Source: Cellulosimicrobium sp. Marseille-Q4280 (GTDB lineage Bacteria > Actinomycetota > Actinomycetes > Actinomycetales > Cellulomonadaceae). From it: a DNA stretch of 64,000 bases. The notes beneath the pieces are model-generated. The model had not been told where the DNA came from and searched no databases. It worked only from the letters and a program-made list of their open reading frames with translations. The stretch is from NCBI RefSeq assembly GCF_943181405.1, contig NZ_CALPBY010000006.1, positions 186,001 to 250,000 on the forward strand, given 5' to 3'. Shown piece by piece: positions 1 through 64,000 of the stretch. The translations under genes and the position numbers were made by a program. Numbering within the stretch: position 1 is the stretch's first letter; the number at the start of each line of letters is the position of its first letter.

Positions 1-427
1 GCTCGGCGAGGAACGCCAGCCGGCGCAGGGTCTCGCGGTTGCGCGGCGCGATCACGGCGCTGCGCACGGGCTTCGGCACGAGCGTGCCCGGGCCGCGGTC
101 GGCGTCCTCGACGATGCGGACCCGGCACGTGTCGGGGCCCGACCCGACGACGTCGATCCGGACGTGCGCCTCCCCCGCCGGCCAGCCGCGGGCCTGGATG
201 TCGATCGAGCCCTGCGGGTCCCACGCGCGCACGACCGTCTCGTCGTCGAGCAGCGCCGGCCACAGGCCCACCGAGTGGAGGATGCGTGCGCCGGGTGCGG
301 GCCAGCCGTCGTCGACGGCGCGGATGCGGGCGGTGCCCACGACCCAGGTCGCGTAGGTCCAGCCGTCGGCGAGCACGGCCAGGACCGCGTCCTTCGAGCA
401 GCGCACGGTCCGCGTGACGGTCACCAT
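1..427 (-). CDS. SRPBCC-fold protein (3' end beyond window)
   Basis: The minus-strand frame starts at ATG 427 and is still open at base 1, so about 142 N-terminal residues are visible and the C-terminus is missing. The translation begins MVTVTRTVRC and contains a 'DGWTYATWVVGTARIR' stretch, followed by alternating strands ending in 'GTLVPKPVRSAVI'. This is the usual pattern of polyketide-cyclase/SRPBCC helix-grip proteins, which bind hydrophobic ligands in a central cavity. The ligand cannot be inferred. It is divergent from the GAF-ANTAR gene at 588 and shares a 160-bp intergenic region with it. Family assignment is fairly firm; function is unknown. Confidence 0.75.
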   Translation of the reverse strand, partial: MVTVTRTVRCSKDAVLAVLADGWTYATWVVGTARIRAVDDGWPAPGARILHSVGLWPALLDDETVVRAWDPQGSIDIQARGWPAGEAHVRIDVVGSGPDTCRVRIVEDADRGPGTLVPKPVRSAVIAPRNRETLRRLAFLAE

Positions 428-587
428 GGTCCGACCGTAGCCACGACCCGCCCACTGGCAACCCGCGGGGGGCGTACGGTGGAAGTTCGGGGAGACTCCG
501 CGTCCCCCCGGGACCGAGAGACCGTGATGGGCGATCCAGCGCGGCGGACTCGCTACTGGCGTCGGTCGCCAGACGGGACGCAGACCC

Positions 588-1259
588 ATGGCTCTCTCCA
601 GCTATCTCCACGAGTTCGCGGCGCGTGCCGCGGACGCCCTCGGCGGAGACCTCGAGGCGTCCATCACGGTCCGCGAGCACGGCATCACGATGCGCGCCGG
701 CAGCAGCGGGGACGGCGCCGGACGGTGCGACCAGGCAGAGGCCAGGGCCGACGCCGGGCCCTGCATCGACGCGATGATCGGGAAGTCCGTCCTCGTCGTC
801 GCGGACGTCGCACAGGAGTCACGGTGGGACGCGTGGCGCGAGCAGACGACGCGCGAGGGGTTCGCCAAGGCGCTCGCCGTGCCCTCGGAGGTCAGCCCGG
901 GCGTGTCCGTCGCGCTCAACCTGTACTCCCGGTCCCCGGACGGCTGGCCCGCCGAGATGCTCGGGACGGCCGACGCGTGCGCGCGCCTGATCGCCGCGGG
1001 CGTGCGCCTGCACCTGCAGTTCGCCGACGTCGAGGACGCGGCGGCCGGGCTGTACCGGAGCATGTCGGACGGCGTCGCCGTCGAGCGGGCCGTCGGCGCG
1101 ATCATGGAGACCAACGGCTGCTCCCAGGACGAGGCCCGCGAGGTGCTGCGGTCGGCGTCGGAGCACCGCGGCGTGAGCCGGCGCGTGATCGCCGAGTCGA
1201 TCCTCCGCTCGCTCGCGCCGGGCAGCGGGGACGACGTCGTCGACGACCGCGAGCGCTGA
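588..1259 (+). CDS. GAF-ANTAR regulator (type A)
   Basis: 223 residues. Residues about 1-150 form a GAF-like sensor ('DQAEARADAGPCID', 'VALNLYSRSPDGW'). Residues about 165-212 form a short ANTAR domain ('VAVERAVGAIMETNGCSQDEAREVL'). ANTAR domains bind paired hexaloop RNA hairpins and prevent transcription termination, so this is a likely cytoplasmic RNA-binding antiterminator gated by a small ligand or redox signal. It is a close paralogue of the protein at 5046; both share the opening S-x-YxxEFA-R-A and the same domain spacing. A TACGGT -10-like hexamer lies at 475-480 in a context also seen before the paralogue. The ligand and RNA targets are not visible. Confidence 0.85.
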   Translation: MALSSYLHEFAARAADALGGDLEASITVREHGITMRAGSSGDGAGRCDQAEARADAGPCIDAMIGKSVLVVADVAQESRWDAWREQTTREGFAKALAVPSEVSPGVSVALNLYSRSPDGWPAEMLGTADACARLIAAGVRLHLQFADVEDAAAGLYRSMSDGVAVERAVGAIMETNGCSQDEAREVLRSASEHRGVSRRVIAESILRSLAPGSGDDVVDDRER

Positions 1260-1338
1260 CGACAGCGCGCGAGCACGCGGATCGGTGGAAAACTTGTCGG
1301 TCTGGCAGGGTGAGGGTGGACAGGAGGAAGGGGGCGCG

Positions 1339-2049
1339 GTGGACGCGTCGGCGCTGCTCGGACTGCTCGCGCGGTCGCTCGCAGGCATCGACCCCGACAT
1401 GGCGATGCCCTCGCGGCTGTGCCGCGCGTGCGTCGAGATCCTCGGGGCGCAGAGCGGCGCGCTGACCGTGCGCGCCACGCCTGAGGACCGCGTGACGGTC
1501 AGCTCTTCCGACGGGATGTCGGCGGAGATCGAGGACCTCGAGGAGCTGCTCGGCGAAGGGCCGGGCCAGCTCGCGCTCGACGAGGACCGCATCGTCGTCA
1601 CCGAGCTCGACGGCGACAGCCCGACGGACCGGTCCTTTCCCGTCTTCTCGCACCTCGTGGCCTCCATCACCGGCCCGGCCACGGCGTACGCCGTGCCCAT
1701 GCACGCCGGGGGCCGGGTCATCGGGGTGCTCAGCCTCTACGTCACGACCAGCCGGCTCGCGCGCGACGCCGACGACGTCCAGTTCCTCGCCGACGCCGTC
1801 GGGACGGCCCTGCTCGGTGAGATCGAGTCGATCGACTGGTCGGCCAGGTCCCGCATCCACCAAGCGACCGGCATGGTCACGGCTCAGCTGCACATCTCGC
1901 CGCGCGACGCGCTGGCGGTCCTGCGCGCGCACGCGTTCGCCGGCTCCGCCACGCTGGAGGACGTCGCGCAGGACGTGCTCGCGCGACGCATCGGCTTCAC
2001 CGACCACGAGACCGACGCCATCACGATCGAGAGGACCGAGGAGCCATGA
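1339..2049 (+). CDS. GAF-ANTAR regulator (type B)
   Basis: Chosen start is GTG 1339, preceded by AGGAGGA at 1322-1328. A longer in-frame start at 1285 has no Shine-Dalgarno and adds residues absent from paralogues. The 236-residue product has a GAF domain (about 15-155; 'LCRACVEILGAQSGALTV', 'EDLEELLGEGPGQ') and an ANTAR domain (about 170-225; 'RSRIHQATGMVTAQL', 'DALAVLRAHAF'). Its last codons overlap the next gene by 4 bp, so the two are translationally coupled. The paralogue at 40111 sits in the same two-gene arrangement; another is at 8631 on the minus strand. Likely a sensor with RNA antitermination output. Confidence 0.85.
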   Translation: MDASALLGLLARSLAGIDPDMAMPSRLCRACVEILGAQSGALTVRATPEDRVTVSSSDGMSAEIEDLEELLGEGPGQLALDEDRIVVTELDGDSPTDRSFPVFSHLVASITGPATAYAVPMHAGGRVIGVLSLYVTTSRLARDADDVQFLADAVGTALLGEIESIDWSARSRIHQATGMVTAQLHISPRDALAVLRAHAFAGSATLEDVAQDVLARRIGFTDHETDAITIERTEEP

Positions 2050-2735
2050 CGCCGCGCACCCCCACCGACTCCCTCGCCGACGCGGCCCGGGCGCTCCTCG
2101 GCGAGCACGACGTCACCGACCTGCTCGCGCGCCTCACCCGGGATGCGGTGCTGTTCGCCGGAGCGGACGCGGCCGGGCTCCTCGTCCGAGCGGACGGACG
2201 GCTGGAGACGCTGACCACGACGTCGCACGCGGCCGAGCACCTCGAGGCGTTCCAGTCGCAGCGGGCAGAAGGCCCGTGCGTCGACGTGGTCGAGACCGGC
2301 CAAGCCGTCGAGGCGGTCGGCCGCCAGGAGATCGTGGACCGCTGGCCGACCGTGGGGCCCGCGATCGTCGCCGCGGGCTTCCGTGTCGTGCACGCGGTGC
2401 CGCTCGCGTGGCAGGGGGGCGTCGTCGGCGGCCTCAACGTCTTCGGCCGGGAGCCCCTCACCGACGAGCAGCGCCGCTCTGTGCGGGCGTGCGCCGACAT
2501 GCTCACGCTCGTCGTGGGCCAGCCCTACCGCCTCAGCACGCTGGACTTCGGCCGGAGCATCGCACGGGCCCTCCGGGACCGGGTCGTGGTGGAGCAGGCG
2601 AAGGGAGCGCTCGCCCACCTCCTCGACGTCGACGTCTCCGCCGCCTACGACGAGCTGGTCGCCCGCTCCGAGCGTGACGGCGTCTCGCTGACCGCCGTCG
2701 CGCACGACGTCCTCCTCGAGGCCCAGGCAGGCTGA
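2046..2735 (+). CDS. GAF-ANTAR regulator (type C)
   Basis: 229 residues, ATG 2046, overlapping the preceding regulator by ATGA. The GAF domain (about 20-160) carries 'FQSQRAEGPCVDVVETGQAVE' and 'AVPLAWQGGVVGGLNVF'. The ANTAR domain (about 175-225) carries 'DRVVVEQAKGALAHLL' and 'AAYDELVARSERDGVSLTAVAHDV'. It is paralogous to the protein at 40866, which likewise follows a type B gene with a 4-bp overlap. The coupling suggests that the B and C proteins act together, possibly as heterodimers, because ANTAR proteins generally function as dimers; that is inference. The 128 bp between this gene and the catalase stop contain no gene I can support. Confidence 0.85.
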   Translation: MTPRTPTDSLADAARALLGEHDVTDLLARLTRDAVLFAGADAAGLLVRADGRLETLTTTSHAAEHLEAFQSQRAEGPCVDVVETGQAVEAVGRQEIVDRWPTVGPAIVAAGFRVVHAVPLAWQGGVVGGLNVFGREPLTDEQRRSVRACADMLTLVVGQPYRLSTLDFGRSIARALRDRVVVEQAKGALAHLLDVDVSAAYDELVARSERDGVSLTAVAHDVLLEAQAG

Positions 2736-2863
2736 GCAGCCGCCGCAGGTCGTCGGAGGACCGGCCCCTGCGCGACGAGCGGACCGAGGACGTCCTGCAG
2801 GTCGCGCCCGGTCTCGCTCGTCGTCAGGTCGACGGGTGTGTCCGTCAGATGGTCGGGACCTCC

Positions 2864-3745
2864 TCAGTCCTTGTGGAGGGCGTCCTTGACGACCCCAGCA
2901 GCCTTCTCGAGCCCGGACGGCTTCGGCGTGGTGCCGTGGAACCGCTCGTCGGGCTGGGTGGGCGGCGGCATCGGGACACCGGCCGGCGGCGTCGGGACGT
3001 ACTCGAACTCGCCCTTGCCGTCCGGGGTCGGACCGCTCGCCCAGCGGCCCTCGGACGCGTGCTCGCCGTCCGAGAAGTTGATGTACTGGTACGACACCGA
3101 CCGGTCCTCCTGCTTCAGCGGGAACGTGCTCGGCACGGGAAGCTCCTCGATGCCCTCGTCGCGCAGCTCCTGCGCCGCGGCGAGCCACTGGTTCTGGTGC
3201 ATCGTGTCGCGTGCGAGCAGGAACGAGAGCAGGTCCTTCACCCCCGCGTCGTCGGTCATGTGGTAGAGCCGGGCGACCTGGAGCCGACCCTGCATCTCGG
3301 CGTTCGCGTTGGCCGTGAAGTCGGCGAGCATGTTGCCGCTCGCGGTGATGTAGCCGGCCGTCCACGGGTTGCCGTTCGAGTCGACCGGGCGCGCGCCGGC
3401 ACCGGCGACGATGGCGTGCTGCGGGTCGGTCCCGCCGACGATCGCCGCGATCGTCGGGTCGTCCTGCATGGCGCCCTCCACGACCCCGACCGGCGCCTTC
3501 TCGAGCAGCTGCGCGATCATCGTCGCGAGCATCTCGACGTGGCCCATCTCCTCCGCTCCGATGCCGTAGAGGAGGTCCCGGTACTTCCCGGGCAGGTGGG
3601 CGTTCCACGACTGGAACCCGTACTGCATGGCGACGGTGATCTCGCCGTACTGCCCGCCGAGCACCTCCTGGAGCTTGCGGGCGTAGACGGCGTCGGGCTT
3701 GTCGGGCTTGGCGCTGTGCTGCAGCTCTTGACGGTGGAAGAACAT
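2864..3745 (-). CDS. Manganese (non-heme) catalase
   Basis: 293 residues from ATG 3745, with GAAGGAGAG just upstream. It decomposes hydrogen peroxide at a di-manganese centre in the cytoplasm. The ligand set of the family is visible: Glu35 in 'GQYGEITVAMQY', Glu66 and His69 in 'GAEEMGHVEM', Glu150 in 'ANANAEMQGR' and His183 in 'RDTMHQNQW'. Positions agree closely with characterised Mn catalases, and length is typical. The C-terminal 60 residues are proline-rich ('PTPPAGVPMPPPTQP') and end in a lysine-rich tail, as in KatN-like members. It sits among stress genes (SDR, ANTAR), consistent with a general stress role. Identification is strong. Confidence 0.93.
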   Translation of the reverse strand: MFFHRQELQHSAKPDKPDAVYARKLQEVLGGQYGEITVAMQYGFQSWNAHLPGKYRDLLYGIGAEEMGHVEMLATMIAQLLEKAPVGVVEGAMQDDPTIAAIVGGTDPQHAIVAGAGARPVDSNGNPWTAGYITASGNMLADFTANANAEMQGRLQVARLYHMTDDAGVKDLLSFLLARDTMHQNQWLAAAQELRDEGIEELPVPSTFPLKQEDRSVSYQYINFSDGEHASEGRWASGPTPDGKGEFEYVPTPPAGVPMPPPTQPDERFHGTTPKPSGLEKAAGVVKDALHKD

Positions 3746-3954
3746 GGTCTCTCCTTCGAGAGAGTCGGCCGCCACGGCACGGCACCGCGTACCGGACAGG
3801 CCCCGGCACGCGCCTCGTTCTCGACGCGTCGAACGTGCGACCAGCGTCGACCGGCGTCCTCCCGGTCGCATCTCGTGACGTGTCCGAGGTGCGACCGGGA
3901 GGGATGCGGCGAGGAGGCGCCGGGAGACGCAGCCCCGGCCGACGGGACGACGTC

Positions 3955-4845
3955 TCAGAGCAGCCGGCCGCCCGTGACGCCGAGACGGTCGCCGGTGATG
4001 TAGCTCGACTCCTGCGAGGCGAAGAAGACGTAGGCGGGCGCGAGCTCGGCGGGCTGGCCCGCGCGGCCGAGCGGCGTGTCCGCGCCGAACTGCTCGACCT
4101 TCTCCTCCGGCATGGTCGCCGGGATGAGCGGCGTCCAGATCGGGCCCGGGGCGACCGCGTTGACGCGGATGCCCTCCTCGGCGAGCTGCTGCGACAGCCC
4201 GCGCGTGAAGTTGAGGATCGCGGCCTTCGTCGACGCGTAGTCGAGCAGCTGCGGGCTCGGCTGCGTCGCCTGGATCGACGTCGTGTTGATGATCGAGCCG
4301 CCGCGGGGCAGGTGGTCGAGCGCCGCCCGGGTGATCCAGAACAGCGCGTAGACGTTCGTCTTGAGGACCCGGTCGAGCTGGTCGGTCGTGATGCCGCGGA
4401 GCCCGTCGTCCTGCGCCATCTGGTAGGCGGCGTTGTTGACCAGCACGTCGAGGCCGCCGAGTCCCGCCACCGCGTCCTCGACGAGCTGCCGGCAGAATGC
4501 CTCCTCCCGGATGTCGCCCGGGACCAGCACGGCCTTGCGGCCCGCGTCCTCGACCCAGCGCGCCGTCGTGCGGGCGTCCTCCTCCTCCTCGGGGAGGTAG
4601 GAGATCGCGACGTCGGCGCCCTCGCGAGCGAACGCGATCGCGACCGCGCGCCCGATGCCGGAGTCGCCGCCCGTGATGAGCGCCCGCTTCCCCTCGAGGC
4701 GCCCCGAGCCCTCGTAGGACTCCTCCCCGTGGTCGGGCTCCTGCGACATGTCCCCCGTGCGGCCGGGCGGCTGGAGGTCGTCGGCCGGCTGCTCCGGCTC
4801 CGGGTGCTGCGTGGTCGGGTCCTGCGGCGTGGTCTGGTCCGTCAT
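3955..4845 (-). CDS. SDR oxidoreductase, general stress protein 39-like
   Basis: 296 residues from ATG 4845. A hydrophilic N-terminal tail of about 45 residues rich in Pro/Gln/Glu precedes a classical short-chain dehydrogenase. Visible motifs are the 'TGGDSGIGRAVA' Rossmann signature, 'NNAAYQ', a catalytic Ser in 'INTTSIQA', and the YxxxK motif as 'DYASTKAAI'. The extended N-terminus and the 'SYLPEEEEDA' segment are characteristic of the YhdF/YhxD/GSP39 group, NAD(P)-dependent dehydrogenases associated with general stress. The substrate is unknown. It is divergent from the GAF-ANTAR gene at 5046 (200-bp shared region) and follows the Mn catalase on the same strand with a 209-bp gap, so probably has its own promoter. 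Confidence 0.88.
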   Translation of the reverse strand: MTDQTTPQDPTTQHPEPEQPADDLQPPGRTGDMSQEPDHGEESYEGSGRLEGKRALITGGDSGIGRAVAIAFAREGADVAISYLPEEEEDARTTARWVEDAGRKAVLVPGDIREEAFCRQLVEDAVAGLGGLDVLVNNAAYQMAQDDGLRGITTDQLDRVLKTNVYALFWITRAALDHLPRGGSIINTTSIQATQPSPQLLDYASTKAAILNFTRGLSQQLAEEGIRVNAVAPGPIWTPLIPATMPEEKVEQFGADTPLGRAGQPAELAPAYVFFASQESSYITGDRLGVTGGRLL

Positions 4846-5045
4846 GGGTGCTCCCGTCTCGGTCGGTCGGTCGTCCGTCCAGCATGGGCACGACGCCCGG
4901 CGCTCGCAGCGGCACGCACCCTGCGGTGCGAGCGCATGCGCCCTGCGTACGGTGAAGGTCAGGGCGGTCCGACGACCGCCGTCATGCCGACACGACGGCC
5001 ACGCTCGCAGGACACCGGCGTGCACCGTCAGACAGGACGGACGCC

Positions 5046-5708
5046 ATGAGCATCTCCCGCTACCCGTCCGAGTTCGCCCAGCGTGCGGCCGCGGTCCTCG
5101 GGTCCGACCTCGAGGTGAGCATCACGCTGCGCGAGCACGGACTGAGCCTGCGCGCAGGGAGCAGCACCGAGTCCGCGGCGCGGTGCGACCAGGCGGAGGC
5201 GCTCGCCGACGCCGGCCCGTGCATCGACGCGATCGGCCGCGGGACGGCCGTCCTCGTGCCGGCCATCGCGACGGACGACCGCTGGGAGGCGTGGCGCGAC
5301 CAGGCCGTGCGCGAGGGCTTCGTCTCCTCGCTGGGCGTCCCGGCCCTGGTGGAACCGGACGTCGGCGTCGCGCTCAACCTCTACTCGCGGTCGCCCGACC
5401 CCTGGACGGATCGTCTGCGCGCGGCGGCCGACTCGTACGCCCAGCTCGTCGCGTCCACCGTGCGGCTGCACCTCGAGCTCGCCGAGCTGGAGGACCGCAC
5501 CGCCGGCCTCTACCGCGAGATGTCCGACGTCGTCGCCGTCGAGCGTGCCGTCGGTGCCGTCATGCACACGAACGGCTGCAGCGAGGCGGAGGCCCGACGC
5601 ATCCTGGAGTCCGCCTCGCAGCACCGCAACGTGAGCCGGCGGGAGGTCGCGGAGACGGTCCTGCGGGCCCTGGTGGTCACCGACGACGACTCCGTCAGCG
5701 GGGGCTGA
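5046..5708 (+). CDS. GAF-ANTAR regulator (type A paralogue)
   Basis: 220 residues. Same architecture as the protein at 588: GAF-like region with 'DQAEALADAGPCIDAI' and 'VALNLYSRSPDPW', then ANTAR with 'VAVERAVGAVMHTNGCSEAEARRIL'. Identity between the two is high along the whole length, indicating duplication inside this neighbourhood. The upstream region repeats GCGTACGGTG (4946-4955), also present before the first copy (473-481 shares GTACGGTGG), and provides a TACGGT -10-like hexamer at 4948-4953. The predicted role is RNA-binding antitermination controlled by a ligand or redox-sensitive GAF domain; targets are unknown. The next gene begins 130 bp downstream. Confidence 0.85.
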   Translation: MSISRYPSEFAQRAAAVLGSDLEVSITLREHGLSLRAGSSTESAARCDQAEALADAGPCIDAIGRGTAVLVPAIATDDRWEAWRDQAVREGFVSSLGVPALVEPDVGVALNLYSRSPDPWTDRLRAAADSYAQLVASTVRLHLELAELEDRTAGLYREMSDVVAVERAVGAVMHTNGCSEAEARRILESASQHRNVSRREVAETVLRALVVTDDDSVSGG

Positions 5709-5838
5709 GCGACCGGGTCGTCCCGCACCCTTCCTCGGGGCCTCTCACCCCGGTCCTGCGCGCGAGCGTGCGGAGCGGATCCTGCCTACGGTCGACGACG
5801 AGGCGTCGAGACCTGTGCGCACCGACCGAGGAGGCGCC

Positions 5839-6423
5839 ATGTCCACCGAACCGACCGACACCCCCGCCCTGCTGGGTGCCGTGCGACGGCTCGAGGAGTC
5901 GTCGAGCGTCGACGGCCTCTCGGGCATCGTGCGGGGTGTCGCCCTCGCCGTCGTGCCCGCGCACGGCAGGCTCCGCGAAGAGCTGCACGGCCGGTCGCTC
6001 GGCCACGCGCTGCACTCGACCCTGACCGACGTCCCGGTCGGCCTGTGGACGAGCGCCGCGGTGCTCGACCTGACGGGCGGCGAACGCAGCGCCCCCGCGG
6101 CACAGCGCCTCGTGGGTCTCGGCCTCCTCGCCGCGGTCCCGACTGCTCTCACCGGGCTGGCGGACTACCTCGCGGTCGACCGTCGGGCCCGTCGCGTGGG
6201 CTCCGTCCACGCGACGCTGAACGGCGGGGTGTCGGTGCTGTACGGCGCGTCGTGGCTCCTGCGACGCGGGGGCCGACGACGCGCGGGTGTCGCGGTCTCG
6301 CTGCTCGCGTACGGCGTCGCCGGAGCGAGCGCCTACCTCGGCGGGCACCTCGCGCAGGCGTTGCGCGAGCCGCCGGCCGACGTCGCGCTGGGTTCCGAGG
6401 ACGACGCCTCGGGGGCGGCGTGA
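5839..6423 (+). CDS. DUF2231 membrane protein
   Basis: 194 residues from ATG 5839, preceded by GAGGAG. The alternative in-frame ATG at 5815 lacks a ribosome binding site. After a 50-residue soluble N-terminus the sequence has 'LGHALHSTLTDVPVGLWTSAAVLDL', the conserved His/Pro opening of DUF2231, then about four hydrophobic segments (roughly 65-80, 92-112, 130-145 and 155-175). DUF2231 proteins are small integral membrane proteins of unknown function, sometimes heme- or redox-related. The stop overlaps the GTG of the following SDR gene, so the two form one translational unit. Confidence 0.8.
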   Translation: MSTEPTDTPALLGAVRRLEESSSVDGLSGIVRGVALAVVPAHGRLREELHGRSLGHALHSTLTDVPVGLWTSAAVLDLTGGERSAPAAQRLVGLGLLAAVPTALTGLADYLAVDRRARRVGSVHATLNGGVSVLYGASWLLRRGGRRRAGVAVSLLAYGVAGASAYLGGHLAQALREPPADVALGSEDDASGAA

Positions 6424-7220
6424 GGTCCCGGGGCCCGGCCGCCGGGCCGGCGGACCGCGACGTCGCGCTGGTCACCGGCGCCTCGAGCGGCATCGGGCTC
6501 GCGATCGCGCGCGAGCTCGTCGAGCGCGGTCACGACGTGCTGGTGGTCGCCGACCGCGAGGTCGACGACGCCGTGCGGCACCTGGGGAGCAGGGACGGCG
6601 TCCGGGTGACCGGGTTGGAGGTCGACCTGACGACCCCTTCCGGTGTGGAGGCGGCCGCGGCCCGCGCCCGCTCCCTGGGCGTGCGGACCGTGGTGCTCAA
6701 CGCCGGCGTCGGCGTCCACGGGCCGTTCTTCCGGACCCCTCTCGAGGCCGAGCTGGGGCTGGTCGACCTCAACGTCCGGTCCGTCGTGCACCTCACCCAC
6801 CTGCTGCTGCCGGAGCTGCTCGCGCAGGGCGACGGGCGGCTGCTCGTCACGTCGTCCGTCGCCGGGACCATGCCGGCCCCGCTGTTCAGCACGTACGCGG
6901 CGTCGAAGGCGTTCCTCCGCTCCTTCGCCTGGTCGCTGCGGGGCGAGCTGACCGGCACCGGCGTCACCGTGACCGCGCTCCTGCCCGGGCCGACGCGCAC
7001 CCCGTTCTTCGCCGAGGCCGGGATGCGCCGCACCCGTGTGGGACGGCTGCCGAAACCCGGCGCGGCCATGGTGGCACGCAAGGCCCTCGACGCGCTCGAG
7101 GCGGGGCGCCCGGAGGTCACCACGGGATCGGCGGGCACGACGATGCTCCTGGCGTCCCGCGTGCTCCCGCAGCGCGCCCGCAGCGCGTTCCACGGGTGGT
7201 TCTACGGGCCGAGGGCCTGA
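6420..7220 (+). CDS. Short-chain dehydrogenase/reductase
   Basis: GTG 6420 overlaps the stop of the DUF2231 gene by 4 bp, giving 266 residues. Motifs: 'VTGASSGIGLAIARELV' cofactor loop, 'LNAGVGVHG' in the NAG position, catalytic Ser in 'LLVTSSVAGTMPAP' and YxxxK in 'STYAASKAFLRSF'. The 'TALLPGPTRTPFF' segment and C-terminal 'GWFYGPRA' are typical of the YqjQ/DltE-like SDR group. The substrate is unknown. It ends one base before the stop of the convergent PAS-ANTAR gene, leaving no intergenic DNA. Co-translation with a membrane protein suggests a membrane-associated substrate, which is inference. Confidence 0.85.
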   Translation: MRSRGPAAGPADRDVALVTGASSGIGLAIARELVERGHDVLVVADREVDDAVRHLGSRDGVRVTGLEVDLTTPSGVEAAAARARSLGVRTVVLNAGVGVHGPFFRTPLEAELGLVDLNVRSVVHLTHLLLPELLAQGDGRLLVTSSVAGTMPAPLFSTYAASKAFLRSFAWSLRGELTGTGVTVTALLPGPTRTPFFAEAGMRRTRVGRLPKPGAAMVARKALDALEAGRPEVTTGSAGTTMLLASRVLPQRARSAFHGWFYGPRA

Positions 7221-7850
7221 CTACCGGAGCATCTCGACCACGCGCCGCACGACGTCCGGTGCGCCGCTGGTCGCCGTGCCGACGACCTGCTCGGCCAGCT
7301 CGCGCAACGGGACGTTGCGGTCGTTCGACACGCGGCGGAGACGGCGGAACGCCTCCTCCGGGTCCACCGCGCAGGCCAGGGCGACCATGCCCTTGGCCTG
7401 GTCGATCGGTCCACGGCTGTGCGCTGCGGCGGCGATGTCGCGCTCGGCCCGGGCCGCGGCCTCGGCCCGGACCGTCTGCGTGACGTCGATGAAGTAGCCC
7501 ACCAGCTCGATGACCTGCCCCGTGTCGGCGCGTCGTCGTCCCTGGCCGACGACGACCAGCGACCTCTCGCGCCCACGGGCGTCCATGATCCGGTGCAGGC
7601 TGGAGAACGGCTCCCCCGTGCGACGCGCCTGCTCGAGCACCTGTCGCACCCGGTCACGGTCGTCGGGGTGCTTGTGCGCGAGGACGAGCGCGGTGGTCGG
7701 CACGACGTCACCAGGCGCGAACCCGTGCATGAGGAACGTCTCGGACGACCACCACCACACGCCGGTGGCCAGGTCGAGCCGGTAGCGGCCGATCTGCTGG
7801 CCGGCGCCCCGGGCCAGGGCGTGCTCGATCTCTGCGTCGTGGACGGACAT
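7221..7850 (-). CDS. PAS-ANTAR regulator (type D)
   Basis: 209 residues from ATG 7850; a longer TTG start at 7892 is possible. Residues about 10-115 form a PAS fold ('RLDLATGVWWWSSETFLMHGF', 'PDDRDRVRQVLEQA', '[16 protein letters not shown]'). This is followed by a short helical linker and an ANTAR domain ('RGPIDQAKGMVALACAVDPEEAFRRL', 'NDRNVPLREL'). The paralogue at 41666 is collinear. A TAGGTT -10-like hexamer lies at 7907-7912 on the minus strand. The family role is RNA-hairpin binding and antitermination under PAS control; a chromophore or ligand cannot be predicted. Confidence 0.85.
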   Translation of the reverse strand: MSVHDAEIEHALARGAGQQIGRYRLDLATGVWWWSSETFLMHGFAPGDVVPTTALVLAHKHPDDRDRVRQVLEQARRTGEPFSSLHRIMDARGRERSLVVVGQGRRRADTGQVIELVGYFIDVTQTVRAEAAARAERDIAAAAHSRGPIDQAKGMVALACAVDPEEAFRRLRRVSNDRNVPLRELAEQVVGTATSGAPDVVRRVVEMLR

Positions 7851-7944
7851 CCTTGACCACCGGTTCTCGATGTCGGCGAGGAGCCAGGGCAAGACTCGAC
7901 GGTCCGAACCTAGCCCACTTTCACCCGGTCGGGGACACGACCGC

Positions 7945-8631
7945 TCACGAGGCTCGCGCCGACCCGAAGCTCAGACGGCGTTCCAGGACGTCGTCGATCA
8001 CGGCCGCGAGCGTGGACGCGCGCGACAGGGCACGCCCGCGGAGGACCGCGAGCGCGTCGTCGGGCCCGACCCGCAGCTGGGCGATCACCATCCCGATCGC
8101 GCGATGCCTCCTCGTCTGGTCGGGCCACTGCTGCTCGAGCGGGGCACGAGAGCCGAGCAGCACGGCGCAGGCCGTGTCCGCGAGCGGCTGTGCGTCGTCG
8201 GTCGGGATCGGTGCTCGACCGGCCTCCTGGTACAGGGTCAGCGACCCCAGCGGTCGCCGGTCGAGGCGGAGTGGAACGGCGACCACCCCCGCCGACGCCC
8301 TGACACCGGCGGCCGCGGAGGCGAAGAGCGACAGCGCCGGAGGCTCCTCCGCGTCCCTCGAGAGCGACAGGGCGACCGGGCGGTTCTCGACGTATGCCAG
8401 CCGGCCCGGCCCTTCGCCCAGGACTTCCTGCAGATCTTCGAGCCGTCGCGTCACCGCGTCCGACGTGCTGGCGCTCAAGCGCTCGACGCCGGTCGGCAGA
8501 AGCGTCAGTGCCCCTCCCTGTGCGCCGAGCACCTCCACGCAGGCGCTGCACAGCCCGCTCGCCAGCGGCAGTCCCGGATCCAGCCGGGCCAGCAGGCGGG
8601 CGACCCGACCCGGTTGCAGTGCGTCGACCAC
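7945..8631 (-). CDS. GAF-ANTAR regulator (type B paralogue)
   Basis: 228 residues from GTG 8631, with GGAGG just upstream. The GAF domain carries 'LCSACVEVLGAQGGALTL' and 'EDLQEVLGEGPGRLAYVENR', the same signatures as the proteins at 1339 and 40111. The ANTAR domain carries 'RRHRAIGMVIAQLRVGPDDALAVLRGRA'. Unlike the other type B copies it has no type C partner overlapping its end; the next gene downstream is the PAS-ANTAR gene 94 bp away, which could be co-transcribed. An ANTAR antiterminator role is inferred from the family. Confidence 0.83.
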   Translation of the reverse strand: MVDALQPGRVARLLARLDPGLPLASGLCSACVEVLGAQGGALTLLPTGVERLSASTSDAVTRRLEDLQEVLGEGPGRLAYVENRPVALSLSRDAEEPPALSLFASAAAGVRASAGVVAVPLRLDRRPLGSLTLYQEAGRAPIPTDDAQPLADTACAVLLGSRAPLEQQWPDQTRRHRAIGMVIAQLRVGPDDALAVLRGRALSRASTLAAVIDDVLERRLSFGSARAS

Positions 8632-8708
8632 TGAGCCTCCCCTCCTGTCACCTCAGTGTCTGCATCACACGCTCCCGCTCGCCTCTTCGGGGGGTCGCGG
8701 TGCCGCGC

Positions 8709-9488
8709 CTAGGCGGACCGTCCGAGGGGTATCAGGTCCTCTCGCAGGTGCCGCGCGTAGCCGCCCGGGGTCCGGCCGACGAGCCGTCCGGAGGTCAGCA
8801 CCTCCCCGACCGCGTCGGCGACGACCCGGGCGCCCGACCGCTGCGCCGCGTGCACGAGCCCCACGTCCTCGTGCTCGGCGACGGCCGCGAAGCCGCCTGC
8901 CGCGTCGTAGGTCGCCAGGCGGATGCCGAGGTTGGCGCCGTGCACGTGCCCGTTCGCGTGCCCCGGGACGTGGCGCTCCCGCCACGCCGCGACACGGTCG
9001 GGCGAGAGGTCGTCGAGCCGGGGTCGTACCGTGCCCACGACCACGTCCGCACCGTCGTCGGCCAGGGCGAGGTGGTGCGTCAGCCAGTGGTCGGGCACCA
9101 CCGAGTCGGCGTCGGTGCACGCGAGCCAGACCCTCTCCCGGGCCTGCCCACCCGCGCCCAGGAGGTCGAACGCCGCCTCGACGCCCGCGCGTCGCGCCGG
9201 GCCCACGCCCGCGCGGTCCAGGACGAGGGCGGGCACACCGACGGAGGCGACCACGTCCGCGCTCGCATCGGTGCAGCCGTCGAGCACGACGAGCACGACG
9301 ACGGACAGACCGGGCCGCGCGTCGCCCAGGGTGCGGACCGCACGCCCCACGGAGTCCAGGCAGGCCGGGAGCAGCTCCTCCTCGTCGTGCGCGGGGACCA
9401 CGACGAGGACCGCTCCGACAGGAGGAGCACCTCCCTCACGACCGCCGCCCGGGCCGGCTGCCCGCGTGCCGTGACGCCCCGCGGTCAT
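8709..9488 (-). CDS. Family 2 glycosyltransferase
   Basis: 259 residues from ATG 9488, overlapping the upstream gene by ATGA. It has the GT-A opening 'VVVPAHDEEELLPACLDSV', a nucleotide-sugar/metal region 'ACTDADSVVP' and the acceptor-side acidic motif 'EHEDVGLVHAAQ'. No transmembrane segment is evident, so it is probably a cytoplasmic glycosyltransferase using an NDP-sugar. It is the last gene of a three-gene minus-strand operon with a PIG-L/methyltransferase fusion and an acyl-CoA dehydrogenase homologue. This suggests that a glycosylated or N-acetylated small molecule is built and then deacetylated and methylated; the product is unknown. Confidence 0.85.
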   Translation of the reverse strand: MTAGRHGTRAAGPGGGREGGAPPVGAVLVVVPAHDEEELLPACLDSVGRAVRTLGDARPGLSVVVLVVLDGCTDASADVVASVGVPALVLDRAGVGPARRAGVEAAFDLLGAGGQARERVWLACTDADSVVPDHWLTHHLALADDGADVVVGTVRPRLDDLSPDRVAAWRERHVPGHANGHVHGANLGIRLATYDAAGGFAAVAEHEDVGLVHAAQRSGARVVADAVGEVLTSGRLVGRTPGGYARHLREDLIPLGRSA

Positions 9489-10930
9489 ACCAGCCCCGTC
9501 TCGCGCGCGACCGAACGTGCGGGGCGCCGGGCCAGGACGTCGAGCAGGAAGTCCTCCTCCTCGTGGTGCGCGACGACGCCCAGCTCGGGCCGTGCGACGA
9601 CGCGCGCCTGTACCTCGTCCCCGGCGAGCGGGTACTCGGGGACGTCGTGGCGCCAGTGGCACGCGACGAGGACCCCGTCGTCCGCGAGCGATCCGACGGC
9701 CCGGTCCAGCGCGCGGTCGAGGTCTTCGCGCCCGTAGTAGTACAGGACCTCGGAGAGCACGACGAGGTCGAACTCGCCCTCCGGCCACTCGTCCGGGGTG
9801 TCGAGCCGGAGCAGCTCGACTTCCGGGCCGAGGCGGCGGCGGGCCGCCGCGAGCGGCGCGTCGGCGACGTCGACGCCCACGACACGGTCGGCGCGGGACG
9901 CGACCTCCGCCGTGAGCACCCCGGTGGAGCACCCGATCTCGAGCGCCGCGCGGAACCGCGGCCGCGGCAGCGACGCGAGGAGGACGGCGCGCTTGCGCTC
10001 CTCGTACCAGCGCGACTCGAATCCCCAGGGGTCGGCGCGACCGGTGTAGAAGCGGTCGAAGAAGTCCCGTGCCAGGGAGCGGTCGGCGTCGGCACGCCCG
10101 CTCCCGCCGGCCGCCTCGGACGGGCCTGCCTCCCGGTCGGGCCCGTCCGTCTCGACGAGCACCTCGACCGGTCGGGCCGCGTGGCGCAGCATCTCGGGGC
10201 CGACGACGGCTTCGTCGCCCGGACGCGGGGACAGCGGGCCGACCTGCGACGCGTGCGCGGCGACGGCCTTGGCCTTCGCCGCGGTCTCCGCGTCGGTGAG
10301 GCGCAGACCGCGCAGCGCGTCCCACGGCACGTCGGGACCTGTCGGGTCGCCCCAGTGCCAGAGCCACAACGGGTACTCGACGAGCCGGACGCCGCGCCGC
10401 GCCGCGACCTCGGCGGCGACCTCCCCGGCGATGCGGTGGTCGCGGTGCCCGTCGCCCCGCCACGGCGCGCACAGGAGGGTGCTGCGCCCCTCCGGGCCGG
10501 TCGACGCCGGGCCGGTCGCGGTGGCGCGGGCGACGTCCAGGGCCGCGCCGACCGCGGTGCGCAGCGCGTCCCGGCGCTCGCGCAGGCCCCCGTCGGGGAG
10601 ACCGAGCAGGAGCACGCGCGAGCCCTCCGCCAGGGCGTCCACCGCCTCGAGCAGCTCGCGGCGTCGCGTCGCGCGCAGCTCCGCGGGCGAGGTCGTCGAG
10701 CCCGGGTGAGAACCCTCGCCGTCGGTCGCGACGACGAGGGTCACGGGCACGCCGCGTGCGGCGAGCCGGTGGACGAGGCCTCCCGCGCCGAGCGACTCGT
10801 CGTCGGGGTGCGCCGCGAGCACGACGAGCGCCGCGACGTCGTCCACGTCGAGGTCGCGCGGCCGGTCGAGGACGCCCGCGCGCACCCAGTCGTCCTCGGA
10901 CGTCCCGGGCTCCCTGTGGTCGAAGCTCAC
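9485..10930 (-). CDS. PIG-L deacetylase / SAM methyltransferase fusion
   Basis: 481 residues. GTG 10930 overlaps the stop of the acyl-CoA dehydrogenase-like gene; GTG 10933 is an alternative. The N-terminal half (about 20-250) is a LmbE/PIG-L zinc deacetylase with 'VLAAHPDDESLGAGG' and 'GHRDHRIAGEVAAEVA', which supply the metal-binding His/Asp/His set. The C-terminal half (about 290-470) is a class I methyltransferase with 'DFFDRFYTGRADPWGF', 'ALEIGCSTGVLTAEVA' for SAM binding and 'DLVVLSEVLYYYG', resembling NodS. PIG-L enzymes remove N-acyl groups from amino sugars, so deacetylation followed by N- or O-methylation of the same substrate is plausible. The substrate is not identifiable. Confidence 0.88.
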   Translation of the reverse strand: MSFDHREPGTSEDDWVRAGVLDRPRDLDVDDVAALVVLAAHPDDESLGAGGLVHRLAARGVPVTLVVATDGEGSHPGSTTSPAELRATRRRELLEAVDALAEGSRVLLLGLPDGGLRERRDALRTAVGAALDVARATATGPASTGPEGRSTLLCAPWRGDGHRDHRIAGEVAAEVAARRGVRLVEYPLWLWHWGDPTGPDVPWDALRGLRLTDAETAAKAKAVAAHASQVGPLSPRPGDEAVVGPEMLRHAARPVEVLVETDGPDREAGPSEAAGGSGRADADRSLARDFFDRFYTGRADPWGFESRWYEERKRAVLLASLPRPRFRAALEIGCSTGVLTAEVASRADRVVGVDVADAPLAAARRRLGPEVELLRLDTPDEWPEGEFDLVVLSEVLYYYGREDLDRALDRAVGSLADDGVLVACHWRHDVPEYPLAGDEVQARVVARPELGVVAHHEEEDFLLDVLARRPARSVARETGLV

Positions 10931-12009
10931 CACGGCCGCTCCCCCGCCGCGAGCAGGTCCCGCCCGAGCGCGGCCTCGTCCCGCTCGGCGTGGTGCTGGC
11001 GCACGTAGAGGCCGAGGTCGGCGACCCGGCGCGCGAACTCCTCGTCCGTCGTCAGCGGACCGGGCCCGAGTGCGTGGGCGCACCGGCGCTGCACCTCCTC
11101 CACGGCGTCGGCGACGACCGACCGGGCACGCCGGGCGACGAGCGCGGCGTCCGCGCCCGCCACACCGGCGTCGACGGCGGCGGCCGCCTCCGCGAGGACC
11201 GCGCGGGCCGCGCCCAGGGCGACGTCGGTCGCCCCGAGGTGCGCGAGCGCGAGCTGGTCCGGCTCCCGACGGCTCAGCGCCTCCCAGAGCGTGCGAGCGA
11301 GCCCGACGGCGCCGCCCCACCAGCACGCGGCGACGCCGATCCCGCCCCACGCGAACCCGGGCCGCTCGAGATACCAGCCCGCCGCTCCGACGGGCACGGC
11401 CGGGGCGGCGTCGAACCGGACGGGGGCGCTGACCACCTGCGCGAGGCCCCGGGCGACCCACGGCCCCTCGGCCGGCACGACCGACGCCGGGCGCAGGTCG
11501 ACGGCGAACAGGCGCCGGCCCTCGTCAGTCCACGCCGTGACGAGCGCGTGGCTGAGGTCGGCCGCGAGCGAGCACCAGGGTTTGGTGCCGGTCAGCGACC
11601 ACGCGTCGTGCGTCGCGGTCGCCTCGAGCCGCGCGCCCGGCCCCTCGGCGGCGAAGACTCCCCACGTGCTGCGCTCGCCCGCCCCGACGGCGTCGAGATC
11701 GACCGGGACGGGGGCCTGGGCGAGGATCGCGAGCGCGTCGAGGTGCGGCTCGAGCGTCCGGGCGACGCCCACGTCGACGGCCGCCACGGCCGCGAGCGCC
11801 GCCCACAGGTCCGCGGTGCGACCCGTGCCGGGGAGCGGGAGCCGCGCGGCGACGTCGGCGACCCACGCGATCGTCGCGGGGACGTCGGTGCCCAGGCGAC
11901 GCACGGTGTCCAGGTCGTCGGCGGTGAGCACCCCACCACCCGTCGAGCCCGGCGCTGCCAGGGGCACCCCGTCGAGGGCGGACACGTCGGTGCGCGCGAG
12001 CGCGGTCAT
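10927..12009 (-). CDS. Acyl-CoA dehydrogenase-like flavoprotein
   Basis: 360 residues from ATG 12009 with GGGAGG upstream. The fold signature is carried by 'WGVFAAEGPGARLEAT', 'WSLTGTKPWCSLA' (the beta-domain Trp-x-Leu-x-Gly-x-Lys), and a helical C-terminal domain ('AHLGATDVALGAARAVLAEA'). No obvious catalytic Glu in the usual C-terminal position is seen, and the N-terminal helical domain is shorter than in classic enzymes, so true acyl-CoA dehydrogenation is uncertain. It is first gene of the operon with the PIG-L/methyltransferase and the glycosyltransferase. It may oxidise a biosynthetic intermediate, as such homologues do in natural-product pathways; that is inference. Confidence 0.78.
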   Translation of the reverse strand: MTALARTDVSALDGVPLAAPGSTGGGVLTADDLDTVRRLGTDVPATIAWVADVAARLPLPGTGRTADLWAALAAVAAVDVGVARTLEPHLDALAILAQAPVPVDLDAVGAGERSTWGVFAAEGPGARLEATATHDAWSLTGTKPWCSLAADLSHALVTAWTDEGRRLFAVDLRPASVVPAEGPWVARGLAQVVSAPVRFDAAPAVPVGAAGWYLERPGFAWGGIGVAACWWGGAVGLARTLWEALSRREPDQLALAHLGATDVALGAARAVLAEAAAAVDAGVAGADAALVARRARSVVADAVEEVQRRCAHALGPGPLTTDEEFARRVADLGLYVRQHHAERDEAALGRDLLAAGERPW

Positions 12010-12113
12010 GAGGGCCTCCCGGGCGCCGGTCGAGCGGCCACGTCCGGGCCAGCCCCAGGGTCGGTGCGGTCGTCGCCCCCCGCAACCGCTGCACCGCGGC
12101 CCCGTGCGCTCCG

Positions 12114-12551
12114 TCAGGTGCCGTCGTCGCCGGCGTCGAACACCTCGCGGTAGAGGCGCCCCGCCTCGTCCACCACGCCCGGGTCGAGCGAGGCGACGGG
12201 CAGCACCCGGACGAGGAGGGGTTCGCAGTCCGGACCCCGCCCGGAGATCTCGCCCGTGAGGAACCAGGGGAAGCGCTCGGTCGTCATGAGATGGGCGTAC
12301 TGGCACAGCTGCCTCGCCACCCAGTGCTCGACGGGCCGGTCCCACCACGGCTCGGGGTTCATCGGGTTGACGCTCAGCCCCGGCAGGAGGCAGCCGCTCT
12401 CGTGGTCGCGGCTCACGCTCCGCCGGTCGTCCTCGGGCCCCCCGCTGAACCGGACGTACAAGGGGTCGACGACACCGACCAGCTCCGCGACCTCCGCGAG
12501 AGTTCGCAGCCGCGGGAGCCCGTCGAGAGTGCCGCTGTCCTGGATCGTCAT
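12114..12551 (-). CDS. DUF6098-like protein
   Basis: 145 residues from ATG 12551 with AGGAAGG upstream. It contains 'LAEVAELVGVVDPLYVRFSGGPEDD', 'DHESGCLLPGLSVNPMNPEPWW' and 'VARQLCQYAHL', a pattern I associate with the actinobacterial DUF6098 family. The family has no known function. The acidic, tryptophan-containing sequence has no signal peptide or membrane segment, so the protein is probably cytoplasmic. It lies 104 bp upstream of the acyl-CoA dehydrogenase-like gene on the same strand and could be co-transcribed. Family name is from memory and moderately sure. Confidence 0.65.
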   Translation of the reverse strand: MTIQDSGTLDGLPRLRTLAEVAELVGVVDPLYVRFSGGPEDDRRSVSRDHESGCLLPGLSVNPMNPEPWWDRPVEHWVARQLCQYAHLMTTERFPWFLTGEISGRGPDCEPLLVRVLPVASLDPGVVDEAGRLYREVFDAGDDGT

Positions 12552-12772
12552 CGAGACCTTCCTGACTCCACCGCACGGCTCGTGCCGTGCGACCGGGCGG
12601 GGCCAGTTCTCGACTCCGTGACGACCGGGTGACGCGGCGGCCGTCGACGTCAGGCTACGAGGGTCGGCCGCCGTGGGCACCCCGGGCCTGCGAGCGCTGA
12701 CGGCGCGTGCGACGGTGACGGGACCGCCGCCCGCCCGGGCGCCGGAACGACGTCGTCTGCGGAGGTGCCGAC

Positions 12773-12961
12773 ATGAGCGAGAGCGACGAGCAGGGCCGAG
12801 GCTACGACCCCGGCGAGGACCCCGACGCCGACCCGCGCTCCCTCAACCCACGGGTGGGTGAGGGGGCCCAGGACACCGACGACGGGGGCGACCCCGACGC
12901 CGACCCGGCGAACCTCAACCCGCGCTCCGGCGGCGAGGCGTCCGGCGACGACGGCGCCTGA
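12773..12961 (+). CDS. Small acidic repeat protein, unknown
   Basis: 62 residues from ATG 12773, behind GGAGGTGCCGAC. The protein is almost entirely Asp/Glu/Gly/Pro/Asn and contains two copies of a D-P-D-A-D-P-x-x-L-N-P-R unit at about residues 17-28 and 41-52, separated by acidic linker. No signal peptide or hydrophobic stretch is present, so it is likely intrinsically disordered, possibly Ca-binding or dehydrin-like. I do not recognise a characterised family. It is transcribed alone between two minus-strand genes. The strong ribosome binding site and repeat conservation support real coding. Confidence 0.65.
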   Translation: MSESDEQGRGYDPGEDPDADPRSLNPRVGEGAQDTDDGGDPDADPANLNPRSGGEASGDDGA

Positions 12962-13323
12962 CGCCACCGGGCGGTCTCGCCGCCGTTTCGTCCTCCCCGG
13001 ATCGTCCGACCTCGCGCTCGAGGCGGCGGGAGACTCCGGCCGTGAGTCGAACCCCCTCGGATGTCGACGTCGGGGGCTGCACCGGTGCGAGCGAGACGGT
13101 GGACCGTGCTCTCGGCGGCGCCGCGCTGACGGTCGTCGAGAACGCCGATCTCGGCCTCGCCGACGGCCGCGCAGCCGGGATGCGGGCGTGGTGGTGACGA
13201 CCCTCGGGTCTTCTGCCGGCGTGCGGGGATTCGTCCTGTCTCCCGTGAATCGGCCGGTGGTGGGCCCGCGTCGCCGGGAGACGGAAGGTCGCGGCGACGC
13301 GGGCGCGAGTCGTGAGGAGCCGG
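12962..13323. other. 362-bp intergenic region
   Basis: Between the small acidic protein and the alpha/beta hydrolase. The last 60 bp hold the hydrolase terminator (listed separately). The rest shows no convincing gene. A GTG-initiated frame of about 51 codons at 13042-13197 ends in Trp-Trp and reads plausibly, but it has no ribosome binding site and no recognisable similarity, so it is not called. Confidence 0.5.
13264..13304 (-). terminator. Hairpin terminator of the alpha/beta hydrolase gene
   Basis: GCCCGCGTCGCC (13264-13275) is perfectly complementary to GGCGACGCGGGC (13293-13304), a 12-bp GC stem with a 17-nt loop. It lies 20 bp past the hydrolase stop in its direction of transcription. 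There is no U-tract, as is common in actinobacteria. Confidence 0.65.
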
Positions 13324-14160
13324 TCAGTCGACGCTGGAGCCGCGGATGAAGTCGAGGATGTCGGCGTTGATCACGTCGGCGTGGGTGGTGGGCATTCCGT
13401 GCGGGTAGCCCGGGTAGGTCTTGAGCGTGCCGTTGACCAGGAGCTTGACCGACAGCTCGGCGGAGTCGGCGATCGGCACGACCTGGTCGTCCTCGCCGTG
13501 CAGCACCAGGGTCGGCAGCGTCACGGCCTGCAGGTCGGCGGTGAAGTCGGTCTGCGAGAACGCCACGACACCGTCGTAGTGGGCCTGAGCGCCGCCGGCC
13601 ATGCCCTGGCGCCACCAGTTGGCGATGACGCCCTCCGCGGGCTCGGCGCCGTCGCGGTTGTAGCCGTAGAACGGGCCCTCGGCGAACTCGCGGAAGAACG
13701 CGGCCCGCCGAGTCGCGACCTGCTCCTGGACGCCGTCGAAGAACTCCTTGGGCAGACCACCGGGGTTGGCCTCGGTCTGCACCATGATCGGCGGTACGGC
13801 GCTGATCAGCACGGCCTTCGCAGCCCGGTCCTGGCCATGGCGGGCGAGGTAGTGGACGACCTCGCCGCCGCCGGTGGAGTGGCCCACGTGGACGGCGTCG
13901 TGCAGGTCGAGGTGCGACACGACCGCGGCGAGGTCGTCGGCGTAGTGGTCCATGTCGTGACCGGTGGCGACCTGCTCGGAGCGGCCGTGGCCGCGGCGGT
14001 CGTGGGCGACGACCCGGAAGCCCTGGTGCAGGAAGAACATGAGCTGGGCGTCCCAGTCGTCCGACGACAAGGGCCAGCCGTGGCTGAACACGATGGGCTG
14101 GCCGCTGCCCCAGTCCTTGTAGAAGATCTCGACGCCGTCGGTGGTGGTGATCGTGGGCAT
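13324..14160 (-). CDS. Alpha/beta hydrolase, non-heme chloroperoxidase type
   Basis: 278 residues from ATG 14160. The catalytic triad of the cofactor-free haloperoxidase/esterase group is visible: nucleophile Ser in 'VGHSTGGGEV', Asp near 'LVLHGEDDQVVP' and His in 'YPHGMPTTHAD'. The oxyanion region 'FSHGWPLSSDDWD' and 'HDRRGHGRSEQ' are textbook for this subgroup, and length is standard (about 275). Enzymes of this type hydrolyse esters and can make peracids that halogenate with peroxide. The physiological substrate is unknown. It is monocistronic, with a hairpin terminator downstream. Confidence 0.9.
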   Translation of the reverse strand: MPTITTTDGVEIFYKDWGSGQPIVFSHGWPLSSDDWDAQLMFFLHQGFRVVAHDRRGHGRSEQVATGHDMDHYADDLAAVVSHLDLHDAVHVGHSTGGGEVVHYLARHGQDRAAKAVLISAVPPIMVQTEANPGGLPKEFFDGVQEQVATRRAAFFREFAEGPFYGYNRDGAEPAEGVIANWWRQGMAGGAQAHYDGVVAFSQTDFTADLQAVTLPTLVLHGEDDQVVPIADSAELSVKLLVNGTLKTYPGYPHGMPTTHADVINADILDFIRGSSVD

Positions 14161-14306
14161 GAGGGTCCTCGTCCTTCGTGCAGATGATCCGGGCGGCGGA
14201 CACCGCCCGGCCCGACGATTCAAGCGCTCTGACTACCGCGACGCCACGGAGGAACCCCGCAGCCGCTGTTGCGTCGCCTCTCTCGCCGGTCGCGAGCGCA
14301 CGACGT

Positions 14307-14335
14307 GGGCCGCGGCGCGTCGCGCACCGCGGCCC
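14307..14335 (-). terminator. Hairpin terminator after the Cys-rich protein gene
   Basis: GGGCCGCGG (14307-14315) pairs with CCGCGGCCC (14327-14335), a 9-bp perfect GC stem with an 11-nt loop, 15 bp beyond the stop at 14350. Confidence 0.55.
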
Positions 14336-14349
14336 GCTCGGGCGAGGGC

Positions 14350-14592
14350 TCAGCCGCGCACGCTGTCGGTGAGGTCCGCCCCCGTGGTCTCGCGCGCGCA
14401 ATGGCTGCAGCAGAACGTCTGGTCCCCGACGTCGACGCCGTGGCCCAGGACCGCGCAGCCGCAGTGCGCGCACCTGACCGCCATCGCGTGCACCGCGCAC
14501 TCGAAGGAGTCGAAGACGCCGCTCGACCCGTCGTGCCGCGTGATGGTGAAGGTGCGGTCGTAGTCGTTCCCGCACATGTCACAGGTAGCCAT
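14350..14592 (-). CDS. Small Cys-rich zinc-ribbon/metallothionein-like protein
   Basis: 80 residues from ATG 14592. It opens with CxxC ('ATCDMCGNDY') and later has 'FECAVHAMAVRCAHCGCAVLGHG' and 'TFCCSHCARETTG', a total of nine Cys and several His arranged in CxxC/CC motifs. This fits a small metal-binding (zinc ribbon or bacterial metallothionein-like) protein of about 80 residues that recurs in actinobacteria. Metal identity and role are unknown. It is 23 bp downstream of the 85-residue gene at 14616-14873 on the same strand and likely co-transcribed with it. Confidence 0.7.
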   Translation of the reverse strand: MATCDMCGNDYDRTFTITRHDGSSGVFDSFECAVHAMAVRCAHCGCAVLGHGVDVGDQTFCCSHCARETTGADLTDSVRG

Positions 14593-14615
14593 GACGGCTC
14601 CCTCCGTGGTCGACC

Positions 14616-14873
14616 TCAGCCCTGCTGCGAGCCCTGCGGCGAGGTGGCGGACGTGCCGTGCTGCGTCAGCTCGGCCAGGAAGCGGTGGCACTGCTGCGCG
14701 CGCTCGGAGTCCTCCTGCATGACCTTCTCGAAGAACGACGCGATCTCCTCCTTGCCCGCGTTCCGTGCGTCACGGACGTACTGGCCGTAGTCGTGCCCGG
14801 CCTTGAGCGAGTGGTACTGCACCGAGATGAGGTCGAACGTGACGTCGTCGAACCCGGTCTCTCCTGTAGCCAT
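14616..14873 (-). CDS. Small helical protein, conserved unknown
   Basis: 85 residues from ATG 14873 with GAGGAGC upstream. The sequence is mostly helical ('FDLISVQYHSLKAGHDYGQYVRDARNAG', 'FFEKVMQEDSERAQQCHRFL') and ends in a Ser/Gln tail. Similar small actinobacterial proteins are found beside stress genes; the pattern of two amphipathic helices with conserved His/Asp/Glu looks like half of a ferritin-like bundle, so dimeric metal binding is conceivable but unproven. It shares an operon with the Cys-rich protein. Confidence 0.65.
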   Translation of the reverse strand: MATGETGFDDVTFDLISVQYHSLKAGHDYGQYVRDARNAGKEEIASFFEKVMQEDSERAQQCHRFLAELTQHGTSATSPQGSQQG

Positions 14874-15189
14874 GATCTGCTCCTCCGGCACACCGGCGTC
14901 GGTGCGTGGTCGTGATGCCGAGCCGCGGCCCGGCGGGTGCGACGGCCTGCTGCTGGACCACCTCCACCGTCGCAAGGCTCGCGGGGCTCGCAACCGCAGC
15001 CGGTCCATCCGCACGGTCCGAGCGGACGGCGGACGGACCACTCCTCGTACGTTGCGAGCGGCGCGCACGTGCCTACCGTGAGAACTGGTCATGAAGCGGC
15101 CGTACCGGTGGAGCAGAGCCCGGCGCGGTCTCCGCTCCGCCGTCAGTCCCAGATCCTCTACGGGCGAGGACGACGACAGGAGTCCGACC
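14874..15189. promoter_or_regulatory. 316-bp divergent intergenic region
   Basis: Separates the minus-strand small-protein operon from the plus-strand envelope operon and must contain promoters for both. I see no coding frame I can support. Possible -10-like hexamers for the plus strand are TACGTT near 15050 and TACCGT near 15074, but no matching -35 element is clear. Confidence 0.3.
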
Positions 15190-16137
15190 ATGAGCGAGAC
15201 GAACGTTCCCTACGGCACCGGCCCCGGTTCGCCGGGTTCCGCGACGCCGGACGACGGGGGCACGGGGGGCAAGCACGCGACCGGGGTCAAGGACCGGGTC
15301 GGCGACGCGGCGTCCCACGCGGGCGACGCCGGGCGCGAGGTCGCCGGTGACGCGAAGGAGAAGGCGCGCGACGTCGCGCACGAGGCGAAGGACCGCGCTC
15401 GAGGTCTGGTCGAGCAGACGCGGGACGAGCTGAGCACGCAGGCGTCGTCGCAGCAGCAACGCCTCGCCGGTGGCCTGCGCTCGCTGGGCGACGAGCTGCG
15501 GCAGATGGCCGACGGCACGCAGGACCCGGGGTACGCGAGCGACCTCGTCCAGCGCGCGGGCGACGCGACCGGCCGCGTCGCGGACTGGTTCGAGGAGCGC
15601 GATCCCTCGTCGGTCCTGCGCGACGTCGAGGACTTCGCGCGCCGGCGTCCCGGCCTGTTCATCGCGATCGCGGCCGGGGCGGGCCTGGTCGTCGGCCGCC
15701 TCCTGCGGGGCGCGAAGGACGCGTCCGACACCGGACCCGACCGGTCCGAGGGCGCCGGCTCGACCGGCTACGGCACCGAGGGCTACGGGACGACCGGGGC
15801 GACCGCGGGCTACGGGACCGAGGACTACCGGTCGACGGGGACGACGACGGGCTACGGCACCGGCGGCTACGGCACGGGCTCCGCGTACGCGACCGGGGCG
15901 ACGACCGGGTCCGTCGGCACGACGGCCGGCGGGGTGTCCGGGTCCGGCGTGGCAGGCGGGGAGCCCGGTGCCCGCACGACCGGCACGTACGGACTCGGGG
16001 ACGACGCGCTCGTGCCGGATCCCGAGCAGCCGACCACCGCGGAGCCGACGCCGCCGCCGTCATTCCCGCCGACGCCCACGGGCGGCGCCGCGGGGACCTC
16101 CACGCTCGGGGGTGAGGCCGATGTCGAGCGCACCTGA
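15190..16137 (+). CDS. Gly/Thr/Tyr-rich single-pass membrane protein
   Basis: 315 residues from ATG 15190. The N-terminal 100 residues are charged and helical with apolipoprotein/LEA-like heptads ('GDAKEKARDVAHEAKDRARG'). One transmembrane segment follows at about 155-175 ('RPGLFIAIAAGAGLVVGRLL'). The C-terminal 140 residues are low-complexity, with repeated Gly-Tyr-Gly-Thr units, then a proline-rich end. Such proteins accompany DUF1469 and DUF3618 genes in actinobacteria and probably act at the membrane or septum under stress. It overlaps the next gene by 17 bp, so expression is coupled. Confidence 0.7.
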   Translation: MSETNVPYGTGPGSPGSATPDDGGTGGKHATGVKDRVGDAASHAGDAGREVAGDAKEKARDVAHEAKDRARGLVEQTRDELSTQASSQQQRLAGGLRSLGDELRQMADGTQDPGYASDLVQRAGDATGRVADWFEERDPSSVLRDVEDFARRRPGLFIAIAAGAGLVVGRLLRGAKDASDTGPDRSEGAGSTGYGTEGYGTTGATAGYGTEDYRSTGTTTGYGTGGYGTGSAYATGATTGSVGTTAGGVSGSGVAGGEPGARTTGTYGLGDDALVPDPEQPTTAEPTPPPSFPPTPTGGAAGTSTLGGEADVERT

Positions 16138-16636
16138 CCCGTTCGCCGCGGCGAGCACGTCGCGGCACGCCGCCGCCACGGGGCCGGACCTCGGGACCGG
16201 CGGTCCGGGCCTCGGCGCGGGCGCCGTCCCGGCGGACCCGGTCCTCCCGCCCGAGCAGCAGAGCGTCGGCGAGCTCGTCGCCGAGGTCAGCCGCGACCTC
16301 TCCACGCTCATGCGGCAGGAGGTCGAGCTCGCCAAGGCCGAGGCGAAGCAGTCGGCGCAGCGCGCCGGGAAGGGCGCCGGCATGCTCGCCGGCGCGGGCG
16401 TCGCGGGGCACATGGTCCTGCTGTTCCTGTCGATCGCCCTGTGGTGGTCGCTGGGAACCGTCATGGGCCACGGCTGGTCGGCGCTCGTGGTCGCGGTCCT
16501 GTGGGCCGTGGTCGCGGCCGTCCTCGCCGCGGTCGGTCGCAAGCAGCTCAAGACCGTCGAGGGCATGCCCGAGACCGCCGACACGATCAAGAAGATCCCG
16601 AACGCCGTCCGAGGACACGAGGAGAAGAACTCATGA
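16121..16636 (+). CDS. DUF1469 (holin superfamily III-like) membrane protein
   Basis: 171 residues from ATG 16121. After a flexible 50-residue N-terminus comes 'SVGELVAEVSRDLSTLMRQEVELAKAEAKQSAQRAGKGAG', the hallmark amphipathic helix of this family, then two transmembrane helices (about 88-108 and 112-132) and a charged C-terminus. Databases often label these 'phage holin family', but they are chromosomal envelope proteins without phage context here. The stop overlaps the next start by 4 bp. The function is unknown; linkage to DUF3618 is conserved in actinobacteria. Confidence 0.85.
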   Translation: MSSAPDPFAAASTSRHAAATGPDLGTGGPGLGAGAVPADPVLPPEQQSVGELVAEVSRDLSTLMRQEVELAKAEAKQSAQRAGKGAGMLAGAGVAGHMVLLFLSIALWWSLGTVMGHGWSALVVAVLWAVVAAVLAAVGRKQLKTVEGMPETADTIKKIPNAVRGHEEKNS

Positions 16637-17256
16637 GCACCAGCGACCCGGAGGAGATCCGCGCCGACATCGAGCGCACGCGGAGCGACCTCAGCCGCGA
16701 CGTCGACGCGCTCGGCGACAAGGTGAGCCCCGGCAACGTGGCACGGCGTCAGGTCGACCGCGTGAAGTCCGGCGTCGGCTCCGTGAAGGACCGCGTCATG
16801 GGCAGCGCCCACGACACCGCGGGCTCCGCGCGCGACACGACGCACGACCTCGCGGACCGCGGTCGCGAGGCGGCGTCGTCCGTCGCGGACTCCGCGCGCG
16901 GCGCCGCGTCGTCGGTCGCCGACACCGCCCGCTCGGCCCCCCGCGCGGTCCGGGAGCAGACGCAGGGCAACCCGCTCGCCGTGGGCCTCGTGGCCTTCGG
17001 CCTCGGTCTGGTCGCGGCCTCGCTCATCCCGGCGAGCCGCACGGAGCAGCGCGCCGCGACGACCGTCAAGGAGAAGGCGGCGCCGCTCGTCGACGACGTC
17101 AAGGCGACGGCCACCGAGATGGTCGACGACCTGAAGGAGCCCGCGAAGGAGAGCGCGCAGGCGGTCGCGGACTCCGCGAAGGACGCGGCCCGCTCGGTCG
17201 GCGAGCACGGGCGCGAGGCCGCCCAGGACGTCCGCTCGCAGGCCACGGAGGGCTGA
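16633..17256 (+). CDS. DUF3618 protein
   Basis: 207 residues from ATG 16633. The first 35 residues ('DPEEIRADIERTRSDLSRDVDALGDKV') are the defining DUF3618 motif. A long Ala/Asp/Arg-rich helical region with repeated 'VADSARGAASSVAD' follows, then one hydrophobic segment ('LAVGLVAFGLGLVAASLIPA', about 112-131) and a second amphipathic helical stretch. It is the last gene of the three-gene envelope operon, followed by a strong terminator. Molecular function is unknown; the LEA/apolipophorin-like repeats suggest membrane or protein stabilisation during stress. Confidence 0.85.
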   Translation: MSTSDPEEIRADIERTRSDLSRDVDALGDKVSPGNVARRQVDRVKSGVGSVKDRVMGSAHDTAGSARDTTHDLADRGREAASSVADSARGAASSVADTARSAPRAVREQTQGNPLAVGLVAFGLGLVAASLIPASRTEQRAATTVKEKAAPLVDDVKATATEMVDDLKEPAKESAQAVADSAKDAARSVGEHGREAAQDVRSQATEG

Positions 17257-17265
17257 GCACGTCGG

Positions 17266-17294
17266 AGGCCCGGGCGACCCCGTCGCCCGGGCCT
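17266..17294 (+). terminator. Strong hairpin terminator of the DUF3618 operon
   Basis: A 13-bp perfect stem (17266-17278 with 17282-17294, AGGCCCGGGCGAC against GTCGCCCGGGCCT) closes a 3-nt CCC loop 10 bp after the stop codon. Confidence 0.85.
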
Positions 17295-17453
17295 TCGCGC
17301 GCCCGTGCGTGTGCGACGTCGGCGGGTGCGCAGGTCCGCGCGGCCCCACGGTCCGAGCGTCCGCGCCTCCCGGCGAGCGAGCGCGGCGCGCCAGGCGCAG
17401 GATGACGGTGGTGTCGAGCAGGGGCGCCTCTCCCGCGACCCTGGAGCGCCCCG

Positions 17454-18617
17454 ATGACCTCGACCCCGGTACGCACCGGCGCCGCCGACGCGGCCACCAC
17501 CGCGACCGCCGCCTCCACCCGCTTGCCGCTCCCTGCCCCCCGCGGGCCCGTGAGCACCGCGCTGCTCGCCGCGCTCACGGCGGGCCCGCCGGACGGCTCG
17601 TCGGACGAGTCGGCCGACGTCCGGCTCGAGGCGGTCCGGGCGACCGTGGCCGACCGGCTGCACCGGGCGACGTCGGGCCGCGACGTGCTCGACGACGAGG
17701 ACCTCCAGCTCACGCTCACGGTCCTCTACGAGCTGCACTACCGGGGCGTCGACGGCGTGGACGACGCGTGGGAGTGGGAGCCGTCGCTGCTCGCCGTGCG
17801 CGCCACGATCGAGCGGCCGTTCGAGGCCGCGGTGCGCGAGCGCGCCGGGAGCCCGGCCTGCCCGGGGACGGACGCCGCGACGGTGGCACGGCGGCTCTTC
17901 GAGCTCGCCGCGGAGGACGACGGGCCGAGCCTGTCGCGCTACGTCGCCAAGCGGGCCGACGACGCGCAGGTGCGCGAGCTGCTCGCGCTGAAGTCGCTCT
18001 ACCAGCTCAAGGAGGCGGACCCGCACACGTGGGCGGTCCCACGGCTCGCCGGTGCGCCGAAGGCCGCGCTCGTCGAGATCCAGGCGGACGAGTACGGCGG
18101 CGGACGGCCGGGTCGCATGCATGCCGAGCTGTTCGCGCGCACGATGCGCGGGGTCGGGCTGGACGACACGTACGGCCGGTACGTCGACGCCGTGCCCACG
18201 CCGGTCCTCGTCGCGCTCAACACGATGTCGCTGTTCGGTCTGCACCGTCGCCTGCGGGGAGCGATCGTGGGCCACCTCGCGGCGTTCGAGATGACGTCGT
18301 CGGTCCCGAGCCGGCTGTACGGGAACGGGTTCCGACGGCTCGGCCACGACGAGGGCACCACGTGGTACTTCGACGAGCACGTCGAGGCGGACGCCGTCCA
18401 CGAGCAGATCGCCGCGCGTGACCTGGCCGGCCGGCTCGTCGAGCAGGAGCCGGCGCTGTGCGACGACGTCCTCCTCGGCGCCGCGGCCTGCCTCGCCGTC
18501 GAGGGCGACGTCGCCGCGTACGCCCTGGAGCGCTGGCAGGGGGGCCTGTCCGCGCTGCGCACGCCGCTCGCGGCTGAGCCTCGACAGCCCGGGGAGCCGG
18601 CGCGTGCCCAGGACTGA
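17454..18617 (+). CDS. Iron-containing redox enzyme (heme-oxygenase-like fold)
   Basis: 387 residues from ATG 17454. The C-terminal 230 residues match the heme-oxygenase-like di-iron oxidase/oxygenase group. Candidate ligands are visible in 'VEIQADEYGGGRPGRMH', 'SSVPSRLYGNGFRRLGHDE' and 'YFDEHVEADAVHEQIA' (E-x3-D and H-x2-E-x-D patterns). The N-terminal 100 residues are an added helical region with 'LYELHYRG'. Members oxidise organic substrates using O2 at a labile di-iron centre. It overlaps the following glycosyltransferase gene by 14 bp and is co-transcribed with a CDGSH Fe-S protein that could serve as electron donor. The substrate is unknown. Confidence 0.82.
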   Translation: MTSTPVRTGAADAATTATAASTRLPLPAPRGPVSTALLAALTAGPPDGSSDESADVRLEAVRATVADRLHRATSGRDVLDDEDLQLTLTVLYELHYRGVDGVDDAWEWEPSLLAVRATIERPFEAAVRERAGSPACPGTDAATVARRLFELAAEDDGPSLSRYVAKRADDAQVRELLALKSLYQLKEADPHTWAVPRLAGAPKAALVEIQADEYGGGRPGRMHAELFARTMRGVGLDDTYGRYVDAVPTPVLVALNTMSLFGLHRRLRGAIVGHLAAFEMTSSVPSRLYGNGFRRLGHDEGTTWYFDEHVEADAVHEQIAARDLAGRLVEQEPALCDDVLLGAAACLAVEGDVAAYALERWQGGLSALRTPLAAEPRQPGEPARAQD

Positions 18618-19614
18618 CGCCGTCTACGTCCTCCCGCTCCGACGCCCGGCGGTGGACGACGGCGAGCTCGCGGAGCTCGCGGCCTACCTGCGCCGGCTCG
18701 CGCGCGAGCTGCCCGTCGTCGTCGCCGACGGCTCACCGCCGGACGTCCGGGCGCGGCACGCCGCGTCGTGGGCGGGGGCCGCCCGGCTCGTGGCCGTCCC
18801 GCCGGTCCCGCCGGGGACCAACGGCAAGGTCGTCGGGGTCCTCGCCGGGCTGGCCTCGACGGCCCAGCCGCGCGTCGTCGTGGCGGACGACGACGTCCGG
18901 TGGGACGGTCCGTCGCTGGACCGCGCGCTCGGGCTGCTCGACGACGCCGACCTGGTCGTGCCGCAGAACGTGTTCGACCCGATGCCGTGGCACGCGCGCT
19001 GGGACACCGCCCGGTCGCTCGTCAACCGGGCCGTCGGCCACGACTACGCCGGCACGGCGGCGCTGCGGCGCGACGCCCTCGGGCCCGGGGGCTACGACGC
19101 CCGTGTGCTGTTCGAGAACCTCGAGCTCGAGCGCACGCTGGTCGCGCGGGGCGGACGCGTCGTGCACGCGGTCGACCTCGTGGTCCCCCGCCGACCGCCC
19201 GACGTGCGCCGCTTCGCCGAGCAACGGGTGCGCCAGGCCTACGACTCGCTGGCGCAGCCGGCGCGCCTCGCCGTCGAGCTCGCCGTGGCTCCGGTGCTGG
19301 GCGCCGGCGTGCTCTGCGGCGTCCGCGGACGCGGACTCACCCGGTCGGCGGGGTGGGCCGTCCTCCTCGTGCTGATGACGGGCGCCGTCGTGCTCGCGGA
19401 GGCCGGCCGCCGGCGTGCGGGCGGGACGGCCGCGTTCCCCGCCACCGCCGCCCTGTGGGCGCCGGCGTGGGTGGTCGAGCGCGCGCTGTGCGCGTGGCTC
19501 GCGCTCGGGTGGTGGACGCTCGGCGGCGTCCCCTACGCGGGGACGCGCCTGCGCCGCGCGGCGCACCCGATCCCCGCGCTGCGCGCCCGTGCCGCGGGAC
19601 GGGGCGCCTCGTGA
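18604..19614 (+). CDS. Membrane-anchored family 2 glycosyltransferase
   Basis: 336 residues from GTG 18604, inside the end of the preceding gene. The catalytic half has 'VVADGSPPDVRARHA', a DxD-type motif as 'VVVADDDVRWD', 'RRDALGPGGYD' and 'FENLELERTLVARGG', a GT-A fold arrangement. The C-terminal third has two or three hydrophobic segments (about 215-235, 240-262 and 285-305), placing the enzyme at the cytoplasmic membrane face. The donor and acceptor are unknown. Tight coupling to an iron-dependent oxidase and a CDGSH protein points to one pathway acting on a lipid-linked or membrane sugar; that is inference. Confidence 0.8.
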   Translation: MPRTDAVYVLPLRRPAVDDGELAELAAYLRRLARELPVVVADGSPPDVRARHAASWAGAARLVAVPPVPPGTNGKVVGVLAGLASTAQPRVVVADDDVRWDGPSLDRALGLLDDADLVVPQNVFDPMPWHARWDTARSLVNRAVGHDYAGTAALRRDALGPGGYDARVLFENLELERTLVARGGRVVHAVDLVVPRRPPDVRRFAEQRVRQAYDSLAQPARLAVELAVAPVLGAGVLCGVRGRGLTRSAGWAVLLVLMTGAVVLAEAGRRRAGGTAAFPATAALWAPAWVVERALCAWLALGWWTLGGVPYAGTRLRRAAHPIPALRARAAGRGAS

Positions 19615-19826
19615 CCCGCCCCGCGCACGACGACGTGACGGTCACCGCCTGCCCGGACGGACCGCTGCTCGTCCGTGGCCCCGCGCGCCTGGTGGACGCC
19701 GACGGCCGGGAGATCGAGCGGAACCGGGCGACCGTCGCGCTCTGCCGGTGCGGCGGCACGGCGATCCCCCCGTGGTGCGACGGCACCCACAAGGTGAACG
19801 GGTACCGCAGCGGCGAGCCCGCCTGA
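19611..19826 (+). CDS. CDGSH-type 2Fe-2S protein
   Basis: 71 residues from GTG 19611, overlapping the previous stop by 4 bp. The whole CDGSH cluster motif is present: Cys45, Cys47, Thr50, Pro54, Cys56, Asp57 and His60 ('CRCGGTAIPPWCDGTH'), giving the 3Cys-1His 2Fe-2S site. The N-terminus ('VTVTACPDGPLLVRGP') resembles stand-alone actinobacterial CDGSH proteins. It is probably a soluble electron carrier or cluster donor. Its position directly after an iron-dependent oxidase gene suggests it supplies electrons to that enzyme. Confidence 0.9.
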   Translation: MTRPAHDDVTVTACPDGPLLVRGPARLVDADGREIERNRATVALCRCGGTAIPPWCDGTHKVNGYRSGEPA

Positions 19827-19855
19827 GGAGCCTCGAAGCTCTCGGCCACCACCTC

Positions 19856-19882
19856 TTGGCACTCGGCCCCGTCGAGTGCTAA
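19856..19882 (+). promoter_or_regulatory. CIRCE operator (HrcA site) overlapping promoter
   Basis: TTGGCACTC, nine bases, then GAGTGCTAA: the CIRCE element with a single mismatch from TTAGCACTC-N9-GAGTGCTAA. The left arm also supplies a TTGGCA -35 and the right arm runs into a CTAATA/TAATAG -10 about 17 bp later, so HrcA binding would block the promoter. It is about 95 bp upstream of the Hsp20 start. Confidence 0.88.
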
Positions 19883-19975
19883 TAGTGGTGCTGTAGCCAG
19901 GTGACGCCGGAAGGCCCGGCGCACTGATCGCGGTCGAGGTCGCGGTGCGCGGCCTCGTCGAGGAGGTGATGCGCG

Positions 19976-20401
19976 ATGGCTACCTACTGGGACCCGTTCC
20001 AGGAGATGGACCGTCTGTTCGGTTCGCTGGCCCTGAGCTCGCGGAACGCCCCCACGATGCCGATGGACCTGTTCCGCGAGGGTGACCACTACGTCCTCGC
20101 CGTGGACCTGCCCGGCATCGACCCCGGCAGCATCGACGTCTCGTGCGAGGACCGGACGCTGACGATCCGCGCCGAGCGGACGGCGCGCTCTGCCGAGGGC
20201 CAGTGGCTGCTCCGCGAGCGCCCGACCGGCACCGTCGCACGCCAGGTCACCCTGGGCCGCGGGCTCGCGCTCGACCAGATCGGCGCGTCCTACGCCGACG
20301 GCGTCCTGACCCTCACCATCCCGGTGTCGGAGGAGGCGAAGCCGCGCCGCATCGAGGTGAGCCACTCCGCCACCCCGACGGCGATCGAGGCCGGCAGCTG
20401 A
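19976..20401 (+). CDS. Hsp20/alpha-crystallin small heat shock protein
   Basis: 141 residues from ATG 19976 with GAGGAGG upstream. The alpha-crystallin domain (about 28-125) has 'MDLFREGDHYVLAVDLPGID', 'TLTIRAERTA' and the closing 'YADGVLTLTIPV' with the conserved A-x-x-x-G-V-L. The short N-terminus 'YWDPFQEMDRLF' is typical of the actinobacterial Hsp18 class. It is an ATP-independent holdase that binds unfolding proteins as an oligomer. A CIRCE operator upstream indicates HrcA repression relieved by heat, whereas many actinobacterial hsp18 genes use RheA instead. Transcription ends at the inverted repeat at 20434-20497. Confidence 0.93.
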   Translation: MATYWDPFQEMDRLFGSLALSSRNAPTMPMDLFREGDHYVLAVDLPGIDPGSIDVSCEDRTLTIRAERTARSAEGQWLLRERPTGTVARQVTLGRGLALDQIGASYADGVLTLTIPVSEEAKPRRIEVSHSATPTAIEAGS

Positions 20402-20433
20402 CGCCCGCTGACGCCTCAGTCGGGTGCGGTCAC

Positions 20434-20497
20434 CTGCCGAACCCCGGGTCGTGCGGTCATCAGCCCTGTGAGAGCCGCTCGACCCGGGGTTCGGCAG
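20434..20497. terminator. Long inverted repeat between convergent genes
   Basis: CTGCCGAACCCCGGGTCG (20434-20451) is perfectly complementary to CGACCCGGGGTTCGGCAG (20480-20497), an 18-bp stem with a 28-nt loop. It lies between the Hsp20 stop and the aldehyde dehydrogenase stop, so it probably terminates both. The long loop is unusual for a simple terminator and the arms may be a dispersed genomic repeat. Confidence 0.65.
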
Positions 20498-20551
20498 CCG
20501 GCGCTCGGCTGGGCCGGGCGTCGCACCGGCGGGCGCGACGCGCGGCAGGAC

Positions 20552-21994
20552 TCAGGCGAGGCCCTCGAGGTGGATCGCCTTGCGGACGGTGAGCTCGTCG
20601 AGCAGGTCCGGCCCGTAGCCCGCGCCGCCGCCGCTGCCGCGGCGCGGGTCTGCGGACCCGCCCGGCGCGCCGCCGAACACGGCATTGACCTTGACCGTCC
20701 CGACGTCGAGCACGTCGGCCGCGCGCAGGGCGTGGGCGAGCGACGGCGTGAGCACCGTCGCCGCGAGCCCGTACGCGGACGCCGACGCGCGGCGCAGACC
20801 CTCCTCGAAGTCCGCGACCCGCACGACCGGGACGACGGGGCCGAACGTCTCCTCGGTGAGGAGCGCGACGTCGTCGGGGCAGCGGTCCAGGACGGTCGGG
20901 GCGTAGAACGAGCCCGGCCGGTCGAGCCGCTCGGCGCCGGTCACCACCTCGGCGCCCGCGGCGGTCGCACCGCGCACGTGCTCGTCGACGACGGCGAGCT
21001 GGTCCTCGTCGACGAGCGGCCCCATCGAGGTCGCCTCGTCGCCCGGGTCGCCGACCCGCAGGTCCTGGGCGATGCGCGCGAGCTCGGCGACGACGGCGTC
21101 GGCCACGTCCTCCACGACGTACGCGCGCTCGACCGCCGTGCACAGCTGCCCGCCGTTGGTGAACGCGCCCGTCGCGATCTGGCGGGCCGCGAGCGCCGGG
21201 TCGACCCCGGCGTCGACGACGATCGGGTCCTTGCCGCCGTTCTCGAGCAGCACCTTCGCACCCCGCGCGCCCGCGGTCGCGGCGATGCGGCGCCCCGCGG
21301 CGGTGGAGCCGACGTGCGCGACGAGCGCCACGTCGTCGTGCGCGACGATCGCCTCGCCCGTCGCACCGTCGCCGCTGACCACGCGGAGCACGTCGGGCGG
21401 CAGGGCGCCCGCGACGAGCTCCGCGAGCCGCACGCCCGGGGCGTCGCTGCGCTCCGACGGCTTGTGGACGACGACGTTCCCCGTGACCAGCGCCGCGGCG
21501 ATCAGCCCCGCGGCGGCCGGGTACGGGTCGTTCCACGGAGTGATCACCGCGACGACGCCGCGCGGCTCCCGGCGCACCACGTCGAGCGCCGTCGGGTCCC
21601 CGGCGAGCACGCGCCCGGACCGGCCGAGGCCCGAGACGGCGGCCTCCTCGAAGAGCTCCGCCGCGACCTCCGCGGACGCGCGCGCCTCGCCCTCGAGTCG
21701 ACCGGTCGTCGCGCGCAGGAGCGCCCCGAGCTCGTCGGCGGCCTCCCGCACCGCCGTCGCGGCGGCACGGAGCGCAGCCGCACGCTCGCCCGGCGGCGTC
21801 GCGCGCCACGCGGGCCATGCCGCGACGGCGGCGCGCACGGCGGCGTCGACCTCGTCCGGTCCGGCGCACTCCACCGGGGTCCCCGGACGGCCGGTCGCGG
21901 GGTCGGTGCGCTCGAGCCGGCGTCCACCCGGGGAGACGGCGGTCGGCGCAGCGTGCGGGTCGAGGGCGGGACGTGAGGTCGAGGTCGTCGTCAT
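20552..21994 (-). CDS. Aldehyde dehydrogenase family protein
   Basis: 480 residues from ATG 21994 with CTGGAGGAC upstream. NAD(P)+-dependent oxidation of an aldehyde to an acid is expected. The catalytic Cys is in 'FTNGGQLCTAVERAYV', the general base Glu in 'VLLENGGKDPIVVDAG', the Asn oxyanion residue in 'ITPWNDPYP', and the closing 'ETFGPVVPVVRV' is present. The C-terminus has a Gly/Ser-rich insert ('RRGSGGGAGYG'), close to the variable substrate region. The physiological aldehyde is not evident. It is divergent from the carbamoyltransferase gene, and the shared region contains a perfect 16-bp palindrome. Confidence 0.9.
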   Translation of the reverse strand: MTTTSTSRPALDPHAAPTAVSPGGRRLERTDPATGRPGTPVECAGPDEVDAAVRAAVAAWPAWRATPPGERAAALRAAATAVREAADELGALLRATTGRLEGEARASAEVAAELFEEAAVSGLGRSGRVLAGDPTALDVVRREPRGVVAVITPWNDPYPAAAGLIAAALVTGNVVVHKPSERSDAPGVRLAELVAGALPPDVLRVVSGDGATGEAIVAHDDVALVAHVGSTAAGRRIAATAGARGAKVLLENGGKDPIVVDAGVDPALAARQIATGAFTNGGQLCTAVERAYVVEDVADAVVAELARIAQDLRVGDPGDEATSMGPLVDEDQLAVVDEHVRGATAAGAEVVTGAERLDRPGSFYAPTVLDRCPDDVALLTEETFGPVVPVVRVADFEEGLRRASASAYGLAATVLTPSLAHALRAADVLDVGTVKVNAVFGGAPGGSADPRRGSGGGAGYGPDLLDELTVRKAIHLEGLA

Positions 21995-22052
21995 GCGGTC
22001 CTCCAGAGGGGATGACACGAGGAGAAGTACCTGTCCGTGCGGGGCCGAGGTG

Positions 22053-22068
22053 CGAGAAGCGCTTCTCG
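22053..22068. promoter_or_regulatory. Perfect 16-bp palindrome, LacI-type operator candidate
   Basis: CGAGAAGCGCTTCTCG lies between the divergent aldehyde dehydrogenase (59 bp upstream of its start) and the carbamoyltransferase (115 bp upstream). A perfect palindrome with a central CG is typical of LacI/GalR-family operators. A one-mismatch version occurs at 36626-36641. No regulator gene of that family is in the window. Confidence 0.45.
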
Positions 22069-22182
22069 GGGTCAGGGTGAGGACGGGTTGCAGCAGAGCC
22101 GACCCGTACGCGTCAGGCGAGCGCCCACGGATTCTCGAGGCGCACCACGAGCCTGGCCCCATCGAGGAAGGCTCGCCAGCCC

Positions 22183-23880
22183 ATGCGCGTCCTCGGCGTC
22201 AACGCCCTGTTCCACGACCCCTCCGCCGCGCTCGTCGTCGACGGCCGCGTGGTCGCGGCCGCGGAGGAGGAACGCTTCTCCCGGCGCAAGCACGGCAAGC
22301 GGCCCGTGCCGTTCGCGGCGTGGGAGCTGCCCGAGAAGGCGATGGCCTGGTGCCTCGAGGCCGGCGGGCTGCGGCCCCAGGACCTCGACGCCGTCGCCTA
22401 CTCGTTCGACCCGGCGCTCGCGAAGCCCGCCGAGGAGATGGGCCTGCCCGACCCGTGGGACTGGCTGCGCGTGCAGTACGCGGAGCGCGCCCCGCAGTTC
22501 ATCGCGACGGCGCTGCCCGGCCTGTCCCCCGCCGCGGTCCGGTTCGTGCCGCACGAGGTGGCGCACGCGGCGTCGGCCGCCCTCGCCTCGCCGTTCCCCG
22601 TGGCCAGCGTGCTGTCGCTCGACGGGCGCGGCGAGCGCTCGTCGCACCTCGCGGGCCGCTACGACCACGGCCGGCTCGAGGTGCTCGCGAGCCAGGAGCT
22701 GCCGCACTCCCTCGGCCTGGTCTACGAGTCGCTCACCGAGCACCTCGGGTTCCTGCGGTCGAGCGACGAGTACAAGGTCATGGCGCTCGCGTCGTACGGC
22801 GAGCCGCGGTTCCTCGACGACCTGCGCGAGATCCTCCACGCCACGGACGACGGCGGGTTCGTCGCCGAGGCCCCGGACTGGACGCGCTGGGCGCCGCGAC
22901 GTGTCGACGACGGCACGTGGGGCACCGAGCACGGCGGCCTCGCGGAGCACGCCGATCTCGCGGCGTCGGTGCAGGCGCGGCTCGAGGAGGTCCTGGTCGA
23001 CCTGGCGACGTGGCTGCACGGGCAGACCGGCGACCGCGTGCTCACGATGGGCGGCGGCACGGCGCTCAACTGCGTCGCGAACTCCCGGATCTGGCGCGAG
23101 ACGCCGTTCGAGGAGGTGTGGGTCCAGCCCGCCGCGGGCGACTCCGGCACCGCGCTCGGCGCGGCGATGCAGCTCGCGGCCGAGGCCGGCGACACGGTCG
23201 AGCCCATGGGCTCGGCCGCCCTGGGACGATCCTGGACCGACGACGAGCTCGCCGGCTGGCTGCGCACCGCGAAGGTGCCGTTCACGACCCCCGACGACCT
23301 GCCCGGCGAGGTCGCGCAGGTCCTCGCCGACAACGGGGTCGTGGCATGGTTCGACGGCCGCGCCGAGTTCGGCCCGCGCGCGCTCGGCCACCGCTCGCTC
23401 ATCGCCAACCCGGGCCCGGTCGAGAACCTCGAGCGGCTCAACGACGTCAAGGGCCGCGAGCAGTTCCGCCCCGTCGCGCCGATGGTGCTGCTCGAGGACG
23501 CGGCGGAGATCTTCAGCGGCGGCCCGATCCCCAGCCCGTACATGCTCTTCGTCCACGACGTCGCGCCGGAGTGGCGGGACCGGATCGCCACCGTCGTGCA
23601 CGTCGACGGGACCGCGCGCATCCAGACGGTCGACGAGTCCACGCCGCGCCTGCAGGCCATGATCCGGGCCTTCAAGGACCGCACGGGACTGCCCGTCGTC
23701 GTCAACACGAGCCTCAACACCGCGGGCCGCCCGATGGTCGACGACCCGCGCGACGCGCTCGAGCTCTTCGGGTCCGCGCCGGTCGACCTGCTCGTGCTCG
23801 GCCCGCACCTCGTGCGGCGCGCCGACGTGTTCGCCGGCGGGGACGGCGCCGGCGGCGACGACGGGGAGGAGCACGCATGA
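22183..23880 (+). CDS. Carbamoyltransferase, NodU/CmcH/TobZ family
   Basis: 565 residues from ATG 22183. The N-terminal YrdC-like/ASKHA part opens with 'VLGVNALFHDPSAALVVDG' and 'EEERFSRRKHGK', and 'SDEYKVMALASYGEP', 'MGGGTALNCVANS' and 'GDSGTALGAAM' follow. The C-terminal domain has 'EFGPRALGHRSLIANP' and 'REQFRPVAPMV'. All are signatures of enzymes that transfer a carbamoyl group from carbamoyl phosphate via carbamoyl-AMP to a hydroxyl, often on a sugar. As first gene of an eight-gene overlapping operon with heptose and glycosyltransferase genes, it probably O-carbamoylates the glycan or its sugar precursor. The stop overlaps the next start by 4 bp. Confidence 0.92.
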   Translation: MRVLGVNALFHDPSAALVVDGRVVAAAEEERFSRRKHGKRPVPFAAWELPEKAMAWCLEAGGLRPQDLDAVAYSFDPALAKPAEEMGLPDPWDWLRVQYAERAPQFIATALPGLSPAAVRFVPHEVAHAASAALASPFPVASVLSLDGRGERSSHLAGRYDHGRLEVLASQELPHSLGLVYESLTEHLGFLRSSDEYKVMALASYGEPRFLDDLREILHATDDGGFVAEAPDWTRWAPRRVDDGTWGTEHGGLAEHADLAASVQARLEEVLVDLATWLHGQTGDRVLTMGGGTALNCVANSRIWRETPFEEVWVQPAAGDSGTALGAAMQLAAEAGDTVEPMGSAALGRSWTDDELAGWLRTAKVPFTTPDDLPGEVAQVLADNGVVAWFDGRAEFGPRALGHRSLIANPGPVENLERLNDVKGREQFRPVAPMVLLEDAAEIFSGGPIPSPYMLFVHDVAPEWRDRIATVVHVDGTARIQTVDESTPRLQAMIRAFKDRTGLPVVVNTSLNTAGRPMVDDPRDALELFGSAPVDLLVLGPHLVRRADVFAGGDGAGGDDGEEHA

Positions 23881-25607
23881 CGACGCCCCGGCACGCGGCG
23901 GCCCCGGAGGCCGGAGCCGGTCGGCCGGGGGCATTGGCCCGCGACCCCTACGCCGTCGTCGTCCCGTCGATCGGCCGGCCCTCGCTCCTGCGGCTGCTCG
24001 AGACGCTCGCCGCGCAGGCGGAGTCGTCCCCCAGCGCGCCGGCTCCGACCGAGGTGGTCGTCGCCGACGACCGCCGCCTCCCCCTGCCCGGCCGGGGCGC
24101 GACCGGATCCTCCGTTCCGGGACCACTGGACCTCGGCGAGGCCGGCGACCGTCTCGGCGCGCGGGTCGTGCGCACGGGCGGCCGCGGCCCTGCGGCGGCG
24201 CGCAACGCCGGGTGGCGCTCGACCTCCGCGCCGTGGGTCGTCTTCCTCGACGACGACGTCGAGCTGCCCGCCGGCTGGGCCGGGCTGCTCGCGGCCGACC
24301 TCGCGGCGGCGGACGACCGCACCGGCGGCGTCCAGGGTCGCCTGCACGTGCCGCTGCCGACGGACCGCCGTCCCACCGACTGGGAGCGCGGGACCGCGGG
24401 CCTGCAGGACGCGCTGTGGCCGACCGCCGACATGGCGTACCGCCGCGCGGCGCTCGAGCAGGTGTCCGGGTTCGACGAGCGGTTCCCCCGGGCCTACCGC
24501 GAGGACGCCGACCTCGCGCTGCGGGTCCGCGACGCCGGCTGGAACCTCGAGCGCGGCACCCGCACCACGACCCACCCCGTCCGCCCGACCGACGACGGCG
24601 TGAGCCTGCGCGTCCAGGCCGGGACGCGCGACGACGCGACGATGCGCGCGCTGCACGGGCCGGACTGGCGCGAGCGTGCCGAGACGGGCCGTGGCCGCCT
24701 GGCGTGGCACGTCGCGACGGTCGCCGCGGCGGGCGTCGGCGTCGCCGGGATGCTCGCCCGTCGACGGCGCGTCGCCGCGCTCGGCGCCGCGGCATGGGCC
24801 GGTCTCACCCTCGACTTCGCGCGACGCCGCCTCGCGCCCGGCCCGCGACCCGGCGACGACGTCTTCGGTGCCGAGCTGCGCCGCATGCTCTGGACGAGCG
24901 CCGCGATCCCGTTCGCGGCCGTGCGCCACCGCGTGGCCGGGACCGTCGCGGCGCGGCGCGGCCTCGACCCGTGGCCGCCGCCGCTCGCCGCCGTCCTCTT
25001 CGACCGCGACGGCACCCTCGTGCACGACGTCCCCTACAACGGCGACCGGGCCGAGGTCCGCCCGGTCGAGGGCGCGCGCGCGGTCCTCGACGACCTGCGG
25101 GCGCGCGGCGTGCGCGTCGGCGTGGTCTCGAACCAGTCGGGCATCGCCCGGGGCCTGCTCACGCGCGAGCAGGTCGACGCCGTCAACGCGCGCGTCGAGG
25201 AGCTGCTCGGGCCGTTCGACACGTGGCAGGTGTGCCCGCACGGGCCCGACGACGCGTGCGCGTGCCGCAAGCCCGCGCCCGGCATGGTCCTCGCCGCCGC
25301 CGCGGAGCTCGGCGTGCCGCCGTGGCGCTGCGCGGTCGTCGGCGACATCGGGGCCGACGTCGGGGCCGCGGTCGCCGCGGGCGCCGTGCCGGTGCTCGTC
25401 CCGACGCCGGTCACCCGCCCGGAGGAGGTCGACGCCGCCCCGCGCGTCGCCCCCGACCTCGCCGCCGCGGTCACGATGCTCGACGACCGGCGCCACGCCG
25501 CGCCGCCTGAGGGCGTGACGTCGAGATCGGCAGGATCGCATCAGATCGGCAGCCCGCGACTGCCGATCTCGCGCCGATCTGCCGATCTCGGGGGGCGTGG
25601 GTCATGA
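23877..25607 (+). CDS. GT2 glycosyltransferase fused to GmhB-like phosphatase
   Basis: 576 residues from ATG 23877. Residues about 20-270 form a GT-A glycosyltransferase ('YAVVVPSIGRPSLLRLLETL', 'VVFLDDDVELPAGW', 'AYREDADLALRVRDAGW'). Residues about 285-330 hold hydrophobic stretches. Residues about 370-540 are a HAD-IIIA phosphatase with nucleophile Asp376 and Asp378 in 'FDRDGTLVHD', Ser/Asn in 'VVSNQSGIARG', the structural zinc motif 'CPHGPDDACACRKP' and 'VVGDIGADVGAA'. That set is diagnostic of heptose 1,7-bisphosphate phosphatase (GmhB). The fusion couples precursor dephosphorylation to a transferase. The last roughly 27 residues are encoded by a palindromic repeat (25522-25590). Confidence 0.9.
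   Translation: MTTPRHAAAPEAGAGRPGALARDPYAVVVPSIGRPSLLRLLETLAAQAESSPSAPAPTEVVVADDRRLPLPGRGATGSSVPGPLDLGEAGDRLGARVVRTGGRGPAAARNAGWRSTSAPWVVFLDDDVELPAGWAGLLAADLAAADDRTGGVQGRLHVPLPTDRRPTDWERGTAGLQDALWPTADMAYRRAALEQVSGFDERFPRAYREDADLALRVRDAGWNLERGTRTTTHPVRPTDDGVSLRVQAGTRDDATMRALHGPDWRERAETGRGRLAWHVATVAAAGVGVAGMLARRRRVAALGAAAWAGLTLDFARRRLAPGPRPGDDVFGAELRRMLWTSAAIPFAAVRHRVAGTVAARRGLDPWPPPLAAVLFDRDGTLVHDVPYNGDRAEVRPVEGARAVLDDLRARGVRVGVVSNQSGIARGLLTREQVDAVNARVEELLGPFDTWQVCPHGPDDACACRKPAPGMVLAAAAELGVPPWRCAVVGDIGADVGAAVAAGAVPVLVPTPVTRPEEVDAAPRVAPDLAAAVTMLDDRRHAAPPEGVTSRSAGSHQIGSPRLPISRRSADLGGRGS
25522..25590. repeat. Nested palindromic element inside a coding 3' end
   Basis: Outer arms CGAGATCGGCAG (25522-25533) and CTGCCGATCTCG (25579-25590) pair over 12 bp. 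An inner hairpin AGATCGGCAG (25543-25552) / CTGCCGATCT (25560-25569) pairs over 10 bp with a 7-nt loop. The unit GATCGGCAG occurs twice in each orientation. It is translated as the C-terminal tail of the GT2-GmhB protein and lies 14 bp before the next start codon. Confidence 0.75.
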
Positions 25608-26782
25608 GCGCCGACGTGCTGGCCGTCCGGCTCGACAGCGACGGCGACGTGCTCCTCACGGGGCCGGCGGTCCGCGCCCTCGCGGCGGGCGCCGCGGCCC
25701 GCGGGGGCCAGGTCGACGTGCTCGCGTCGTCGGCCGGTCGCGCGGCCGCAGGCCTGCTTCCCGGCGTGCGCGACGTGCTGACGTTCGACGCGCCGTGGTC
25801 CGGGTACGACCCGCCGCCGCTCGACCGCGCCGAGGTCATGGCCCTGGTCGAGACGCTCGCCGCGCGCCGGTACGCCGCCGCGGTGGTCTTCACGTCGTTC
25901 CACCAGAGCCCGCTGCCCATGGCGCTGCTGGCCCGGCTCGCCGGGATCCCCCACGTCGCCGGGACCAGCGACGACTACCCCGGCTCGCTGCTCGACGTGC
26001 GGCACCGCCGACCCGACGGCCTGCACGAGGTCGAGGCCGCTCTGGACCTCGCGCGCGCCGCCGGGTTCCCCTCCGCCCCGGGCGACGACCGGCTGCGCGT
26101 GCGCGGGCCGCTGCCCGACGTGCGCCACCTCCTGCCCGTCCCCACCGACGCCGCGGGCGCGGACGACGACGCGCCGTACGTCGTCGTGCACCCGGGCGCG
26201 TCGGTGCCCGCCCGCGCCCCGTCGCCCGACCACGCGCGCGCGGTCGTCGCCGCCCTGGTCGAGCGCGGCCACCGCGTCGTCGTCACGGGCGGGCCGCGCG
26301 AGACCGACCTCGCCGCGCACGTCGCCGCCGGACCTGTCGCCGGACGCGGCGCCGCACGTGTCGTCGACCTCTCCGGCCGGACGGACCTCCCCGGCCTCGC
26401 GGCGGTGCTCGCGGGTGCGCAGTGCGTCGTCGTGGGCAACACCGGTCCCGCGCACCTCGCCGCAGCCGTCGGGACCCCTGTCGTGTCGCTCTTCTCGCCC
26501 GTCGTGCCCGCCGACCGCTGGGCGCCGTGGGGTGTGCCGACGGTCGTCCTCGGCGACCGGTCCGCGGCGTGCCAGGGCTCGCGTGCCCGCGAGTGCCCCG
26601 TCCCGGGCCACCCGTGCCTGACGGGCGTCGACCCGCAGGAGGTCGTCGACGCCGTCGCGCGGCTCGCTCCCGGCTCGACGGCCGGCCCGCCGGGCGAGCC
26701 CTTCCGGACGCCCCAGCACCACCCGACCGACGCGTCACCCGCCCGCGGGCCGGCGCCCGAGACCGCGGAGGTCGTCGCATGA
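25604..26782 (+). CDS. Glycosyltransferase family 9 (heptosyltransferase-like)
   Basis: 392 residues from ATG 25604, overlapping the preceding stop by 4 bp. It is a GT-B fold enzyme of the ADP-heptose:LPS heptosyltransferase family: N-terminal 'VLAVRLDSDGDVLLTGPAVRAL', mid-region 'VVVHPGASVPARAPS', 'RVVVTGGPRETDLA' and the C-terminal donor motif 'VVVGNTGPAHLAAAVGTPVVSLF'. Family members use ADP-activated heptose. The 40-residue C-terminal Pro/Thr tail is disordered. In an operon that also encodes heptose-activating enzymes, the predicted role is heptosyl transfer to an envelope acceptor. Acceptor and exact donor stereochemistry are unknown. Confidence 0.9.
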   Translation: MSADVLAVRLDSDGDVLLTGPAVRALAAGAAARGGQVDVLASSAGRAAAGLLPGVRDVLTFDAPWSGYDPPPLDRAEVMALVETLAARRYAAAVVFTSFHQSPLPMALLARLAGIPHVAGTSDDYPGSLLDVRHRRPDGLHEVEAALDLARAAGFPSAPGDDRLRVRGPLPDVRHLLPVPTDAAGADDDAPYVVVHPGASVPARAPSPDHARAVVAALVERGHRVVVTGGPRETDLAAHVAAGPVAGRGAARVVDLSGRTDLPGLAAVLAGAQCVVVGNTGPAHLAAAVGTPVVSLFSPVVPADRWAPWGVPTVVLGDRSAACQGSRARECPVPGHPCLTGVDPQEVVDAVARLAPGSTAGPPGEPFRTPQHHPTDASPARGPAPETAEVVA

Positions 26783-27804
26783 GGATCCTCGTCTGGCACG
26801 TGCACGGCTCGTGGGCCACGGCCTTCGTCGCCGGCGAGCACGAGTACGTCGTCCCCGTCGTCGCGGACCGCGGGCCCGAGGGTCGCGGTCGCGCGCAGAC
26901 GTGGGACTGGCCCGCGACGGTGCGCGAGGCGACGCCCGAGCAGCTCGCCGACCTCGCGGCCGGCGGCGGGATCGACGTCGTCGTGCTGCAGCGTCCCGAG
27001 GAGGTCGAGCTGCTGCGGCGCTGGACCGGTCTCGTCCCCGGCCGGGACGTCCCTGCCGTCTACGTGGAGCACAACGCGCCCACCGGCCACGCCGCCTCGA
27101 CGCGCCACCCGCTCGCCGACCTGGACGTCGTCGAGGAGGGCCTCGTCCCGATCGTCCACGTCACGGCGTTCAACGCGCTCATGTGGGACACCGGCGACGC
27201 GCGGACCCTCGTCGTCGACCACGGCATCCCCGACCCCGGCCACCTCTACTCGGGTGAGCGGGCGAGCGTCGGCGTCGTCGTCAACGAGCCCGTGCGGCGC
27301 TGGCGCGTCGCGGGCACCGACGTCCTCGTCGAGGTGGGCCGCCACGTGCCGCTCGACGTGTACGGCATGGGCGTCGGCAAGCTCGCCGAGCACCTGGACG
27401 CGCCCGGCGCAGCACCCGTCACCGCAGGCACCGCCCGTCACCGCACGCACGGCCTGCACGACGACGTCCCGCAGGCCGCGATGCACGCGCGCCTCGCGAC
27501 GTCGCGCGCCTACCTGCACCCCTACCGCTGGACGAGCCTCGGCCTGTCGCTCCTCGAGGCGATGGCCCTCGGGATGCCCGTCCTCGCCCTCCCGACCACC
27601 GAGGCACCCGTCGCGGTGCCGCCCACCGCCGGGACGCTCAGCTCCCGCCCCGACGAGCTCGTCGCGACCGCGCGCCGCTGGCTCGCCGACCCGGACGAGG
27701 CGCGCGAGCACGGCTCCGCCGCGCGCGCCCACGTCCTCGAGCACTACTCCCACGCCAGGTTCCTGCACCGCTGGGACACGGTCCTCCAGGAGGTGACCTC
27801 ATGA
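26779..27804 (+). CDS. GT4-like glycosyltransferase
   Basis: 341 residues from ATG 26779, coupled by a 4-bp overlap. It opens 'MRILVWHVHGSWATAFV' and has 'VYVEHNAPTGHAA', 'VVDHGIPDPGHLY' and a donor-binding C-terminus ('HPYRWTSLGLSLLEAMALGMPVLALP', in which the E-x7-G/P pattern of retaining GT-B enzymes is recognisable). The N-terminal domain is shorter than in typical GT4 proteins, and the K-x3 loop is not obvious. It probably adds a hexose or heptose to the growing glycan on the cytoplasmic side. Confidence 0.82.
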   Translation: MRILVWHVHGSWATAFVAGEHEYVVPVVADRGPEGRGRAQTWDWPATVREATPEQLADLAAGGGIDVVVLQRPEEVELLRRWTGLVPGRDVPAVYVEHNAPTGHAASTRHPLADLDVVEEGLVPIVHVTAFNALMWDTGDARTLVVDHGIPDPGHLYSGERASVGVVVNEPVRRWRVAGTDVLVEVGRHVPLDVYGMGVGKLAEHLDAPGAAPVTAGTARHRTHGLHDDVPQAAMHARLATSRAYLHPYRWTSLGLSLLEAMALGMPVLALPTTEAPVAVPPTAGTLSSRPDELVATARRWLADPDEAREHGSAARAHVLEHYSHARFLHRWDTVLQEVTS

Positions 27805-29159
27805 AGATCGCCATGATCTCCGAGCACGCCAGCCCGCTCGCCGCCCTGGGCGGCGTCGACGCCGGCGGCCAGAACGTCCACGTCGCGTCGCTCGCGACGC
27901 GGCTCGGCGCCCAGGGGCACGACGTGGAGGTCTACACCCGCCGCGACGACGCCTCGCTGCCGGAGCGGGTGCCCCTCGCGCCGCGGGTCGAGGTCGTCCA
28001 CGTGGACGCGGGTCCCCCGGTCCCCGTCCCCAAGGACGAGCTGCTCCCCCACATGGACGCGTTCGGCGCGGACCTCCTGCGCCGCTGGTCGGACCCGGCC
28101 GTCCCGGACGCCGTGCCCGACGTCGTGCACGCGCACTTCTGGATGTCGGGGATCGCGGGCCTGCTGTCCGCGCCCCCGCTCGGCATCCCGCTCGTGCAGA
28201 CGTTCCACGCGCTCGGTTCGGTCAAGCGGCGGCACCAGGGCGCGCGGGACACGAGCCCGCGCGAGCGGGTCGCGCGGGAGCGCCTGCTGTGCCGCGGGGT
28301 CGACCGCATCGTCGCGACGTGCAGCGACGAGGTCGCCGAGCTCGTCGCGCTCGGCGCGGACCCGGACCGCGTCGACGTCGTGCCGTGCGGCGTCGACATC
28401 GGGCGCTTCCGCCCCGGCCCGCGGCGCTCCGTGCACCGGCATCGCGAACCGGGGACGCTGCGGCTCCTGTCGATCGGTCGCCTCGTCGAGCGCAAGGGCG
28501 TCGACACCGTCATCGAGGCGCTGCCCGACCTGCCGGGCGCGGAGCTCGTCGTCGCCGGCGGGCCGCCGGCCGCGCACCTCGAGGAGGACGAGGAGGCGCG
28601 CCGCCTGGTCAAGCTCGCCGACGCGCTCGGCGTCCTCGACCGCGTCCGGCTCGTGGGGAGCGTGACGCAGGACGACGTGCGCGGCCTCATGCAGACGGCC
28701 GACGTCGTGGTGTGCGACCCGTGGTACGAGCCGTTCGGCATCGTCCCGCTCGAGGCCGCGGCCTGCGGACGCCCGGTGGTCGGGGCCGCCGTCGGCGGCC
28801 TGCTCGACTCGGTCGTCGACGGCCGCACCGGCCTGCTGGTCCCTCCGCGCGACCCGGCCGCGCTGGCCGCGGCGCTGCGGCGGATCGCCGACGACCCGGC
28901 GCTCGGCGAGCGCCTCGGGTCGGCGGCACGGGTCCGGGCGGAGCGCCTGTACGGCTGGACGACCGTCGCGGCGCGCACGCTGGAGTCGTACGAGCGCGTC
29001 GTCGCCGAGGGTCGGCGGTCGGCCGCACGGGACACGAGGACCGCGCACGGCCCGGTGCCCCCCGCGGTGCGTACCGCCACACCCACCGCCACGCCCACCA
29101 CCACGCCTCCCGACATGGCGCCCGACGGCCGTCCGGTGCGGGCGGTGAGCGCCCGATGA
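27801..29159 (+). CDS. GT4 glycosyltransferase
   Basis: 452 residues from ATG 27801. N-terminal 'MISEHASPLAALGGVDAGGQNVHVASLA' is the glycine-rich acceptor loop shared with MshA and sucrose-phosphate-synthase-like enzymes. 'VVHAHFWMSGIAG' and 'CSDEVAELVALGA' follow. The donor half contains 'LLSIGRLVERKGVDTVIEAL' and the EX7E motif in 'EPFGIVPLEAAACGRPVV', defining a retaining GT-B transferase using an NDP-sugar. A 45-residue Thr/Pro tail follows. It is part of the heptose operon and overlaps the next gene by 4 bp. Which linkage it makes cannot be read from sequence. Confidence 0.9.
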   Translation: MKIAMISEHASPLAALGGVDAGGQNVHVASLATRLGAQGHDVEVYTRRDDASLPERVPLAPRVEVVHVDAGPPVPVPKDELLPHMDAFGADLLRRWSDPAVPDAVPDVVHAHFWMSGIAGLLSAPPLGIPLVQTFHALGSVKRRHQGARDTSPRERVARERLLCRGVDRIVATCSDEVAELVALGADPDRVDVVPCGVDIGRFRPGPRRSVHRHREPGTLRLLSIGRLVERKGVDTVIEALPDLPGAELVVAGGPPAAHLEEDEEARRLVKLADALGVLDRVRLVGSVTQDDVRGLMQTADVVVCDPWYEPFGIVPLEAAACGRPVVGAAVGGLLDSVVDGRTGLLVPPRDPAALAAALRRIADDPALGERLGSAARVRAERLYGWTTVAARTLESYERVVAEGRRSAARDTRTAHGPVPPAVRTATPTATPTTTPPDMAPDGRPVRAVSAR

Positions 29160-31435
29160 CCGCGGCCGAGCGCTGGCTGCGCGCGCACGCCGACGACCTC
29201 CACCAGGGCCTCGACCTGCTCCTCGCCGAGGCCGGGCGCATCGACGCGTGGGGCGAGCACCTCGCCGACGTCGTGCTCGGGGGCGGGCGCCTGCTCGTCG
29301 CGGGCAACGGGGGCAGCGCCGCGGAGGCGCAGCACCTCACCGCGGAGCTCGTGGGACGGTTCGAGGGCGAGCGCGTGCCGCTGTCCGCGATCAGCCTGCA
29401 CGCCGAGACCTCCAGCCTCACCGCGATCGTCAACGACTACGGGATCGGCGAGATGTACGCGCGGCAGGTCGCCGCGCACGGCCGCCCGGGCGACGTCCTG
29501 CTGCTGCTGTCCACGTCGGGCAACAGCGAGAACGTCGTCGCGGCCGCCCACCGCGGGCGCGAGCTCGGCCTCACGACGTGGGCCCTCACCGGGCCGAGCC
29601 CGTGCGGGCTCTCGGCCGCGTGCGACGACACGCTCGCGATGCAGGGCGCCTCGACGTCGTCCGTCCAGGAGCTGCACCTCGTCGTCGCCCACGCGCTGTG
29701 CGCCGCGCTCGACGCGCACGTCCGGCAGCGGGAGACCGGGGCCTCGGGCGAGCCCGTGCCGGAGCCGGTGACCGCACCGGCTGTGTCGCCAGGGGCTTCT
29801 CCGGGCGTCACACCGGGGGTCTCGCCGGAGACCGCTGCGCCGGCGGACGACCGCCCACGCGTCGTCGTCGTGGGAGACGTCCTGCTCGACCGCGACGTCG
29901 ACGGCCAGGTGACGCGCTTCTCCCCCGACGGGCCCGTGCCCGTCGTCGACACCCTCGGTGTGCGGCGCAGCCCCGGCGGCGCCGGGCTCACCGCGCTCCT
30001 CGCGGCCGACGGCGCGCGCGTGCGTCTCGTCGCACCCCTCGCCGACGACGACGCCGGGCGCGACCTCCGCGGCCTCCTGAGCCGGCACGTCGAGGTCGTG
30101 GCCGTGCCGCAGGAGGGCACGACGCGCCGCAAGACGCGCGTGCGCTCGGCCGGGCAGACGGTCGTCCGCGTCGACGACGGCGGCCCCGCCCGCCCGGTCG
30201 ACGTCCCGGTCGCGCGGGTCCGCACGGCGCTCGCCGACGCGGCCGTCGTGCTCGTCTCCGACTACGGCGCGGGCACCACGCACGACGGCCCGCTGCGCGA
30301 CCTGCTCGCCGAGGCCGCGACGTCGACGCCGGTCGTGTGGGACCCGCACCCGCGCGGCGGGCGCCCGGTGCCCGGCGCCGCGCTCGTCACGCCGAACCTC
30401 GCCGAGGCGCTCGACGCCGCGGACTCGCTCGGGATCGAGGCGTCGCCCGACGACCTCGGCGGTCTCGCGCAGGCGCTCGCGCGCGGCTGGGAGGTCGGCG
30501 CGGTCTGCGTCACCGCAGGCGACCGCGGCGCGTTCGTCGCGCGGCCGACCGGCGAGCCTGCCTACGTCCCGGCGACGGCCGTCGCGGGCGACCCGTGCGG
30601 CGCGGGCGACCGCTTCGCGTCGACCGTCGCGGCCGAGCTCGCGCGCGGCACCGGCCTCGTCGACGCCGTGGCGCGCGGCGTCGACGTCGCGTCCACGTGG
30701 GTCGCCACGGGCGGTGCGGAGGGCTACCGGCGACGCGCGGAGACCTCGGGGCAGGTCGGCGGCGCGGCGCACCGGACCGGGCCGTCCGGCACCACGGGGT
30801 CGGGCGAGCCGGCCGGCTCGGGCAGGTCCGTCGCCGGCGGTGCCTTCGCCGACGGCGACCCCCGCGGCGTCGCGCGGAGCGACGCGCCGACGCCCCAGGA
30901 GGTCGGGGAGCGCCTGCGCGCGCTCGGCGGCACCGTCGTCGCGACGGGCGGGTGCTTCGACATCCTGCACGCCGGGCACGTCGCGACGCTCGAGGCCGCG
31001 GCCCGGCTCGGCGACCACCTCGTCGTCCTCCTCAACGGTGACGCGTCCGTGCGGCGGCTCAAGGGGCCCGAGCGGCCCGTCGTCGCGCAGTCCGACCGTG
31101 CGCGGGTCCTGGCCGCTCTCGACTGCGTGTCCGCCGTCGTGGTGTTCGACGAGGACGACCCGCGCGCCGCGCTCGACGCGCTGCGTCCCGACGTGTGGGC
31201 CAAGGGCGGTGACTACACCGAGGAGACGCTTCCCGAGGCGGAGGTCGTCCGCGGCCACGGCGGGCGCGTCGTCGTCCTGCCCTACGTGGCCGGCCGCTCC
31301 ACGACCTCGATCCTCGAGCGCTCGGGCCGCTACGCGCCCGCCGCCGCTCCCGGCGCAGGCCCCGAGGGCCACCCGGGCACCGACCGCGCTCCCGTCCCGA
31401 CCACCTCCCCGACCCCGAAGGAGACCTCCGCATGA
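29156..31435 (+). CDS. GmhA-HldE trifunctional heptose biosynthesis fusion
   Basis: 759 residues from ATG 29156 carrying three enzymes. Residues 1-190 are a GmhA-type sedoheptulose-7-phosphate isomerase, with His60/Glu64 ('QHLTAELVGRF'), Gln171/His179 and the phosphate loop 'STSGNSENV'. Residues about 233-520 are a PfkB/HldE heptose-7-phosphate kinase ('VVGDVLLDRDVDG', catalytic Asp485 in 'PCGAGDRF'). Residues about 585-720 are an HldE C-terminal nucleotidyltransferase ('GGCFDILHAGHVATLEAA', 'LNGDASVRRLKGPERPV', 'KGGDYTEETLPEAE'). Pro/Gly-rich linkers separate them. With the GmhB domain encoded upstream, these complete the route to nucleotide-activated D-glycero-D-manno-heptose. The expected nucleotide is ADP by homology to HldE. 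Confidence 0.92.
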   Translation: MTAAERWLRAHADDLHQGLDLLLAEAGRIDAWGEHLADVVLGGGRLLVAGNGGSAAEAQHLTAELVGRFEGERVPLSAISLHAETSSLTAIVNDYGIGEMYARQVAAHGRPGDVLLLLSTSGNSENVVAAAHRGRELGLTTWALTGPSPCGLSAACDDTLAMQGASTSSVQELHLVVAHALCAALDAHVRQRETGASGEPVPEPVTAPAVSPGASPGVTPGVSPETAAPADDRPRVVVVGDVLLDRDVDGQVTRFSPDGPVPVVDTLGVRRSPGGAGLTALLAADGARVRLVAPLADDDAGRDLRGLLSRHVEVVAVPQEGTTRRKTRVRSAGQTVVRVDDGGPARPVDVPVARVRTALADAAVVLVSDYGAGTTHDGPLRDLLAEAATSTPVVWDPHPRGGRPVPGAALVTPNLAEALDAADSLGIEASPDDLGGLAQALARGWEVGAVCVTAGDRGAFVARPTGEPAYVPATAVAGDPCGAGDRFASTVAAELARGTGLVDAVARGVDVASTWVATGGAEGYRRRAETSGQVGGAAHRTGPSGTTGSGEPAGSGRSVAGGAFADGDPRGVARSDAPTPQEVGERLRALGGTVVATGGCFDILHAGHVATLEAAARLGDHLVVLLNGDASVRRLKGPERPVVAQSDRARVLAALDCVSAVVVFDEDDPRAALDALRPDVWAKGGDYTEETLPEAEVVRGHGGRVVVLPYVAGRSTTSILERSGRYAPAAAPGAGPEGHPGTDRAPVPTTSPTPKETSA

Positions 31436-32166
31436 CCTCCCCCACGTTCCAGCAGCCCGCCGACTCCCCGCTCCCCGTGCCCCGCGAGGTCGGCACCGTC
31501 TACGTCACGGGCGGCGCGAGCGGCCTCGGTGCGGCGCTCGTCGAGGCCGTGACCGCCGCGGGCGGCAAGCCCGTCGTGCTCGACCGGGTCGCCCCGGCGA
31601 ACGGCGGCCTGCACGCGATCGTCGACCTGTCCGACTCCGCGGCAGCCGCAGCGGCCGTCGATCGGCTCGCGGTCGAGGTCGGCCCACCCGACGCCGTGGT
31701 CACCGCCGCGGGGACCGACGCGTGCGGGCGGCTCGACGAGATCGACGTCGAGACGTGGGAGCGCGTCGTGCGCGTCAACCTCTTCGGGACCGTGGCCGTC
31801 GTGCGCGCCGCCATCCCCTACCTCGCGGAGCGGCGCGGGACCGTCGTGACCGTCGCCTCGACGCTCGGGCTCAAGGGCGTCTCGGACGCGACCGCCTACT
31901 GCGCGTCGAAGTTCGCGGTGCGGGGCTTCTCGCAGGCGCTCGCCGCCGAGCTCGCCGGCACGGTCGGCGTGACGTGCCTCGTCCCGGGCGGCATGCGGAC
32001 CGCGTTCTTCGACGGCCGGACCGAGCAGTACAAGCCCGGGCCGGACGCCGACCTCAACGACCCGCGCGCGACGGCGGCCGCCGTCGTCACCGCGCTGCGC
32101 CAGCCCGTGGGCTGCGAGATCCGCGAGATGCTGGTGATGGCCTCCGGCGAGACGTCGTGGCCGTGA
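31432..32166 (+). CDS. SDR oxidoreductase/epimerase in heptose operon
   Basis: 244 residues from ATG 31432. It is a classical SDR: 'VYVTGGASGLGAALVEAV', 'VTAAGTDACGR', catalytic Ser in 'VTVASTLGLKG', and YxxxK in 'ATAYCASKFAVRGF'. It lacks the extended-SDR features expected of the ADP-heptose 6-epimerase HldD, so it is more likely a keto-reductase/dehydrogenase acting on a sugar or on the glycan precursor. It is coupled on both sides by 4-bp overlaps. Its role in the pathway is inferred only from position. Confidence 0.82.
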   Translation: MTSPTFQQPADSPLPVPREVGTVYVTGGASGLGAALVEAVTAAGGKPVVLDRVAPANGGLHAIVDLSDSAAAAAAVDRLAVEVGPPDAVVTAAGTDACGRLDEIDVETWERVVRVNLFGTVAVVRAAIPYLAERRGTVVTVASTLGLKGVSDATAYCASKFAVRGFSQALAAELAGTVGVTCLVPGGMRTAFFDGRTEQYKPGPDADLNDPRATAAAVVTALRQPVGCEIREMLVMASGETSWP

Positions 32167-33299
32167 GCGACGGCGCGACCGAGCTGGCCCCCGACCTGCC
32201 CGCGGTCGTCGAGGGTGAGGACGAGGGCACGGTCCTCGTGCTGCGCGCGCTGGGGCTCGGCGACGCGGTGACCGCGATCCCCGCGCTGCGCGGGATCCGA
32301 CGCGCGTGGCCGGGACGGCGCGTGCTCCTCGCCGCCCCGGCCGAGGTCGGCTCCTGGCTCGTAGGGCTGGGGCTCGTCGACGGCGTCGTCCCGACGAGGG
32401 GCCTCGCGCCCCTGCGCTGGGTCGACGAGGCCGAGACCGTCACCGGCATGCCCGCGGCAGGGCACGTGGCGGTGAACCTCCACGGCAGCGGGCCGGAGAG
32501 CCACCGCGTGCTGCTCGCGACCGAGCCGGACCGGCTCGTGGCGTTCGCGTCGGGCGAGGCCGGGGTCGACGGACCGGCGTGGGACCGGGACGAGCACGAG
32601 GTGGACCGCTGGTGCCGGCTCGTCACCTCCGCCGGGGGCGAGTGCGCGCGCGAGGACCTGCGGCTCGAGCCACCCGCCCCGCGCGACGCCCACGTCGTCG
32701 TGCACCCGGGCGCCGCGTCGGGTTCCCGGCGGTGGCCGGCCGAGCGGTTCGCCGCCGTGGTGCGGCACCTCGCGGACGCGGGGTACGACGTCGTCGTCAC
32801 GGGCAGCGCGGACGAGCGCGAGCTGTGCGAACGGGTGGTCGCGGAGGCGACGGACGCGCACGCGCCCGTCCCGACCGGTTCGCCGACCGACACACCGACC
32901 GGCAGCGCGACCGGCGACCGGGCGCGCACGCGTCGCGGCGCCGTCGACCACGCGGCGGGGGTGCTCGACCTCCCCGCGCTCGCCGACGTCGTCGCGACGG
33001 CGCTCCTCGTGGTGAGCGGGGACACGGGCGTCGCGCACCTCGCGACGGCGTACGGGACGCCGTCGGTCGTGCTGTTCGGCCCGACGCCGCCCGCGCTGTG
33101 GGGGCCGGCGATCGAGCCGGACCGGCACGTCGTCCTCTGGCACGGCGAGGACGTGCTCCCGGCGGCCCACGGCGAGCCCGCGCCCTACCGGGGCGACCCG
33201 CACGGCGAGGACCTCGACCCGGCGCTCGAGCGCGTCACCGTCGACGAGGTGACGGACGCGGCCGACGCGCTGCTCGCGGACGAGCAGACCGGCCGCTGA
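32163..33299 (+). CDS. Glycosyltransferase family 9 (second copy)
   Basis: 378 residues from GTG 32163. Heptosyltransferase-family features: 'VLVLRALGLGDAVTAIPALRGI', 'HVVVHPGAASGSRRWPAERFAAVV', 'VVVTGSADERELCE' and 'LVVSGDTGVAHLATAYGTPSVVLFGP'. The K/R-W motif and the S-G-D-T-G-x-x-H donor motif are more canonical than in the copy at 25604. A Thr/Pro/Gly insertion ('TGSPTDTPTGSATGD') interrupts the C-terminal domain. It is the last gene of the operon and ends 13 bp before the convergent haloalkane dehalogenase stop. Probable second heptosyl (or related) transfer step. Confidence 0.9.
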   Translation: MSDGATELAPDLPAVVEGEDEGTVLVLRALGLGDAVTAIPALRGIRRAWPGRRVLLAAPAEVGSWLVGLGLVDGVVPTRGLAPLRWVDEAETVTGMPAAGHVAVNLHGSGPESHRVLLATEPDRLVAFASGEAGVDGPAWDRDEHEVDRWCRLVTSAGGECAREDLRLEPPAPRDAHVVVHPGAASGSRRWPAERFAAVVRHLADAGYDVVVTGSADERELCERVVAEATDAHAPVPTGSPTDTPTGSATGDRARTRRGAVDHAAGVLDLPALADVVATALLVVSGDTGVAHLATAYGTPSVVLFGPTPPALWGPAIEPDRHVVLWHGEDVLPAAHGEPAPYRGDPHGEDLDPALERVTVDEVTDAADALLADEQTGR

Positions 33300-33312
33300 C
33301 CAGCCGGCGCGA

Positions 33313-34176
33313 TCAGCGCAGGGCGTGGCGGTCGAGCCACGCCCCGACCGCGCGGCCGATCTCGACGGGCCTGTCCTCGGTCGCGTGGTGGCCTGCTGCA
33401 CCGAGGTGCTCGACCTCGAGCGCAGAGATGGTCTCCCGCGCCCACGCGACCGCGGGCTCGTCGAGCAGCAGGGTCGGGGAGCCCTCGAAGGCGAGCAGCA
33501 GCTTCGGCACGTCCGAGGAGTCCTGCAGCCAGACCCCTGCCCGCTCGAGCCGTGCGACGAGCTCCGGGGGCGGCGCGCCGAGCTGGCGAGCCCAGGCCAG
33601 CAGCGGGCGACGGCTCTCCCGCGTGGGGTAGGGCGCGAGGTACGCGGCGAGGTCCTCCGCGGAGGCCGGGGCCAGCACGCCGCCCGTGTAGGCCTGGCGG
33701 ACGGCCGTGTCCTGGTCCAGGAACATCACCTCGCCCTGCGGAGACGCCACGAGCTCGCGGCGCGCCCGCGCCTGCGGCGACAGGTGCTCGGGTCGTACCG
33801 GCCGGAGCACGGCCTCGAACAGCGCTGCGCCGCGGACCCGCTCGGGGAACCGGGCCGCGCGGTCGATCGCGAGCGCCCCGCCCCAGTCGTGACCGACGAG
33901 GACCGCCGGCTCGTCCCCCAGCACGGCGTCGAACCAGGCGTCGAGGTAGCGCGCGTGGTCGGCGAACGTGTACGCGAGGTCGGGCTTGCCGGACGCGCCC
34001 ATGCCGATCAGGTCCGGCGCCAGCAGCCGGCCGTGCCCGACGGCCGGCAGCACCCGGCGCCAGGTGTACGACGACGACGGGTTGCCGTGGAGGAACACGA
34101 CCGGAGCCGCACCGGGGGCACCGGTCGAGGACTCCGTGAAGTGCAGGGTCGAGCCGAGGACGGGGACGTCAGGCAT
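33313..34176 (-). CDS. Haloalkane dehalogenase-like hydrolase
   Basis: 287 residues from ATG 34176. The alpha/beta hydrolase shows haloalkane dehalogenase-II/DhaA features: halide-stabilising Asn32 in 'HGNPSSSYTWR', nucleophile Asp97 with Trp98 in 'VGHDWGGALA', an acid candidate Glu121 in 'LFEAVLRP', and catalytic His in 'AAGHHATEDRP'. Members hydrolyse carbon-halogen bonds to alcohol and halide, although many chromosomal homologues have unknown substrates. The start overlaps the end of the MarR gene by 8 bp, so the two form an operon and the MarR protein probably controls it. Confidence 0.87.
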   Translation of the reverse strand: MPDVPVLGSTLHFTESSTGAPGAAPVVFLHGNPSSSYTWRRVLPAVGHGRLLAPDLIGMGASGKPDLAYTFADHARYLDAWFDAVLGDEPAVLVGHDWGGALAIDRAARFPERVRGAALFEAVLRPVRPEHLSPQARARRELVASPQGEVMFLDQDTAVRQAYTGGVLAPASAEDLAAYLAPYPTRESRRPLLAWARQLGAPPPELVARLERAGVWLQDSSDVPKLLLAFEGSPTLLLDEPAVAWARETISALEVEHLGAAGHHATEDRPVEIGRAVGAWLDRHALR

Positions 34177-34690
34177 CGATGGCTCCTGGGTCGAGGGGCG
34201 TGTCGGGCGGTGTGTCGGGTCGTGCGTCGAGGGGCGCGTCGAGCAGCGCGGTGAGCATGGCGACCAGCTCCGCGCTGCGCGGGCTGTCGCGACCGCCGAG
34301 CGGCGCGAGCAGCTGGTCGAGCAGTGCCTGGACCGTGCGCATCGCCGGGCGGACGACGGCCAGACCGCGTTCCGTCAGCTCCAGGCGGACGACGCGGGAG
34401 TCCTGGTCGTCCCGGCTGCGGGCCACCAGGCCGTCGGCCTCCAGCGTGCGGACGAGCCGAGAGACGTACATCGGCTCCAGGCCCGAGACCTCGGCGAGGG
34501 CACGCTGGCTCGGCGCGCCCGGGTCCTCTCCTGCCGGGGTGGCACCGCGCATCGCGAAGAGCGTCGTGAGCACGACGTACGTGGCGTGCGTCAGGCCGTG
34601 GGGTGCCACGGCGCGGTCGACGGCGGTGCGCCACCGGGTCGACAGGCGCCAGACGAGCGCGCCGGCCCGGGCGCCGGGCGGGATGAGCAT
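34169..34690 (-). CDS. MarR-family transcriptional regulator
   Basis: 173 residues from ATG 34690. The winged-helix core contains 'LTHATYVVLTTLFAM', recognition region 'SQRALAEVSGLEPMYVSRLVRTLEADGLV' and wing 'RSRDDQDSRVVRLELTERG'. A repeated Asp/Pro/Thr C-terminal tail follows the last dimerisation helix. It overlaps the dehalogenase gene, suggesting a ligand-responsive local repressor. The promoter TTGTCA-17-TAGCGT (34725-34697, minus strand) places the transcription start on the A of the ATG, so the mRNA is probably leaderless, and a TTTAGTAAA palindrome sits in the spacer as a likely auto-operator. Confidence 0.9.
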   Translation of the reverse strand: MLIPPGARAGALVWRLSTRWRTAVDRAVAPHGLTHATYVVLTTLFAMRGATPAGEDPGAPSQRALAEVSGLEPMYVSRLVRTLEADGLVARSRDDQDSRVVRLELTERGLAVVRPAMRTVQALLDQLLAPLGGRDSPRSAELVAMLTALLDAPLDARPDTPPDTPLDPGAIDA

Positions 34691-34696
34691 GCGACG

Positions 34697-34725
34697 ACGC
34701 TAGACCCCTTTAGTAAACATGACAA
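34697..34725 (-). promoter_or_regulatory. Promoter with embedded MarR-type operator
   Basis: On the minus strand, -35 TTGTCA (34725-34720), 17-bp spacer, -10 TAGCGT (34702-34697), predicted start point 34690 = first base of the MarR start codon. The palindrome TTTAGTAAA (34709-34717) in the spacer is an unusual AT-rich island in this GC-rich DNA and is a likely repressor site. Confidence 0.6.
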
Positions 34726-34795
34726 GCATCTGCGCCCGCTCAACGCGTGCACGGTCCGGACGGCCGGCGGTGGCGTCGGCACCGACCACGGTGGG

Positions 34796-34801
34796 TAGTC
34801 T
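34796..34801 (+). promoter_or_regulatory. -10 hexamer of GNAT gene (leaderless)
   Basis: TAGTCT ends six bases before the GTG start at 34808, which is the spacing expected if transcription starts at the start codon. No clear -35 element is visible. Confidence 0.4.
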
Positions 34802-34807
34802 CCTGCG

Positions 34808-35311
34808 GTGACCTCGGACCACGTGACGATCCGCCCCTACGCAGCCGGTGACGCCGCCGCCACCCTGCGGATCTTCGAGCGGGCCGTCACCGAGACGGCT
34901 CGCTCGCGGTACTCCGAGGCGCAGGTGCTGGCGTGGCTCGGCGGCCCGCGGGACGAGGCGGCGTGGCACCAGCGGCGCGCCGCGGCGGGGACGGTTGTGG
35001 CCCTCGTCGACGGAGAGGTCGCGGGGTTCACCGACCTGCGCGACGACGGCTACGTCGACATGCTGTTCGTCTCTCCCGACCACGGGCGCCGCGGGATCGG
35101 CGCGCGCCTCCTCGCGCAGGTGGTCGAGACGGCGCGGCACGACGGCGTCCCGGCACTCAGCACCCACGCGAGCGAGGTCGCCCGGCCGGTGTTCGAGCGT
35201 GCCGGGTTCGCGGTCGTCGAGCGCGAGACGGTGCACCGGGGCGACGTCACGCTCGACCGGTACGTCATGCAGCGCCCCCTCGACGTGCACGGGTCCGGCG
35301 AGACCGCCTGA
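34808..35311 (+). CDS. GNAT-family N-acetyltransferase
   Basis: 167 residues from GTG 34808. Acetyl-CoA-binding motif A is 'LFVSPDHGRRGIGARLLAQVV' in outline, preceded by 'VALVDGEVAGFTDLRDDGYVD' and followed by 'STHASEVARPVFERAGFAVVERE'. This resembles the YafP/ElaA-like group with a Cys/His-poor active site. The acceptor is unknown. A TAGTCT -10 hexamer at 34796-34801 puts the start point at the GTG itself, so this transcript too may be leaderless. It is divergent from the MarR gene. Confidence 0.87.
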   Translation: MTSDHVTIRPYAAGDAAATLRIFERAVTETARSRYSEAQVLAWLGGPRDEAAWHQRRAAAGTVVALVDGEVAGFTDLRDDGYVDMLFVSPDHGRRGIGARLLAQVVETARHDGVPALSTHASEVARPVFERAGFAVVERETVHRGDVTLDRYVMQRPLDVHGSGETA

Positions 35312-35313
35312 GC

Positions 35314-35360
35314 GACCGGCTCGTCGACCGCCCCCTCGGCACCCCGGGTCGACCTCGGTC
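35314..35360. terminator. Imperfect hairpin between convergent genes
   Basis: GACCG (35314-35318) with CGGTC (35356-35360) and GTCGACC (35323-35329) with GGTCGAC (35347-35353) form a two-part stem between the GNAT and epimerase stops. Confidence 0.4.
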
Positions 35361-35364
35361 GGCG

Positions 35365-36426
35365 CTACACCTCGTCCGCCCCGCCCGCCGACCCGACCGC
35401 CGCGGCCCCCACGACCGCAGCGCCTGCGCGGTCGCTGTCGTCGGGCGCGTCGGGGCGGTCCTGCGGCCTGGCGCGGAACCACGCGACGGTGCGCGCCAGT
35501 CCGTCGGGCCAGGACGTACGGGCCGCCCACCCCAGCTCGCGCTCCGCGAGCGTCGTGTCGGGGCGCCGTCGGCGGGGGTCGTCCTCGGGGAGGTCCACGC
35601 GCACGATGCCGGCGTCGCACCCGGTCGCGGCGACGACGTCCTGCGCGACCCGCTCCACCGTGAGCTCGGTGGTGCTGCCGAGGTTCATCGGCCCGGTGTG
35701 GCCGCTCGCCGCGAACGCGAGCAGGCCCTCGACGAGGTCGTCGACGTAGCAGACCGACCGCGTCTGGGACCCGTCCCCCGCCACCGTGAGCGGCTCGCCC
35801 GCGAGCGCCTGCCGCACGAACGTCGGGATCATCCGGCCGTCGTGGCCCCGCATGCGCGGTCCGTAGGTGTTGAAGATCCGGACGATGCCCGCGTCGACGC
35901 CGCGGCTGCGCCGGTAGGCCGTCGTGATGGCCTCGGCGAACCGCTTGGACTCGTCGTACACGCTGCGCGGTCCGACGGGGTTGACGTGGCCCCAGTAGTC
36001 CTCGCGCTGCGGGTGGACCTCCGGGTCGCCGTACACCTCGGACGTCGACGCGAGCACGAACCGCGCCCCGGCGCGCTCGGCGAGCTCCAGGGCGTTCCGC
36101 GTCCCGGCCGACCCGACCAGCAGGGTCTCGACCGGCAGGCGCAGGTAGTCAGCGGGCGAGGCGGGGGACGCGAGGTGCAGCACCAGGTCGACACGGTCCG
36201 GCTCCGGGATCTCGAGCCCCGCGGAGACGTCGGTCACCACGAGGTCGAAGCGCGGGTCGTCGCGCAGTCCCGCCACGTTGCGCTCGTGGCCCGTCGACAG
36301 GTCGTCGACGCACACGACCTCGGTGCCGCCCGCGACGAGCGCCTCGCACAGGTGGCTGCCGACGAACCCCGCGCCCCCGGTGACCACTGCGCGCTGCACG
36401 GGCCGCGGCGTCGTCGGGGCGCTCAC
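35365..36426 (-). CDS. UDP-glucuronate decarboxylase-like epimerase (UDP-xylose synthase type)
   Basis: 353 residues from GTG 36426. It is an extended SDR with 'VTGGAGFVGSHLCEAL' at the N-terminus, 'HLASPASPADYLRLPVETL', 'LASTSEVYGDPEVHPQ', and the catalytic Tyr/Lys in 'SVYDESKRFAE'; 'RIFNTYGPRM' closes the active site. The HLASPASP and EVYGDP-HPQ signatures are characteristic of UDP-xylose synthase (UXS). The expected reaction converts UDP-glucuronate to UDP-xylose. The 35-residue Ala/Gly tail is low complexity. It is co-translated with a 39-residue protein and could supply xylose to the glycan made by the cluster at 22-33 kb; that link is inferred. Confidence 0.88.
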   Translation of the reverse strand: MSAPTTPRPVQRAVVTGGAGFVGSHLCEALVAGGTEVVCVDDLSTGHERNVAGLRDDPRFDLVVTDVSAGLEIPEPDRVDLVLHLASPASPADYLRLPVETLLVGSAGTRNALELAERAGARFVLASTSEVYGDPEVHPQREDYWGHVNPVGPRSVYDESKRFAEAITTAYRRSRGVDAGIVRIFNTYGPRMRGHDGRMIPTFVRQALAGEPLTVAGDGSQTRSVCYVDDLVEGLLAFAASGHTGPMNLGSTTELTVERVAQDVVAATGCDAGIVRVDLPEDDPRRRRPDTTLAERELGWAARTSWPDGLARTVAWFRARPQDRPDAPDDSDRAGAAVVGAAAVGSAGGADEV

Positions 36427-36542
36427 CGGCGCACGAGCGTGAAGAAGGTGCTCCCGCCGCCCCCGGAGCGTTGCGCCTGGTAGAGGAAGGCGAGCTCCTC
36501 GTCGTGGTCGGTCGTGGTCCTGGTCTCAAACTTCTCGGCCAT
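36423..36542 (-). CDS. 39-residue protein coupled to the epimerase gene
   Basis: ATG 36542, preceded by GAGGAGC, encodes 39 residues beginning MAEKFETRTT, with a short acidic/aromatic helix ('DEELAFLYQAQRS'), a Gly4 linker and the ending 'STFFTLVRR'. Its TGA overlaps the GTG of the UDP-xylose-synthase-like gene (GTGA), so translation of the two is coupled. I do not recognise the protein. A good ribosome binding site, a clean frame and coupling argue that it is real, either as a functional small protein or a translational leader. The palindrome at 36626-36641 lies 84 bp upstream. Confidence 0.7.
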   Translation of the reverse strand: MAEKFETRTTTDHDEELAFLYQAQRSGGGGSTFFTLVRR

Positions 36543-36625
36543 GGTCGCTCCTCACGCAAGGGACGACGGGCTCTCTGCTGGACCCGGCGCCTTCACGCTG
36601 GCACGGGCCCGGAGCGCCCGCACGC

Positions 36626-36641
36626 GGAGAACCGCTTCTCC
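36626..36641. promoter_or_regulatory. Near-perfect 16-bp palindrome, second copy of putative operator
   Basis: GGAGAACCGCTTCTCC differs at one position from the perfect palindrome GGAGAAGCGCTTCTCC and shares its 14-base core, GAGAAGCGCTTCTC, with one mismatch relative to the site at 22053-22068. It lies upstream of the 39-residue protein/epimerase unit. It could alternatively act as a short terminator for the flavodoxin-like gene, which ends at 36646. Confidence 0.4.
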
Positions 36642-36645
36642 CGGG

Positions 36646-37248
36646 TCAGCCCTGCGGCGGCACGGGACGCTCGGCGAGCGCCGTCGCGACGGCGTGCAGG
36701 TTGTGCGCCATGAGCTTGCCGGTCGAGCGGGCCCACTCGTGCCCGTGCCCCGTCTGCACGTAGTCGGGGCCGGGCCCGGGGCCCTGGTTCCAGTACGTCC
36801 ACGACTGGCCGGGGATCGTGTACCCGATGTCGACGAGCGCCCCGCTGATCTCGGAGATGACGTGGTGGGCGCCGTCCTCGTTGCCCGTCACCACGACGCC
36901 GGCGACGCGGTTGTACGCGACGGGCGTGCCGTCGTCGGCGGTCTCGGAGATCATCGCGTCCATGCGCTCGAGCATGCGCTGGGCGACCGACGACGGTCGG
37001 CCGAGCCAGGTCGGGGTCACCACGACGAGGATCTCGGCGTCGAGCAGCTTCTCGTGGACCTGCGGCCACTCGTCGCCCCCGCCGAGGTCCGTGACGACGC
37101 CGGGTGGCACCTCGTGGTCGACGAGCCGTACGTGCTCCACGGTGACGCCACGGTCCTGCAGCGCCTCGGCCACGACCCGGGCCAGGGCCTCCGTGTTCGA
37201 CGGTTCGGGGGACTTCTTGAGGGTGCAGCTGACGAACAGGGCCTTCAC
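36646..37248 (-). CDS. Flavodoxin-like NAD(P)H-dependent oxidoreductase
   Basis: 200 residues from GTG 37248 with GGAGGTGGCC upstream. The FMN-binding opening is 'ALFVSCTLKKSPEPSNTEAL', followed by 'LDAEILVVVTPTWLGRPSSVAQRMLERMD' (the T-P-x-W segment that contacts FMN) and 'VAGVVVTGNEDGAHHVISEI'. It belongs to the NADPH-dependent FMN reductase/WrbA-like group and reduces quinones or flavins in the cytoplasm. A TACGGT -10-like hexamer lies at 37314-37309 on the minus strand. It is monocistronic as far as can be seen. The physiological acceptor is unknown. Confidence 0.85.
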   Translation of the reverse strand: MKALFVSCTLKKSPEPSNTEALARVVAEALQDRGVTVEHVRLVDHEVPPGVVTDLGGGDEWPQVHEKLLDAEILVVVTPTWLGRPSSVAQRMLERMDAMISETADDGTPVAYNRVAGVVVTGNEDGAHHVISEISGALVDIGYTIPGQSWTYWNQGPGPGPDYVQTGHGHEWARSTGKLMAHNLHAVATALAERPVPPQG

Positions 37249-37367
37249 GGCGGCCACCTCCGGACGCAGCTCATGACGTCGTGGGCGCGCTGCTCGACCC
37301 TCCCGACACCGTAACCACGGCCTCCAGGACTCGCCCGACCGGCACCCGGGGCGTGCAGCCGCTCGGG

Positions 37368-37823
37368 CTACGAGGCCGGGGTGTCGAGGCCCGGGTCGTG
37401 CTCGGTGTACCCGGCGGCGAGCCGGACGCCCTCCGGCCCCACGTCCGCGACGTCCTCCCAGCGCACCAGGTACGTCCCGCGGTGCCGCCGCCGCACGAGC
37501 TGCGGGATCGGCCACGGGGAGCGCACGTCCGTGCGCTCGTACCCGTGGAAGGACCCCGCCTTCCGCGGGCTGACGAGGATCCCGACGACGCGCGCGTCGC
37601 CCACCGCGCCCCGGCGCGCGGTCCCGGCGCTGAGCGGCTCGTCGTGCGCCCCGGCCTCCTGCTCCGTGTCCTCCTGGGGCGCGACGTCCTCGCGGTCGCG
37701 CGCCCCGCCGGGCCCGTCGTCCTCCGCGAGGAGGTCGAGCTCGAGGCGCGCGTCGACGACGAACCCGAGCGGGGCGCCGTCGGGACCGACGACCGGGGCG
37801 TCGAGCAGGTCGGAGAGGATCAC
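37368..37823 (-). CDS. PRC-barrel-like protein
   Basis: 151 residues from GTG 37823, overlapping the preceding stop (GTGA). The N-terminus 'LSDLLDAPVVGPDGAPLGFVVDARLEL' and the later 'GTYLVRWEDVADVGPEGVRLA' are two halves of a PRC-barrel-like beta fold, separated by a 45-residue acidic insert. No membrane segment is present. It is the last gene of an operon with a lipoprotein, an Nramp-type transporter and a second PRC-barrel-like protein. Similar modules are found as cytoplasmic partners of metal transporters, so a regulatory or metal-sensing role is plausible but unproven. Confidence 0.7.
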   Translation of the reverse strand: MILSDLLDAPVVGPDGAPLGFVVDARLELDLLAEDDGPGGARDREDVAPQEDTEQEAGAHDEPLSAGTARRGAVGDARVVGILVSPRKAGSFHGYERTDVRSPWPIPQLVRRRHRGTYLVRWEDVADVGPEGVRLAAGYTEHDPGLDTPAS

Positions 37824-38218
37824 GAGCCCGCCTCCGGGTCGTGCGTCCCGCCGGGGATGCGCCCGACGACGTGGTCCCGGACCCATCGCTCGGCCCACCC
37901 GACGTCGAGCCGGTCCGCGGGCACGGTGAGCTCGAGGGCCGTGCCCACGTGCCCGACGTCGTCCCACGCGATCTGCGCGCGCCGCGACCGTGGCGGGTGC
38001 CCGCCCAGGATGCGCGTCACGAGCACGGGCCACGCGACGATCGCCGCGACCCGTGCCTCCCTGCCGGGGACGACGTCGCCGCCGTCCGGCCCGACGAGCT
38101 CGAGGTCGTCCACCGTGGTCACGGGCTCGCCGTCGACGTCGAGCACCTGTCGGCTGAGCAGGTGCAGGCGCGCGTCGACGACCCGTGTCCCCACGACCCG
38201 GCGTGGTGCGTCGGTCAT
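37820..38218 (-). CDS. PRC-barrel-like protein, transporter-linked
   Basis: 132 residues from ATG 38218, coupled by overlap to both neighbours. Opening 'VVGTRVVDARLHLLSRQVLDVDGEPVTTVDDLELVG' and 'RVAAIVAWPVLVTRILGG' are consistent with a PRC-barrel strand order; 'IAWDDVGHVGTALELTVPADRLDVGWAERWVRD' closes the domain. It probably binds the cytoplasmic side of the adjacent Nramp-like transporter or its metal. Family assignment is moderately sure; function is inferred only from the operon. Confidence 0.68.
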   Translation of the reverse strand: MTDAPRRVVGTRVVDARLHLLSRQVLDVDGEPVTTVDDLELVGPDGGDVVPGREARVAAIVAWPVLVTRILGGHPPRSRRAQIAWDDVGHVGTALELTVPADRLDVGWAERWVRDHVVGRIPGGTHDPEAGS

Positions 38219-39444
38219 GATCCGGCTCCTGTCGCGATCATCAGGGGGATCGCCGCGACCGCCGCGACCACCACGACGACGAGGTACACCATGCCGAGCG
38301 CGTTCATCACGCGCCCGTTGACGTGCTCCCCCATGTACTCGGGGTCGTTCGCGACGACGAGGATCGGGATGTACGTGAGCGGCAGCGCGACGGCGGAGAA
38401 CACCACGGACATCTCGGTGACCCGGATCGGGTCCACGCTCGTCATGAGGATCCCGACGGCGAGCAGCAGCGCGACGATCATCGTGAGGTGGAACCGCGCG
38501 GCCCGGGCCGGGCGGCGGAACTTGCCCCACGACCAGCCGAGGTACTGCGCGAGCGTGTACCCGCCGGACAGCGCGGTCTCGAGCGCCGCGCCGAAGGTCG
38601 CCGCCACGATGCCGAGGATCACGAGCGCCAGGAGGATCTTCCCGCCCGCGAGCGCGACGGGCAGCACGATCTGGGACAGCGACGACACCTCGATGCCGGC
38701 CGGGAGCAGGACCACGGCCCCGCACGCCGCGATCGCGACGGACAGCAGACCGCCGAGCGGGAAGCCGATCAGCACGTTCATCCGGTTCTGCACGAGGTCC
38801 TTCGCCGTCCACCGCTCCTCGACCGCGCCCGAGGAGAAGAAGAACACCTCGTAGGGCGTCATCGCCGCACCGAACAGCGCGACCGCGTAGTACCAGTACG
38901 ACGCGACGTGCTCCGTCGCGGGCGGCGACGGCGGCACGGCCTGCCGCAGGAGCTCGCCCCAGTCCGGTCCGAGCAGGAACAGCGCGACCGCGAACCCGAC
39001 GAGCAGGAGGCCCATCAGGCCCGCGACGTTCTCCATGACGTCGAACTTCACGCGCCACAGCACGAGCCACACCGCGAGCGCCGCCACCGGGATCCACAGC
39101 CGCGGCTCGACGCTGCTCACGAGGTGCAGCGCGAGCGCGATGCCCCCGACCTCCGCCGTGAGCGTGAGGAGGTTGATGAAGAACGACGCCACGAGGTTCG
39201 CACCTGCCGCGCGCGGGCCGAGGCGCTCGCGGATGATCTCGAACGTCGCGCGCCCGCTCACCGCGGCGACGCGACCGGACATGCTCGCGAAGACGCAGAT
39301 GCCGACCACACCGACGACGACGACCCACACCAGCGAGAGCCCGAACCGCGACCCCACGACGGCGTTCGTCACGAGGTCCCCGATGTCGACGAAACCGCCG
39401 ATGGCCGTGAGGATGCCGAGCGCGACCCCGAGGAGCTGCTTCAC
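38215..39444 (-). CDS. Divergent Nramp-family metal transporter
   Basis: 409 residues from GTG 39444, about ten or eleven transmembrane helices. The fold is Nramp (LeuT-like, proton-coupled divalent metal uptake), recognisable from 'FEIIRERLGPRAAGANLVASFFINLLTLTAEVGGIA' in outline. The metal-site motifs are altered: TM1 reads 'GGFVDIGDLVTNA' where classical Nramps have DPGN, and TM6 reads 'AAMTPYEVFFFSSG' where they have MPH. The metal selectivity therefore may not be Mn/Fe; relation to Nramp-related magnesium transporters is one possibility. It is in an operon with a lipoprotein upstream and two PRC-barrel-like proteins downstream. Confidence 0.85.
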   Translation of the reverse strand: MKQLLGVALGILTAIGGFVDIGDLVTNAVVGSRFGLSLVWVVVVGVVGICVFASMSGRVAAVSGRATFEIIRERLGPRAAGANLVASFFINLLTLTAEVGGIALALHLVSSVEPRLWIPVAALAVWLVLWRVKFDVMENVAGLMGLLLVGFAVALFLLGPDWGELLRQAVPPSPPATEHVASYWYYAVALFGAAMTPYEVFFFSSGAVEERWTAKDLVQNRMNVLIGFPLGGLLSVAIAACGAVVLLPAGIEVSSLSQIVLPVALAGGKILLALVILGIVAATFGAALETALSGGYTLAQYLGWSWGKFRRPARAARFHLTMIVALLLAVGILMTSVDPIRVTEMSVVFSAVALPLTYIPILVVANDPEYMGEHVNGRVMNALGMVYLVVVVVAAVAAIPLMIATGAGS

Positions 39445-39962
39445 GCGCCACCCGCCAGGGCGAGCGCTGCATCGAGGTCGGCGGTCGCGGCGTCGAGCCG
39501 GGCGAGCGCCTCGTCGCCCGTCGCGGGCACGTCGCCCGCGTCGGACAGGTCGCCCCCGGCCTCCCGTGCGACCCAGGCGCGCGCCGCGACGACCTCCGCC
39601 GTCACGCCCTCCAGCGCCTCGAGCCCGGCGGACCGCTGCGCGGACGACGTGTCGTCGGGCGGGACGAGCGTCGTGAGCGCCGTCGACGCGTCCGCGAGCA
39701 CGCGCACCTGGTCGAGGATCGCGGCGTCCGCGACGCTCGACGTCAGGCGGTCGTCGTCGAGCAGGCCGACGGTGAGACGGGTCGTCTCCGCCGCGGACGC
39801 CGCCTCGGCGAGCGCGTCGCGCACGGCGGCCGTGGCCTGTCCCGGCTCCTGACGGCTCGCGACGGTGCAGCCCGCCACCCCGACGGCGACCGTCACGGTC
39901 ACGGAGAGTGCCGCGACGACCTTCCCGGCGGCTGCCCGCGCACGTGCTCGTCGGCGTCCCAC
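39441..39962 (-). CDS. Putative lipoprotein, transporter-linked
   Basis: 173 residues from GTG 39962 (weak ribosome binding site). The Arg-rich N-terminus 'GRRRARARAAAGKVV' is followed by a hydrophobic stretch and the lipobox 'GVAGC', so the mature protein is probably lipidated and outside the membrane. The mature part is helical and Ala/Asp-rich ('TAAVRDALAEAASAAETTRLTVGLL', 'LDQVRVLADASTALTTL'). I recognise no family. Its TGA overlaps the GTG of the Nramp-like gene. It may be a periplasm-side accessory of the transporter. Confidence 0.6.
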   Translation of the reverse strand: MGRRRARARAAAGKVVAALSVTVTVAVGVAGCTVASRQEPGQATAAVRDALAEAASAAETTRLTVGLLDDDRLTSSVADAAILDQVRVLADASTALTTLVPPDDTSSAQRSAGLEALEGVTAEVVAARAWVAREAGGDLSDAGDVPATGDEALARLDAATADLDAALALAGGA

Positions 39963-40110
39963 CAGCGGATCGTCCCGCGGACCCGCGGCGTCCGCACGAG
40001 GAACCGCGTCGAGGTCGGCGCCCGGCTGACCGGTCGTGCCGCGCGCTGCGAGCAGGTGCAGGTGTGGGAGGGTGGAGCTCTGCGGGGGCGGTCGAAGGAG
40101 GTGTGGGCCC

Positions 40111-40869
40111 GTGGACAAGGTCCAGGTGCTCGCACGGCTGGCGTCGAGCATCGCCGGCACCGACCGGGACGCGCCCCTCGCCCTGCGGCTGTGCCGCGCG
40201 TGCGTCGACATCCTGGGTGCGCGCGGCGGCGCGATCACGCTCTCCCCGACGGGCCCCGAGCGGTGGACCGTCTCGGCGTCGGACAGCGTCGCGGCCGGCC
40301 TCGAGGACCTCGAGGAGGTCCTCGGCGCAGGGCCGGGCCACCAGGTCGCGGAGTCCGGTCGTGCCGTCGTCCTCCGGCTCGCCGACGACGTCACGGACGG
40401 CCTCGGCGAGTACGTCCACCAGGCGCGGCGCATCGCCGGTCCGGCCACGCTCCACGCGCTGCCCATGCTGCCGGTGCCCCACACGATCGGGGTCGTCGTC
40501 GTCTACCACGACGACGGCGTCGAGCTGGGCCTCGACACCGACGACCGCCAGTTCCTGGCGGACGCCGTCGGCGCCGCCCTCCTGCGCGACACGGACGTCG
40601 TCGAGGGGACGGACACCTCCTCCTGGCCGGACCGTGCCAAGGTGCACCAGGCGACCGGCATGGTCGTCGCTCAGCTCGGGGTCTCCACCGAGGACGCCAT
40701 GGCCCTGCTCCGTGCCCACGCGTTCGCGGACGGGTCGACGCTCGAGGAGCTGGCGGGCGTCGTGCTCGCCCGGCAGTTCGACTTCGCGCACGCCGACGAC
40801 ACCCCGGACGCCGCAGACCACGACGAGAACGACGAGAACGACGAGAACGACGAGAACGAGGGACGATGA
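40111..40869 (+). CDS. GAF-ANTAR regulator (type B paralogue)
   Basis: 252 residues from GTG 40111 behind GAAGGAGGTG. The GAF domain has 'LCRACVDILGARGGAITL' and 'EDLEEVLGAGPGHQVAESGR'; the ANTAR domain has 'RAKVHQATGMVVAQLGVSTEDAMALL'. It closely matches the protein at 1339 and, like it, overlaps a type C gene by 4 bp. It ends in four tandem Asp-Glu-Asn repeats (DNA unit GACGAGAAC x4, 40822-40857), a tail the paralogues lack. RNA-binding antitermination is the expected output. Confidence 0.86.
   Translation: MDKVQVLARLASSIAGTDRDAPLALRLCRACVDILGARGGAITLSPTGPERWTVSASDSVAAGLEDLEEVLGAGPGHQVAESGRAVVLRLADDVTDGLGEYVHQARRIAGPATLHALPMLPVPHTIGVVVVYHDDGVELGLDTDDRQFLADAVGAALLRDTDVVEGTDTSSWPDRAKVHQATGMVVAQLGVSTEDAMALLRAHAFADGSTLEELAGVVLARQFDFAHADDTPDAADHDENDENDENDENEGR
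40822..40857 (+). repeat. 9-bp tandem repeat, four copies
   Basis: GACGAGAAC repeated four times in frame encodes the Asp-Glu-Asn tail of the GAF-ANTAR protein. A 9-bp unit can change copy number by slippage without shifting the frame. Confidence 0.85.
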
Positions 40870-41570
40870 CCGACCGCACGGCCGCCCGCACGCTGGCCTC
40901 CACGACGTCGGCCCTCGTCGATGGGCTGAACGTCACCGACTTCCTGGTCCGGATGCTCGGGGACGTGGCCGAGCTGTTCGCCGTCGACTCGGCGGCCGTC
41001 CTCGTCGCCCTGCCCGACGGCTCCCTCGACGTGCTCAGCGCGACGTCGCACGAGGCCACCACGCTCGAGGTGTACCAGGCCCAGCGGCACGAGGGTCCGT
41101 GCGTCGACGCCATCCGTGGCGGCGTCGTCGTCACCGCGAGCTCTGCGGACGAGATGACCCGGCGCTGGCCCGACGTCGGGGCGCGGATGCTCGACACCGG
41201 GTACCGGTCCGTGTGCGCGACCCCCATGCACTGGCAGGGCGCCGCGTTCGCCGGCATCAACGTGTTCGCGAGGGCGGAGCTCGCCCTGGGCACGACGGAC
41301 CTCGCCACGCTGCGCACCTTCGCCGACCTCGCCACGCTCGCGATCGTCAGTCCGGACCGGTTGGACGACGGGGCGCTCGCCGCGCGCGTCGCGCGCGCCC
41401 TGGACGCGCGCGTCGTCGTGGAGCAGGCCAAGGGGGTCATCGCCTACCGGGACGAGGTGGACATGGCCGAGGCGTACCGCCGCCTGCTCGCTCTCGCGTC
41501 GGACCGCGGTCGCCCGCTCGACGACGTCGCGGCCCAGACGGTCCGATCGGCGGCGACCGGAGGCCGTTGA
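40866..41570 (+). CDS. GAF-ANTAR regulator (type C paralogue)
   Basis: 234 residues from ATG 40866. The GAF domain includes 'YQAQRHEGPCVDAIRGGVVV' and 'CATPMHWQGAAFAGINVFARA'; the ANTAR domain includes '[35 protein letters not shown]' in outline. It is paralogous to the protein at 2046, in the same overlapping pair arrangement with a type B partner. Likely cytoplasmic ligand-gated RNA-binding antiterminator. A stem-loop follows at 41577-41606. Confidence 0.86.
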   Translation: MTDRTAARTLASTTSALVDGLNVTDFLVRMLGDVAELFAVDSAAVLVALPDGSLDVLSATSHEATTLEVYQAQRHEGPCVDAIRGGVVVTASSADEMTRRWPDVGARMLDTGYRSVCATPMHWQGAAFAGINVFARAELALGTTDLATLRTFADLATLAIVSPDRLDDGALAARVARALDARVVVEQAKGVIAYRDEVDMAEAYRRLLALASDRGRPLDDVAAQTVRSAATGGR

Positions 41571-41576
41571 ACAGCT

Positions 41577-41606
41577 CTCCGAGAAGCGGTGCAGAACCGC
41601 ACGGAG
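41577..41606 (+). terminator. Two-part stem-loop after ANTAR pair
   Basis: CTCCG (41577-41581)/CGGAG (41602-41606) and GCGGT (41586-41590)/ACCGC (41596-41600) with a 5-nt loop GCAGA. It is best read as a weak terminator or attenuator before the PAS-ANTAR gene. Confidence 0.35.
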
Positions 41607-41665
41607 CGAGGTACGTTGGTCTGGACGAGTCAGGCCACGGCTCATTTCTACGCCCACCATGAACG

Positions 41666-42343
41666 GTGACGGAGATGACTGTCGACAACTCTTCCGCCCA
41701 GCAGTCCGCCGTCGAGGCGTCGCCTCTCGAGCGTGCACTGGCGCTCGGGCCGCAACAGCTCACGGGTGAGTACCGCATCGACCTCGCGACCGGCACCTGG
41801 TGGTGGTCCGACGAGGCGTTCCTCGTGCACGGCTTCGCGCCGGGCGAGGTCGTCCCGACCACCGAGCTCGTGCTGGCGCACAAGCATCCCGAGGACCGCG
41901 AGCGCGCCCGGCGCATCCTCGACGCCGGTCGCAGGACGGGGGCACCCTTCAGCAGCGTCCACCGCATCATGGACGCGCGCGGGCGCGAGCGGACCATCGC
42001 GGTCGTGGGGCAGGGCCGGCGCGACACGGACGACCGCCTCGTGGAGATCGTCGGGTACTTCGTCGACATCTCGGCCGTCGTCGCCGAGCGCAGCGACGAG
42101 CGCGCGACCGAGCAGATCGCCGCCGCCGCCGCGTCACGCGGCACCATCGAGCAGGCGAAGGGCGTGATCGCCGCGACCTACACGATCGACCCCGAGCAGG
42201 CGTTCGTCCTCCTCCGTGCGACCTCGAACGACCGCAACGTGCGCCTCCACGAGGTGGCCAAGCTCGTCGTGCGGACAGCCACCGCGGACGGGGAGCACTG
42301 CCGCGAGCTCCTCGACGCCGTCCTCGGCCCGCGCGCGAGCTGA
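41666..42343 (+). CDS. PAS-ANTAR regulator (type D paralogue)
   Basis: 225 residues from GTG 41666; ATG 41675 is an alternative and neither has a clear ribosome binding site. The PAS domain is marked by '[21 protein letters not shown]', '[14 protein letters not shown]' and '[16 protein letters not shown]'; the ANTAR domain by '[28 protein letters not shown]' and '[15 protein letters not shown]'. It is a close paralogue of the minus-strand gene ending at 7221. A TACGTT -10-like hexamer is at 41612-41617. RNA-binding antitermination is expected. Confidence 0.85.
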
Positions 42344-42399
42344 CGTACGTCCCTCTTCTTCCGCGAGCGCCGACGCGGTCGTCGGCGCCAGGATGGACC

Positions 42400-44124
42400 A
42401 TGCTGCTCGCCGAGGTCGCCGCCACGTCCGACGCCGTCGCCGCCACCCGCTCCCGGCTCGCCAAGCGCGCGGCGATCGCCGACCTGCTGCGCCGCGCGGC
42501 GCGCGAGGCGCTCCACGGGCCGACGCACGCGCTCGGTCCCGCGCTCGACGAGGTGGAGGTCGCCGTCGCGTACCTCGCCGGAGAGCTGCGCCAACGCCGC
42601 ACGGGCCTCGGTTGGCGGTCCCTGCGCGAGTTGCCGCAGCCCGCCGAGGTCCCTTCCCTCACGCTCGATGCGGTCGACGCCGCGTTCGCGCGCATGGCGG
42701 AGCTGTCCGGCCCGGGGTCGGCGACGGCGCGGCAGGCCGAGGCCGCCGCGCTCTTCGAGGCCGCGACCGCGCGCGAGCAGGCGCTCCTCGCGGGCCTCGT
42801 CTCGGGCGAGCTGCGGCAGGGCGCGCTCGACTCGGTCGTCGTGGACGCGGTCGCGGAGGCCGCGGACGTCCCCGCGGACGCGGTGCGGCGTGCCGTCATG
42901 CTGCGCGGCGCGACCGGTCCCGTCGCGCGCGCGGCCCTCGCGGCGCCCGGCCCCGAGGCGGCGCTCGTCGCGCTCGGCGGCTTCCGGCTCGAGGTCGGGC
43001 GCCCCGTACGGCCCATGCTCGCGCAGTCAGCGCCGGACGTCCCGGAGGCGTTCACGAAGCTCGGGATCTCGGGCGGTGCGGACGCCGCGGGTGCCGGCGG
43101 GCTGCCGGGGTACGACGACGATCCGCCGGTCACCGTGGACGTGAAGCTCGACGGCATCCGCGTCCAGGTCCACCGCGACGGTGACGACGTGCGCGTCTTC
43201 ACCCGCTCCCTCGACGACATCACCGCGCGCGTGCCGGAGGTCGTCGCAGCCGTCCGCGCGCTGCCGTCCCGGGCGCTCGTGCTCGACGGCGAGGCGCTCG
43301 TCGTCGGGGACGACGGGGTCCCCCGACCGTTCCAGGAGACGGCCGCACGGTCCGCGACGCGCGAGCCCGGGGACCGGCCCCCGTCCCGTGGACCGTCAGC
43401 GGCCCCGGAGCCCTCGGGGTCCCAGGAGGCGTCGGCGGCGGCCCAGGAACCCGCGCTCGCCGCCGCCCGGGACGCCGGGTTCGAGCTTACGCCGTTCTTC
43501 TTCGACGTGCTCCACGTCGACGGCCGCGACCTGCTCGACGAGCCGCTGCGAGAGCGACTCGCGGTGCTCGACGTCGTCGCCGGCCCGCACCTCGTGAGGC
43601 GCCTCGCCACCGCCGACCCGGCAGAGGCGGTCACGTTCTTCGAGGGTGCGGTGGCCGAGGGCCAGGAGGGCGTCGTCGTGAAGTCGCTCGACGCGCCCTA
43701 CGCGGCCGGGCGCCGCGGCGCAGGCTGGGTCAAGGTCAAGCCGCGGCACACGCTCGACCTCGTCGTGCTCGCCGTCGAGCAGGGCTCCGGCCGGCGCAGC
43801 GGGTGGTTGTCGAACATCTGGCTCGGCGCGCGAGACCCGGACGGCGGCTTCGTGATGCTCGGCAAGACGTTCAAGGGCATGACGGACGAGATGCTCGCGT
43901 GGCAGACCGCACGGTTCACCGAGCTCGAGACGTCGCGCGAGGGACCCGTGGTGCACGTGCGGCCCGAGCAGGTCGTGGAGATCGCGTTCGACGGCCTGCA
44001 GCGCTCGACCCGCTACCCCGGCGGCCTCGCGCTGCGGTTCGCGCGCGTGGTCCGCTACCGCGACGACAAGACGGCCGCCGAGGCCGACACGATCGACGCC
44101 GTCCGCGCGCTCGCGGGCGCCTGA
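42400..44124 (+). CDS. ATP-dependent DNA ligase
   Basis: 574 residues from ATG 42400. Domains in order: N-terminal DNA-binding domain (1-200, '[16 protein letters not shown]'), adenylation domain with catalytic Lys249 in '[15 protein letters not shown]', motif III '[14 protein letters not shown]', motif IIIa '[13 protein letters not shown]', motif IV '[15 protein letters not shown]', motif V '[15 protein letters not shown]', then the OB domain. This is the LigB-type architecture of actinobacteria, distinct from NAD-dependent LigA. A Pro/Ser/Glu insert of about 45 residues between motifs III and IIIa is not typical. The protein seals nicks in DNA repair. Confidence 0.93.
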
Positions 44125-44145
44125 CGAGGCATGCCGGCCGACCGC

Positions 44146-44928
44146 TCACAGGTGGGGCGCGACGAGGTCCACGAGCCGCGCGTGCGTCTCCAGGTCTGCC
44201 GAGACGACGAGGCCACGGCCGGTGTGGAGCGGGTCTCCGGCGAGGTCGGTGACGATGCAGCCGGCCGCCTCGCACAGCGCGATGCCTGCCGCGAAGTGGA
44301 CGTTCTCGAGGAAGGAGCCGTCCGAGACGTAGGCCGCCCGCCGCCCGGCGGCGACCCAGGCGACGGCCAGGGTGGACGAGACGACGCGGGGGCCGAAGAC
44401 CGACCGGAGTCGCGGATCGGCGACGAGCTGGCCGCCGACGAACGGCCGGTCGGTCGGCCCGTCGCAGTTGACGTCGACGAGACCTGACTCCGAGGTCGGC
44501 ACGAGGAGGCGGTCGCGCTCGTCGTGACGGCGGAAGGCCTGCGCCCCGTCGGTCCAGAACACCTCGGCGGTGAACGGGTCCGCGGCCGCCGCGGCACGGA
44601 CGCGGCCGCCGTCGACCAGCGCGACGTTGACGACGGCGAGCGGCGTCCCGGCCGCGAAGTTCGCCGTCCCGCAGAGCGGGTCGACGAGCCAGCGCCGCGA
44701 GGAGTGCCCGACGTCGGACGCACCCGACTCCTCACCCGTCCGCGAGTCCCGGGGCCGGTGCGTGGACAGGACGCCCATGATCGCCCGCTCGGCCTCGACG
44801 TCGGTCTCGGTGACGAGATCGGTGGCCGACTTCGCGGTGCGGACGTGGTCTCCCCCGAAACCTCTGCGCACCACCTCGGCCCCGGCGCGGCTCGCGGCGA
44901 TCCCCACGTCGGCGTCGGTCAGGTGCAT
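44146..44928 (-). CDS. Inositol monophosphatase-fold protein with altered metal site
   Basis: 260 residues from ATG 44928. The IMPase/FIG superfamily fold is clear: 'SATDLVTETDVEAERAIMG', 'GEESGAS', 'RRWLVDPLCGTANFAAGTPLAVVNVAL' in outline, and 'ENVHFAAGIALCEAAGC'. Two of the canonical metal ligands are replaced. In DPxDGTxNF the second Asp is Cys86, and in WDxAAG the Asp is His211; Glu66/67 and Asp83 remain. A two- or three-metal phosphatase mechanism is therefore doubtful, and it may be a pseudo-enzyme or act on a different substrate. It is a single gene between the ligase and the pentapeptide protein. Confidence 0.82.
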   Translation of the reverse strand: MHLTDADVGIAASRAGAEVVRRGFGGDHVRTAKSATDLVTETDVEAERAIMGVLSTHRPRDSRTGEESGASDVGHSSRRWLVDPLCGTANFAAGTPLAVVNVALVDGGRVRAAAAADPFTAEVFWTDGAQAFRRHDERDRLLVPTSESGLVDVNCDGPTDRPFVGGQLVADPRLRSVFGPRVVSSTLAVAWVAAGRRAAYVSDGSFLENVHFAAGIALCEAAGCIVTDLAGDPLHTGRGLVVSADLETHARLVDLVAPHL

Positions 44929-44962
44929 GCACCGACCGTAGCGGCCACCTCAGGACCCGCGA

Positions 44963-45628
44963 TCAGTCGGCGACCGTGATGCCCAGGTCGCGCGCGAGCA
45001 GGTCGGCGAGCTGGGCGAGCTGCGGTGGGCTGATGGTCACGCCGCGCAGCGAGCCGACGCCGGCGAGGTCGTGCAGGTCCGCGCCGCGCAGGTCGACGTG
45101 GGCGAGCGTGGACGACTGCACGTCGAGGCGCCGCACCCGGGTGTCCGTGAAGGAGACCCGCGTGGCGTCGGCCTGCACGAGGTCGAGCTCGTCGATGGTG
45201 CAGTCCGTGAACGCGACGTCGTGCAGCACCGTGCCACGCAGGTTGACGAACCCGAGCTTGCACCCGACGAGGTGCACGCCGTCCCACGTCGACTCGTACA
45301 GCTCGGCCGACCCGATGCGCGCCCCGCGCACCTCCACGTCGCGCCACCGGCTCCGCACGCCGCGCAGCACCGGGACGTCGAGACGTTCCAGCACTGCCTC
45401 GGTCAGGGTCGCGGCGCGCAGCTCGGCCTCGTCGGCGCGCACACCCTCGAGCCGCGACCCGGACAGCCTCGCGTGGTTCAGCGACAGCGCGTCGAGCTCG
45501 AGGTCGACGAACCCGAACCCCTCGAGGTCGGCCTCGTCCTCGAGGTCGTAGCGGTCGCCGGGCGTCAGGTCGGCGAGGACGACGGGGTCCAGCACCGGCG
45601 GCTCGGTCGTGGGCTTCTTCGGCGGCAT
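44963..45628 (-). CDS. Pentapeptide-repeat-like protein
   Basis: 221 residues from ATG 45628. Degenerate A(D/N)LXX repeats run through most of the chain ('LDALSLNHARLSGSRLEGVRADEAELRAATL', in outline; 'VNLRGTVLHDVAFTDCTIDELDL'; 'VDLRGADLHDLAG'), predicting a right-handed quadrilateral beta helix of about seven coils. Such proteins can mimic DNA and protect gyrase (Qnr/MfpA) but most are uncharacterised. The C-terminal 'ISPPQLAQLADLLARDLGI' helix resembles the dimerisation or capping helix found in many actinobacterial members. Confidence 0.82.
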   Translation of the reverse strand: MPPKKPTTEPPVLDPVVLADLTPGDRYDLEDEADLEGFGFVDLELDALSLNHARLSGSRLEGVRADEAELRAATLTEAVLERLDVPVLRGVRSRWRDVEVRGARIGSAELYESTWDGVHLVGCKLGFVNLRGTVLHDVAFTDCTIDELDLVQADATRVSFTDTRVRRLDVQSSTLAHVDLRGADLHDLAGVGSLRGVTISPPQLAQLADLLARDLGITVAD

Positions 45629-45663
45629 GACCCGATGGTGCTACAGGTCGCCGACACCACGTC

Positions 45664-46098
45664 TCAGTCGAGGCAGAACTCGTTGCCCTCGACGTCCTGC
45701 ATCACGATGCACGACTCCTCCTCGCCGTCCGCGAGCATCGTGCGCACGTGGACCGCGCCGAGCGCGACCAGCCGTGCGCACTCGGCCTCGAGCGTGGCCA
45801 GGCGCTCCTCGCCCACGAGCCCGGTGCCGGCGCGCACGTCGAGGTGCACCCGGTTCTTCACGACCTTGCCCTCGGGGACTCGCTGGAAGTACAGCCGCGG
45901 TCCCGCGCCGGTGGGATCGCTCGCGACGAACCACGCGTCCCGGTCCTCGGGCGGGAGCGAGGCGGTGTAGTCGTCCCAGCCGGCGAACCCCTCGGGCGGC
46001 GGCGGCGCGACGTACCCCAGCACCTCGCACCAGAAGCGCGCGACCCGCTCGGGCGCCGCGCAGTCGAACGTGACCTGTACCTGCCTCACCGCTGCCAT
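45664..46098 (-). CDS. VOC/glyoxalase-like protein
   Basis: 144 residues from ATG 46098. The paired beta-alpha-beta-beta-beta modules are seen as 'VQVTFDCAAPERVARFWCEVLGYV' and 'KNRVHLDVRAGTGLVGEERLATLEAECARLVALGAVHV' in outline, ending 'VMQDVEGNEFCLD', where the terminal Glu is the metal-ligand position. It belongs to the Glyoxalase_6 type common in actinobacteria, with unknown substrate. It is transcribed in the same direction as, and 31 bp after, another VOC gene, so the two may share a transcript. Confidence 0.82.
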   Translation of the reverse strand: MAAVRQVQVTFDCAAPERVARFWCEVLGYVAPPPPEGFAGWDDYTASLPPEDRDAWFVASDPTGAGPRLYFQRVPEGKVVKNRVHLDVRAGTGLVGEERLATLEAECARLVALGAVHVRTMLADGEEESCIVMQDVEGNEFCLD

Positions 46099-46129
46099 CG
46101 GCCCACCGTAGCGGCGCCCGCCCGACGGG

Positions 46130-46759
46130 TCAGCGCGGCCCGGACTCCCAGCGGAAGCCGTCGGGGTCGGTGAAGGTGCCGGTGTCGCCGTGGACGACCA
46201 GGCGGTGCGAGCCGCCCCCGTCCGGGTCCACCCCGGCGTCCTTCGCGGCCGCGCGGCGCGTGTAGAGCGCCAGCTTCAGGGCCGACCCGGGGGTGTCGAG
46301 CTCGACGTACCTGCTCCCGAAGCTCTTCCCCACCGCGAGACCGCGGTCGACGTAGAACTGCTTGGTCGCCCTGACGTCCTGCACGCCGAGAAGGAGCACG
46401 ACGTCGTCCACCTCGCGCGTGGGCGGGCCGCTGTCCTTCTTCGCCGTCGACGCGATCTTCCAGATCGTGCCGTCGGGAGCCCGGACGACACCGCCGTACC
46501 CCCAGAAGCTCTTCGCGACCGGCTTGAGCACGGTCGCGCCGGCGTCGAGAGCCGTGCCGACGAGGCTGTCGACGGTGCTCGGCTGCGCGACGACGAGCGA
46601 CAGCGTGAAGCCGCGGAAGCCGGACGTCGGTGCGTCCGACTCCCGGACGCGGACGGTGCCGCCGAGGCCGAAGGCCTGGTCGTAGAAGACCTCGGCGGCG
46701 GCGACGTCGGTCACCTCGAGGGTGACGTGGTCGATGGCGGTGCGGTTCGTGGTGTCCAT
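46130..46759 (-). CDS. Two-module VOC protein (glyoxalase/bleomycin resistance fold)
   Basis: 209 residues from ATG 46759. It contains two VOC-type halves: N-terminal 'AIDHVTLEVTDVAAAEVFYDQAFGLGG' with 'VRAPDGTIWKIAST', and C-terminal 'DVVLLLGVQDVRATKQFYVDRGLAVGKSFG' with 'FTDPDGFRWESG'. The metal ligands His10 and Glu are partly conserved in the first half. No substrate is evident. The upstream gene on the same strand is the AlkZ-like protein, 53 bp away. Confidence 0.8.
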   Translation of the reverse strand: MDTTNRTAIDHVTLEVTDVAAAEVFYDQAFGLGGTVRVRESDAPTSGFRGFTLSLVVAQPSTVDSLVGTALDAGATVLKPVAKSFWGYGGVVRAPDGTIWKIASTAKKDSGPPTREVDDVVLLLGVQDVRATKQFYVDRGLAVGKSFGSRYVELDTPGSALKLALYTRRAAAKDAGVDPDGGGSHRLVVHGDTGTFTDPDGFRWESGPR

Positions 46760-46812
46760 GCCCAGAACGGTAGGAGCGGCGGGACGGCGCGCGCTTCTCG
46801 ATTCCTGACCGG

Positions 46813-47949
46813 TCACGCGGCCCCGATCGTCCGGACGTCCCCGGCCGGGAGCTTGGCCCACCAGTGGCCGTAGCGGGCGAACGGCGCCGGGTCACGGCCC
46901 GCGAGGAACGCGACGAGCGACCGGGCCTCGGCCTCCAGGGCCGGCCACGCGTCGTCGGGCACGGACCGGTACGTGGTGACCTCGACCCCCTCCGCGACCG
47001 GGCGCCACACCCCGACGACGTACCCGTCGACGAGGACGGTCGGGAGGACGTCGCCGTTCGAGCGCGTGACGAGCGGACGCACGTCCGGCGGGACGACCCG
47101 CGAGCGGTCCGCGTACGCGAGCAGCGTCTCGTCCCACATGCCGAGGAGCCGGGGCGGTGCGGGCACGTCCTCGTCGGGTCGCGGCGCGCCGGGGACGTCG
47201 AGCAGCTCCGCACCGTCGGGGCCGGCGAACCGGTCGACCGTGTCGCCGAGCGTCTTCACGGCGGCACGGACCCGGGCGCGCGGGATCATCGCGACCTGCG
47301 ACACGTCCGCGACCGACGCCGGACCGAACCCCTCGAGGTAGCGCCGCACGAGGGCGGGGAGCGCGTCGTCGAAGGCCGTCGTCACGCGCGGGAGCGCGTC
47401 CGTGCCGGCCGCGACGTACGACGCGCTGGTGCCGAACGACCACGGCCCGCCCGTCGGCACGTGGCGCAGCGGCGCGAACGTCCGCAGCGCCCACCACGCG
47501 CCTCGCGGCGTCTCGGGGACGCGCGCGTCGACCCACGCCTCGAGCTCGGCGCCCGTGCGCGGGCCCGCGGCGTAGGCGAGGAGGTACGGGACGAGGGCGT
47601 GCGCCTCGTCGATCGAGATCCCGCTCACCGCGAAGCGCGGGTCGTGCAGGCGCGCCGCGCGCAGGGACGGCTGCATCGCGGTGTGCACCGTCTCGTAGTC
47701 CTCGGCGTGCACGAGGTGGAGCGCGATGCGCAGGAGCGAGGCCTTGACCACCGCGCGGTCCGCGAGCGCCGCGTCGAGGTCTGCCGGGTCGAAGCGCGCG
47801 ACGCGGTTCCACAGCGCGACGTACGGCGACGCGGGGTGCTGCGCCTGGAGCGCGACGACGCGCCGCACCGCCTCGGGGACGGTGAGATCCGCTCGCTCGA
47901 GCAGGAGCTGACGCGCGAGCGTCGCGCGGTTGAGGGCGCGTGGCGACAT
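46813..47949 (-). CDS. Winged-helix AlkZ-like protein (HTH_42 family)
   Basis: 378 residues from ATG 47949. N-terminal 'LNRATLARQLLLERADLTVPEAVRRVVALQAQHPASPYVALWNRV' in outline has the Q-A-Q motif at the position of the catalytic QxQ/QxD of AlkZ/YcaQ DNA glycosylases. Three winged helices follow, and 'YLEGFGPASVADVSQVAMIPRARVRAAVKTL' and 'TVLVDGYVVGVWRP' are typical. Relatives excise crosslinked or alkylated bases, and some sit in genotoxin gene clusters. Here there is no such cluster, so general DNA repair is the more likely role. Similarity is clear; activity is inferred. Confidence 0.83.
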   Translation of the reverse strand: MSPRALNRATLARQLLLERADLTVPEAVRRVVALQAQHPASPYVALWNRVARFDPADLDAALADRAVVKASLLRIALHLVHAEDYETVHTAMQPSLRAARLHDPRFAVSGISIDEAHALVPYLLAYAAGPRTGAELEAWVDARVPETPRGAWWALRTFAPLRHVPTGGPWSFGTSASYVAAGTDALPRVTTAFDDALPALVRRYLEGFGPASVADVSQVAMIPRARVRAAVKTLGDTVDRFAGPDGAELLDVPGAPRPDEDVPAPPRLLGMWDETLLAYADRSRVVPPDVRPLVTRSNGDVLPTVLVDGYVVGVWRPVAEGVEVTTYRSVPDDAWPALEAEARSLVAFLAGRDPAPFARYGHWWAKLPAGDVRTIGAA

Positions 47950-48036
47950 CGTCACGTCCTGACCCTCGCGCTCGCGGCCCCCGTCCGCACCCGGAGCCAG
48001 GCTCGGGGCTCCCGCGCGCGCTGCGGCATACGCACG

Positions 48037-48068
48037 GGAGCCCGGCACCGCACGCGGTGCCGGGCTCC
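48037..48068 (-). terminator. Strong hairpin terminator of the wall-protein gene
   Basis: A 14-bp perfect stem (48037-48050 GGAGCCCGGCACCG with 48055-48068 CGGTGCCGGGCTCC) with CACG loop, 17 bp beyond the stop of the LAQTG protein gene. Confidence 0.85.
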
Positions 48069-48085
48069 GCGACTGCTCGGACGGG

Positions 48086-50218
48086 TCAGCGGTCGGCGGT
48101 CCGACGACGCGCGGCGAGGACCAGGCCCGTGCCCGCCAGGACGATGAACGCCCCCGCGGCGAGCACGCCCGCGTCGCTGCCGGTCTGCGCCAGTGCGTCG
48201 GGCGACGCGGTGGTCGCGACGTCGGCGACAGGGACCGTGTCCGTCAGGCCCAGGTTCGTCGGCTCGGTCGACGGGCTCGTCGCCACGACCGCACCCGAGT
48301 CGTCGACGTAGACGGGGGCGACCGGGTCCGCCTCTGCGGGGTCGGCCGGGCCCGTCGGGTTCGTCGGGCGCGTCGGGTCGGCCGGGTCCGTCGGGTTCGT
48401 CGGGCGCGTCGGGTCGGCCGGGTCCGTCGGGTCCGTCGGGTCGGTCGGGTCGGTCGGGTCGGTCGGGTCGGTCGGGTCGGTCGGGTCGGTCGGGTCCTCC
48501 GGCTCGTCGGCGAGGGTCACGCCGATCCAGTCCCAGGCGACGGAGACGCTGTCGAGACCACCCAGGCCGATGAGCCAGTGCTGCTGGCCGGTCTGGATCC
48601 ACGTCTGCGTCGCCTCGTCCCACGCGGAGCTGTTGAGGTCGTTGCCGGTGTAGAAGTTCGGGCTGCCCTTGGTGGTGCCCTCGGCCGAGCCCCACACCTG
48701 GAACGACGGGAGGCTGCTCACGTCCGTGCCGGCCGGGACACGCACGAACACCTTCTGACCCGGGGTCACGGAGCTGACGACCTGGCCCTTCGCGTTCACG
48801 AGCACGACGCCCGCGGGCATCGCGGAGCCGTCCGCGGTGCGCAGCTCGACGTGCACGTCGCCCGTGCCGCCGGCGAGCGAGGCCGTGAAGCCGTAGTCGG
48901 TCGAGCCGTCGGCGTTGCGGACGAAGCCGTTCGAGACGAAGCCCGGCTGCGGCATGACGACGTTCTCGGTGAGCGCCTGCTCGATGAGCCAGGCAGCCGT
49001 CTCCAGGGTCGCCCTGCGATCGCTCGATCCCGACGACCACTGCGCGTAGCCCCACTCGTCGGTCTCGAACTGCTGCAGCGCGAAGTCGGAGAGGGTGACG
49101 TGGTCGTCCTCGTCGACGTCGAAGAAGAGGCCCATGACGTCGTGGCCGGTCGAGAAGTACCAGACGGCGAACTGCGTCGCCTCGTAGCCCGTGTACTCGA
49201 CGCGTCGCTGGACCTGCTCCTCCCACATGTCGCGGACCTGCTCCTCGGTGTAGTAGCCCTCGTCGAGGTACCACTGGTAGGACGTCTGGAACTCCTCCCA
49301 GGACTGGCCCGGCGCCATCGCGACCCCCGCGCGCTCGAGCAGCTCGGCCGCGTTCGCGGCACGTGCCGTCATGTCGGCGCCCCCCGTGAACCCGTTGACG
49401 AGGATCGTCTGGTGGGCGTCCGTGTTCTCCCAGTGCATCCCCTCGGGGTCGGCCTTCGCGACCTCGCCGTTCCACGCGTGCCACCACGAGCCGGCGATGT
49501 CCCGGTCGTAGACCATGTGCGTCGTGCCGTCGTCGTCCACGAGCTCGTGGTGGAGGATGTGCAGCTGGGGCTGACCGCTCCACCCGCTCCAGTCCTTGCC
49601 GGAGCCGCCGTCGACGGGCTCCTGGAAGTACCAGTAGTCGCAGGGGAAGCCGTGGTAGTACCCGTCGTGCCAGTGGGGCTCGTACTCGGCGTCGGGGTAC
49701 GCCGCCTGGGCCGCGCCCAGCGCGGACGCCGAGGCAGCCAGGGTGGTCGCCGCGGTGGGTGCGGCGTCGGCGGCAGCCGCGGCCTCGGCACCCTCCGGGA
49801 CTGCCTCGGGCTCGGTGCCGGTCTCCGTCGTCTCCGCCTCGGACTCGGTGCCCGTCTCCGTCCCCGGCTCGCCGCTCGGCTCGGCCTCAGGGTCCTCCTC
49901 GGCCGCGGGCGCGACGATCGGGTCGACGGGCGCGGCCTCCGGTGCCGGCTCGACGGGTGCGGCCTCGGGTGCCGGCTCGACGCTCGCAGGCTCGGATGCC
50001 GGGGCCTGGTCGACCGGTGCGACGACCTCGGCGGGAGCCTCGACGGCGGGCTGCTCGACCGACGGAGCGGCGGGAGCCTCGGCCGCCGCCTCCTCGGAGG
50101 ACGCCTCGGGGGCGGTCGTCGGGACGGCCTCTCCCTCGGACGCGATCGCCGCGAGCGGGGCGCCCAGGACGAGGGCGGCCGAGACGGCGGAGACGGTGGC
50201 GGTGCGACGGACCTTCAT
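48086..50218 (-). CDS. Cell-wall protein with thioester-like domain and LAQTG sorting signal
   Basis: 710 residues from ATG 50218 with GGAG upstream. Residues 1-27 are a Sec signal ('AALVLGAPLAAIAS'). Residues 28-165 are an Ala/Glu/Pro-rich wall-spanning stalk. Residues about 180-420 resemble a thioester domain, with candidate Cys193 in 'GFPCDYWYF' and Gln349 in 'ATQFAVWYFSTG'. A beta-rich domain follows (about 440-600), then a Pro/Thr/Asp tandem-repeat stalk ('DPTDPT' repeats), and finally LAQTG at 676-680 with a hydrophobic helix and RRR tail. LAxTG is the class E sortase motif of high-GC Gram-positives. The thioester would bond covalently to a surface amine. The gene is divergent from a two-component system. 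Confidence 0.8.
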   Translation of the reverse strand: MKVRRTATVSAVSAALVLGAPLAAIASEGEAVPTTAPEASSEEAAAEAPAAPSVEQPAVEAPAEVVAPVDQAPASEPASVEPAPEAAPVEPAPEAAPVDPIVAPAAEEDPEAEPSGEPGTETGTESEAETTETGTEPEAVPEGAEAAAAADAAPTAATTLAASASALGAAQAAYPDAEYEPHWHDGYYHGFPCDYWYFQEPVDGGSGKDWSGWSGQPQLHILHHELVDDDGTTHMVYDRDIAGSWWHAWNGEVAKADPEGMHWENTDAHQTILVNGFTGGADMTARAANAAELLERAGVAMAPGQSWEEFQTSYQWYLDEGYYTEEQVRDMWEEQVQRRVEYTGYEATQFAVWYFSTGHDVMGLFFDVDEDDHVTLSDFALQQFETDEWGYAQWSSGSSDRRATLETAAWLIEQALTENVVMPQPGFVSNGFVRNADGSTDYGFTASLAGGTGDVHVELRTADGSAMPAGVVLVNAKGQVVSSVTPGQKVFVRVPAGTDVSSLPSFQVWGSAEGTTKGSPNFYTGNDLNSSAWDEATQTWIQTGQQHWLIGLGGLDSVSVAWDWIGVTLADEPEDPTDPTDPTDPTDPTDPTDPTDPTDPADPTRPTNPTDPADPTRPTNPTGPADPAEADPVAPVYVDDSGAVVATSPSTEPTNLGLTDTVPVADVATTASPDALAQTGSDAGVLAAGAFIVLAGTGLVLAARRRTADR
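48355..48498 (-). repeat. In-frame tandem repeats encoding the wall-protein stalk
   Basis: A 9-bp unit (GTCGGGTCG on the plus strand) repeats about eight times at 48426-48498, encoding Asp-Pro-Thr triplets. Just before it two copies of a 36-bp unit encode Asp-Pro-Ala-Asp-Pro-Thr-Arg-Pro-Thr-Asn-Pro-Thr. Stalk length could vary by recombination. Confidence 0.8.
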
Positions 50219-50373
50219 GATCGAGCTCCTCGGGTGCGGTGCGGGTGTCTTCCTGATGACTCCACGTTCCCGCCCGTCGGGGTCCTGCCGGCACGCCCGA
50301 ACGGCGGTCGGCACTACCTCCGAAAGTCGACTCCTGCGGGGCGGGTCCCGTCGCCGCGCCCGAGGGCCCTCGC

Positions 50374-50379
50374 TAGCCT
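50374..50379 (+). promoter_or_regulatory. -10 hexamer of histidine kinase gene (leaderless)
   Basis: TAGCCT ends six bases before the GTG start at 50386, consistent with transcription starting at the start codon. No -35 match is obvious. Confidence 0.4.
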
Positions 50380-50385
50380 GGGTCG

Positions 50386-51483
50386 GTGGCCGTCCACGTC
50401 TCGCGGACCGATGTGCTCGTGGCGGCGGCCTGCGCCCTGGGCGGCGCCGTCCTCACGGTGCTGCGGGCACCGTCGCCTCCGGGCTGGGCGCCTGCCTGGC
50501 TCGAGCTCACGGCCCAGCTCACGGCTGCGGCCACCCTCCTGGCGCGGCGCAGGCACCCGCTCGCCGTGCTCGCGACGTGCCTGGCGCTGTCCTTCGTCGC
50601 GCCCGTCGTCGCGGCTCTCGGTGCGCTGCACGCGACCGCGCGCTACGTCGACCGCGCCCGCGTCCGCGTCGCTGCGGTGCTGGTGGCCGTGGCGACGACC
50701 TGGCCATCCTGGCTGGTGACGTCGGAGACGACCGGAGCGAGCCTGCTGTGGGCGGGGACGCTCGTGCTGCTCTTCGCCTTCTTCGCCGGCACCCTGGAAC
50801 GCCTCCAGTCCGAGACGGACGCGCGCGCGACCGCCGCCGCGGAGGACGCGGCCCGGGCGACGGAGCGAGCCTCCCTCGCGCGCGACCTGCACGACGTCGT
50901 CGCGCACCGGATCAGCTATCTCGTGGTCGAGGCAGGCCTCATCACCGCGACGAGCCCGGACGAGGAGGCCCGGCGGATCGCCACCGAGATCGGCGACGGG
51001 GGGCGCGCCGCGCTGGCCGAGATGCGCGACCTCCTCCGTGCGCTGACGTCCGAGGGCTCCGGGTCCACAGGTGCCGGTGGCCCCGGGGCGCCGTCTGCGG
51101 TCGGGGACGTCGAGCGCCTGGCCGACGAGGCGCGGCGGGCGGGCCTGCCGGTCCGCGTCCACGTCGAGGTCCCACCACCGCACGCGACGCCGGACCTCGT
51201 GGACCGGACCGTGCAGCGCGTCGTCTCCGAGGGACTCACGAACGTCGTCCGCCACGCGCCGGGGAGCGCGACGAGCGTCACCGTCACCCCGGCCGGGCGC
51301 GGCGTCCAGGTGACGGTCGAGAACGACCGTCCCGCGGGGCCGCCCACCGGGCTGACGACCGGCGGGTTCGGGATCGCCGGGCTGCGCGAGCGGGTAGAGC
51401 TCCTGGGAGGGACCCTGGACGCAGGTCCGACCGGCTCGGGCGGGTTCCGGCTGAGCGCCACCCTGCCGAGGAGGGACGCATGA
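50386..51483 (+). CDS. NarL-type sensor histidine kinase
   Basis: 365 residues from GTG 50386. Four or five N-terminal transmembrane helices (residues about 10-135) form a membrane sensor with no extracellular domain. The HisKA_3 phosphoacceptor is in 'SLARDLHDVVAHRISYLVVEAG', followed by an HATPase region ('VQRVVSEGLTNVVRHAPGSA', 'GGFGIAGLRERVELLGG'). It autophosphorylates and passes phosphate to the response regulator, whose start it overlaps by 4 bp. It is divergent from the LAQTG wall-protein gene, a possible target; the signal is unknown. Confidence 0.92.
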   Translation: MAVHVSRTDVLVAAACALGGAVLTVLRAPSPPGWAPAWLELTAQLTAAATLLARRRHPLAVLATCLALSFVAPVVAALGALHATARYVDRARVRVAAVLVAVATTWPSWLVTSETTGASLLWAGTLVLLFAFFAGTLERLQSETDARATAAAEDAARATERASLARDLHDVVAHRISYLVVEAGLITATSPDEEARRIATEIGDGGRAALAEMRDLLRALTSEGSGSTGAGGPGAPSAVGDVERLADEARRAGLPVRVHVEVPPPHATPDLVDRTVQRVVSEGLTNVVRHAPGSATSVTVTPAGRGVQVTVENDRPAGPPTGLTTGGFGIAGLRERVELLGGTLDAGPTGSGGFRLSATLPRRDA

Positions 51484-52133
51484 TCCGCGTGGTGGTCGTG
51501 GACGACGAGGCGTTGCTCCGCGCCGGGATCGTCCGGCTCGTCGACGTCGCCGCCGACCTGGAGGTCGTCGGGCAGGGCGGGGACGGCGCGGAGGCGGTCC
51601 GGCTCGTCCGGGAGCTGGCGCCGGACGCCCTGCTCCTCGACATGCAGATGCCCGTGATGGACGGGCTCGACGCGACCGTGGCGGTCCATCGCGAGCACCC
51701 GGGGACGGCGGTCGTCGTCCTGACCAGCTTCCTCTCGGACGAGTACGTCCTCCCCGCCCTCCGCGCGGGCGCCGTCGGGTACCTGCTCAAGGACTCGACG
51801 CCCGAAGAGCTCCACCACGGCATCCGTGCCGCGGTCGCCGGCGACGCGATCCTCTCCCCCGCCGTCGCGCGACATCTCCTCGCCGCCGCCGGGGACGACC
51901 GCTCGTCCCGGCGCAGCGAGGCTCGCCGTCGTCTCGACGCGCTCGCGCCGAAGGAGCGCGAGGTCGTGGTCGCGCTCGCCGACGGGTTGTCGAACGCCGA
52001 GATCGCCGGACGGCTCTATCTCGCGGAGTCCACGGTCAAGGCCTACCTCGCGCACGCGATGGCGAGGCTCGGCACCACGAACCGGACGCAGACGGCGATC
52101 CTGGCCCACGAGGCGGACCTGCGCGCGGACTGA
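51480..52133 (+). CDS. NarL/LuxR-family response regulator
   Basis: 217 residues from ATG 51480. The receiver domain has Asp9/Glu10, phospho-acceptor Asp54 in 'LLLDMQMPVMDG', Thr in 'VLTSFLSDEYV' and Lys in 'GYLLKDSTPEEL'. The HTH_LuxR output is 'LAPKEREVVVALADGLSNAEIAGRLYLAESTVKAYLAHAM' in outline. It acts as DNA-binding partner of the upstream kinase. Autoregulation or control of the divergent wall-protein gene is plausible but not shown. A GC hairpin follows the stop. Confidence 0.93.
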   Translation: MIRVVVVDDEALLRAGIVRLVDVAADLEVVGQGGDGAEAVRLVRELAPDALLLDMQMPVMDGLDATVAVHREHPGTAVVVLTSFLSDEYVLPALRAGAVGYLLKDSTPEELHHGIRAAVAGDAILSPAVARHLLAAAGDDRSSRRSEARRRLDALAPKEREVVVALADGLSNAEIAGRLYLAESTVKAYLAHAMARLGTTNRTQTAILAHEADLRAD

Positions 52134-52140
52134 CCGACCA

Positions 52141-52167
52141 CCCGGCGGACGGCGGGTGCCCGCCGGG
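52141..52167 (+). terminator. Hairpin after response regulator gene
   Basis: CCCGGCG (52141-52147) pairs with CGCCGGG (52161-52167); an inner GGCGGG/CCCGCC pairing is also possible. It starts 8 bp past the stop. Confidence 0.45.
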
Positions 52168-52243
52168 CGAGTGCCGGTGGTCCGCGTAGCGTGGCTCGTC
52201 CACGGGAAGAAGCCCCGTGCCACCTCCCCCGAGGAGGCCTGCC

Positions 52244-52777
52244 ATGAGCACCAGCACCAGTGTCCCTGCGTCCGGCCGCACCACCGCGGGCCCTCCCGGC
52301 ATCGCCCTGCCCGGCATCGTCCTGGGCGTCGGGCTCGGCGGGTTCGTCGACGGCATCCTGCTGCACCAGATCCTGCAGTGGCACCACATGCTGTCGAGCG
52401 CGGGCAGCGCGAACATCGACATCGGCAGCTACCCGCCGACGACGGTCCACGGCCTGCAGATGAACACGCTCTGGGACGGGCTCTTCCACACCGTGACCTG
52501 GGTCGCGGTGCTCGTCGGGCTGGGCCTGCTCTACGCACGCGTCACCGAGGCGCGCGGGCGGGTCTGGACGTCGCGGACGCTGTGGGGCTGGATGCTCGTG
52601 GGCTGGGGTCTGTTCAACCTCGTCGAGGGCCTGGTCGACCACCACCTCCTCGCGATCCACCACGTCGTGAGCGGTCGGTACCAGACGCTCGCGGACGTCG
52701 CGTTCCTCGTCCTCGGCGCCCTGCTCGTGGTCGGCGGCTGGCTGCTGCAGCGCACGGGCCGGCCCGTCGAGCCGTGA
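52244..52777 (+). CDS. DUF2243 membrane protein
   Basis: 177 residues from ATG 52244 with GAGGAGG upstream. Four transmembrane helices are predicted (about 20-40, 75-95, 113-133 and 150-168). The family hallmark is 'GFVDGILLHQILQWHHMLS' and later 'NLVEGLVDHHLLAIHHVV', with His/Asp pairs likely to bind metal or heme. DUF2243 proteins are of unknown function and are usually followed by a CtaG-like gene, as here (4-bp overlap). The pair is thought to relate to copper or cytochrome oxidase maturation. Confidence 0.88.
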   Translation: MSTSTSVPASGRTTAGPPGIALPGIVLGVGLGGFVDGILLHQILQWHHMLSSAGSANIDIGSYPPTTVHGLQMNTLWDGLFHTVTWVAVLVGLGLLYARVTEARGRVWTSRTLWGWMLVGWGLFNLVEGLVDHHLLAIHHVVSGRYQTLADVAFLVLGALLVVGGWLLQRTGRPVEP

Positions 52778-53598
52778 CGAGCCACGGCGACCACGGCGGC
52801 GCGGGGCTCGGTCTGGACGGGGAGTCGCTGCTCGTCCTCGCCGCGCTCGGGGTCGTCGCGTGGGCCTACCTCGTCCTCGCGCTGCGCCAGCACGCCGACC
52901 CGCGCGGATGGAGCCCGTGGCGCACCGCGAGCTTCCTCGGCGGCGTGGCCCTGCTCGCGGCCGCCCTCGTGCCGGCGCTGTCGCCGCTGCCCACGGGCTC
53001 GTTCGCGGACCACATGTACCGGCACCTGCTCGTCGGCATGTACGCGCCGCTCGCCCTCGTGCTCGGCGCGCCGGTGACGCTCGTCCTGCGGTCCGTGGGC
53101 CCGCGCGCCGGACGCCGCGTCGGGCGACTGCTGCGCCGTCGACCCGTGCAGGTGCTCGCCCATCCGGTGACCGCCGTGCTGCTGAGCGTCGGCACCCTGT
53201 ACGTCGTCTACCTGACGCCGCTCTACGCGGCGACCACGCAGCACCCGACCCTGCACCACCTCGTGCACCTGCACTTCCTGGCCGCGGGCTACCTGTTCGC
53301 GTACGCCCTCGCCGGCCCGGACCCGGCGCCGCACCGGCCGTCGGTCCGCGCCCGCCTCGTCGTGCTGGGCGTCGCGATCGCCGCGCACGCAGTGCTCGCG
53401 CAGCTCCTGTACGCCGGGGCGTTCGTCGCCGTTCCCGGCCCGGCCGCGGACCGGCGGACGGGAGCGGAGCTCATGTACTACGGGGGCGACCTCGCGGTGG
53501 TCCTGCTCGCGCTCGCCCTCGTCTCGACCTGGCGCCCGGTGCGCGCGCCGACGCGCGCCGTGCACACGGTCACGGCCAGGACGACGACTTCTCCCTGA
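52774..53598 (+). CDS. CtaG/caa3-type cytochrome oxidase assembly protein
   Basis: 274 residues from GTG 52774. About seven transmembrane helices. Conserved His/Met-rich loops are present: 'FADHMYRHLLVGMYAPL', 'HPTLHHLVHLHFLAAGYLF' and 'MYYGGDLAVVLLAL', matching the Caa3_CtaG family, which helps assemble copper centres of heme-copper oxidases. The N-terminal 'SHGDHGG' adds further possible copper ligands. It is co-translated with DUF2243, suggesting a joint role in copper delivery to respiratory oxidase. Confidence 0.88.
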   Translation: MTSHGDHGGAGLGLDGESLLVLAALGVVAWAYLVLALRQHADPRGWSPWRTASFLGGVALLAAALVPALSPLPTGSFADHMYRHLLVGMYAPLALVLGAPVTLVLRSVGPRAGRRVGRLLRRRPVQVLAHPVTAVLLSVGTLYVVYLTPLYAATTQHPTLHHLVHLHFLAAGYLFAYALAGPDPAPHRPSVRARLVVLGVAIAAHAVLAQLLYAGAFVAVPGPAADRRTGAELMYYGGDLAVVLLALALVSTWRPVRAPTRAVHTVTARTTTSP

Positions 53599-53603
53599 TC
53601 GGT

Positions 53604-53631
53604 GCATCCAAGACCGTCCTCCCACCGGAAG
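53604..53631 (+). promoter_or_regulatory. Possible ECF (SigK-like) promoter
   Basis: GCATCC (53604-53609), a 15-16 bp spacer and CCGGAAG (53625-53631) resemble the mycobacterial SigK promoter CCATCC/CCGAAT. It lies about 60 bp before the DUF4397 gene, whose operon encodes an ECF sigma factor and its anti-sigma, suggesting autoregulation. Confidence 0.35.
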
Positions 53632-53692
53632 TAGTGGTGTCAGCAGCACTCGCGCCCGGCAGCAACGCCGGGCCCGCCATCTGGAGGACACC

Positions 53693-54583
53693 ATGCACCG
53701 CACCGCACGACGCAGCGCCGCGCTCGCGGGCGCCGTCGGACTCGTCGCCCTCGGCGCGTTCGCGGCCCCGGCCTCGGCCGACACCGCGGAGAACGCCAGC
53801 CTCTCCGTCCTGCACGGCGTCCCGGACACGCCCGTCGACGTCTGGGTCAACGACGAGCTCACCCTCGACGACTTCCAGCCGGGCGACCTCGCAGGGCCGC
53901 TCGACCTGCCCGCCGGCACGTACAGCGTGGCGATCACCGCCCCGGACGCGACGGACACGAGCGCACCCGTGATCGGGCCGGTCGACCTGCCCCTCGAGGC
54001 CGGTGGGAACTACACCGCCGCGGCCCACCTCGACGCCGCCGGGGAGCCCACCGCGACCCTGTTCACGAACGACACGTCCCCGACCGCCGCGGGCGAGGGC
54101 CGGCTCACGGTCCGGCACATCGCCGCCGCTCCGGCCGTCGACGTCCTCGCGGGCGGCACGGCCGTCGTCTCCGGTCTGGAGAACCCCGACGAGTCCGTGC
54201 TGAACCTGCCGGCGAGCACCGTCTCCGCAGCGATCGCGGCGGCCGGGACCACCGAACCGGTGCTCGGCCCGGTCGACGTCACCGTCGCCGAAGGCGTCAA
54301 CACCATCGCCTACGCGTGGGGCAGCCTCGACGCGGGCAACCTCGCCCTCGCCACGCAGACCGTCGAAGGCCTGCACTCCGCGCCGGCCGGGGTCCCGGGC
54401 GGGCAGTCCGGGCTCGCGGCGGAGGCGTCGACGTCCTCCGTCTTCACCACGGCCGCCATCGCGTTCGGCGCGAGCCTCTTCGGTCTGCTGCTCGTCGCAG
54501 CGGTCGTCATGGGCACGCGGGCATGGCGCGAGCAGCACGTGGCCACGGCCGGCCGGACGACGCGCGGGCACCGCTCGGCATGA
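53693..54583 (+). CDS. Secreted DUF4397 protein with C-terminal membrane anchor
   Basis: 296 residues from ATG 53693 with TGGAGG upstream. Residues 1-29 are a signal peptide ('[14 protein letters not shown]'). Two DUF4397 beta-sandwich repeats follow, opened by '[20 protein letters not shown]' and '[20 protein letters not shown]', each about 100 residues. One C-terminal transmembrane helix (about 250-272) precedes a short basic tail. There is no LPxTG/LAxTG motif. The gene is followed without gap by a class F sortase gene and a sigma/anti-sigma pair, an arrangement seen in other actinobacteria. Likely an envelope protein produced under ECF control; its ligand is unknown. Confidence 0.87.
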
Positions 54584-55266
54584 GGTCACGGCACGCGACG
54601 GCGCTCGCGACCCTCGCCGTGGGTGCCGCCCTCCTCGTCGGCGGGTGTGCCCCTGCACCCGCCGACGAGACCGCCGCCGGAGGTCACGTCCCGGCGGCGG
54701 AGGCTCCCGCCCGGCCCGCCCCGGGCGGGGGCACCGGCGGGGCGGACGCGGCGACGTCGGGCCCCGTGCCCGACGTCCCCGTCCGTCCCGCTCGGGACCA
54801 GCCGGCGGAGGCGCCTCCGGCGGCCACCCGGGTCGTCGTGCCGTCGATCGGGCTGGACATGGCCGTGGAGCCGGCGGGCGTCGACGGCGAGGGCCAGATG
54901 GCCCTGCCCGACGACGCCCGCTCGGCGGCGTGGTACCGGTTCGGACCCGGCCCCGCGAGCCCCGAGGGAGCCGTCGTGGTCGCCGCGCACGTGGACGACC
55001 TCGACGGAGCAGGACCGTTCGCCCGGCTGCCCGAGGTGGCCGCCGGCACGACGGTAGACGTCGTCGACGCGACGGGCACCACCTACACCTACACAGTGAA
55101 CGGCGTGGAGGACATCGCGAAGGCGGACCTCCCGCTCGACGTCGTCTTCGACCGCGGCGGCCCGCCCCGGCTCGTGCTCGTCACCTGCGGGGGCGAGTGG
55201 GACCGGGAGCGACGGTCGTACACGGAGAACGTCGTCGTCACCGCAGAGCGGACGGGCGGTGCGTGA
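54580..55266 (+). CDS. Class F sortase (lipoprotein-type N-terminus)
   Basis: 228 residues from ATG 54580. The N-terminus carries lipobox 'LVGGC' (Cys23), so it may be lipid-anchored instead of helix-anchored. After a Pro/Ala linker comes the sortase beta barrel with catalytic His137 ('AAHVDD'), Cys203 ('LVTCGG') and Arg212 ('RRSYTENVV'), plus '[17 protein letters not shown]' at the start. Class F sortases are actinobacterial transpeptidases of uncertain substrate preference. Its position next to DUF4397 suggests functional linkage, although DUF4397 lacks a sorting motif; the LAQTG protein at 48-50 kb is another potential substrate. Confidence 0.9.
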
Positions 55267-55916
55267 CGGGCTACGATCGCCCCACGCGCACACGGCCGGC
55301 GACGACGAGGACGGCCCCGAAGCACGGAGGACCCGAGCTGAGCTCCCCCGACACCGCGGTCGACGACGCCGACGTCGCCCTCCTCGGCCGACGGTTCGCC
55401 GACGGCGACGAGGAGGCGCTCGCCGAGGCGTACCGCCGCTGGTCGACGCTCGTGCACACCATCGCCCTGCGGTCGCTCGGGAACCGTGCCGACGCCGAGG
55501 ACGTGACCCAGCAGGTCTTCGTCGGGGCGTGGCGCGGGAGGCACCGGTTCGACCCGGACCGCGCGCGGCTGCCCGCCTGGCTCGTCGGCATCACGCGGCA
55601 CAGCGTCGCCGACGCGCACGAGGCACGGTCCCGGGCCCGACGCTCCGAGCAAGCCGTCGCGGCGTCGGCTCCGAACCCTGAGACGACGGAGGACGACGTG
55701 CGCCGGGTCGCCGACCGCGTGCTCGTCGCGGACGAGCTCAGACGGCTCGGAGACCCGGGTCGGACGATCCTGGAGCTCGCGTTCTTCCGTGACCTGACGC
55801 ACGTGCAGATCGCCGAGGAGCTCGACCTGCCGCTCGGTACGGTCAAGAGCCACGTACGACGGAGCCTGATCCGGCTGCGCGACCGAATGGAGGTGGACGG
55901 TGCAGCACATCGATGA
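55263..55916 (+). CDS. ECF RNA polymerase sigma factor (SigK/SigL-like)
   Basis: 217 residues from GTG 55263, overlapping the sortase stop. The true start may lie further in, since GGAGG at 55325-55329 precedes a CTG at 55339. Region 2 reads '[26 protein letters not shown]' and '[16 protein letters not shown]'; region 4 reads '[32 protein letters not shown]' in outline. It directs RNA polymerase to a stress regulon. Its partner anti-sigma is encoded immediately downstream with a 17-bp overlap. Confidence 0.9.
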
Positions 55917-56655
55917 CGAGACCCTCGCGCTCCTCGCGCTCGGCGAGGACGTGCTCGACGACGCCGCGCGCGCCCACCTCGGCACGTGCCCCGACTGCGC
56001 CACCGAGGTCGACGGCCTGCGCTCGGTGGTCGACGACGCGCGGGCCGGCGGTCCGGACCTCGTCGCGCCCGGCCCGGAGGTCTGGGATCGGATCCACGCG
56101 GAGCTCGGGCTCGGCGCCTCGTCGACGACACCGACCGGCGGCGTTCCGACCGGCGCGAGCGACACCACCACCGTCGCGAGCGACCTCGCGACCGTGACGC
56201 CGCTCGCGGGGCGGCGGCGCCGCACGTGGCTCCCGGTCGCCGCGGCCGCGTGCCTCGCGCTCGTCGTCGGCGTCGCGGGCGGCGTCTGGTGGGAGCGGCG
56301 CGAGCTCACGCCCGCGGAGACGACCGTCGCGACGGCCGACCTCGCCCCGCTGCCCGGCTGGGACGACGCGAGCGGCGAGGCACGGGTCGAGGAGACGGCC
56401 GACGGTCGGCGCCAGGTCGTCGTCTCGCTCGACGCCCCCGCGCCGGACGGCACGTTCCGCGAGGTGTGGTTGCTCGCCGAGGACGTCAGCGGGCTCGTGA
56501 GCCTCGGCGTTCTGGAGGGCTCGGAGGGCCGGTTCGACCTCCCGGCGGGCCTCGACCTCGCGGCCTTCCCCGTGGTCGACGTCTCGGAGGAGCACTTCGA
56601 CGGCGACCCGGCACACTCGGGCGACTCCGTCGTGCGGGGCCCGCTCGACGTCTGA
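55900..56655 (+). CDS. Membrane anti-sigma factor, RskA type
   Basis: 251 residues from GTG 55900. The N-terminal zinc-binding anti-sigma domain includes H-x3-C-x2-C as 'HLGTCPDC'. One transmembrane helix lies at about 107-126 ('[22 protein letters not shown]'), and the external domain has '[23 protein letters not shown]', the RskA C-terminal signature. It holds the sigma factor at the membrane until a signal leads to its proteolysis. Overlap with the sigma gene enforces balanced synthesis. The transcript ends at the long hairpin at 56668-56732. Confidence 0.92.
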
Positions 56656-56667
56656 ACCCCGAACGCG

Positions 56668-56732
56668 AGATCGACCCGTACGTCCCGCGATCGACCTTCT
56701 GAGGGTCGATCTCGGGACGTACGGGTCGATCT
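56668..56732. terminator. Very long bidirectional hairpin
   Basis: A perfect 20-bp stem (56668-56687 with 56713-56732) continues after one mismatch into a further 8-bp stem (56689-56696 with 56704-56711) around a 7-nt TTCTGAG loop. It sits between the convergent anti-sigma and ArsR genes. Its CGAGATCG edge is shared with the element at 25522. Confidence 0.8.
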
Positions 56733-56741
56733 GCGGGTCCG

Positions 56742-57080
56742 TCAGGACGACGACGGCGACTCGGCGATCCGGCGGAGCGCCGCGAGACGGCGGTCCCACC
56801 CGGCGCCGATGGCGTCGAGGGCGCGGGCGGTCTCGGCGAGGCGTGCGCCGAGCGCGCGGTACCGGACCTCGCGGCCCGCACGCGACGCCTCGACGAGGCC
56901 GGCCTCCGCGAGCACCGTGAGGTGCTTCGCGATGGCCTGCCGGCTCACGGGCAGCAGCTCGGCGAGCGCGGACGCCGAGAGCTCGGCGCCGCCCAGCTCG
57001 GTGAGGATGCGCCAGCGCGTGTCGTCCGCGAGGGCGGCGAAGACGGGCGTCAGCGCCTCTCCCGCGAGCGGGCTGCTCAC
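56742..57080 (-). CDS. ArsR-family HTH regulator (SRPBCC-linked)
   Basis: 112 residues from GTG 57080, overlapping the end of the SRPBCC gene. Winged helix: 'PVFAALADDTRWRILTELG', recognition helix 'LPVSRQAIAKHLTVLAEAGLVEASRAGREVRYRA' in outline. There is no CxC metal site, as in the ArsR subgroup paired with SRPBCC/AHSA1 genes, where the pair controls itself. It is a probable autoregulator of this two-gene operon; ligand unknown. Confidence 0.9.
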   Translation of the reverse strand: MSSPLAGEALTPVFAALADDTRWRILTELGGAELSASALAELLPVSRQAIAKHLTVLAEAGLVEASRAGREVRYRALGARLAETARALDAIGAGWDRRLAALRRIAESPSSS

Positions 57081-57565
57081 GCCGACGCGCCCGCCGGGGG
57101 GACGGTCGCCCCCTCGAGCAGGTCGACGAGCTCGTCGAGCTCGCTCGTCCAGCCCTGGCGGTGGTCCTCGAGCGCCGCGCGCGCGTCCGCGAGGTGCTCG
57201 AAGCCGGTCTCGACGACGGTGAGGACGGTCGACGCGCCGTCGGGCTCGAGCGTGAAGCGCGCGACGGTCGAGTTCTCCTCCGTCAGCGCCTCCCCGGCCG
57301 GAGCGCTCCAGCGCAGCGCGAGCACGGACGGCTCGTCGTACTCCTCGATGCGGACGGGCGCGTCGGTCTCGCCGTCCCAGCCGAAGACACCCTCCCCGCC
57401 GACGCGCAGGTCGGGGAGCGTGGCGCGCTGCCCGAACCACTGGCTGATGAGGTCCTCCTGCGTGAGCGCCGCCCAGACGCGGTCCGCGGACGCACGGATG
57501 TGCACCGTGCGGGTCACCGTGAACGTCTCCTGGTCGACGACGGCCGGCTCGTTGGTCGTGGTCAT
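57077..57565 (-). CDS. SRPBCC/AHSA1-like protein
   Basis: 162 residues from ATG 57565 with GAGAGGAGC upstream. START-like helix-grip fold: 'FTVTRTVHIRASADRVWAALTQEDLISQWFGQ', 'VFGWDGETDAPVRIEEYDEPSVLALRW' and 'FEHLADARAALEDHRQGWTSELDEL' in outline, all typical of AHSA1-domain proteins. It may bind a hydrophobic ligand; relation to Hsp90 co-chaperone function is only by fold. It is co-transcribed with the ArsR gene. Confidence 0.87.
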   Translation of the reverse strand: MTTTNEPAVVDQETFTVTRTVHIRASADRVWAALTQEDLISQWFGQRATLPDLRVGGEGVFGWDGETDAPVRIEEYDEPSVLALRWSAPAGEALTEENSTVARFTLEPDGASTVLTVVETGFEHLADARAALEDHRQGWTSELDELVDLLEGATVPPAGASA

Positions 57566-57697
57566 GGTCGTGCTCCTCTCGGGATGGGCTTCTCGAACTT
57601 GTGCAACTCCACAGTTGCACGCGTGGTGACCATGCGCAACCCCCCAGTTGCAGATGGCGCGCTTTCGGCAACCCTGTTGTCGATACAGCGTTCCATG

Positions 57698-57708
57698 TAC
57701 TGTCAGTA
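57698..57708 (+). promoter_or_regulatory. Inverted repeat at CmtR-like gene start
   Basis: TACTG-T-CAGTA lies immediately upstream of ATG 57711 and overlaps a TACTGT -10 (57698-57703), so a bound repressor would block transcription. It is a candidate operator for the CmtR-like protein. Confidence 0.45.
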
Positions 57709-57710
57709 GC

Positions 57711-58046
57711 ATGGCCGAGACCGTCACCCTGACCCACACCGCCGCGCTCGCGCGGCTGGGCCACGCGCTCTCCGACGAGACCCGTGCGCGCATCATGCTG
57801 ACACTGCGCGAGGCGCCGGCATACCCGTCGGACCTCGCCGACGCGCTCGGCGTCTCTCGGCAGGTCATGTCCAACCAGCTCGCGTGCCTGCGTGGCTGCG
57901 GCCTCGTCGAGGCGATCCCCGACGGGCGCCGCACCTGGTACCGGCTCGCGGACCCGCACCTCGTCCCCGCGCTCGACGACCTCCTGCGCCTCGTCGTGAC
58001 CGTCGACCCCACCTGCTGCGCACCCGAGGGGTGCACCTGCTCATGA
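57711..58046 (+). CDS. CmtR-like Cd/Pb-sensing ArsR/SmtB repressor
   Basis: 111 residues from ATG 57711; the in-frame ATG at 57648 adds an implausible Cys-rich leader. The DNA-binding helix contains 'GVSRQVMSNQLACLRGCGLVE' with Cys59 and Cys63. These match the C-x3-C of mycobacterial CmtR (Cys57/Cys61), and a C-terminal cluster 'TCCAPEGCTCS' supplies the third thiol (CmtR Cys102). Such proteins release DNA when Cd(II) or Pb(II) binds. It overlaps the CDF exporter gene by 4 bp, forming a metal-resistance unit. The -10 and an inverted repeat sit just before the start, so the mRNA is nearly leaderless. Confidence 0.9.
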   Translation: MAETVTLTHTAALARLGHALSDETRARIMLTLREAPAYPSDLADALGVSRQVMSNQLACLRGCGLVEAIPDGRRTWYRLADPHLVPALDDLLRLVVTVDPTCCAPEGCTCS

Positions 58047-58789
58047 CGTCGACCTCCCTCGGCCCCCGCCCCCTGCCGACGGCACGCCGGGCCGTCCTCG
58101 AGCGGAGGATCCGCTGGGTCGTCACCGCGACCATCGCCTACAACGTCGTCGAGGCGGTCGTCGCGATCACCGCCGGGCGCGTGGCTTCATCCGCCGCGCT
58201 CGTCGGGTTCGGCCTCGACTCCGTCGTCGAGGTGCTCTCCGCCGCAGCGGTCGCCTGGCAGTTCGCCGCCCCGGAACCGCAGCGGCGCGAGCGCGTCGCC
58301 CTGCGCCTCGTCGCGGTCTCGTTCTTCGGCCTCGCGGCCTTCGTCACCGTCGACGCCGCGCGCACCCTGCTCGGCGCCGCGGAGCCCGACCACTCGACCG
58401 TCGGCATCGTCCTCGCCGCCGTGAGCCTCGCCGTCATGCCGTTGCTGTCATGGTTCGAGCGGCGCACCGGCCGCGAGCTCGGCTCCGCGTCGGCGGTGGC
58501 CGACTCGAAGCAGACGCTGATCTGCACCTACCTGTCGGCGGTGCTGCTCGTCGGGCTGGTGCTGAACAGCACGCTCGGCTGGACCTGGGCGGACCCGGTC
58601 GCCGCCCTGGTGATCGCGGCGTTCGCCGTGCGGGAGGGCGTCGAGGCCTGGCGCGGCGACGCGTGCTGCGCCCCCGTCGGGGCGCTCCTGGCCACCAACG
58701 ACGAGGACGGGTGCGACGACGGCTGCTGCACCCCGGGGCCGCCGGCCCGACAGCCGGCCGGCCCGCTCACCCCTGGGCGGTCTCCGTGA
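58043..58789 (+). CDS. Cation-diffusion-facilitator-like efflux protein with Cys-rich tail
   Basis: 248 residues from ATG 58043. Five or six transmembrane helices; TM2 has 'GFGLDSVVEVLSAAAVAW' and TM5 'AVADSKQTLICTYLSAVLLV', where the Asp residues occupy the CDF metal site. The usual partner His is not seen. The cytoplasmic CDF C-terminal domain is replaced by a short tail with 'DACCAPVG' and 'GCDDGCCTPG', six Cys that could bind soft metals. It probably exports Cd/Pb/Zn under control of the upstream CmtR-like repressor. The last 23 bp overlap the convergent arsenic regulator gene. Confidence 0.83.
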   Translation: MTSTSLGPRPLPTARRAVLERRIRWVVTATIAYNVVEAVVAITAGRVASSAALVGFGLDSVVEVLSAAAVAWQFAAPEPQRRERVALRLVAVSFFGLAAFVTVDAARTLLGAAEPDHSTVGIVLAAVSLAVMPLLSWFERRTGRELGSASAVADSKQTLICTYLSAVLLVGLVLNSTLGWTWADPVAALVIAAFAVREGVEAWRGDACCAPVGALLATNDEDGCDDGCCTPGPPARQPAGPLTPGRSP

Positions 58790-59138
58790 GCACGGTCGCC
58801 AGGGCCGTCAGGGCGCCCGGGACCAGCGAGTAGTACGCCCAGCGGCCGCGCTGCTCACGGGTGAGCAGTCCGGCGTCGACCAGGATCTTCAGGTGGTGGC
58901 TGACCGTCGGCTGCGCGAGACCGACCGGCCCGGTGAGGTCGCACACGCACGCCTCGCCGCCGTCGTGCGCGCCGACGATCGACAGGAGCTGCACTCTCGT
59001 GGGGTCGCCCAGCGCCTTGAACACGCGGGCGAGGTCGCGCGCGACCTCGGGGTCCGCGGCCTCACGGACGAGGGGCGCACAGCACCCCGCCACGGCCGGT
59101 GATGCCTGGGTCGTGGGCGTCAGCTCCAACGTCGTCAT
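58767..59138 (-). CDS. ArsR-type arsenic-responsive repressor
   Basis: 123 residues from ATG 59138; ATG 59146 and a TTG at 59165 are alternatives. Winged helix 'ARVFKALGDPTRVQLLSIV', As(III) site 'GEACVCDL' and recognition helix 'LAQPTVSHHLKILVDAGLL'. An extra N-terminal 'AGCCAPL' adds Cys residues, as in some ArsR sensors with a third ligand. It is divergent from the FAD oxidoreductase gene and shares an 81-bp region containing an ArsR-like inverted repeat. Likely repressor of both. Confidence 0.9.
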   Translation of the reverse strand: MTTLELTPTTQASPAVAGCCAPLVREAADPEVARDLARVFKALGDPTRVQLLSIVGAHDGGEACVCDLTGPVGLAQPTVSHHLKILVDAGLLTREQRGRWAYYSLVPGALTALATVLTETAQG

Positions 59139-59157
59139 GACGTCCATCTTGCCACGC

Positions 59158-59181
59158 ATCGACAACTATGGATACGTTGAT
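59158..59181. promoter_or_regulatory. ArsR-type operator candidate
   Basis: An AT-rich imperfect dyad reading ATCGACAACTAT then GGATACGTTGAT lies between the divergent ArsR and FAD-oxidoreductase genes. Its ATC-A-A/TTGAT ends are typical of ArsR/SmtB operators. A GTTGATC direct repeat (59176-59182 and 59186-59192) follows. Confidence 0.5.
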
Positions 59182-59219
59182 CCTGGTTGATCGAAGTTCG
59201 TCGATGCGAGGAGAGTGCG

Positions 59220-60635
59220 ATGAGCGTGGAGCGTGCAGAGCTGCCGGTCGTGGTGATCGGCGCGGGCCCGGTGGGGCTGGCGGCGGCGGCACACCTGCTG
59301 GAGCGCGGGCTGGAACCGCTGGTGCTCGAGTCCGGCAGCGGCCCGGGTGCGGCCGTGGCGTCGTGGGGTCATGTGCGTCTGTTCTCGCCGTGGCGGTACG
59401 ACGTCGACGCCGCGGCCCGGCGCCTGCTGGAGCCGACGGGGTGGGTCGAGCCGGACCCGGACACCCTGCCGACCGGCGGGGAGCTCGTCGGACGGTACCT
59501 GGCGCCGCTGGCGGCGACCCCGGCCATCGCGACGCGTCTGCGCACCGGGACCCGGGTGCTGGCCGTGGCGCGAGACGGCGCGGACAAGACACGGACCCTC
59601 GGACGGGAACGCAGCGGCTACCGGGTCCGCACCGTCGACGCGAGCGGGGTGGTCCGCGACGTCCTCGCCCGCGCGGTGATCGACGCGTCGGGAACCTTCT
59701 CGACGTCGAACCCGCTGGGCGTCTCGGGTCTGCCCGCAGCCGGCGAGCCGGAGGCCGCCGCGTACGTCACCGGACCGCTGCCGGACGTCCTCGGATCGCA
59801 GCGCGACCGGTTCGCCGGCCGCGACACGCTCGTGGTCGGGTTGGGGCACTCCGCGGCGAACACGCTGCTCAGCCTGGTCGAGCTCTCGGAGTCCGAGCCG
59901 GGCACCACCGTCACGTGGGCGATCCGCGGCGGCTCGGCCCGACGCCTGTTCGGCGGGGGCACGGACGACGAGCTCCCGGCGCGGGGCCTGCTGGGCACGC
60001 GCCTGCGCTCCGCCGTCGAGGCGGGGCGCCTGACCCTGCTCACCCGGGTCTCGATCGAGCGACTCGTCCCCGGCGGTGAGACCGTCCAGGTGCTGGGGAC
60101 CGCGCGCGACGGCGCCCTCAACCTCGACGTGCACCAGATCGTCGACGCCACCGGGTTCCGCCCCGACCTCGACATGCTGCGCGAGGTGCGTCTCGACCTC
60201 GACCCCGTCGTCGAGGCCCCGACCGCGCTGGCCCCGCTCATCGACCCGAACCAGCACTCGTGCGGCACCGTGCCGCCGCACGGCGAGCAGATGCTGTCCC
60301 ACCCGGACGACGGCTTCTACCTCGCCGGCATGAAGTCCTACGGGCGCGCTCCGACGTTCCTGCTCGCCACCGGCTACGAGCAGGTGCGCTCGATCGCCGC
60401 GGCGCTGGCCGGGGATCGCGCTGCGGCGGACGCGGTCGAGCTGAACCTGCCGGCGACCGGCGTCTGCTCGAGCGACCTGGCCCTGGCCGCCGACGGCGAG
60501 GCCGCCGGCGGGTCGTGCTGCGGCACCGCCCCGGCCGAGCCGCAGCTCGTCACCCTCGGCGTCGGGGCACCGGTGGGCGTGGGGTTCGCCACGGGCGTTG
60601 CGCACGGGCGTTCGGGCGACGGCCTGGACACGTGA
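59220..60635 (+). CDS. FAD/NAD(P)-binding oxidoreductase of arsenic locus
   Basis: 471 residues from ATG 59220 with GAGGAGAG upstream. Rossmann motifs: FAD 'VVVIGAGPVGLAAAAHLLERG', second dinucleotide site 'TLVVGLGHSAANTLLSLVE' and 'VDATGFRPDLDML'. The C-terminal 70 residues carry 'GVCSSD' and 'GSCCGTAPAE', a Cys pair suited to thiol or arsenic chemistry. Overall it resembles the flavoprotein monooxygenase-type genes (ArsO-like) found in actinobacterial ars islands. The reaction is not established; oxidation or detoxification of an organoarsenical or thiol is inferred from neighbours. Confidence 0.82.
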   Translation: MSVERAELPVVVIGAGPVGLAAAAHLLERGLEPLVLESGSGPGAAVASWGHVRLFSPWRYDVDAAARRLLEPTGWVEPDPDTLPTGGELVGRYLAPLAATPAIATRLRTGTRVLAVARDGADKTRTLGRERSGYRVRTVDASGVVRDVLARAVIDASGTFSTSNPLGVSGLPAAGEPEAAAYVTGPLPDVLGSQRDRFAGRDTLVVGLGHSAANTLLSLVELSESEPGTTVTWAIRGGSARRLFGGGTDDELPARGLLGTRLRSAVEAGRLTLLTRVSIERLVPGGETVQVLGTARDGALNLDVHQIVDATGFRPDLDMLREVRLDLDPVVEAPTALAPLIDPNQHSCGTVPPHGEQMLSHPDDGFYLAGMKSYGRAPTFLLATGYEQVRSIAAALAGDRAAADAVELNLPATGVCSSDLALAADGEAAGGSCCGTAPAEPQLVTLGVGAPVGVGFATGVAHGRSGDGLDT

Positions 60636-60701
60636 GCCTGCGGACCGCGGCCCTCGCCGACATGGCGGGGGTCGCACGGACGACGCTGGCCTGACGTGCA
60701 T

Positions 60702-60729
60702 CGGCCGGGACCCCGTGGGGTCCCGGCCG
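60702..60729. terminator. Bidirectional hairpin terminator in ars locus
   Basis: CGGCCGGGACCCC (60702-60714) pairs with GGGGTCCCGGCCG (60717-60729), a 13-bp perfect palindromic stem between convergent oxidoreductase and ArsC genes. Confidence 0.85.
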
Positions 60730-60746
60730 GCGTCGTGGTGCGGGGG

Positions 60747-61184
60747 TCAGGCGGTGGCCACCTGGACGGGCGTGACGCCGAGCTCGTCGAGGAGCGTGAG
60801 GACGCGGTCGCGGATCTCGTCGCGGATGGGGCGCACGGACTCGATGCCCTGCCCGGCGGGGTCCTCCAGGGCCCAGTCCTCGTAGCGCTTGCCGGGGAAG
60901 ATCGGGCACGCGTCGCCGCAGCCCATGGTGATCACGACGTCGGACGCCTGCACGGCGTCGGTCGTGAGGACCTTGGGCTGCTCGGCGCGGATGTCGATGC
61001 CCTCCTCGAGCATGGCCTCGACGGCGACGGGGTTGATCTGGTCGGCCGGCGCGGAACCGGCCGAGCGGACCTCGACGGCGCCGCCGGACAGGGCGCGCAG
61101 GTACCCGGCGGCCATCTGGGAGCGGCCGGCGTTGTGGACGCAGACGAACAGGGCGGACGGCTTGGCGGTGGTGGTCTCGGTCAT
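60747..61184 (-). CDS. arsC: Arsenate reductase, low-molecular-weight phosphatase type
   Basis: 145 residues from ATG 61184 with AGGAGAC upstream. The CX5R phosphatase-like loop is Cys15 to Arg21 in 'FVCVHNAGRSQMAAGYL'. The redox Cys pair is in 'MGCGDACPIFPGKRYEDWALEDP', as in thioredoxin-coupled ArsC. It reduces As(V) to As(III), which ACR3 then exports; electrons probably come from thioredoxin and the reductase encoded at the end of the operon. It is last in a five-gene minus-strand run. Confidence 0.95.
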   Translation of the reverse strand: MTETTTAKPSALFVCVHNAGRSQMAAGYLRALSGGAVEVRSAGSAPADQINPVAVEAMLEEGIDIRAEQPKVLTTDAVQASDVVITMGCGDACPIFPGKRYEDWALEDPAGQGIESVRPIRDEIRDRVLTLLDELGVTPVQVATA

Positions 61185-61210
61185 GGCGGTCTCCTGGTGG
61201 GCGGGGTGGG

Positions 61211-62221
61211 TCACCGGTCGGTGAGGGTGAGGTCGGGCAGCAGGTCGGTGAGCAGGACGCGCACGCGAGTGTCGAGCTCGTCGCGGATCGCGGCGACGCC
61301 GGCGGGGGACGCCAGCGCGGGGTCGCCCACGAGCCAGTCCTCGTACCGCGTGCCGGGCAGGACCGGGCAGACGTCGCCACAGCCCATGGTGATCACGACG
61401 TCGGCGGCGCGGACGGCGTCGTCGGTCAGCGGCTTGGGGAACGCCTCGCCCTCGGTGGTGCCGAGGGCTGCGAGCTCGGGACGCACCGCGGGGTGCACGT
61501 CCGCGGCCGGTGTGGAGCCTGCGGAGCGCACGACGACGCGGTCGCCGGCGTAGCGGCGGACCAGGGCCGCGGCGAGCTGGGAGCGGCCAGCGTTGGCGAC
61601 GCAGACGAAGAGCACCTGCGGGCGGGCGTCGGGCTGTCGGGACAGGTCCGCGAGGCGTTGGCGGGCGAAACGGTCGGTGAGGGTGAGCAGGTGGGCCGAG
61701 ACCGTGGCCGAGCGGGCGAGAGCCGTGTACGACTCGCGCACGGTCCGCACCACGACGCCCGTCTCCAGAGCCGGGTACCGGGCGGCCAGGTCGGCGGCGA
61801 GGCGGTCGAGCGCCGCGTCGACGTCCTCGAGCCCGGTCAGCTCGTGGGGCGCGACGAGCGCCTCCAGGGCGGCCGGGGCGAAGGACTCGAGCAGGGTGGA
61901 GACCGCTCCCTTGTAGCCGGGGGTGATGCGGTACCAGACCCAGGTGCCACGACGCTCGGAGGTCAGCACGCCGACGTCGCGCAGCACCTTCAGGTGGTGG
62001 GACACGGTCGGCTGGGAGACGTCCGTGAGCGCCACGAGGTCGCACACGCACGCCTCCCCCGCCGGAGAGGTCGCGATGAAGGACAGCATCCGCAGGCGCA
62101 GCGGCTCCGCGAGAGCCTTGAGCGTGGTGGCGACGGCGCCGGCGACCTCGGTGCCGATCGCGTGGGACTCGATCTGCGGGGCGCAGTCCGGGTCCGCGAC
62201 GGTCAGGGGGGTGGTGGTCAT
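61211..62221 (-). CDS. ArsR-ArsC fusion protein
   Basis: 336 residues from ATG 62221, overlapping ACR3 by 4 bp. Residues 1-115 are an ArsR repressor with As(III) site 'GEACVCDL' and helix 'VSQPTVSHHLKVLRD'. Residues about 120-205 are a helical linker domain ('LEDVDAALDRLAADLAARYPALE'), as in ArsC proteins with an N-terminal three-helix bundle. Residues about 205-336 are an ArsC phosphatase domain with 'FVCVANAGRSQLAAALVRRYAG' and 'MGCGDVCPVLPGTRYEDW'. One polypeptide therefore both senses arsenite and reduces arsenate. This is the second ArsC in the operon. Confidence 0.93.
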   Translation of the reverse strand: MTTTPLTVADPDCAPQIESHAIGTEVAGAVATTLKALAEPLRLRMLSFIATSPAGEACVCDLVALTDVSQPTVSHHLKVLRDVGVLTSERRGTWVWYRITPGYKGAVSTLLESFAPAALEALVAPHELTGLEDVDAALDRLAADLAARYPALETGVVVRTVRESYTALARSATVSAHLLTLTDRFARQRLADLSRQPDARPQVLFVCVANAGRSQLAAALVRRYAGDRVVVRSAGSTPAADVHPAVRPELAALGTTEGEAFPKPLTDDAVRAADVVITMGCGDVCPVLPGTRYEDWLVGDPALASPAGVAAIRDELDTRVRVLLTDLLPDLTLTDR

Positions 62222-63321
62222 GACCTCACCTCTTCCAGCTCACGTGCAGGGGTCGTGGCGGCGTACGGGTCGACGGCGAACCAGCGGCGCGCGAGCCACA
62301 GGGAGACGTAGACGAGGCCCACCAGGACCGGGACCTCGATGAGCGGACCCACGACGCCGGCCAGGGCCTGGCCCGAGGTCGCGCCGAAGGTGCCGATCGC
62401 GACGGCGATCGCGAGCTCGAAGTTGTTGCCCGCGGCGGTGAACGCGAGCGTCGTGGAGCGTGCGTAGCCGAGCGCGAGCATCTTGCCGACGACGATGCCG
62501 ATGCCCCACATGGCGGCGAAGTAGACCAGCAGCGGGAGCGCGATGCGGGCGACGTCGAGCGGGTTGGACGTGACGGCCTCGCCCTGCAGGGCGAAGAGCA
62601 GGACGATCGTGAACAGCAGCCCGTACAGCGCCCACGGCCCGACGGCGGGCAGGAACCGGTCCTCGTACCAGGTGCGGCCCTTGGCGCGCTCCCCGACCAG
62701 GCGGGAGGCGAACCCGGCCGCCAGCGGGACGCCGAGGAAGACGAGGACGTTGAGGGCGATCTGCCCGACCGAGACGCCCAGGCCCTGGGTGTCCAGACCG
62801 AGCCACCCGGGCAGCACGGTGAGGTAGAAGTAGCCGAGCAGCGAGAACGCGACCACCTGGAACACGGAGTTGATCGCGACCAGCACCGCGGCGGCCTCGC
62901 GGTCCCCGCACGCGAGGTCGTTCCAGATGACGACCATGGCGATGCAGCGGGCGAGACCGACGATGATCAGCCCGGTGCGGTACTCGGGCAGGTCGGGCAG
63001 GAAGACCCAGGCCAGCGCGAACATCAGCGCCGGCCCCACCAGCCAGTTCAGCACCAGCGAGGAGACCAGGAGCTTCTTGTCGCCCGTGACCGCGCCGACG
63101 CGGTCGTAGCGGACCTTCGCCAGCACCGGGTACATCATGACCAGCAGGCCGAGCGCGATCGGGACCGAGATGCCGCCGACCTCCATCGCCGTCAGCGCGT
63201 CCGACAGCGCGGGGACGAACCGGCCCAGGACGAGGCCGGCGACCATCGCGAGCCCGATCCACAGCGGCAGCCATCGGTCCAGCGTGGACAGGCGCGGCGC
63301 GGTCGCGGTGGGGCCGCTCAC
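62218..63321 (-). CDS. ACR3-family arsenite efflux transporter
   Basis: 367 residues from GTG 63321, about ten transmembrane helices. The family's essential Cys is in 'GLARCIAMVVIWNDLACGD' (Cys126) and the conserved Glu in 'TAAGNNFELAIAVAIGTFG'. Both are required for As(III) transport in characterised ACR3 proteins. It exports arsenite across the cytoplasmic membrane using the proton motive force. Overlapping ends on both sides show tight operon organisation with the ArsR-ArsC fusion and the truncated thioredoxin. Confidence 0.96.
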   Translation of the reverse strand: MSGPTATAPRLSTLDRWLPLWIGLAMVAGLVLGRFVPALSDALTAMEVGGISVPIALGLLVMMYPVLAKVRYDRVGAVTGDKKLLVSSLVLNWLVGPALMFALAWVFLPDLPEYRTGLIIVGLARCIAMVVIWNDLACGDREAAAVLVAINSVFQVVAFSLLGYFYLTVLPGWLGLDTQGLGVSVGQIALNVLVFLGVPLAAGFASRLVGERAKGRTWYEDRFLPAVGPWALYGLLFTIVLLFALQGEAVTSNPLDVARIALPLLVYFAAMWGIGIVVGKMLALGYARSTTLAFTAAGNNFELAIAVAIGTFGATSGQALAGVVGPLIEVPVLVGLVYVSLWLARRWFAVDPYAATTPARELEEVRS

Positions 63322-63425
63322 GCGAGGACCTCCTCGATCTCGGCGACCAGCGCCTGCTTCGGGCGCGCACCCACGACGGACCTCACGAACTTGCCGCCGG
63401 CGTCGGTGACGGTCACGGTGCTCAT
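63318..63425 (-). CDS. 35-residue truncated thioredoxin-like protein
   Basis: ATG 63425, overlapping both neighbours (thioredoxin reductase stop and ACR3 start), 35 residues. After 'MSTVTVTDA' the sequence '[26 protein letters not shown]' matches the last strand and helix of thioredoxin (G-x-x-V-x-x-x-V-G-A-x-P-K pattern), but the WCGPC active-site half is absent. It is either a decayed thioredoxin remnant kept as a coupling cistron or a small protein that binds TrxB or ArsC. Its intact frame and 4-bp overlaps argue for selection. Confidence 0.7.
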
Positions 63426-64000
63426 CGGACCTCCTCCAGCGCCAGCGGCAGCTCGTCGGGGTTCGGGGTCTCGGGCGTGCCCGCCCGGTGCGGGAGGCCG
63501 ACTGCGCCCTCGAACCGGTCGGCGAGCGCGGTGAGGTAGCGCTGGGCGTCGAGTGCCGCCGCGCACCCCGACCCGGCCGCGGTGATGGCCTGGCGGTAGG
63601 TGTGGTCGACGGCGTCGCCGCACGCGAACACGCCCTCGACGCTGGTCGCGGTCGTGCGACCGACGACCTGGACGTAGCCCTCGTCGTCCAGGTCGACCTG
63701 CCCCTTGACGAGCTCGGTGCGCGGCTCGTGGCCGATCGCGACGAAGAGGCCCGTGGCGGGCAGGGCGCTCTCGACGCCGGTCACGGTGTCGCGCAGGCGC
63801 ACGCCCTCGACCTTGCTCTCGCCGTCGATGCCCACGACCTCGGAGTTCCACGCGAACTCGATCTTGGGGTCGGCGAGGGCGCGGTCGGCCATGATCTTCG
63901 ACGCGCGCAGCTCGTCGCGGCGGTGCACGAGCGTCACCTTCGAGGCGAACCGGGTGAGGAACGTGGCCTCCTCCACCGCGGAGTCGCCGCCACCGACGAC
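63422..64000 (-). CDS. trxB: Thioredoxin reductase (5' end beyond window)
   Basis: The frame is open to the window edge; about 192 C-terminal residues are visible. It includes the second half of the NADPH domain ('[32 protein letters not shown]' in outline, with HRRDxxRAS for NADPH 2'-phosphate binding) and the FAD-domain closing motif '[34 protein letters not shown]'. The redox CxxC lies beyond the edge. It would reduce thioredoxin for the two ArsC domains encoded downstream. The C-terminus carries an extra '[17 protein letters not shown]' tail. Confidence 0.93.

Follow-up and report, generated by a model that had tools for sequence, protein, structure and literature searches.

Eight consecutive overlapping genes in a Cellulosimicrobium genome, together with a nearby gene of the UDP-xylose synthase type, probably constitute a cwg-type operon which builds a carbamoylated, heptose-containing, and probably also xylose-containing, glycan of the actinobacterial envelope. 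As judged from its sequence, the locus encodes all four NDP-heptose activities with their catalytic motifs intact and two proteins of the GT9 family, as the first-pass annotation had proposed.

The genes lie in a window of 64,000 nucleotides, the whole stretch of DNA that was analysed. Gene calling by codon-position GC recovered the eight plus-strand genes, which overlap by the four bases ATGA at six junctions and by 10 bases at the last one. The start of the GT2-GmhB gene was set by its ATGA overlap, 23934 being an alternative start call. Pfam and NCBIfam profiles back every domain named for this run, so that the gene families initially listed were borne out; nevertheless, no NCBIfam equivalog cut-off was reached among the matches listed for the window proteins, the nearest being that of the equivalog domain rfaE_dom_II (175.0 of 181.5 bits), and the names of the cluster proteins are therefore family-level. 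The eight genes first described are real, but the locus is larger: the UXS-type gene belongs to it, and a divergent aldehyde dehydrogenase gene (ALDH) is perhaps a further member, both of which had been missed.

Table 1 Features of the locus, whose eight-gene run spans positions 22183–33299 of the window.
Feature	Positions	Strand	Type	Length (aa)	Profile or structure match
ALDH	20552–21994	-	Aldehyde dehydrogenase, divergent from operon; possible accessory member		Pfam Aldedh
CarbT	22183–23880	+	NodU/TobZ/GdmN-type O-carbamoyltransferase	565	Pfam Carbam_trans_N/C
GT2-GmhB	23877–25607	+	Fusion of GT2 (about 23877–24896) and GmhB-type HAD phosphatase (about 24972–25511)	576	Glycos_transf_2, GmhB/HAD-IIIA
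GT9a	25604–26782	+	Heptosyltransferase-family	392	Pfam PF01075, 90 bits
GT4a	26779–27804	+	GT4-type glycosyltransferase	341	Pfam Glyco_trans_1_2 / Glycos_transf_1
GT4b	27801–29159	+	GT4 glycosyltransferase nearest MshA	452	Glycos_transf_1, 127 bits
GmhA-HldE-HldE	29156–31435	+	GmhA isomerase (29156–29740), HldE kinase (29837–30739) and HldE nucleotidyltransferase (30893–31330)	759	SIS_2/GmhA, PfkB/rfaE_dom_I, rfaE_dom_II
SDR	31432–32166	+	Short-chain dehydrogenase/reductase	244	adh_short, 125 bits
GT9b	32157–33299	+	Heptosyltransferase-family, DTG..H motif	380	PF01075, 83.5 bits
UXS	35365–36387	-	UDP-glucuronate decarboxylase (UDP-xylose synthase) type		4gll/2b69 match

The three-domain GmhA-HldE-HldE protein is the only match of its kind in its own genome. 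In the GmhA domain, the His/Glu and Gln/His pairs, which we take to be active-site residues, are found in 144/144 and 143/143 aligned loci, respectively, and are the same in the window. The GAGD motif of the kinase (135/135 loci) and the HxGH motif of the nucleotidyltransferase (140/140), presumably functional motifs like the STT motif discussed below, are equally conserved, and both HldE domains can be aligned to structures 5x9q and 4e84. The GmhB part has the DxD motif in 133/133 and the CxH..CxC cysteines in 129/133 aligned loci, which we assume to be the catalytic and zinc-loop residues; among solved structures, 3l8h comes nearest, together with 4pnh, 3l8e and 2gmw, which are D,D-heptose 1,7-bisphosphate phosphatases.

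Three-domain isomerase/kinase/nucleotidyltransferase NDP-heptose enzymes have already been published (PMC11573728), as has the use of NDP-heptose for septacidin in Streptomyces (PMC11573728, PMC11461863). The published tridomain type (PMC11573728) resembles that of the window in combining the same three activities in one protein, with a GmhB phosphatase completing the four steps; in the window, however, a GT2 is joined to the phosphatase, and the pathway genes are linked to a carbamoyltransferase, a UXS and further glycosyltransferases. The Gram-negative pathway for the LPS inner core (GmhA, HldE, GmhB, HldD, WaaC/WaaF) has its first four steps and the GT9 family in common with the window; in contrast, neither an outer membrane nor LPS is expected here, the window GT9s are distant from the WaaC/WaaF type (about 32–42 bits to 1psw and 2gt1) and HldD was not detected. 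The suggested absence of an HldD-type epimerase held across the whole genome, where no protein reached the TIGR02197 cut-off and the best of three weak matches scored 111.9 versus 274.6 bits; the same profile was above cut-off in 2/14 control genomes. Because no HldD was found, the heptose would keep its D-glycero form. The UXS gene was rejected as an HldD within the window, since it scored a weak 72 bits against HldD, while its match to UDP-glucuronic acid decarboxylase 1 (4gll/2b69) reached 308 bits.

Alignment of the UXS protein to 4gll showed the SEVYGDP, YxxxK and SQTR motifs of UXS1, which we take to be functional, and the protein is 62% identical to the product of a Streptomyces fungicidicus gene that precedes CarbT. 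The UXS family goes with CarbT, being present in 82/103 deduplicated loci containing both CarbT and HldE versus 2/28 loci with HldE only; such gene-presence counts are lower bounds, as they depend on in-house ORF calls and on loci cut at contig ends. Four locus pairs represent one genome in two collections, and these repeats were dropped from the gene-presence counts and kept in the residue counts. Two UDP-sugar dehydrogenase matches above cut-off are present in the window's own genome. The ALDH reading frame has GGAGG ahead of its ATG at 21994 and scores 350 bits against Pfam Aldedh (on the form starting at 21751), and the family occurs near the cluster in 40 loci including the window, and in 23/103 deduplicated CarbT+HldE loci. 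The SDR has an intact YxxxK motif, which is also found in 89/89 of the best SDR matches.

These families outline a pathway whose early steps are supported by sequence. The GmhA domain would isomerise sedoheptulose 7-phosphate, the HldE kinase domain would phosphorylate C1, the GmhB domain would remove the C7 phosphate and the C-terminal HldE domain would nucleotidylate the product to NDP-D-glycero-D-manno-heptose, with no 6-epimerisation, while UXS would turn UDP-glucuronate into UDP-xylose. GT9b, with its canonical donor motif, and perhaps GT9a may then add heptose, the GT2 and the two GT4s may attach other sugars to the acceptor, CarbT may carbamoylate a sugar hydroxyl, likeliest on the heptose, and the product may be exported by machinery encoded outside the locus. 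GT4b scored 282.9 of 462.5 bits against the MshA profile TIGR03449, and the GT4a family is also present in the clusters of other genomes.

The heptose donor had been named as ADP-heptose, and the pathway motifs behind that proposal are intact; the nucleotide, however, need not be ADP, since the STT motif of the window nucleotidyltransferase (YVAGRSTT) has at position 5 the arginine described as a mark of NTP-promiscuous enzymes (PMC11573728). This arginine occurs in at least 116/139 aligned loci. It is also found in the nearest solved nucleotidyltransferase, 5x9q (FEHDRSTT), which we take to be Burkholderia HldC. The sequence predicts that CDP- and UDP-heptose would be made besides ADP-heptose. 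Both GT9 proteins have the catalytic Asp, which, like the donor-site Asp-Thr/Ser-Gly..His, we assume to be functional in heptosyltransferases. Asn replaces the WaaC/WaaF Asp of the DTG/DSG..H motif in GT9a (nearest solved structures 1psw and 2gt1/6dfe), as it does in 131/133 aligned loci, and transfer of ADP-heptose by this protein is therefore not assured. GT9b, which matches 1psw, 3tov and 2gt1, retains the motif Asp, as do 108/121 of its best matches, some of which are possibly GT9a proteins. The arginine and the Asn would both fit a glycan whose donor is CDP- or UDP-heptose instead of ADP-heptose, with GT9a adapted accordingly, but we consider this quite unlikely: the window and 97/140 relatives have Tyr instead of Phe/Leu at position 1 of the STT motif, promiscuous enzymes still make ADP-heptose, and GT9b keeps its DTG..H motif. 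Equally doubtful is the fuller proposal that the cwg glycan is a carbamoylated D-glycero-D-manno-heptose/xylose oligosaccharide whose heptose comes from CDP-/UDP-heptose through the Asp-to-Asn GT9; if true, it would be the first physiological use of those NDP-heptoses, in a Gram-positive envelope. Their roles are called elusive in PMC11573728.

The nearest solved relatives of CarbT are 7xb6, decarbamoylnovobiocin carbamoyltransferase, GdmN and TobZ, to which it is homologous over most of its length with conserved motifs (HD and HxxxH in 136/136 aligned loci); unlike these enzymes, it falls into a group of its own, whose members among the fetched loci are 63–92% identical to it. Its closest relatives are in records labelled Cellulosimicrobium funkei (92%), Sphaerisporangium cinnabarinum (92%, a doubtful label) and Cellulomonas sp. 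(90%), which makes the Micrococcales host first suggested plausible, C. funkei belonging to that order. Across 197 genomes of the class, HldE and CarbT were found together in 32, HldE only in 12, CarbT only in 3 and neither in 150, and for HldE and GT9a the figures were 42 together, 2 and 2 singly and 151 neither, in tables whose E-value limits differ (1e-40, 1e-30, 1e-80) and for which part of the first-pass candidates per genome was scored. In the three genomes positive for CarbT only, an HldE match was absent at the threshold used. Five CarbT matches at 39–43% identity (G256, G264, G283, G284, G337) were set aside as paralogues, and one genome (G357) was scored HldE-positive though its match spans GmhA only. 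In several Geodermatophilaceae, the roughly 10 kb on either side of CarbT contain no heptose gene; matches to GmhA and to both HldE domains, kinase and nucleotidyltransferase, were nevertheless present in 11/11 genomes tested, representing 11 of the 13 CarbT-only loci of at least 20 kb (all but L180 and L195; shorter loci not included) and accompanied by three cluster-bearing controls, so that these lone CarbT genes were rejected as a break in the link. Because CarbT accompanies the heptose genes even when they are not neighbours, heptose is the likeliest carbamoyl acceptor.

The original pairing of a carbamoyltransferase with the heptose genes is supported by sequence; the cluster is not peculiar to one genome but widespread, and it matches the sigma-E-controlled cwg operon of Streptomyces. 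HldE matches occur in 52/248 genomes of the order and 44/197 of the class, often with gene order retained, and in just 3/19 genomes sampled from the host family, its own included. The synteny search that had been suggested showed that the arrangement recurs: of 51 loci fetched from the order, 17 have the full set of 11 domains in the same sequence as the window (one of the 51 other order matches, G016, was left out). Uniqueness to one genome is thereby rejected, and chance assembly is untenable because the gene order recurs elsewhere.

The accessible text on the cwg ("cell wall glycan") operon of S. coelicolor describes twelve genes (SCO6179–SCO6190), of which the eighth (SCO6186) encodes a phosphoheptose isomerase and the ninth (SCO6187) a bifunctional enzyme, as vancomycin-induced and partly sigma-E-dependent; even there, a cell-wall glycan is a predicted product (PMC6767563). 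Our comparison of the window with cwg relied on the promoter and the list of genes as published, not on the S. coelicolor sequence itself. In a Streptomyces-type genome (G674), the published sigma-E cwg promoter is exact over 29/29 bases upstream of twelve genes in the order UXS-CarbT-GT2-GmhB-GT9a-GT4a-GT4b-GmhA-HldE-GT9b-GT2x-GT2x. Ten of the twelve families (all but the GT2x pair) are common to the window; UXS apart, these are collinear (nine families), and CarbT is the second cwg gene. The window differs in that GmhA-HldE and GT2-GmhB are fused, UXS lies about 2 kb downstream in inverted orientation, the GT2x pair is missing at the locus, and both an SDR absent from cwg-type loci and the divergent ALDH are added. 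The recurring gene order and the match of promoter and genes in G674 suggest that the window holds the Micrococcales-type version of cwg, an operon inducible by vancomycin, and the envelope assignment would follow from this correspondence. No relaxed sigma-E-like site (AAC-N15–18-C(G/A)TC) was found upstream of the window CarbT or UXS. A strict motif scan found 0/28 sites in Streptomyces upstreams, a failed control, and 5/104 in others versus 4.0 expected; it demanded CGTC, whereas near-exact cwg promoters in Streptomyces-type genomes (6 of 7 found) read CATC. One search of the genome contig collection gave no match to the exact cwg promoter.

A small-molecule pathway, in which the heptose enters a secreted carbamoylated saccharide and not an envelope glycan, seems rather unlikely, but has precedents in the heptose of septacidin (PMC11461863, PMC11573728) and the carbamoyl groups of tobramycin, novobiocin and geldanamycin, and natural-product O-carbamoyltransferases are the nearest solved CarbT relatives with a named product. 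An oligosaccharide would be within reach of the five glycosyltransferase domains, and large plasmids of Streptomyces and Arthrobacter carry related clusters. We recognised no glycan exporter, polymerase or ligase in a scan of 20 flanking proteins, of which five had no Pfam match, and hydropathy gave no sign of a strong membrane segment (the highest mean over 19 residues was 1.97, for GT9b), which leaves room for an intracellular or small-molecule product. The same flanking proteins, however, included no polyketide- or peptide-synthase families, and a gene set which recurs over many families of the class and corresponds to a sigma-E cell-envelope-stress operon is unlike a strain-specific metabolite cluster. 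Transfer of NDP-heptose onto a protein, as in the aah-dependent protein heptosylation of E. coli (PMC11461863), is very improbable: no substrate protein was recognised among the 40 most widespread near-cluster families, mostly unannotated, and the five glycosyltransferase domains, UXS and CarbT suggest an oligosaccharide.

Our literature searches found no paper on actinobacterial ADP-heptose with sedoheptulose 7-phosphate, on heptose with carbamoyltransferase and cell wall, on heptosyltransferase in Micrococcales, on an actinobacterial heptose glycan or linking cwg with heptose in Streptomyces, and the accessible text of the literature mentioning the operon names no cwg product. The cwg-type set recurs in many actinobacteria, and the Streptomyces operon that it matches is known, though chemically unsolved; the envelope glycan reading, with NDP-heptose, UDP-xylose and carbamoylation, tells which sugar chemistry to seek, points to a possible non-LPS use of NDP-heptoses, and can draw on the fused enzymes of the window as expressible material for testing. 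In Frankia, the accessible part of one report describes an ADP-heptose:LPS heptosyltransferase gene as raised under salt stress.

The operon in the window consists of eight genes on one strand, joined by six ATGA overlaps of 4 bases and a last overlap of 10 bases, and domain scans bore out the families that the first-pass annotation had assigned to them; its remark that no HldD-type 6-epimerase is visible also held, as the best match in the genome reached 111.9 of 274.6 bits. None of the operon proteins attained an NCBIfam equivalog cut-off among the matches listed, and their names are therefore family-level. The locus extends beyond these eight genes.

Features of the window locus and its surroundings
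Feature	Position	Strand	Remark
PIG-L de-N-acetylase-methyltransferase fusion	9485..10933	-	~11 kb upstream
Aldehyde dehydrogenase	20552..21994		divergent from operon
Eight-gene operon	22183..33299	+
CarbT (O-carbamoyltransferase)	22183..23880	+
GT2-GmhB-type phosphatase fusion		+	after CarbT
GT9a	25604..26782	+
GT4a	26779..27804	+
GT4b	27801..29159	+	MshA-like
GmhA-HldE kinase-HldE nucleotidyltransferase	29156..31435	+	759 residues
Short-chain dehydrogenase (SDR)	31432..32166	+
GT9b	32157..33299	+
Hydrolase			between GT9b and UXS
MarR regulator	34169..34690	-	between GT9b and UXS
Acetyltransferase			between GT9b and UXS
UXS (UDP-xylose-synthase type)	35365..36387	-
ANTAR-domain protein	40111..40869	+
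ANTAR-domain protein	41666..42343	+

The heptose-pathway enzymes of the window appear intact by motif. Counting the best match per fetched locus, with four genomes entering twice, the His/Glu and Gln/His pairs of GmhA are kept in 144/144 and 143/143 loci, GAGD of the HldE kinase in 135/135, HxGH of the nucleotidyltransferase in 140/140, and DxD and the zinc-type CxH..CxC of GmhB in 133 and 129 of 133; the window has them all, and we take these residues to have their usual catalytic roles. The enzymes were aligned to solved ones, and phosphoheptose isomerases were among the matches of the three-domain enzyme, which has no match but itself in its own genome (4.86 Mb). It is well supported, and highly probable, that these genes direct synthesis of NDP-D-glycero-D-manno-heptose. 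As to the nucleotide, the nucleotidyltransferase motif reads YVAGRSTT, with Tyr rather than Phe/Leu as first residue and Arg at the fifth position. At least 116 of 139 loci share this Arg, as does the solved enzyme 5x9q; it has been described as marking enzymes for which CTP and UTP also serve as substrates (PMC11573728, PMC11461863).

Both GT9 proteins match the LPS heptosyltransferases 1psw and 2gt1 (~32-42 bits each). The DTG..H motif is retained in GT9b and seen in 108 of 121 best matches; where GT9b is missing, the match counted may be a GT9a protein. GT9a retains the catalytic Asp in all 129 loci, and at the donor motif 131 of 133 have Asn instead of Asp. GT9b thus looks canonical, and GT9a altered in a conserved manner.

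SCO6179-6190 of Streptomyces coelicolor has been described as a twelve-gene operon, cwg, with a cell wall glycan as predicted product, induced by vancomycin and in part dependent on sigma-E (PMC6767563); SCO6186 is given as a phosphoheptose isomerase and SCO6187 as bifunctional (PMC5839063). With up to two mismatches, the published cwg promoter was found in 7 of 392 genomes of one genus (g103, taken as Streptomyces). The single exact match, in G674, lies ~190-230 bases upstream of UXS as its start is placed here (147 in the published description). Downstream of it, twelve genes share one strand, UXS, CarbT, GT2, GmhB, GT9a, GT4a, GT4b, GmhA, HldE, GT9b and two GT2s, with the next gene on that strand ~350 bases further. 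Three of the six other promoter-matching genomes were inspected, of which G372 and G553 have the same twelve genes (two of them matching in two pieces in G553). In the third, G570, the cluster is reduced, its near-exact promoter being followed by no more than GT2, a fragment of GmhB and GT4b. Through the published promoter and gene list, this order identifies the window operon, on sequence grounds, as cwg-type. It differs from cwg in its two fusions, extra SDR and displaced UXS, and in lacking, at the locus, the two terminal GT2 genes, to one of which the best match in its own genome is 35% identical. No sigma-E-like site was found upstream of CarbT or UXS in the window, and cwg regulation should therefore not be carried over.

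UDP-glucuronic acid decarboxylase 1 aligned with the greater part of UXS at 308 bits, and the gene immediately upstream of the carbamoyltransferase in Streptomyces fungicidicus shares 62% identity with UXS. With repeat genomes removed, 103 loci have both CarbT and HldE, and 28 have HldE only; the UXS family occurs in 82 of the former but 2 of the latter, and GT2 in 100 and 2, respectively, so that both accompany the carbamoylated form. The window locus likely makes UDP-xylose; the UDP-glucuronate for this could come from two UDP-sugar dehydrogenase matches that lie elsewhere in the genome and score above cut-off. Cluster membership of the aldehyde dehydrogenase is weak, as its family occurs in 23/103 and 8/28 of these loci. 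The hydrolase, MarR regulator and acetyltransferase look like bystanders; within the limits used, the fetched loci contained no relatives of theirs. The two ANTAR-domain proteins also lie near the cluster, and the upstream PIG-L fusion, with a NodS match, is a possible sugar-modifying gene.

With the own genome counted, searches with the three-domain protein gave matches in 52 of 248 order-level and 44 of 197 class-level genomes. From 50 of the order's 51 other matching genomes, 51 loci were taken; CarbT is present in 25, and in 17 all 11 domains occur in window order. The class scan and a plasmid collection provided 44 loci, 30 of them with CarbT at ≥64% identity. A CarbT alignment scan gave at least 570 relatives among at least 592 pattern matches; 55 loci of ≥20 kb came from the best 80, 39 having the seven core domains and 13 CarbT alone. 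Among the matches listed, CarbT is closest, at 92% identity, to proteins in the records labelled Cellulosimicrobium funkei and Sphaerisporangium cinnabarinum; Cellulomonas sp. comes next, at 90%. Two labels may be wrong: the Sphaerisporangium locus (L148) is Cellulosimicrobium-like and L195, labelled Bacillus sp. AZ43, Geodermatophilaceae-like. Distribution is patchy: with the host counted, HldE was matched in 3 of 19 genomes sampled from the host family.

Of the 197 class genomes, 42 have both HldE and GT9a, 151 lack both, and 2 and 2 have one without the other; for HldE and CarbT, 32 have both, 12 have HldE but not CarbT, 3 have CarbT but not HldE, and 150 have neither. Because related genomes among them are not independent, Fisher values for these counts are not to be taken as probabilities. 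The three CarbT-positive genomes, with no HldE match at the limit used, count against the CarbT-heptose link. A further test did not rely on gene neighbourhood: in 11 of 11 Geodermatophilaceae genomes with CarbT but no heptose gene within ~10 kb either side (L168, L170, L173, L174, L177, L187, L188, L190, L191, L198, L214), GmhA, kinase and nucleotidyltransferase matches lie elsewhere in the genome.

By analogy with cwg, we infer that the product would be an envelope glycan; the main rival is a secreted small saccharide. No glycan exporter, ligase or polymerase was recognised among 20 flanking proteins, five of them without a Pfam match, and a simple hydropathy scan found no strong membrane segment (top peaks, 1.97 in GT9b and 1.71 in GT4a). 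Tridomain enzymes for NDP-heptose have already been published, as has the presence of heptose in septacidin, a Streptomyces antibiotic (PMC11573728, PMC11461863), and so has the cwg operon itself. Within a search scope outside which most subscription journals fell, no literature joined cwg to heptose or heptosyltransferases to Micrococcales. The finding offers testable chemistry for the unsolved cwg operon.

Variant clusters were also seen. A second form without CarbT (L056, L058, L068, L070, L073-L075, L078, L079 and L091, an Arthrobacter plasmid) has extra HldE kinase and/or nucleotidyltransferase matches downstream and, in most, GT9 on the opposite strand; it possibly makes a different heptose glycan. 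In the small clusters L047, L048 and L050, GT9a adjoins HldE/GmhA without most other genes; G078 has both L048 and a fuller cluster, L066, which suggests a second use of NDP-heptose. Finally, on plasmid pFRL3 of Streptomyces sp. FR1 (L089), a GmhA-HldE protein adjoins GT9, a 37%-identical carbamoyltransferase, radical SAM and P450 genes, in what looks like a heptose natural-product cluster.
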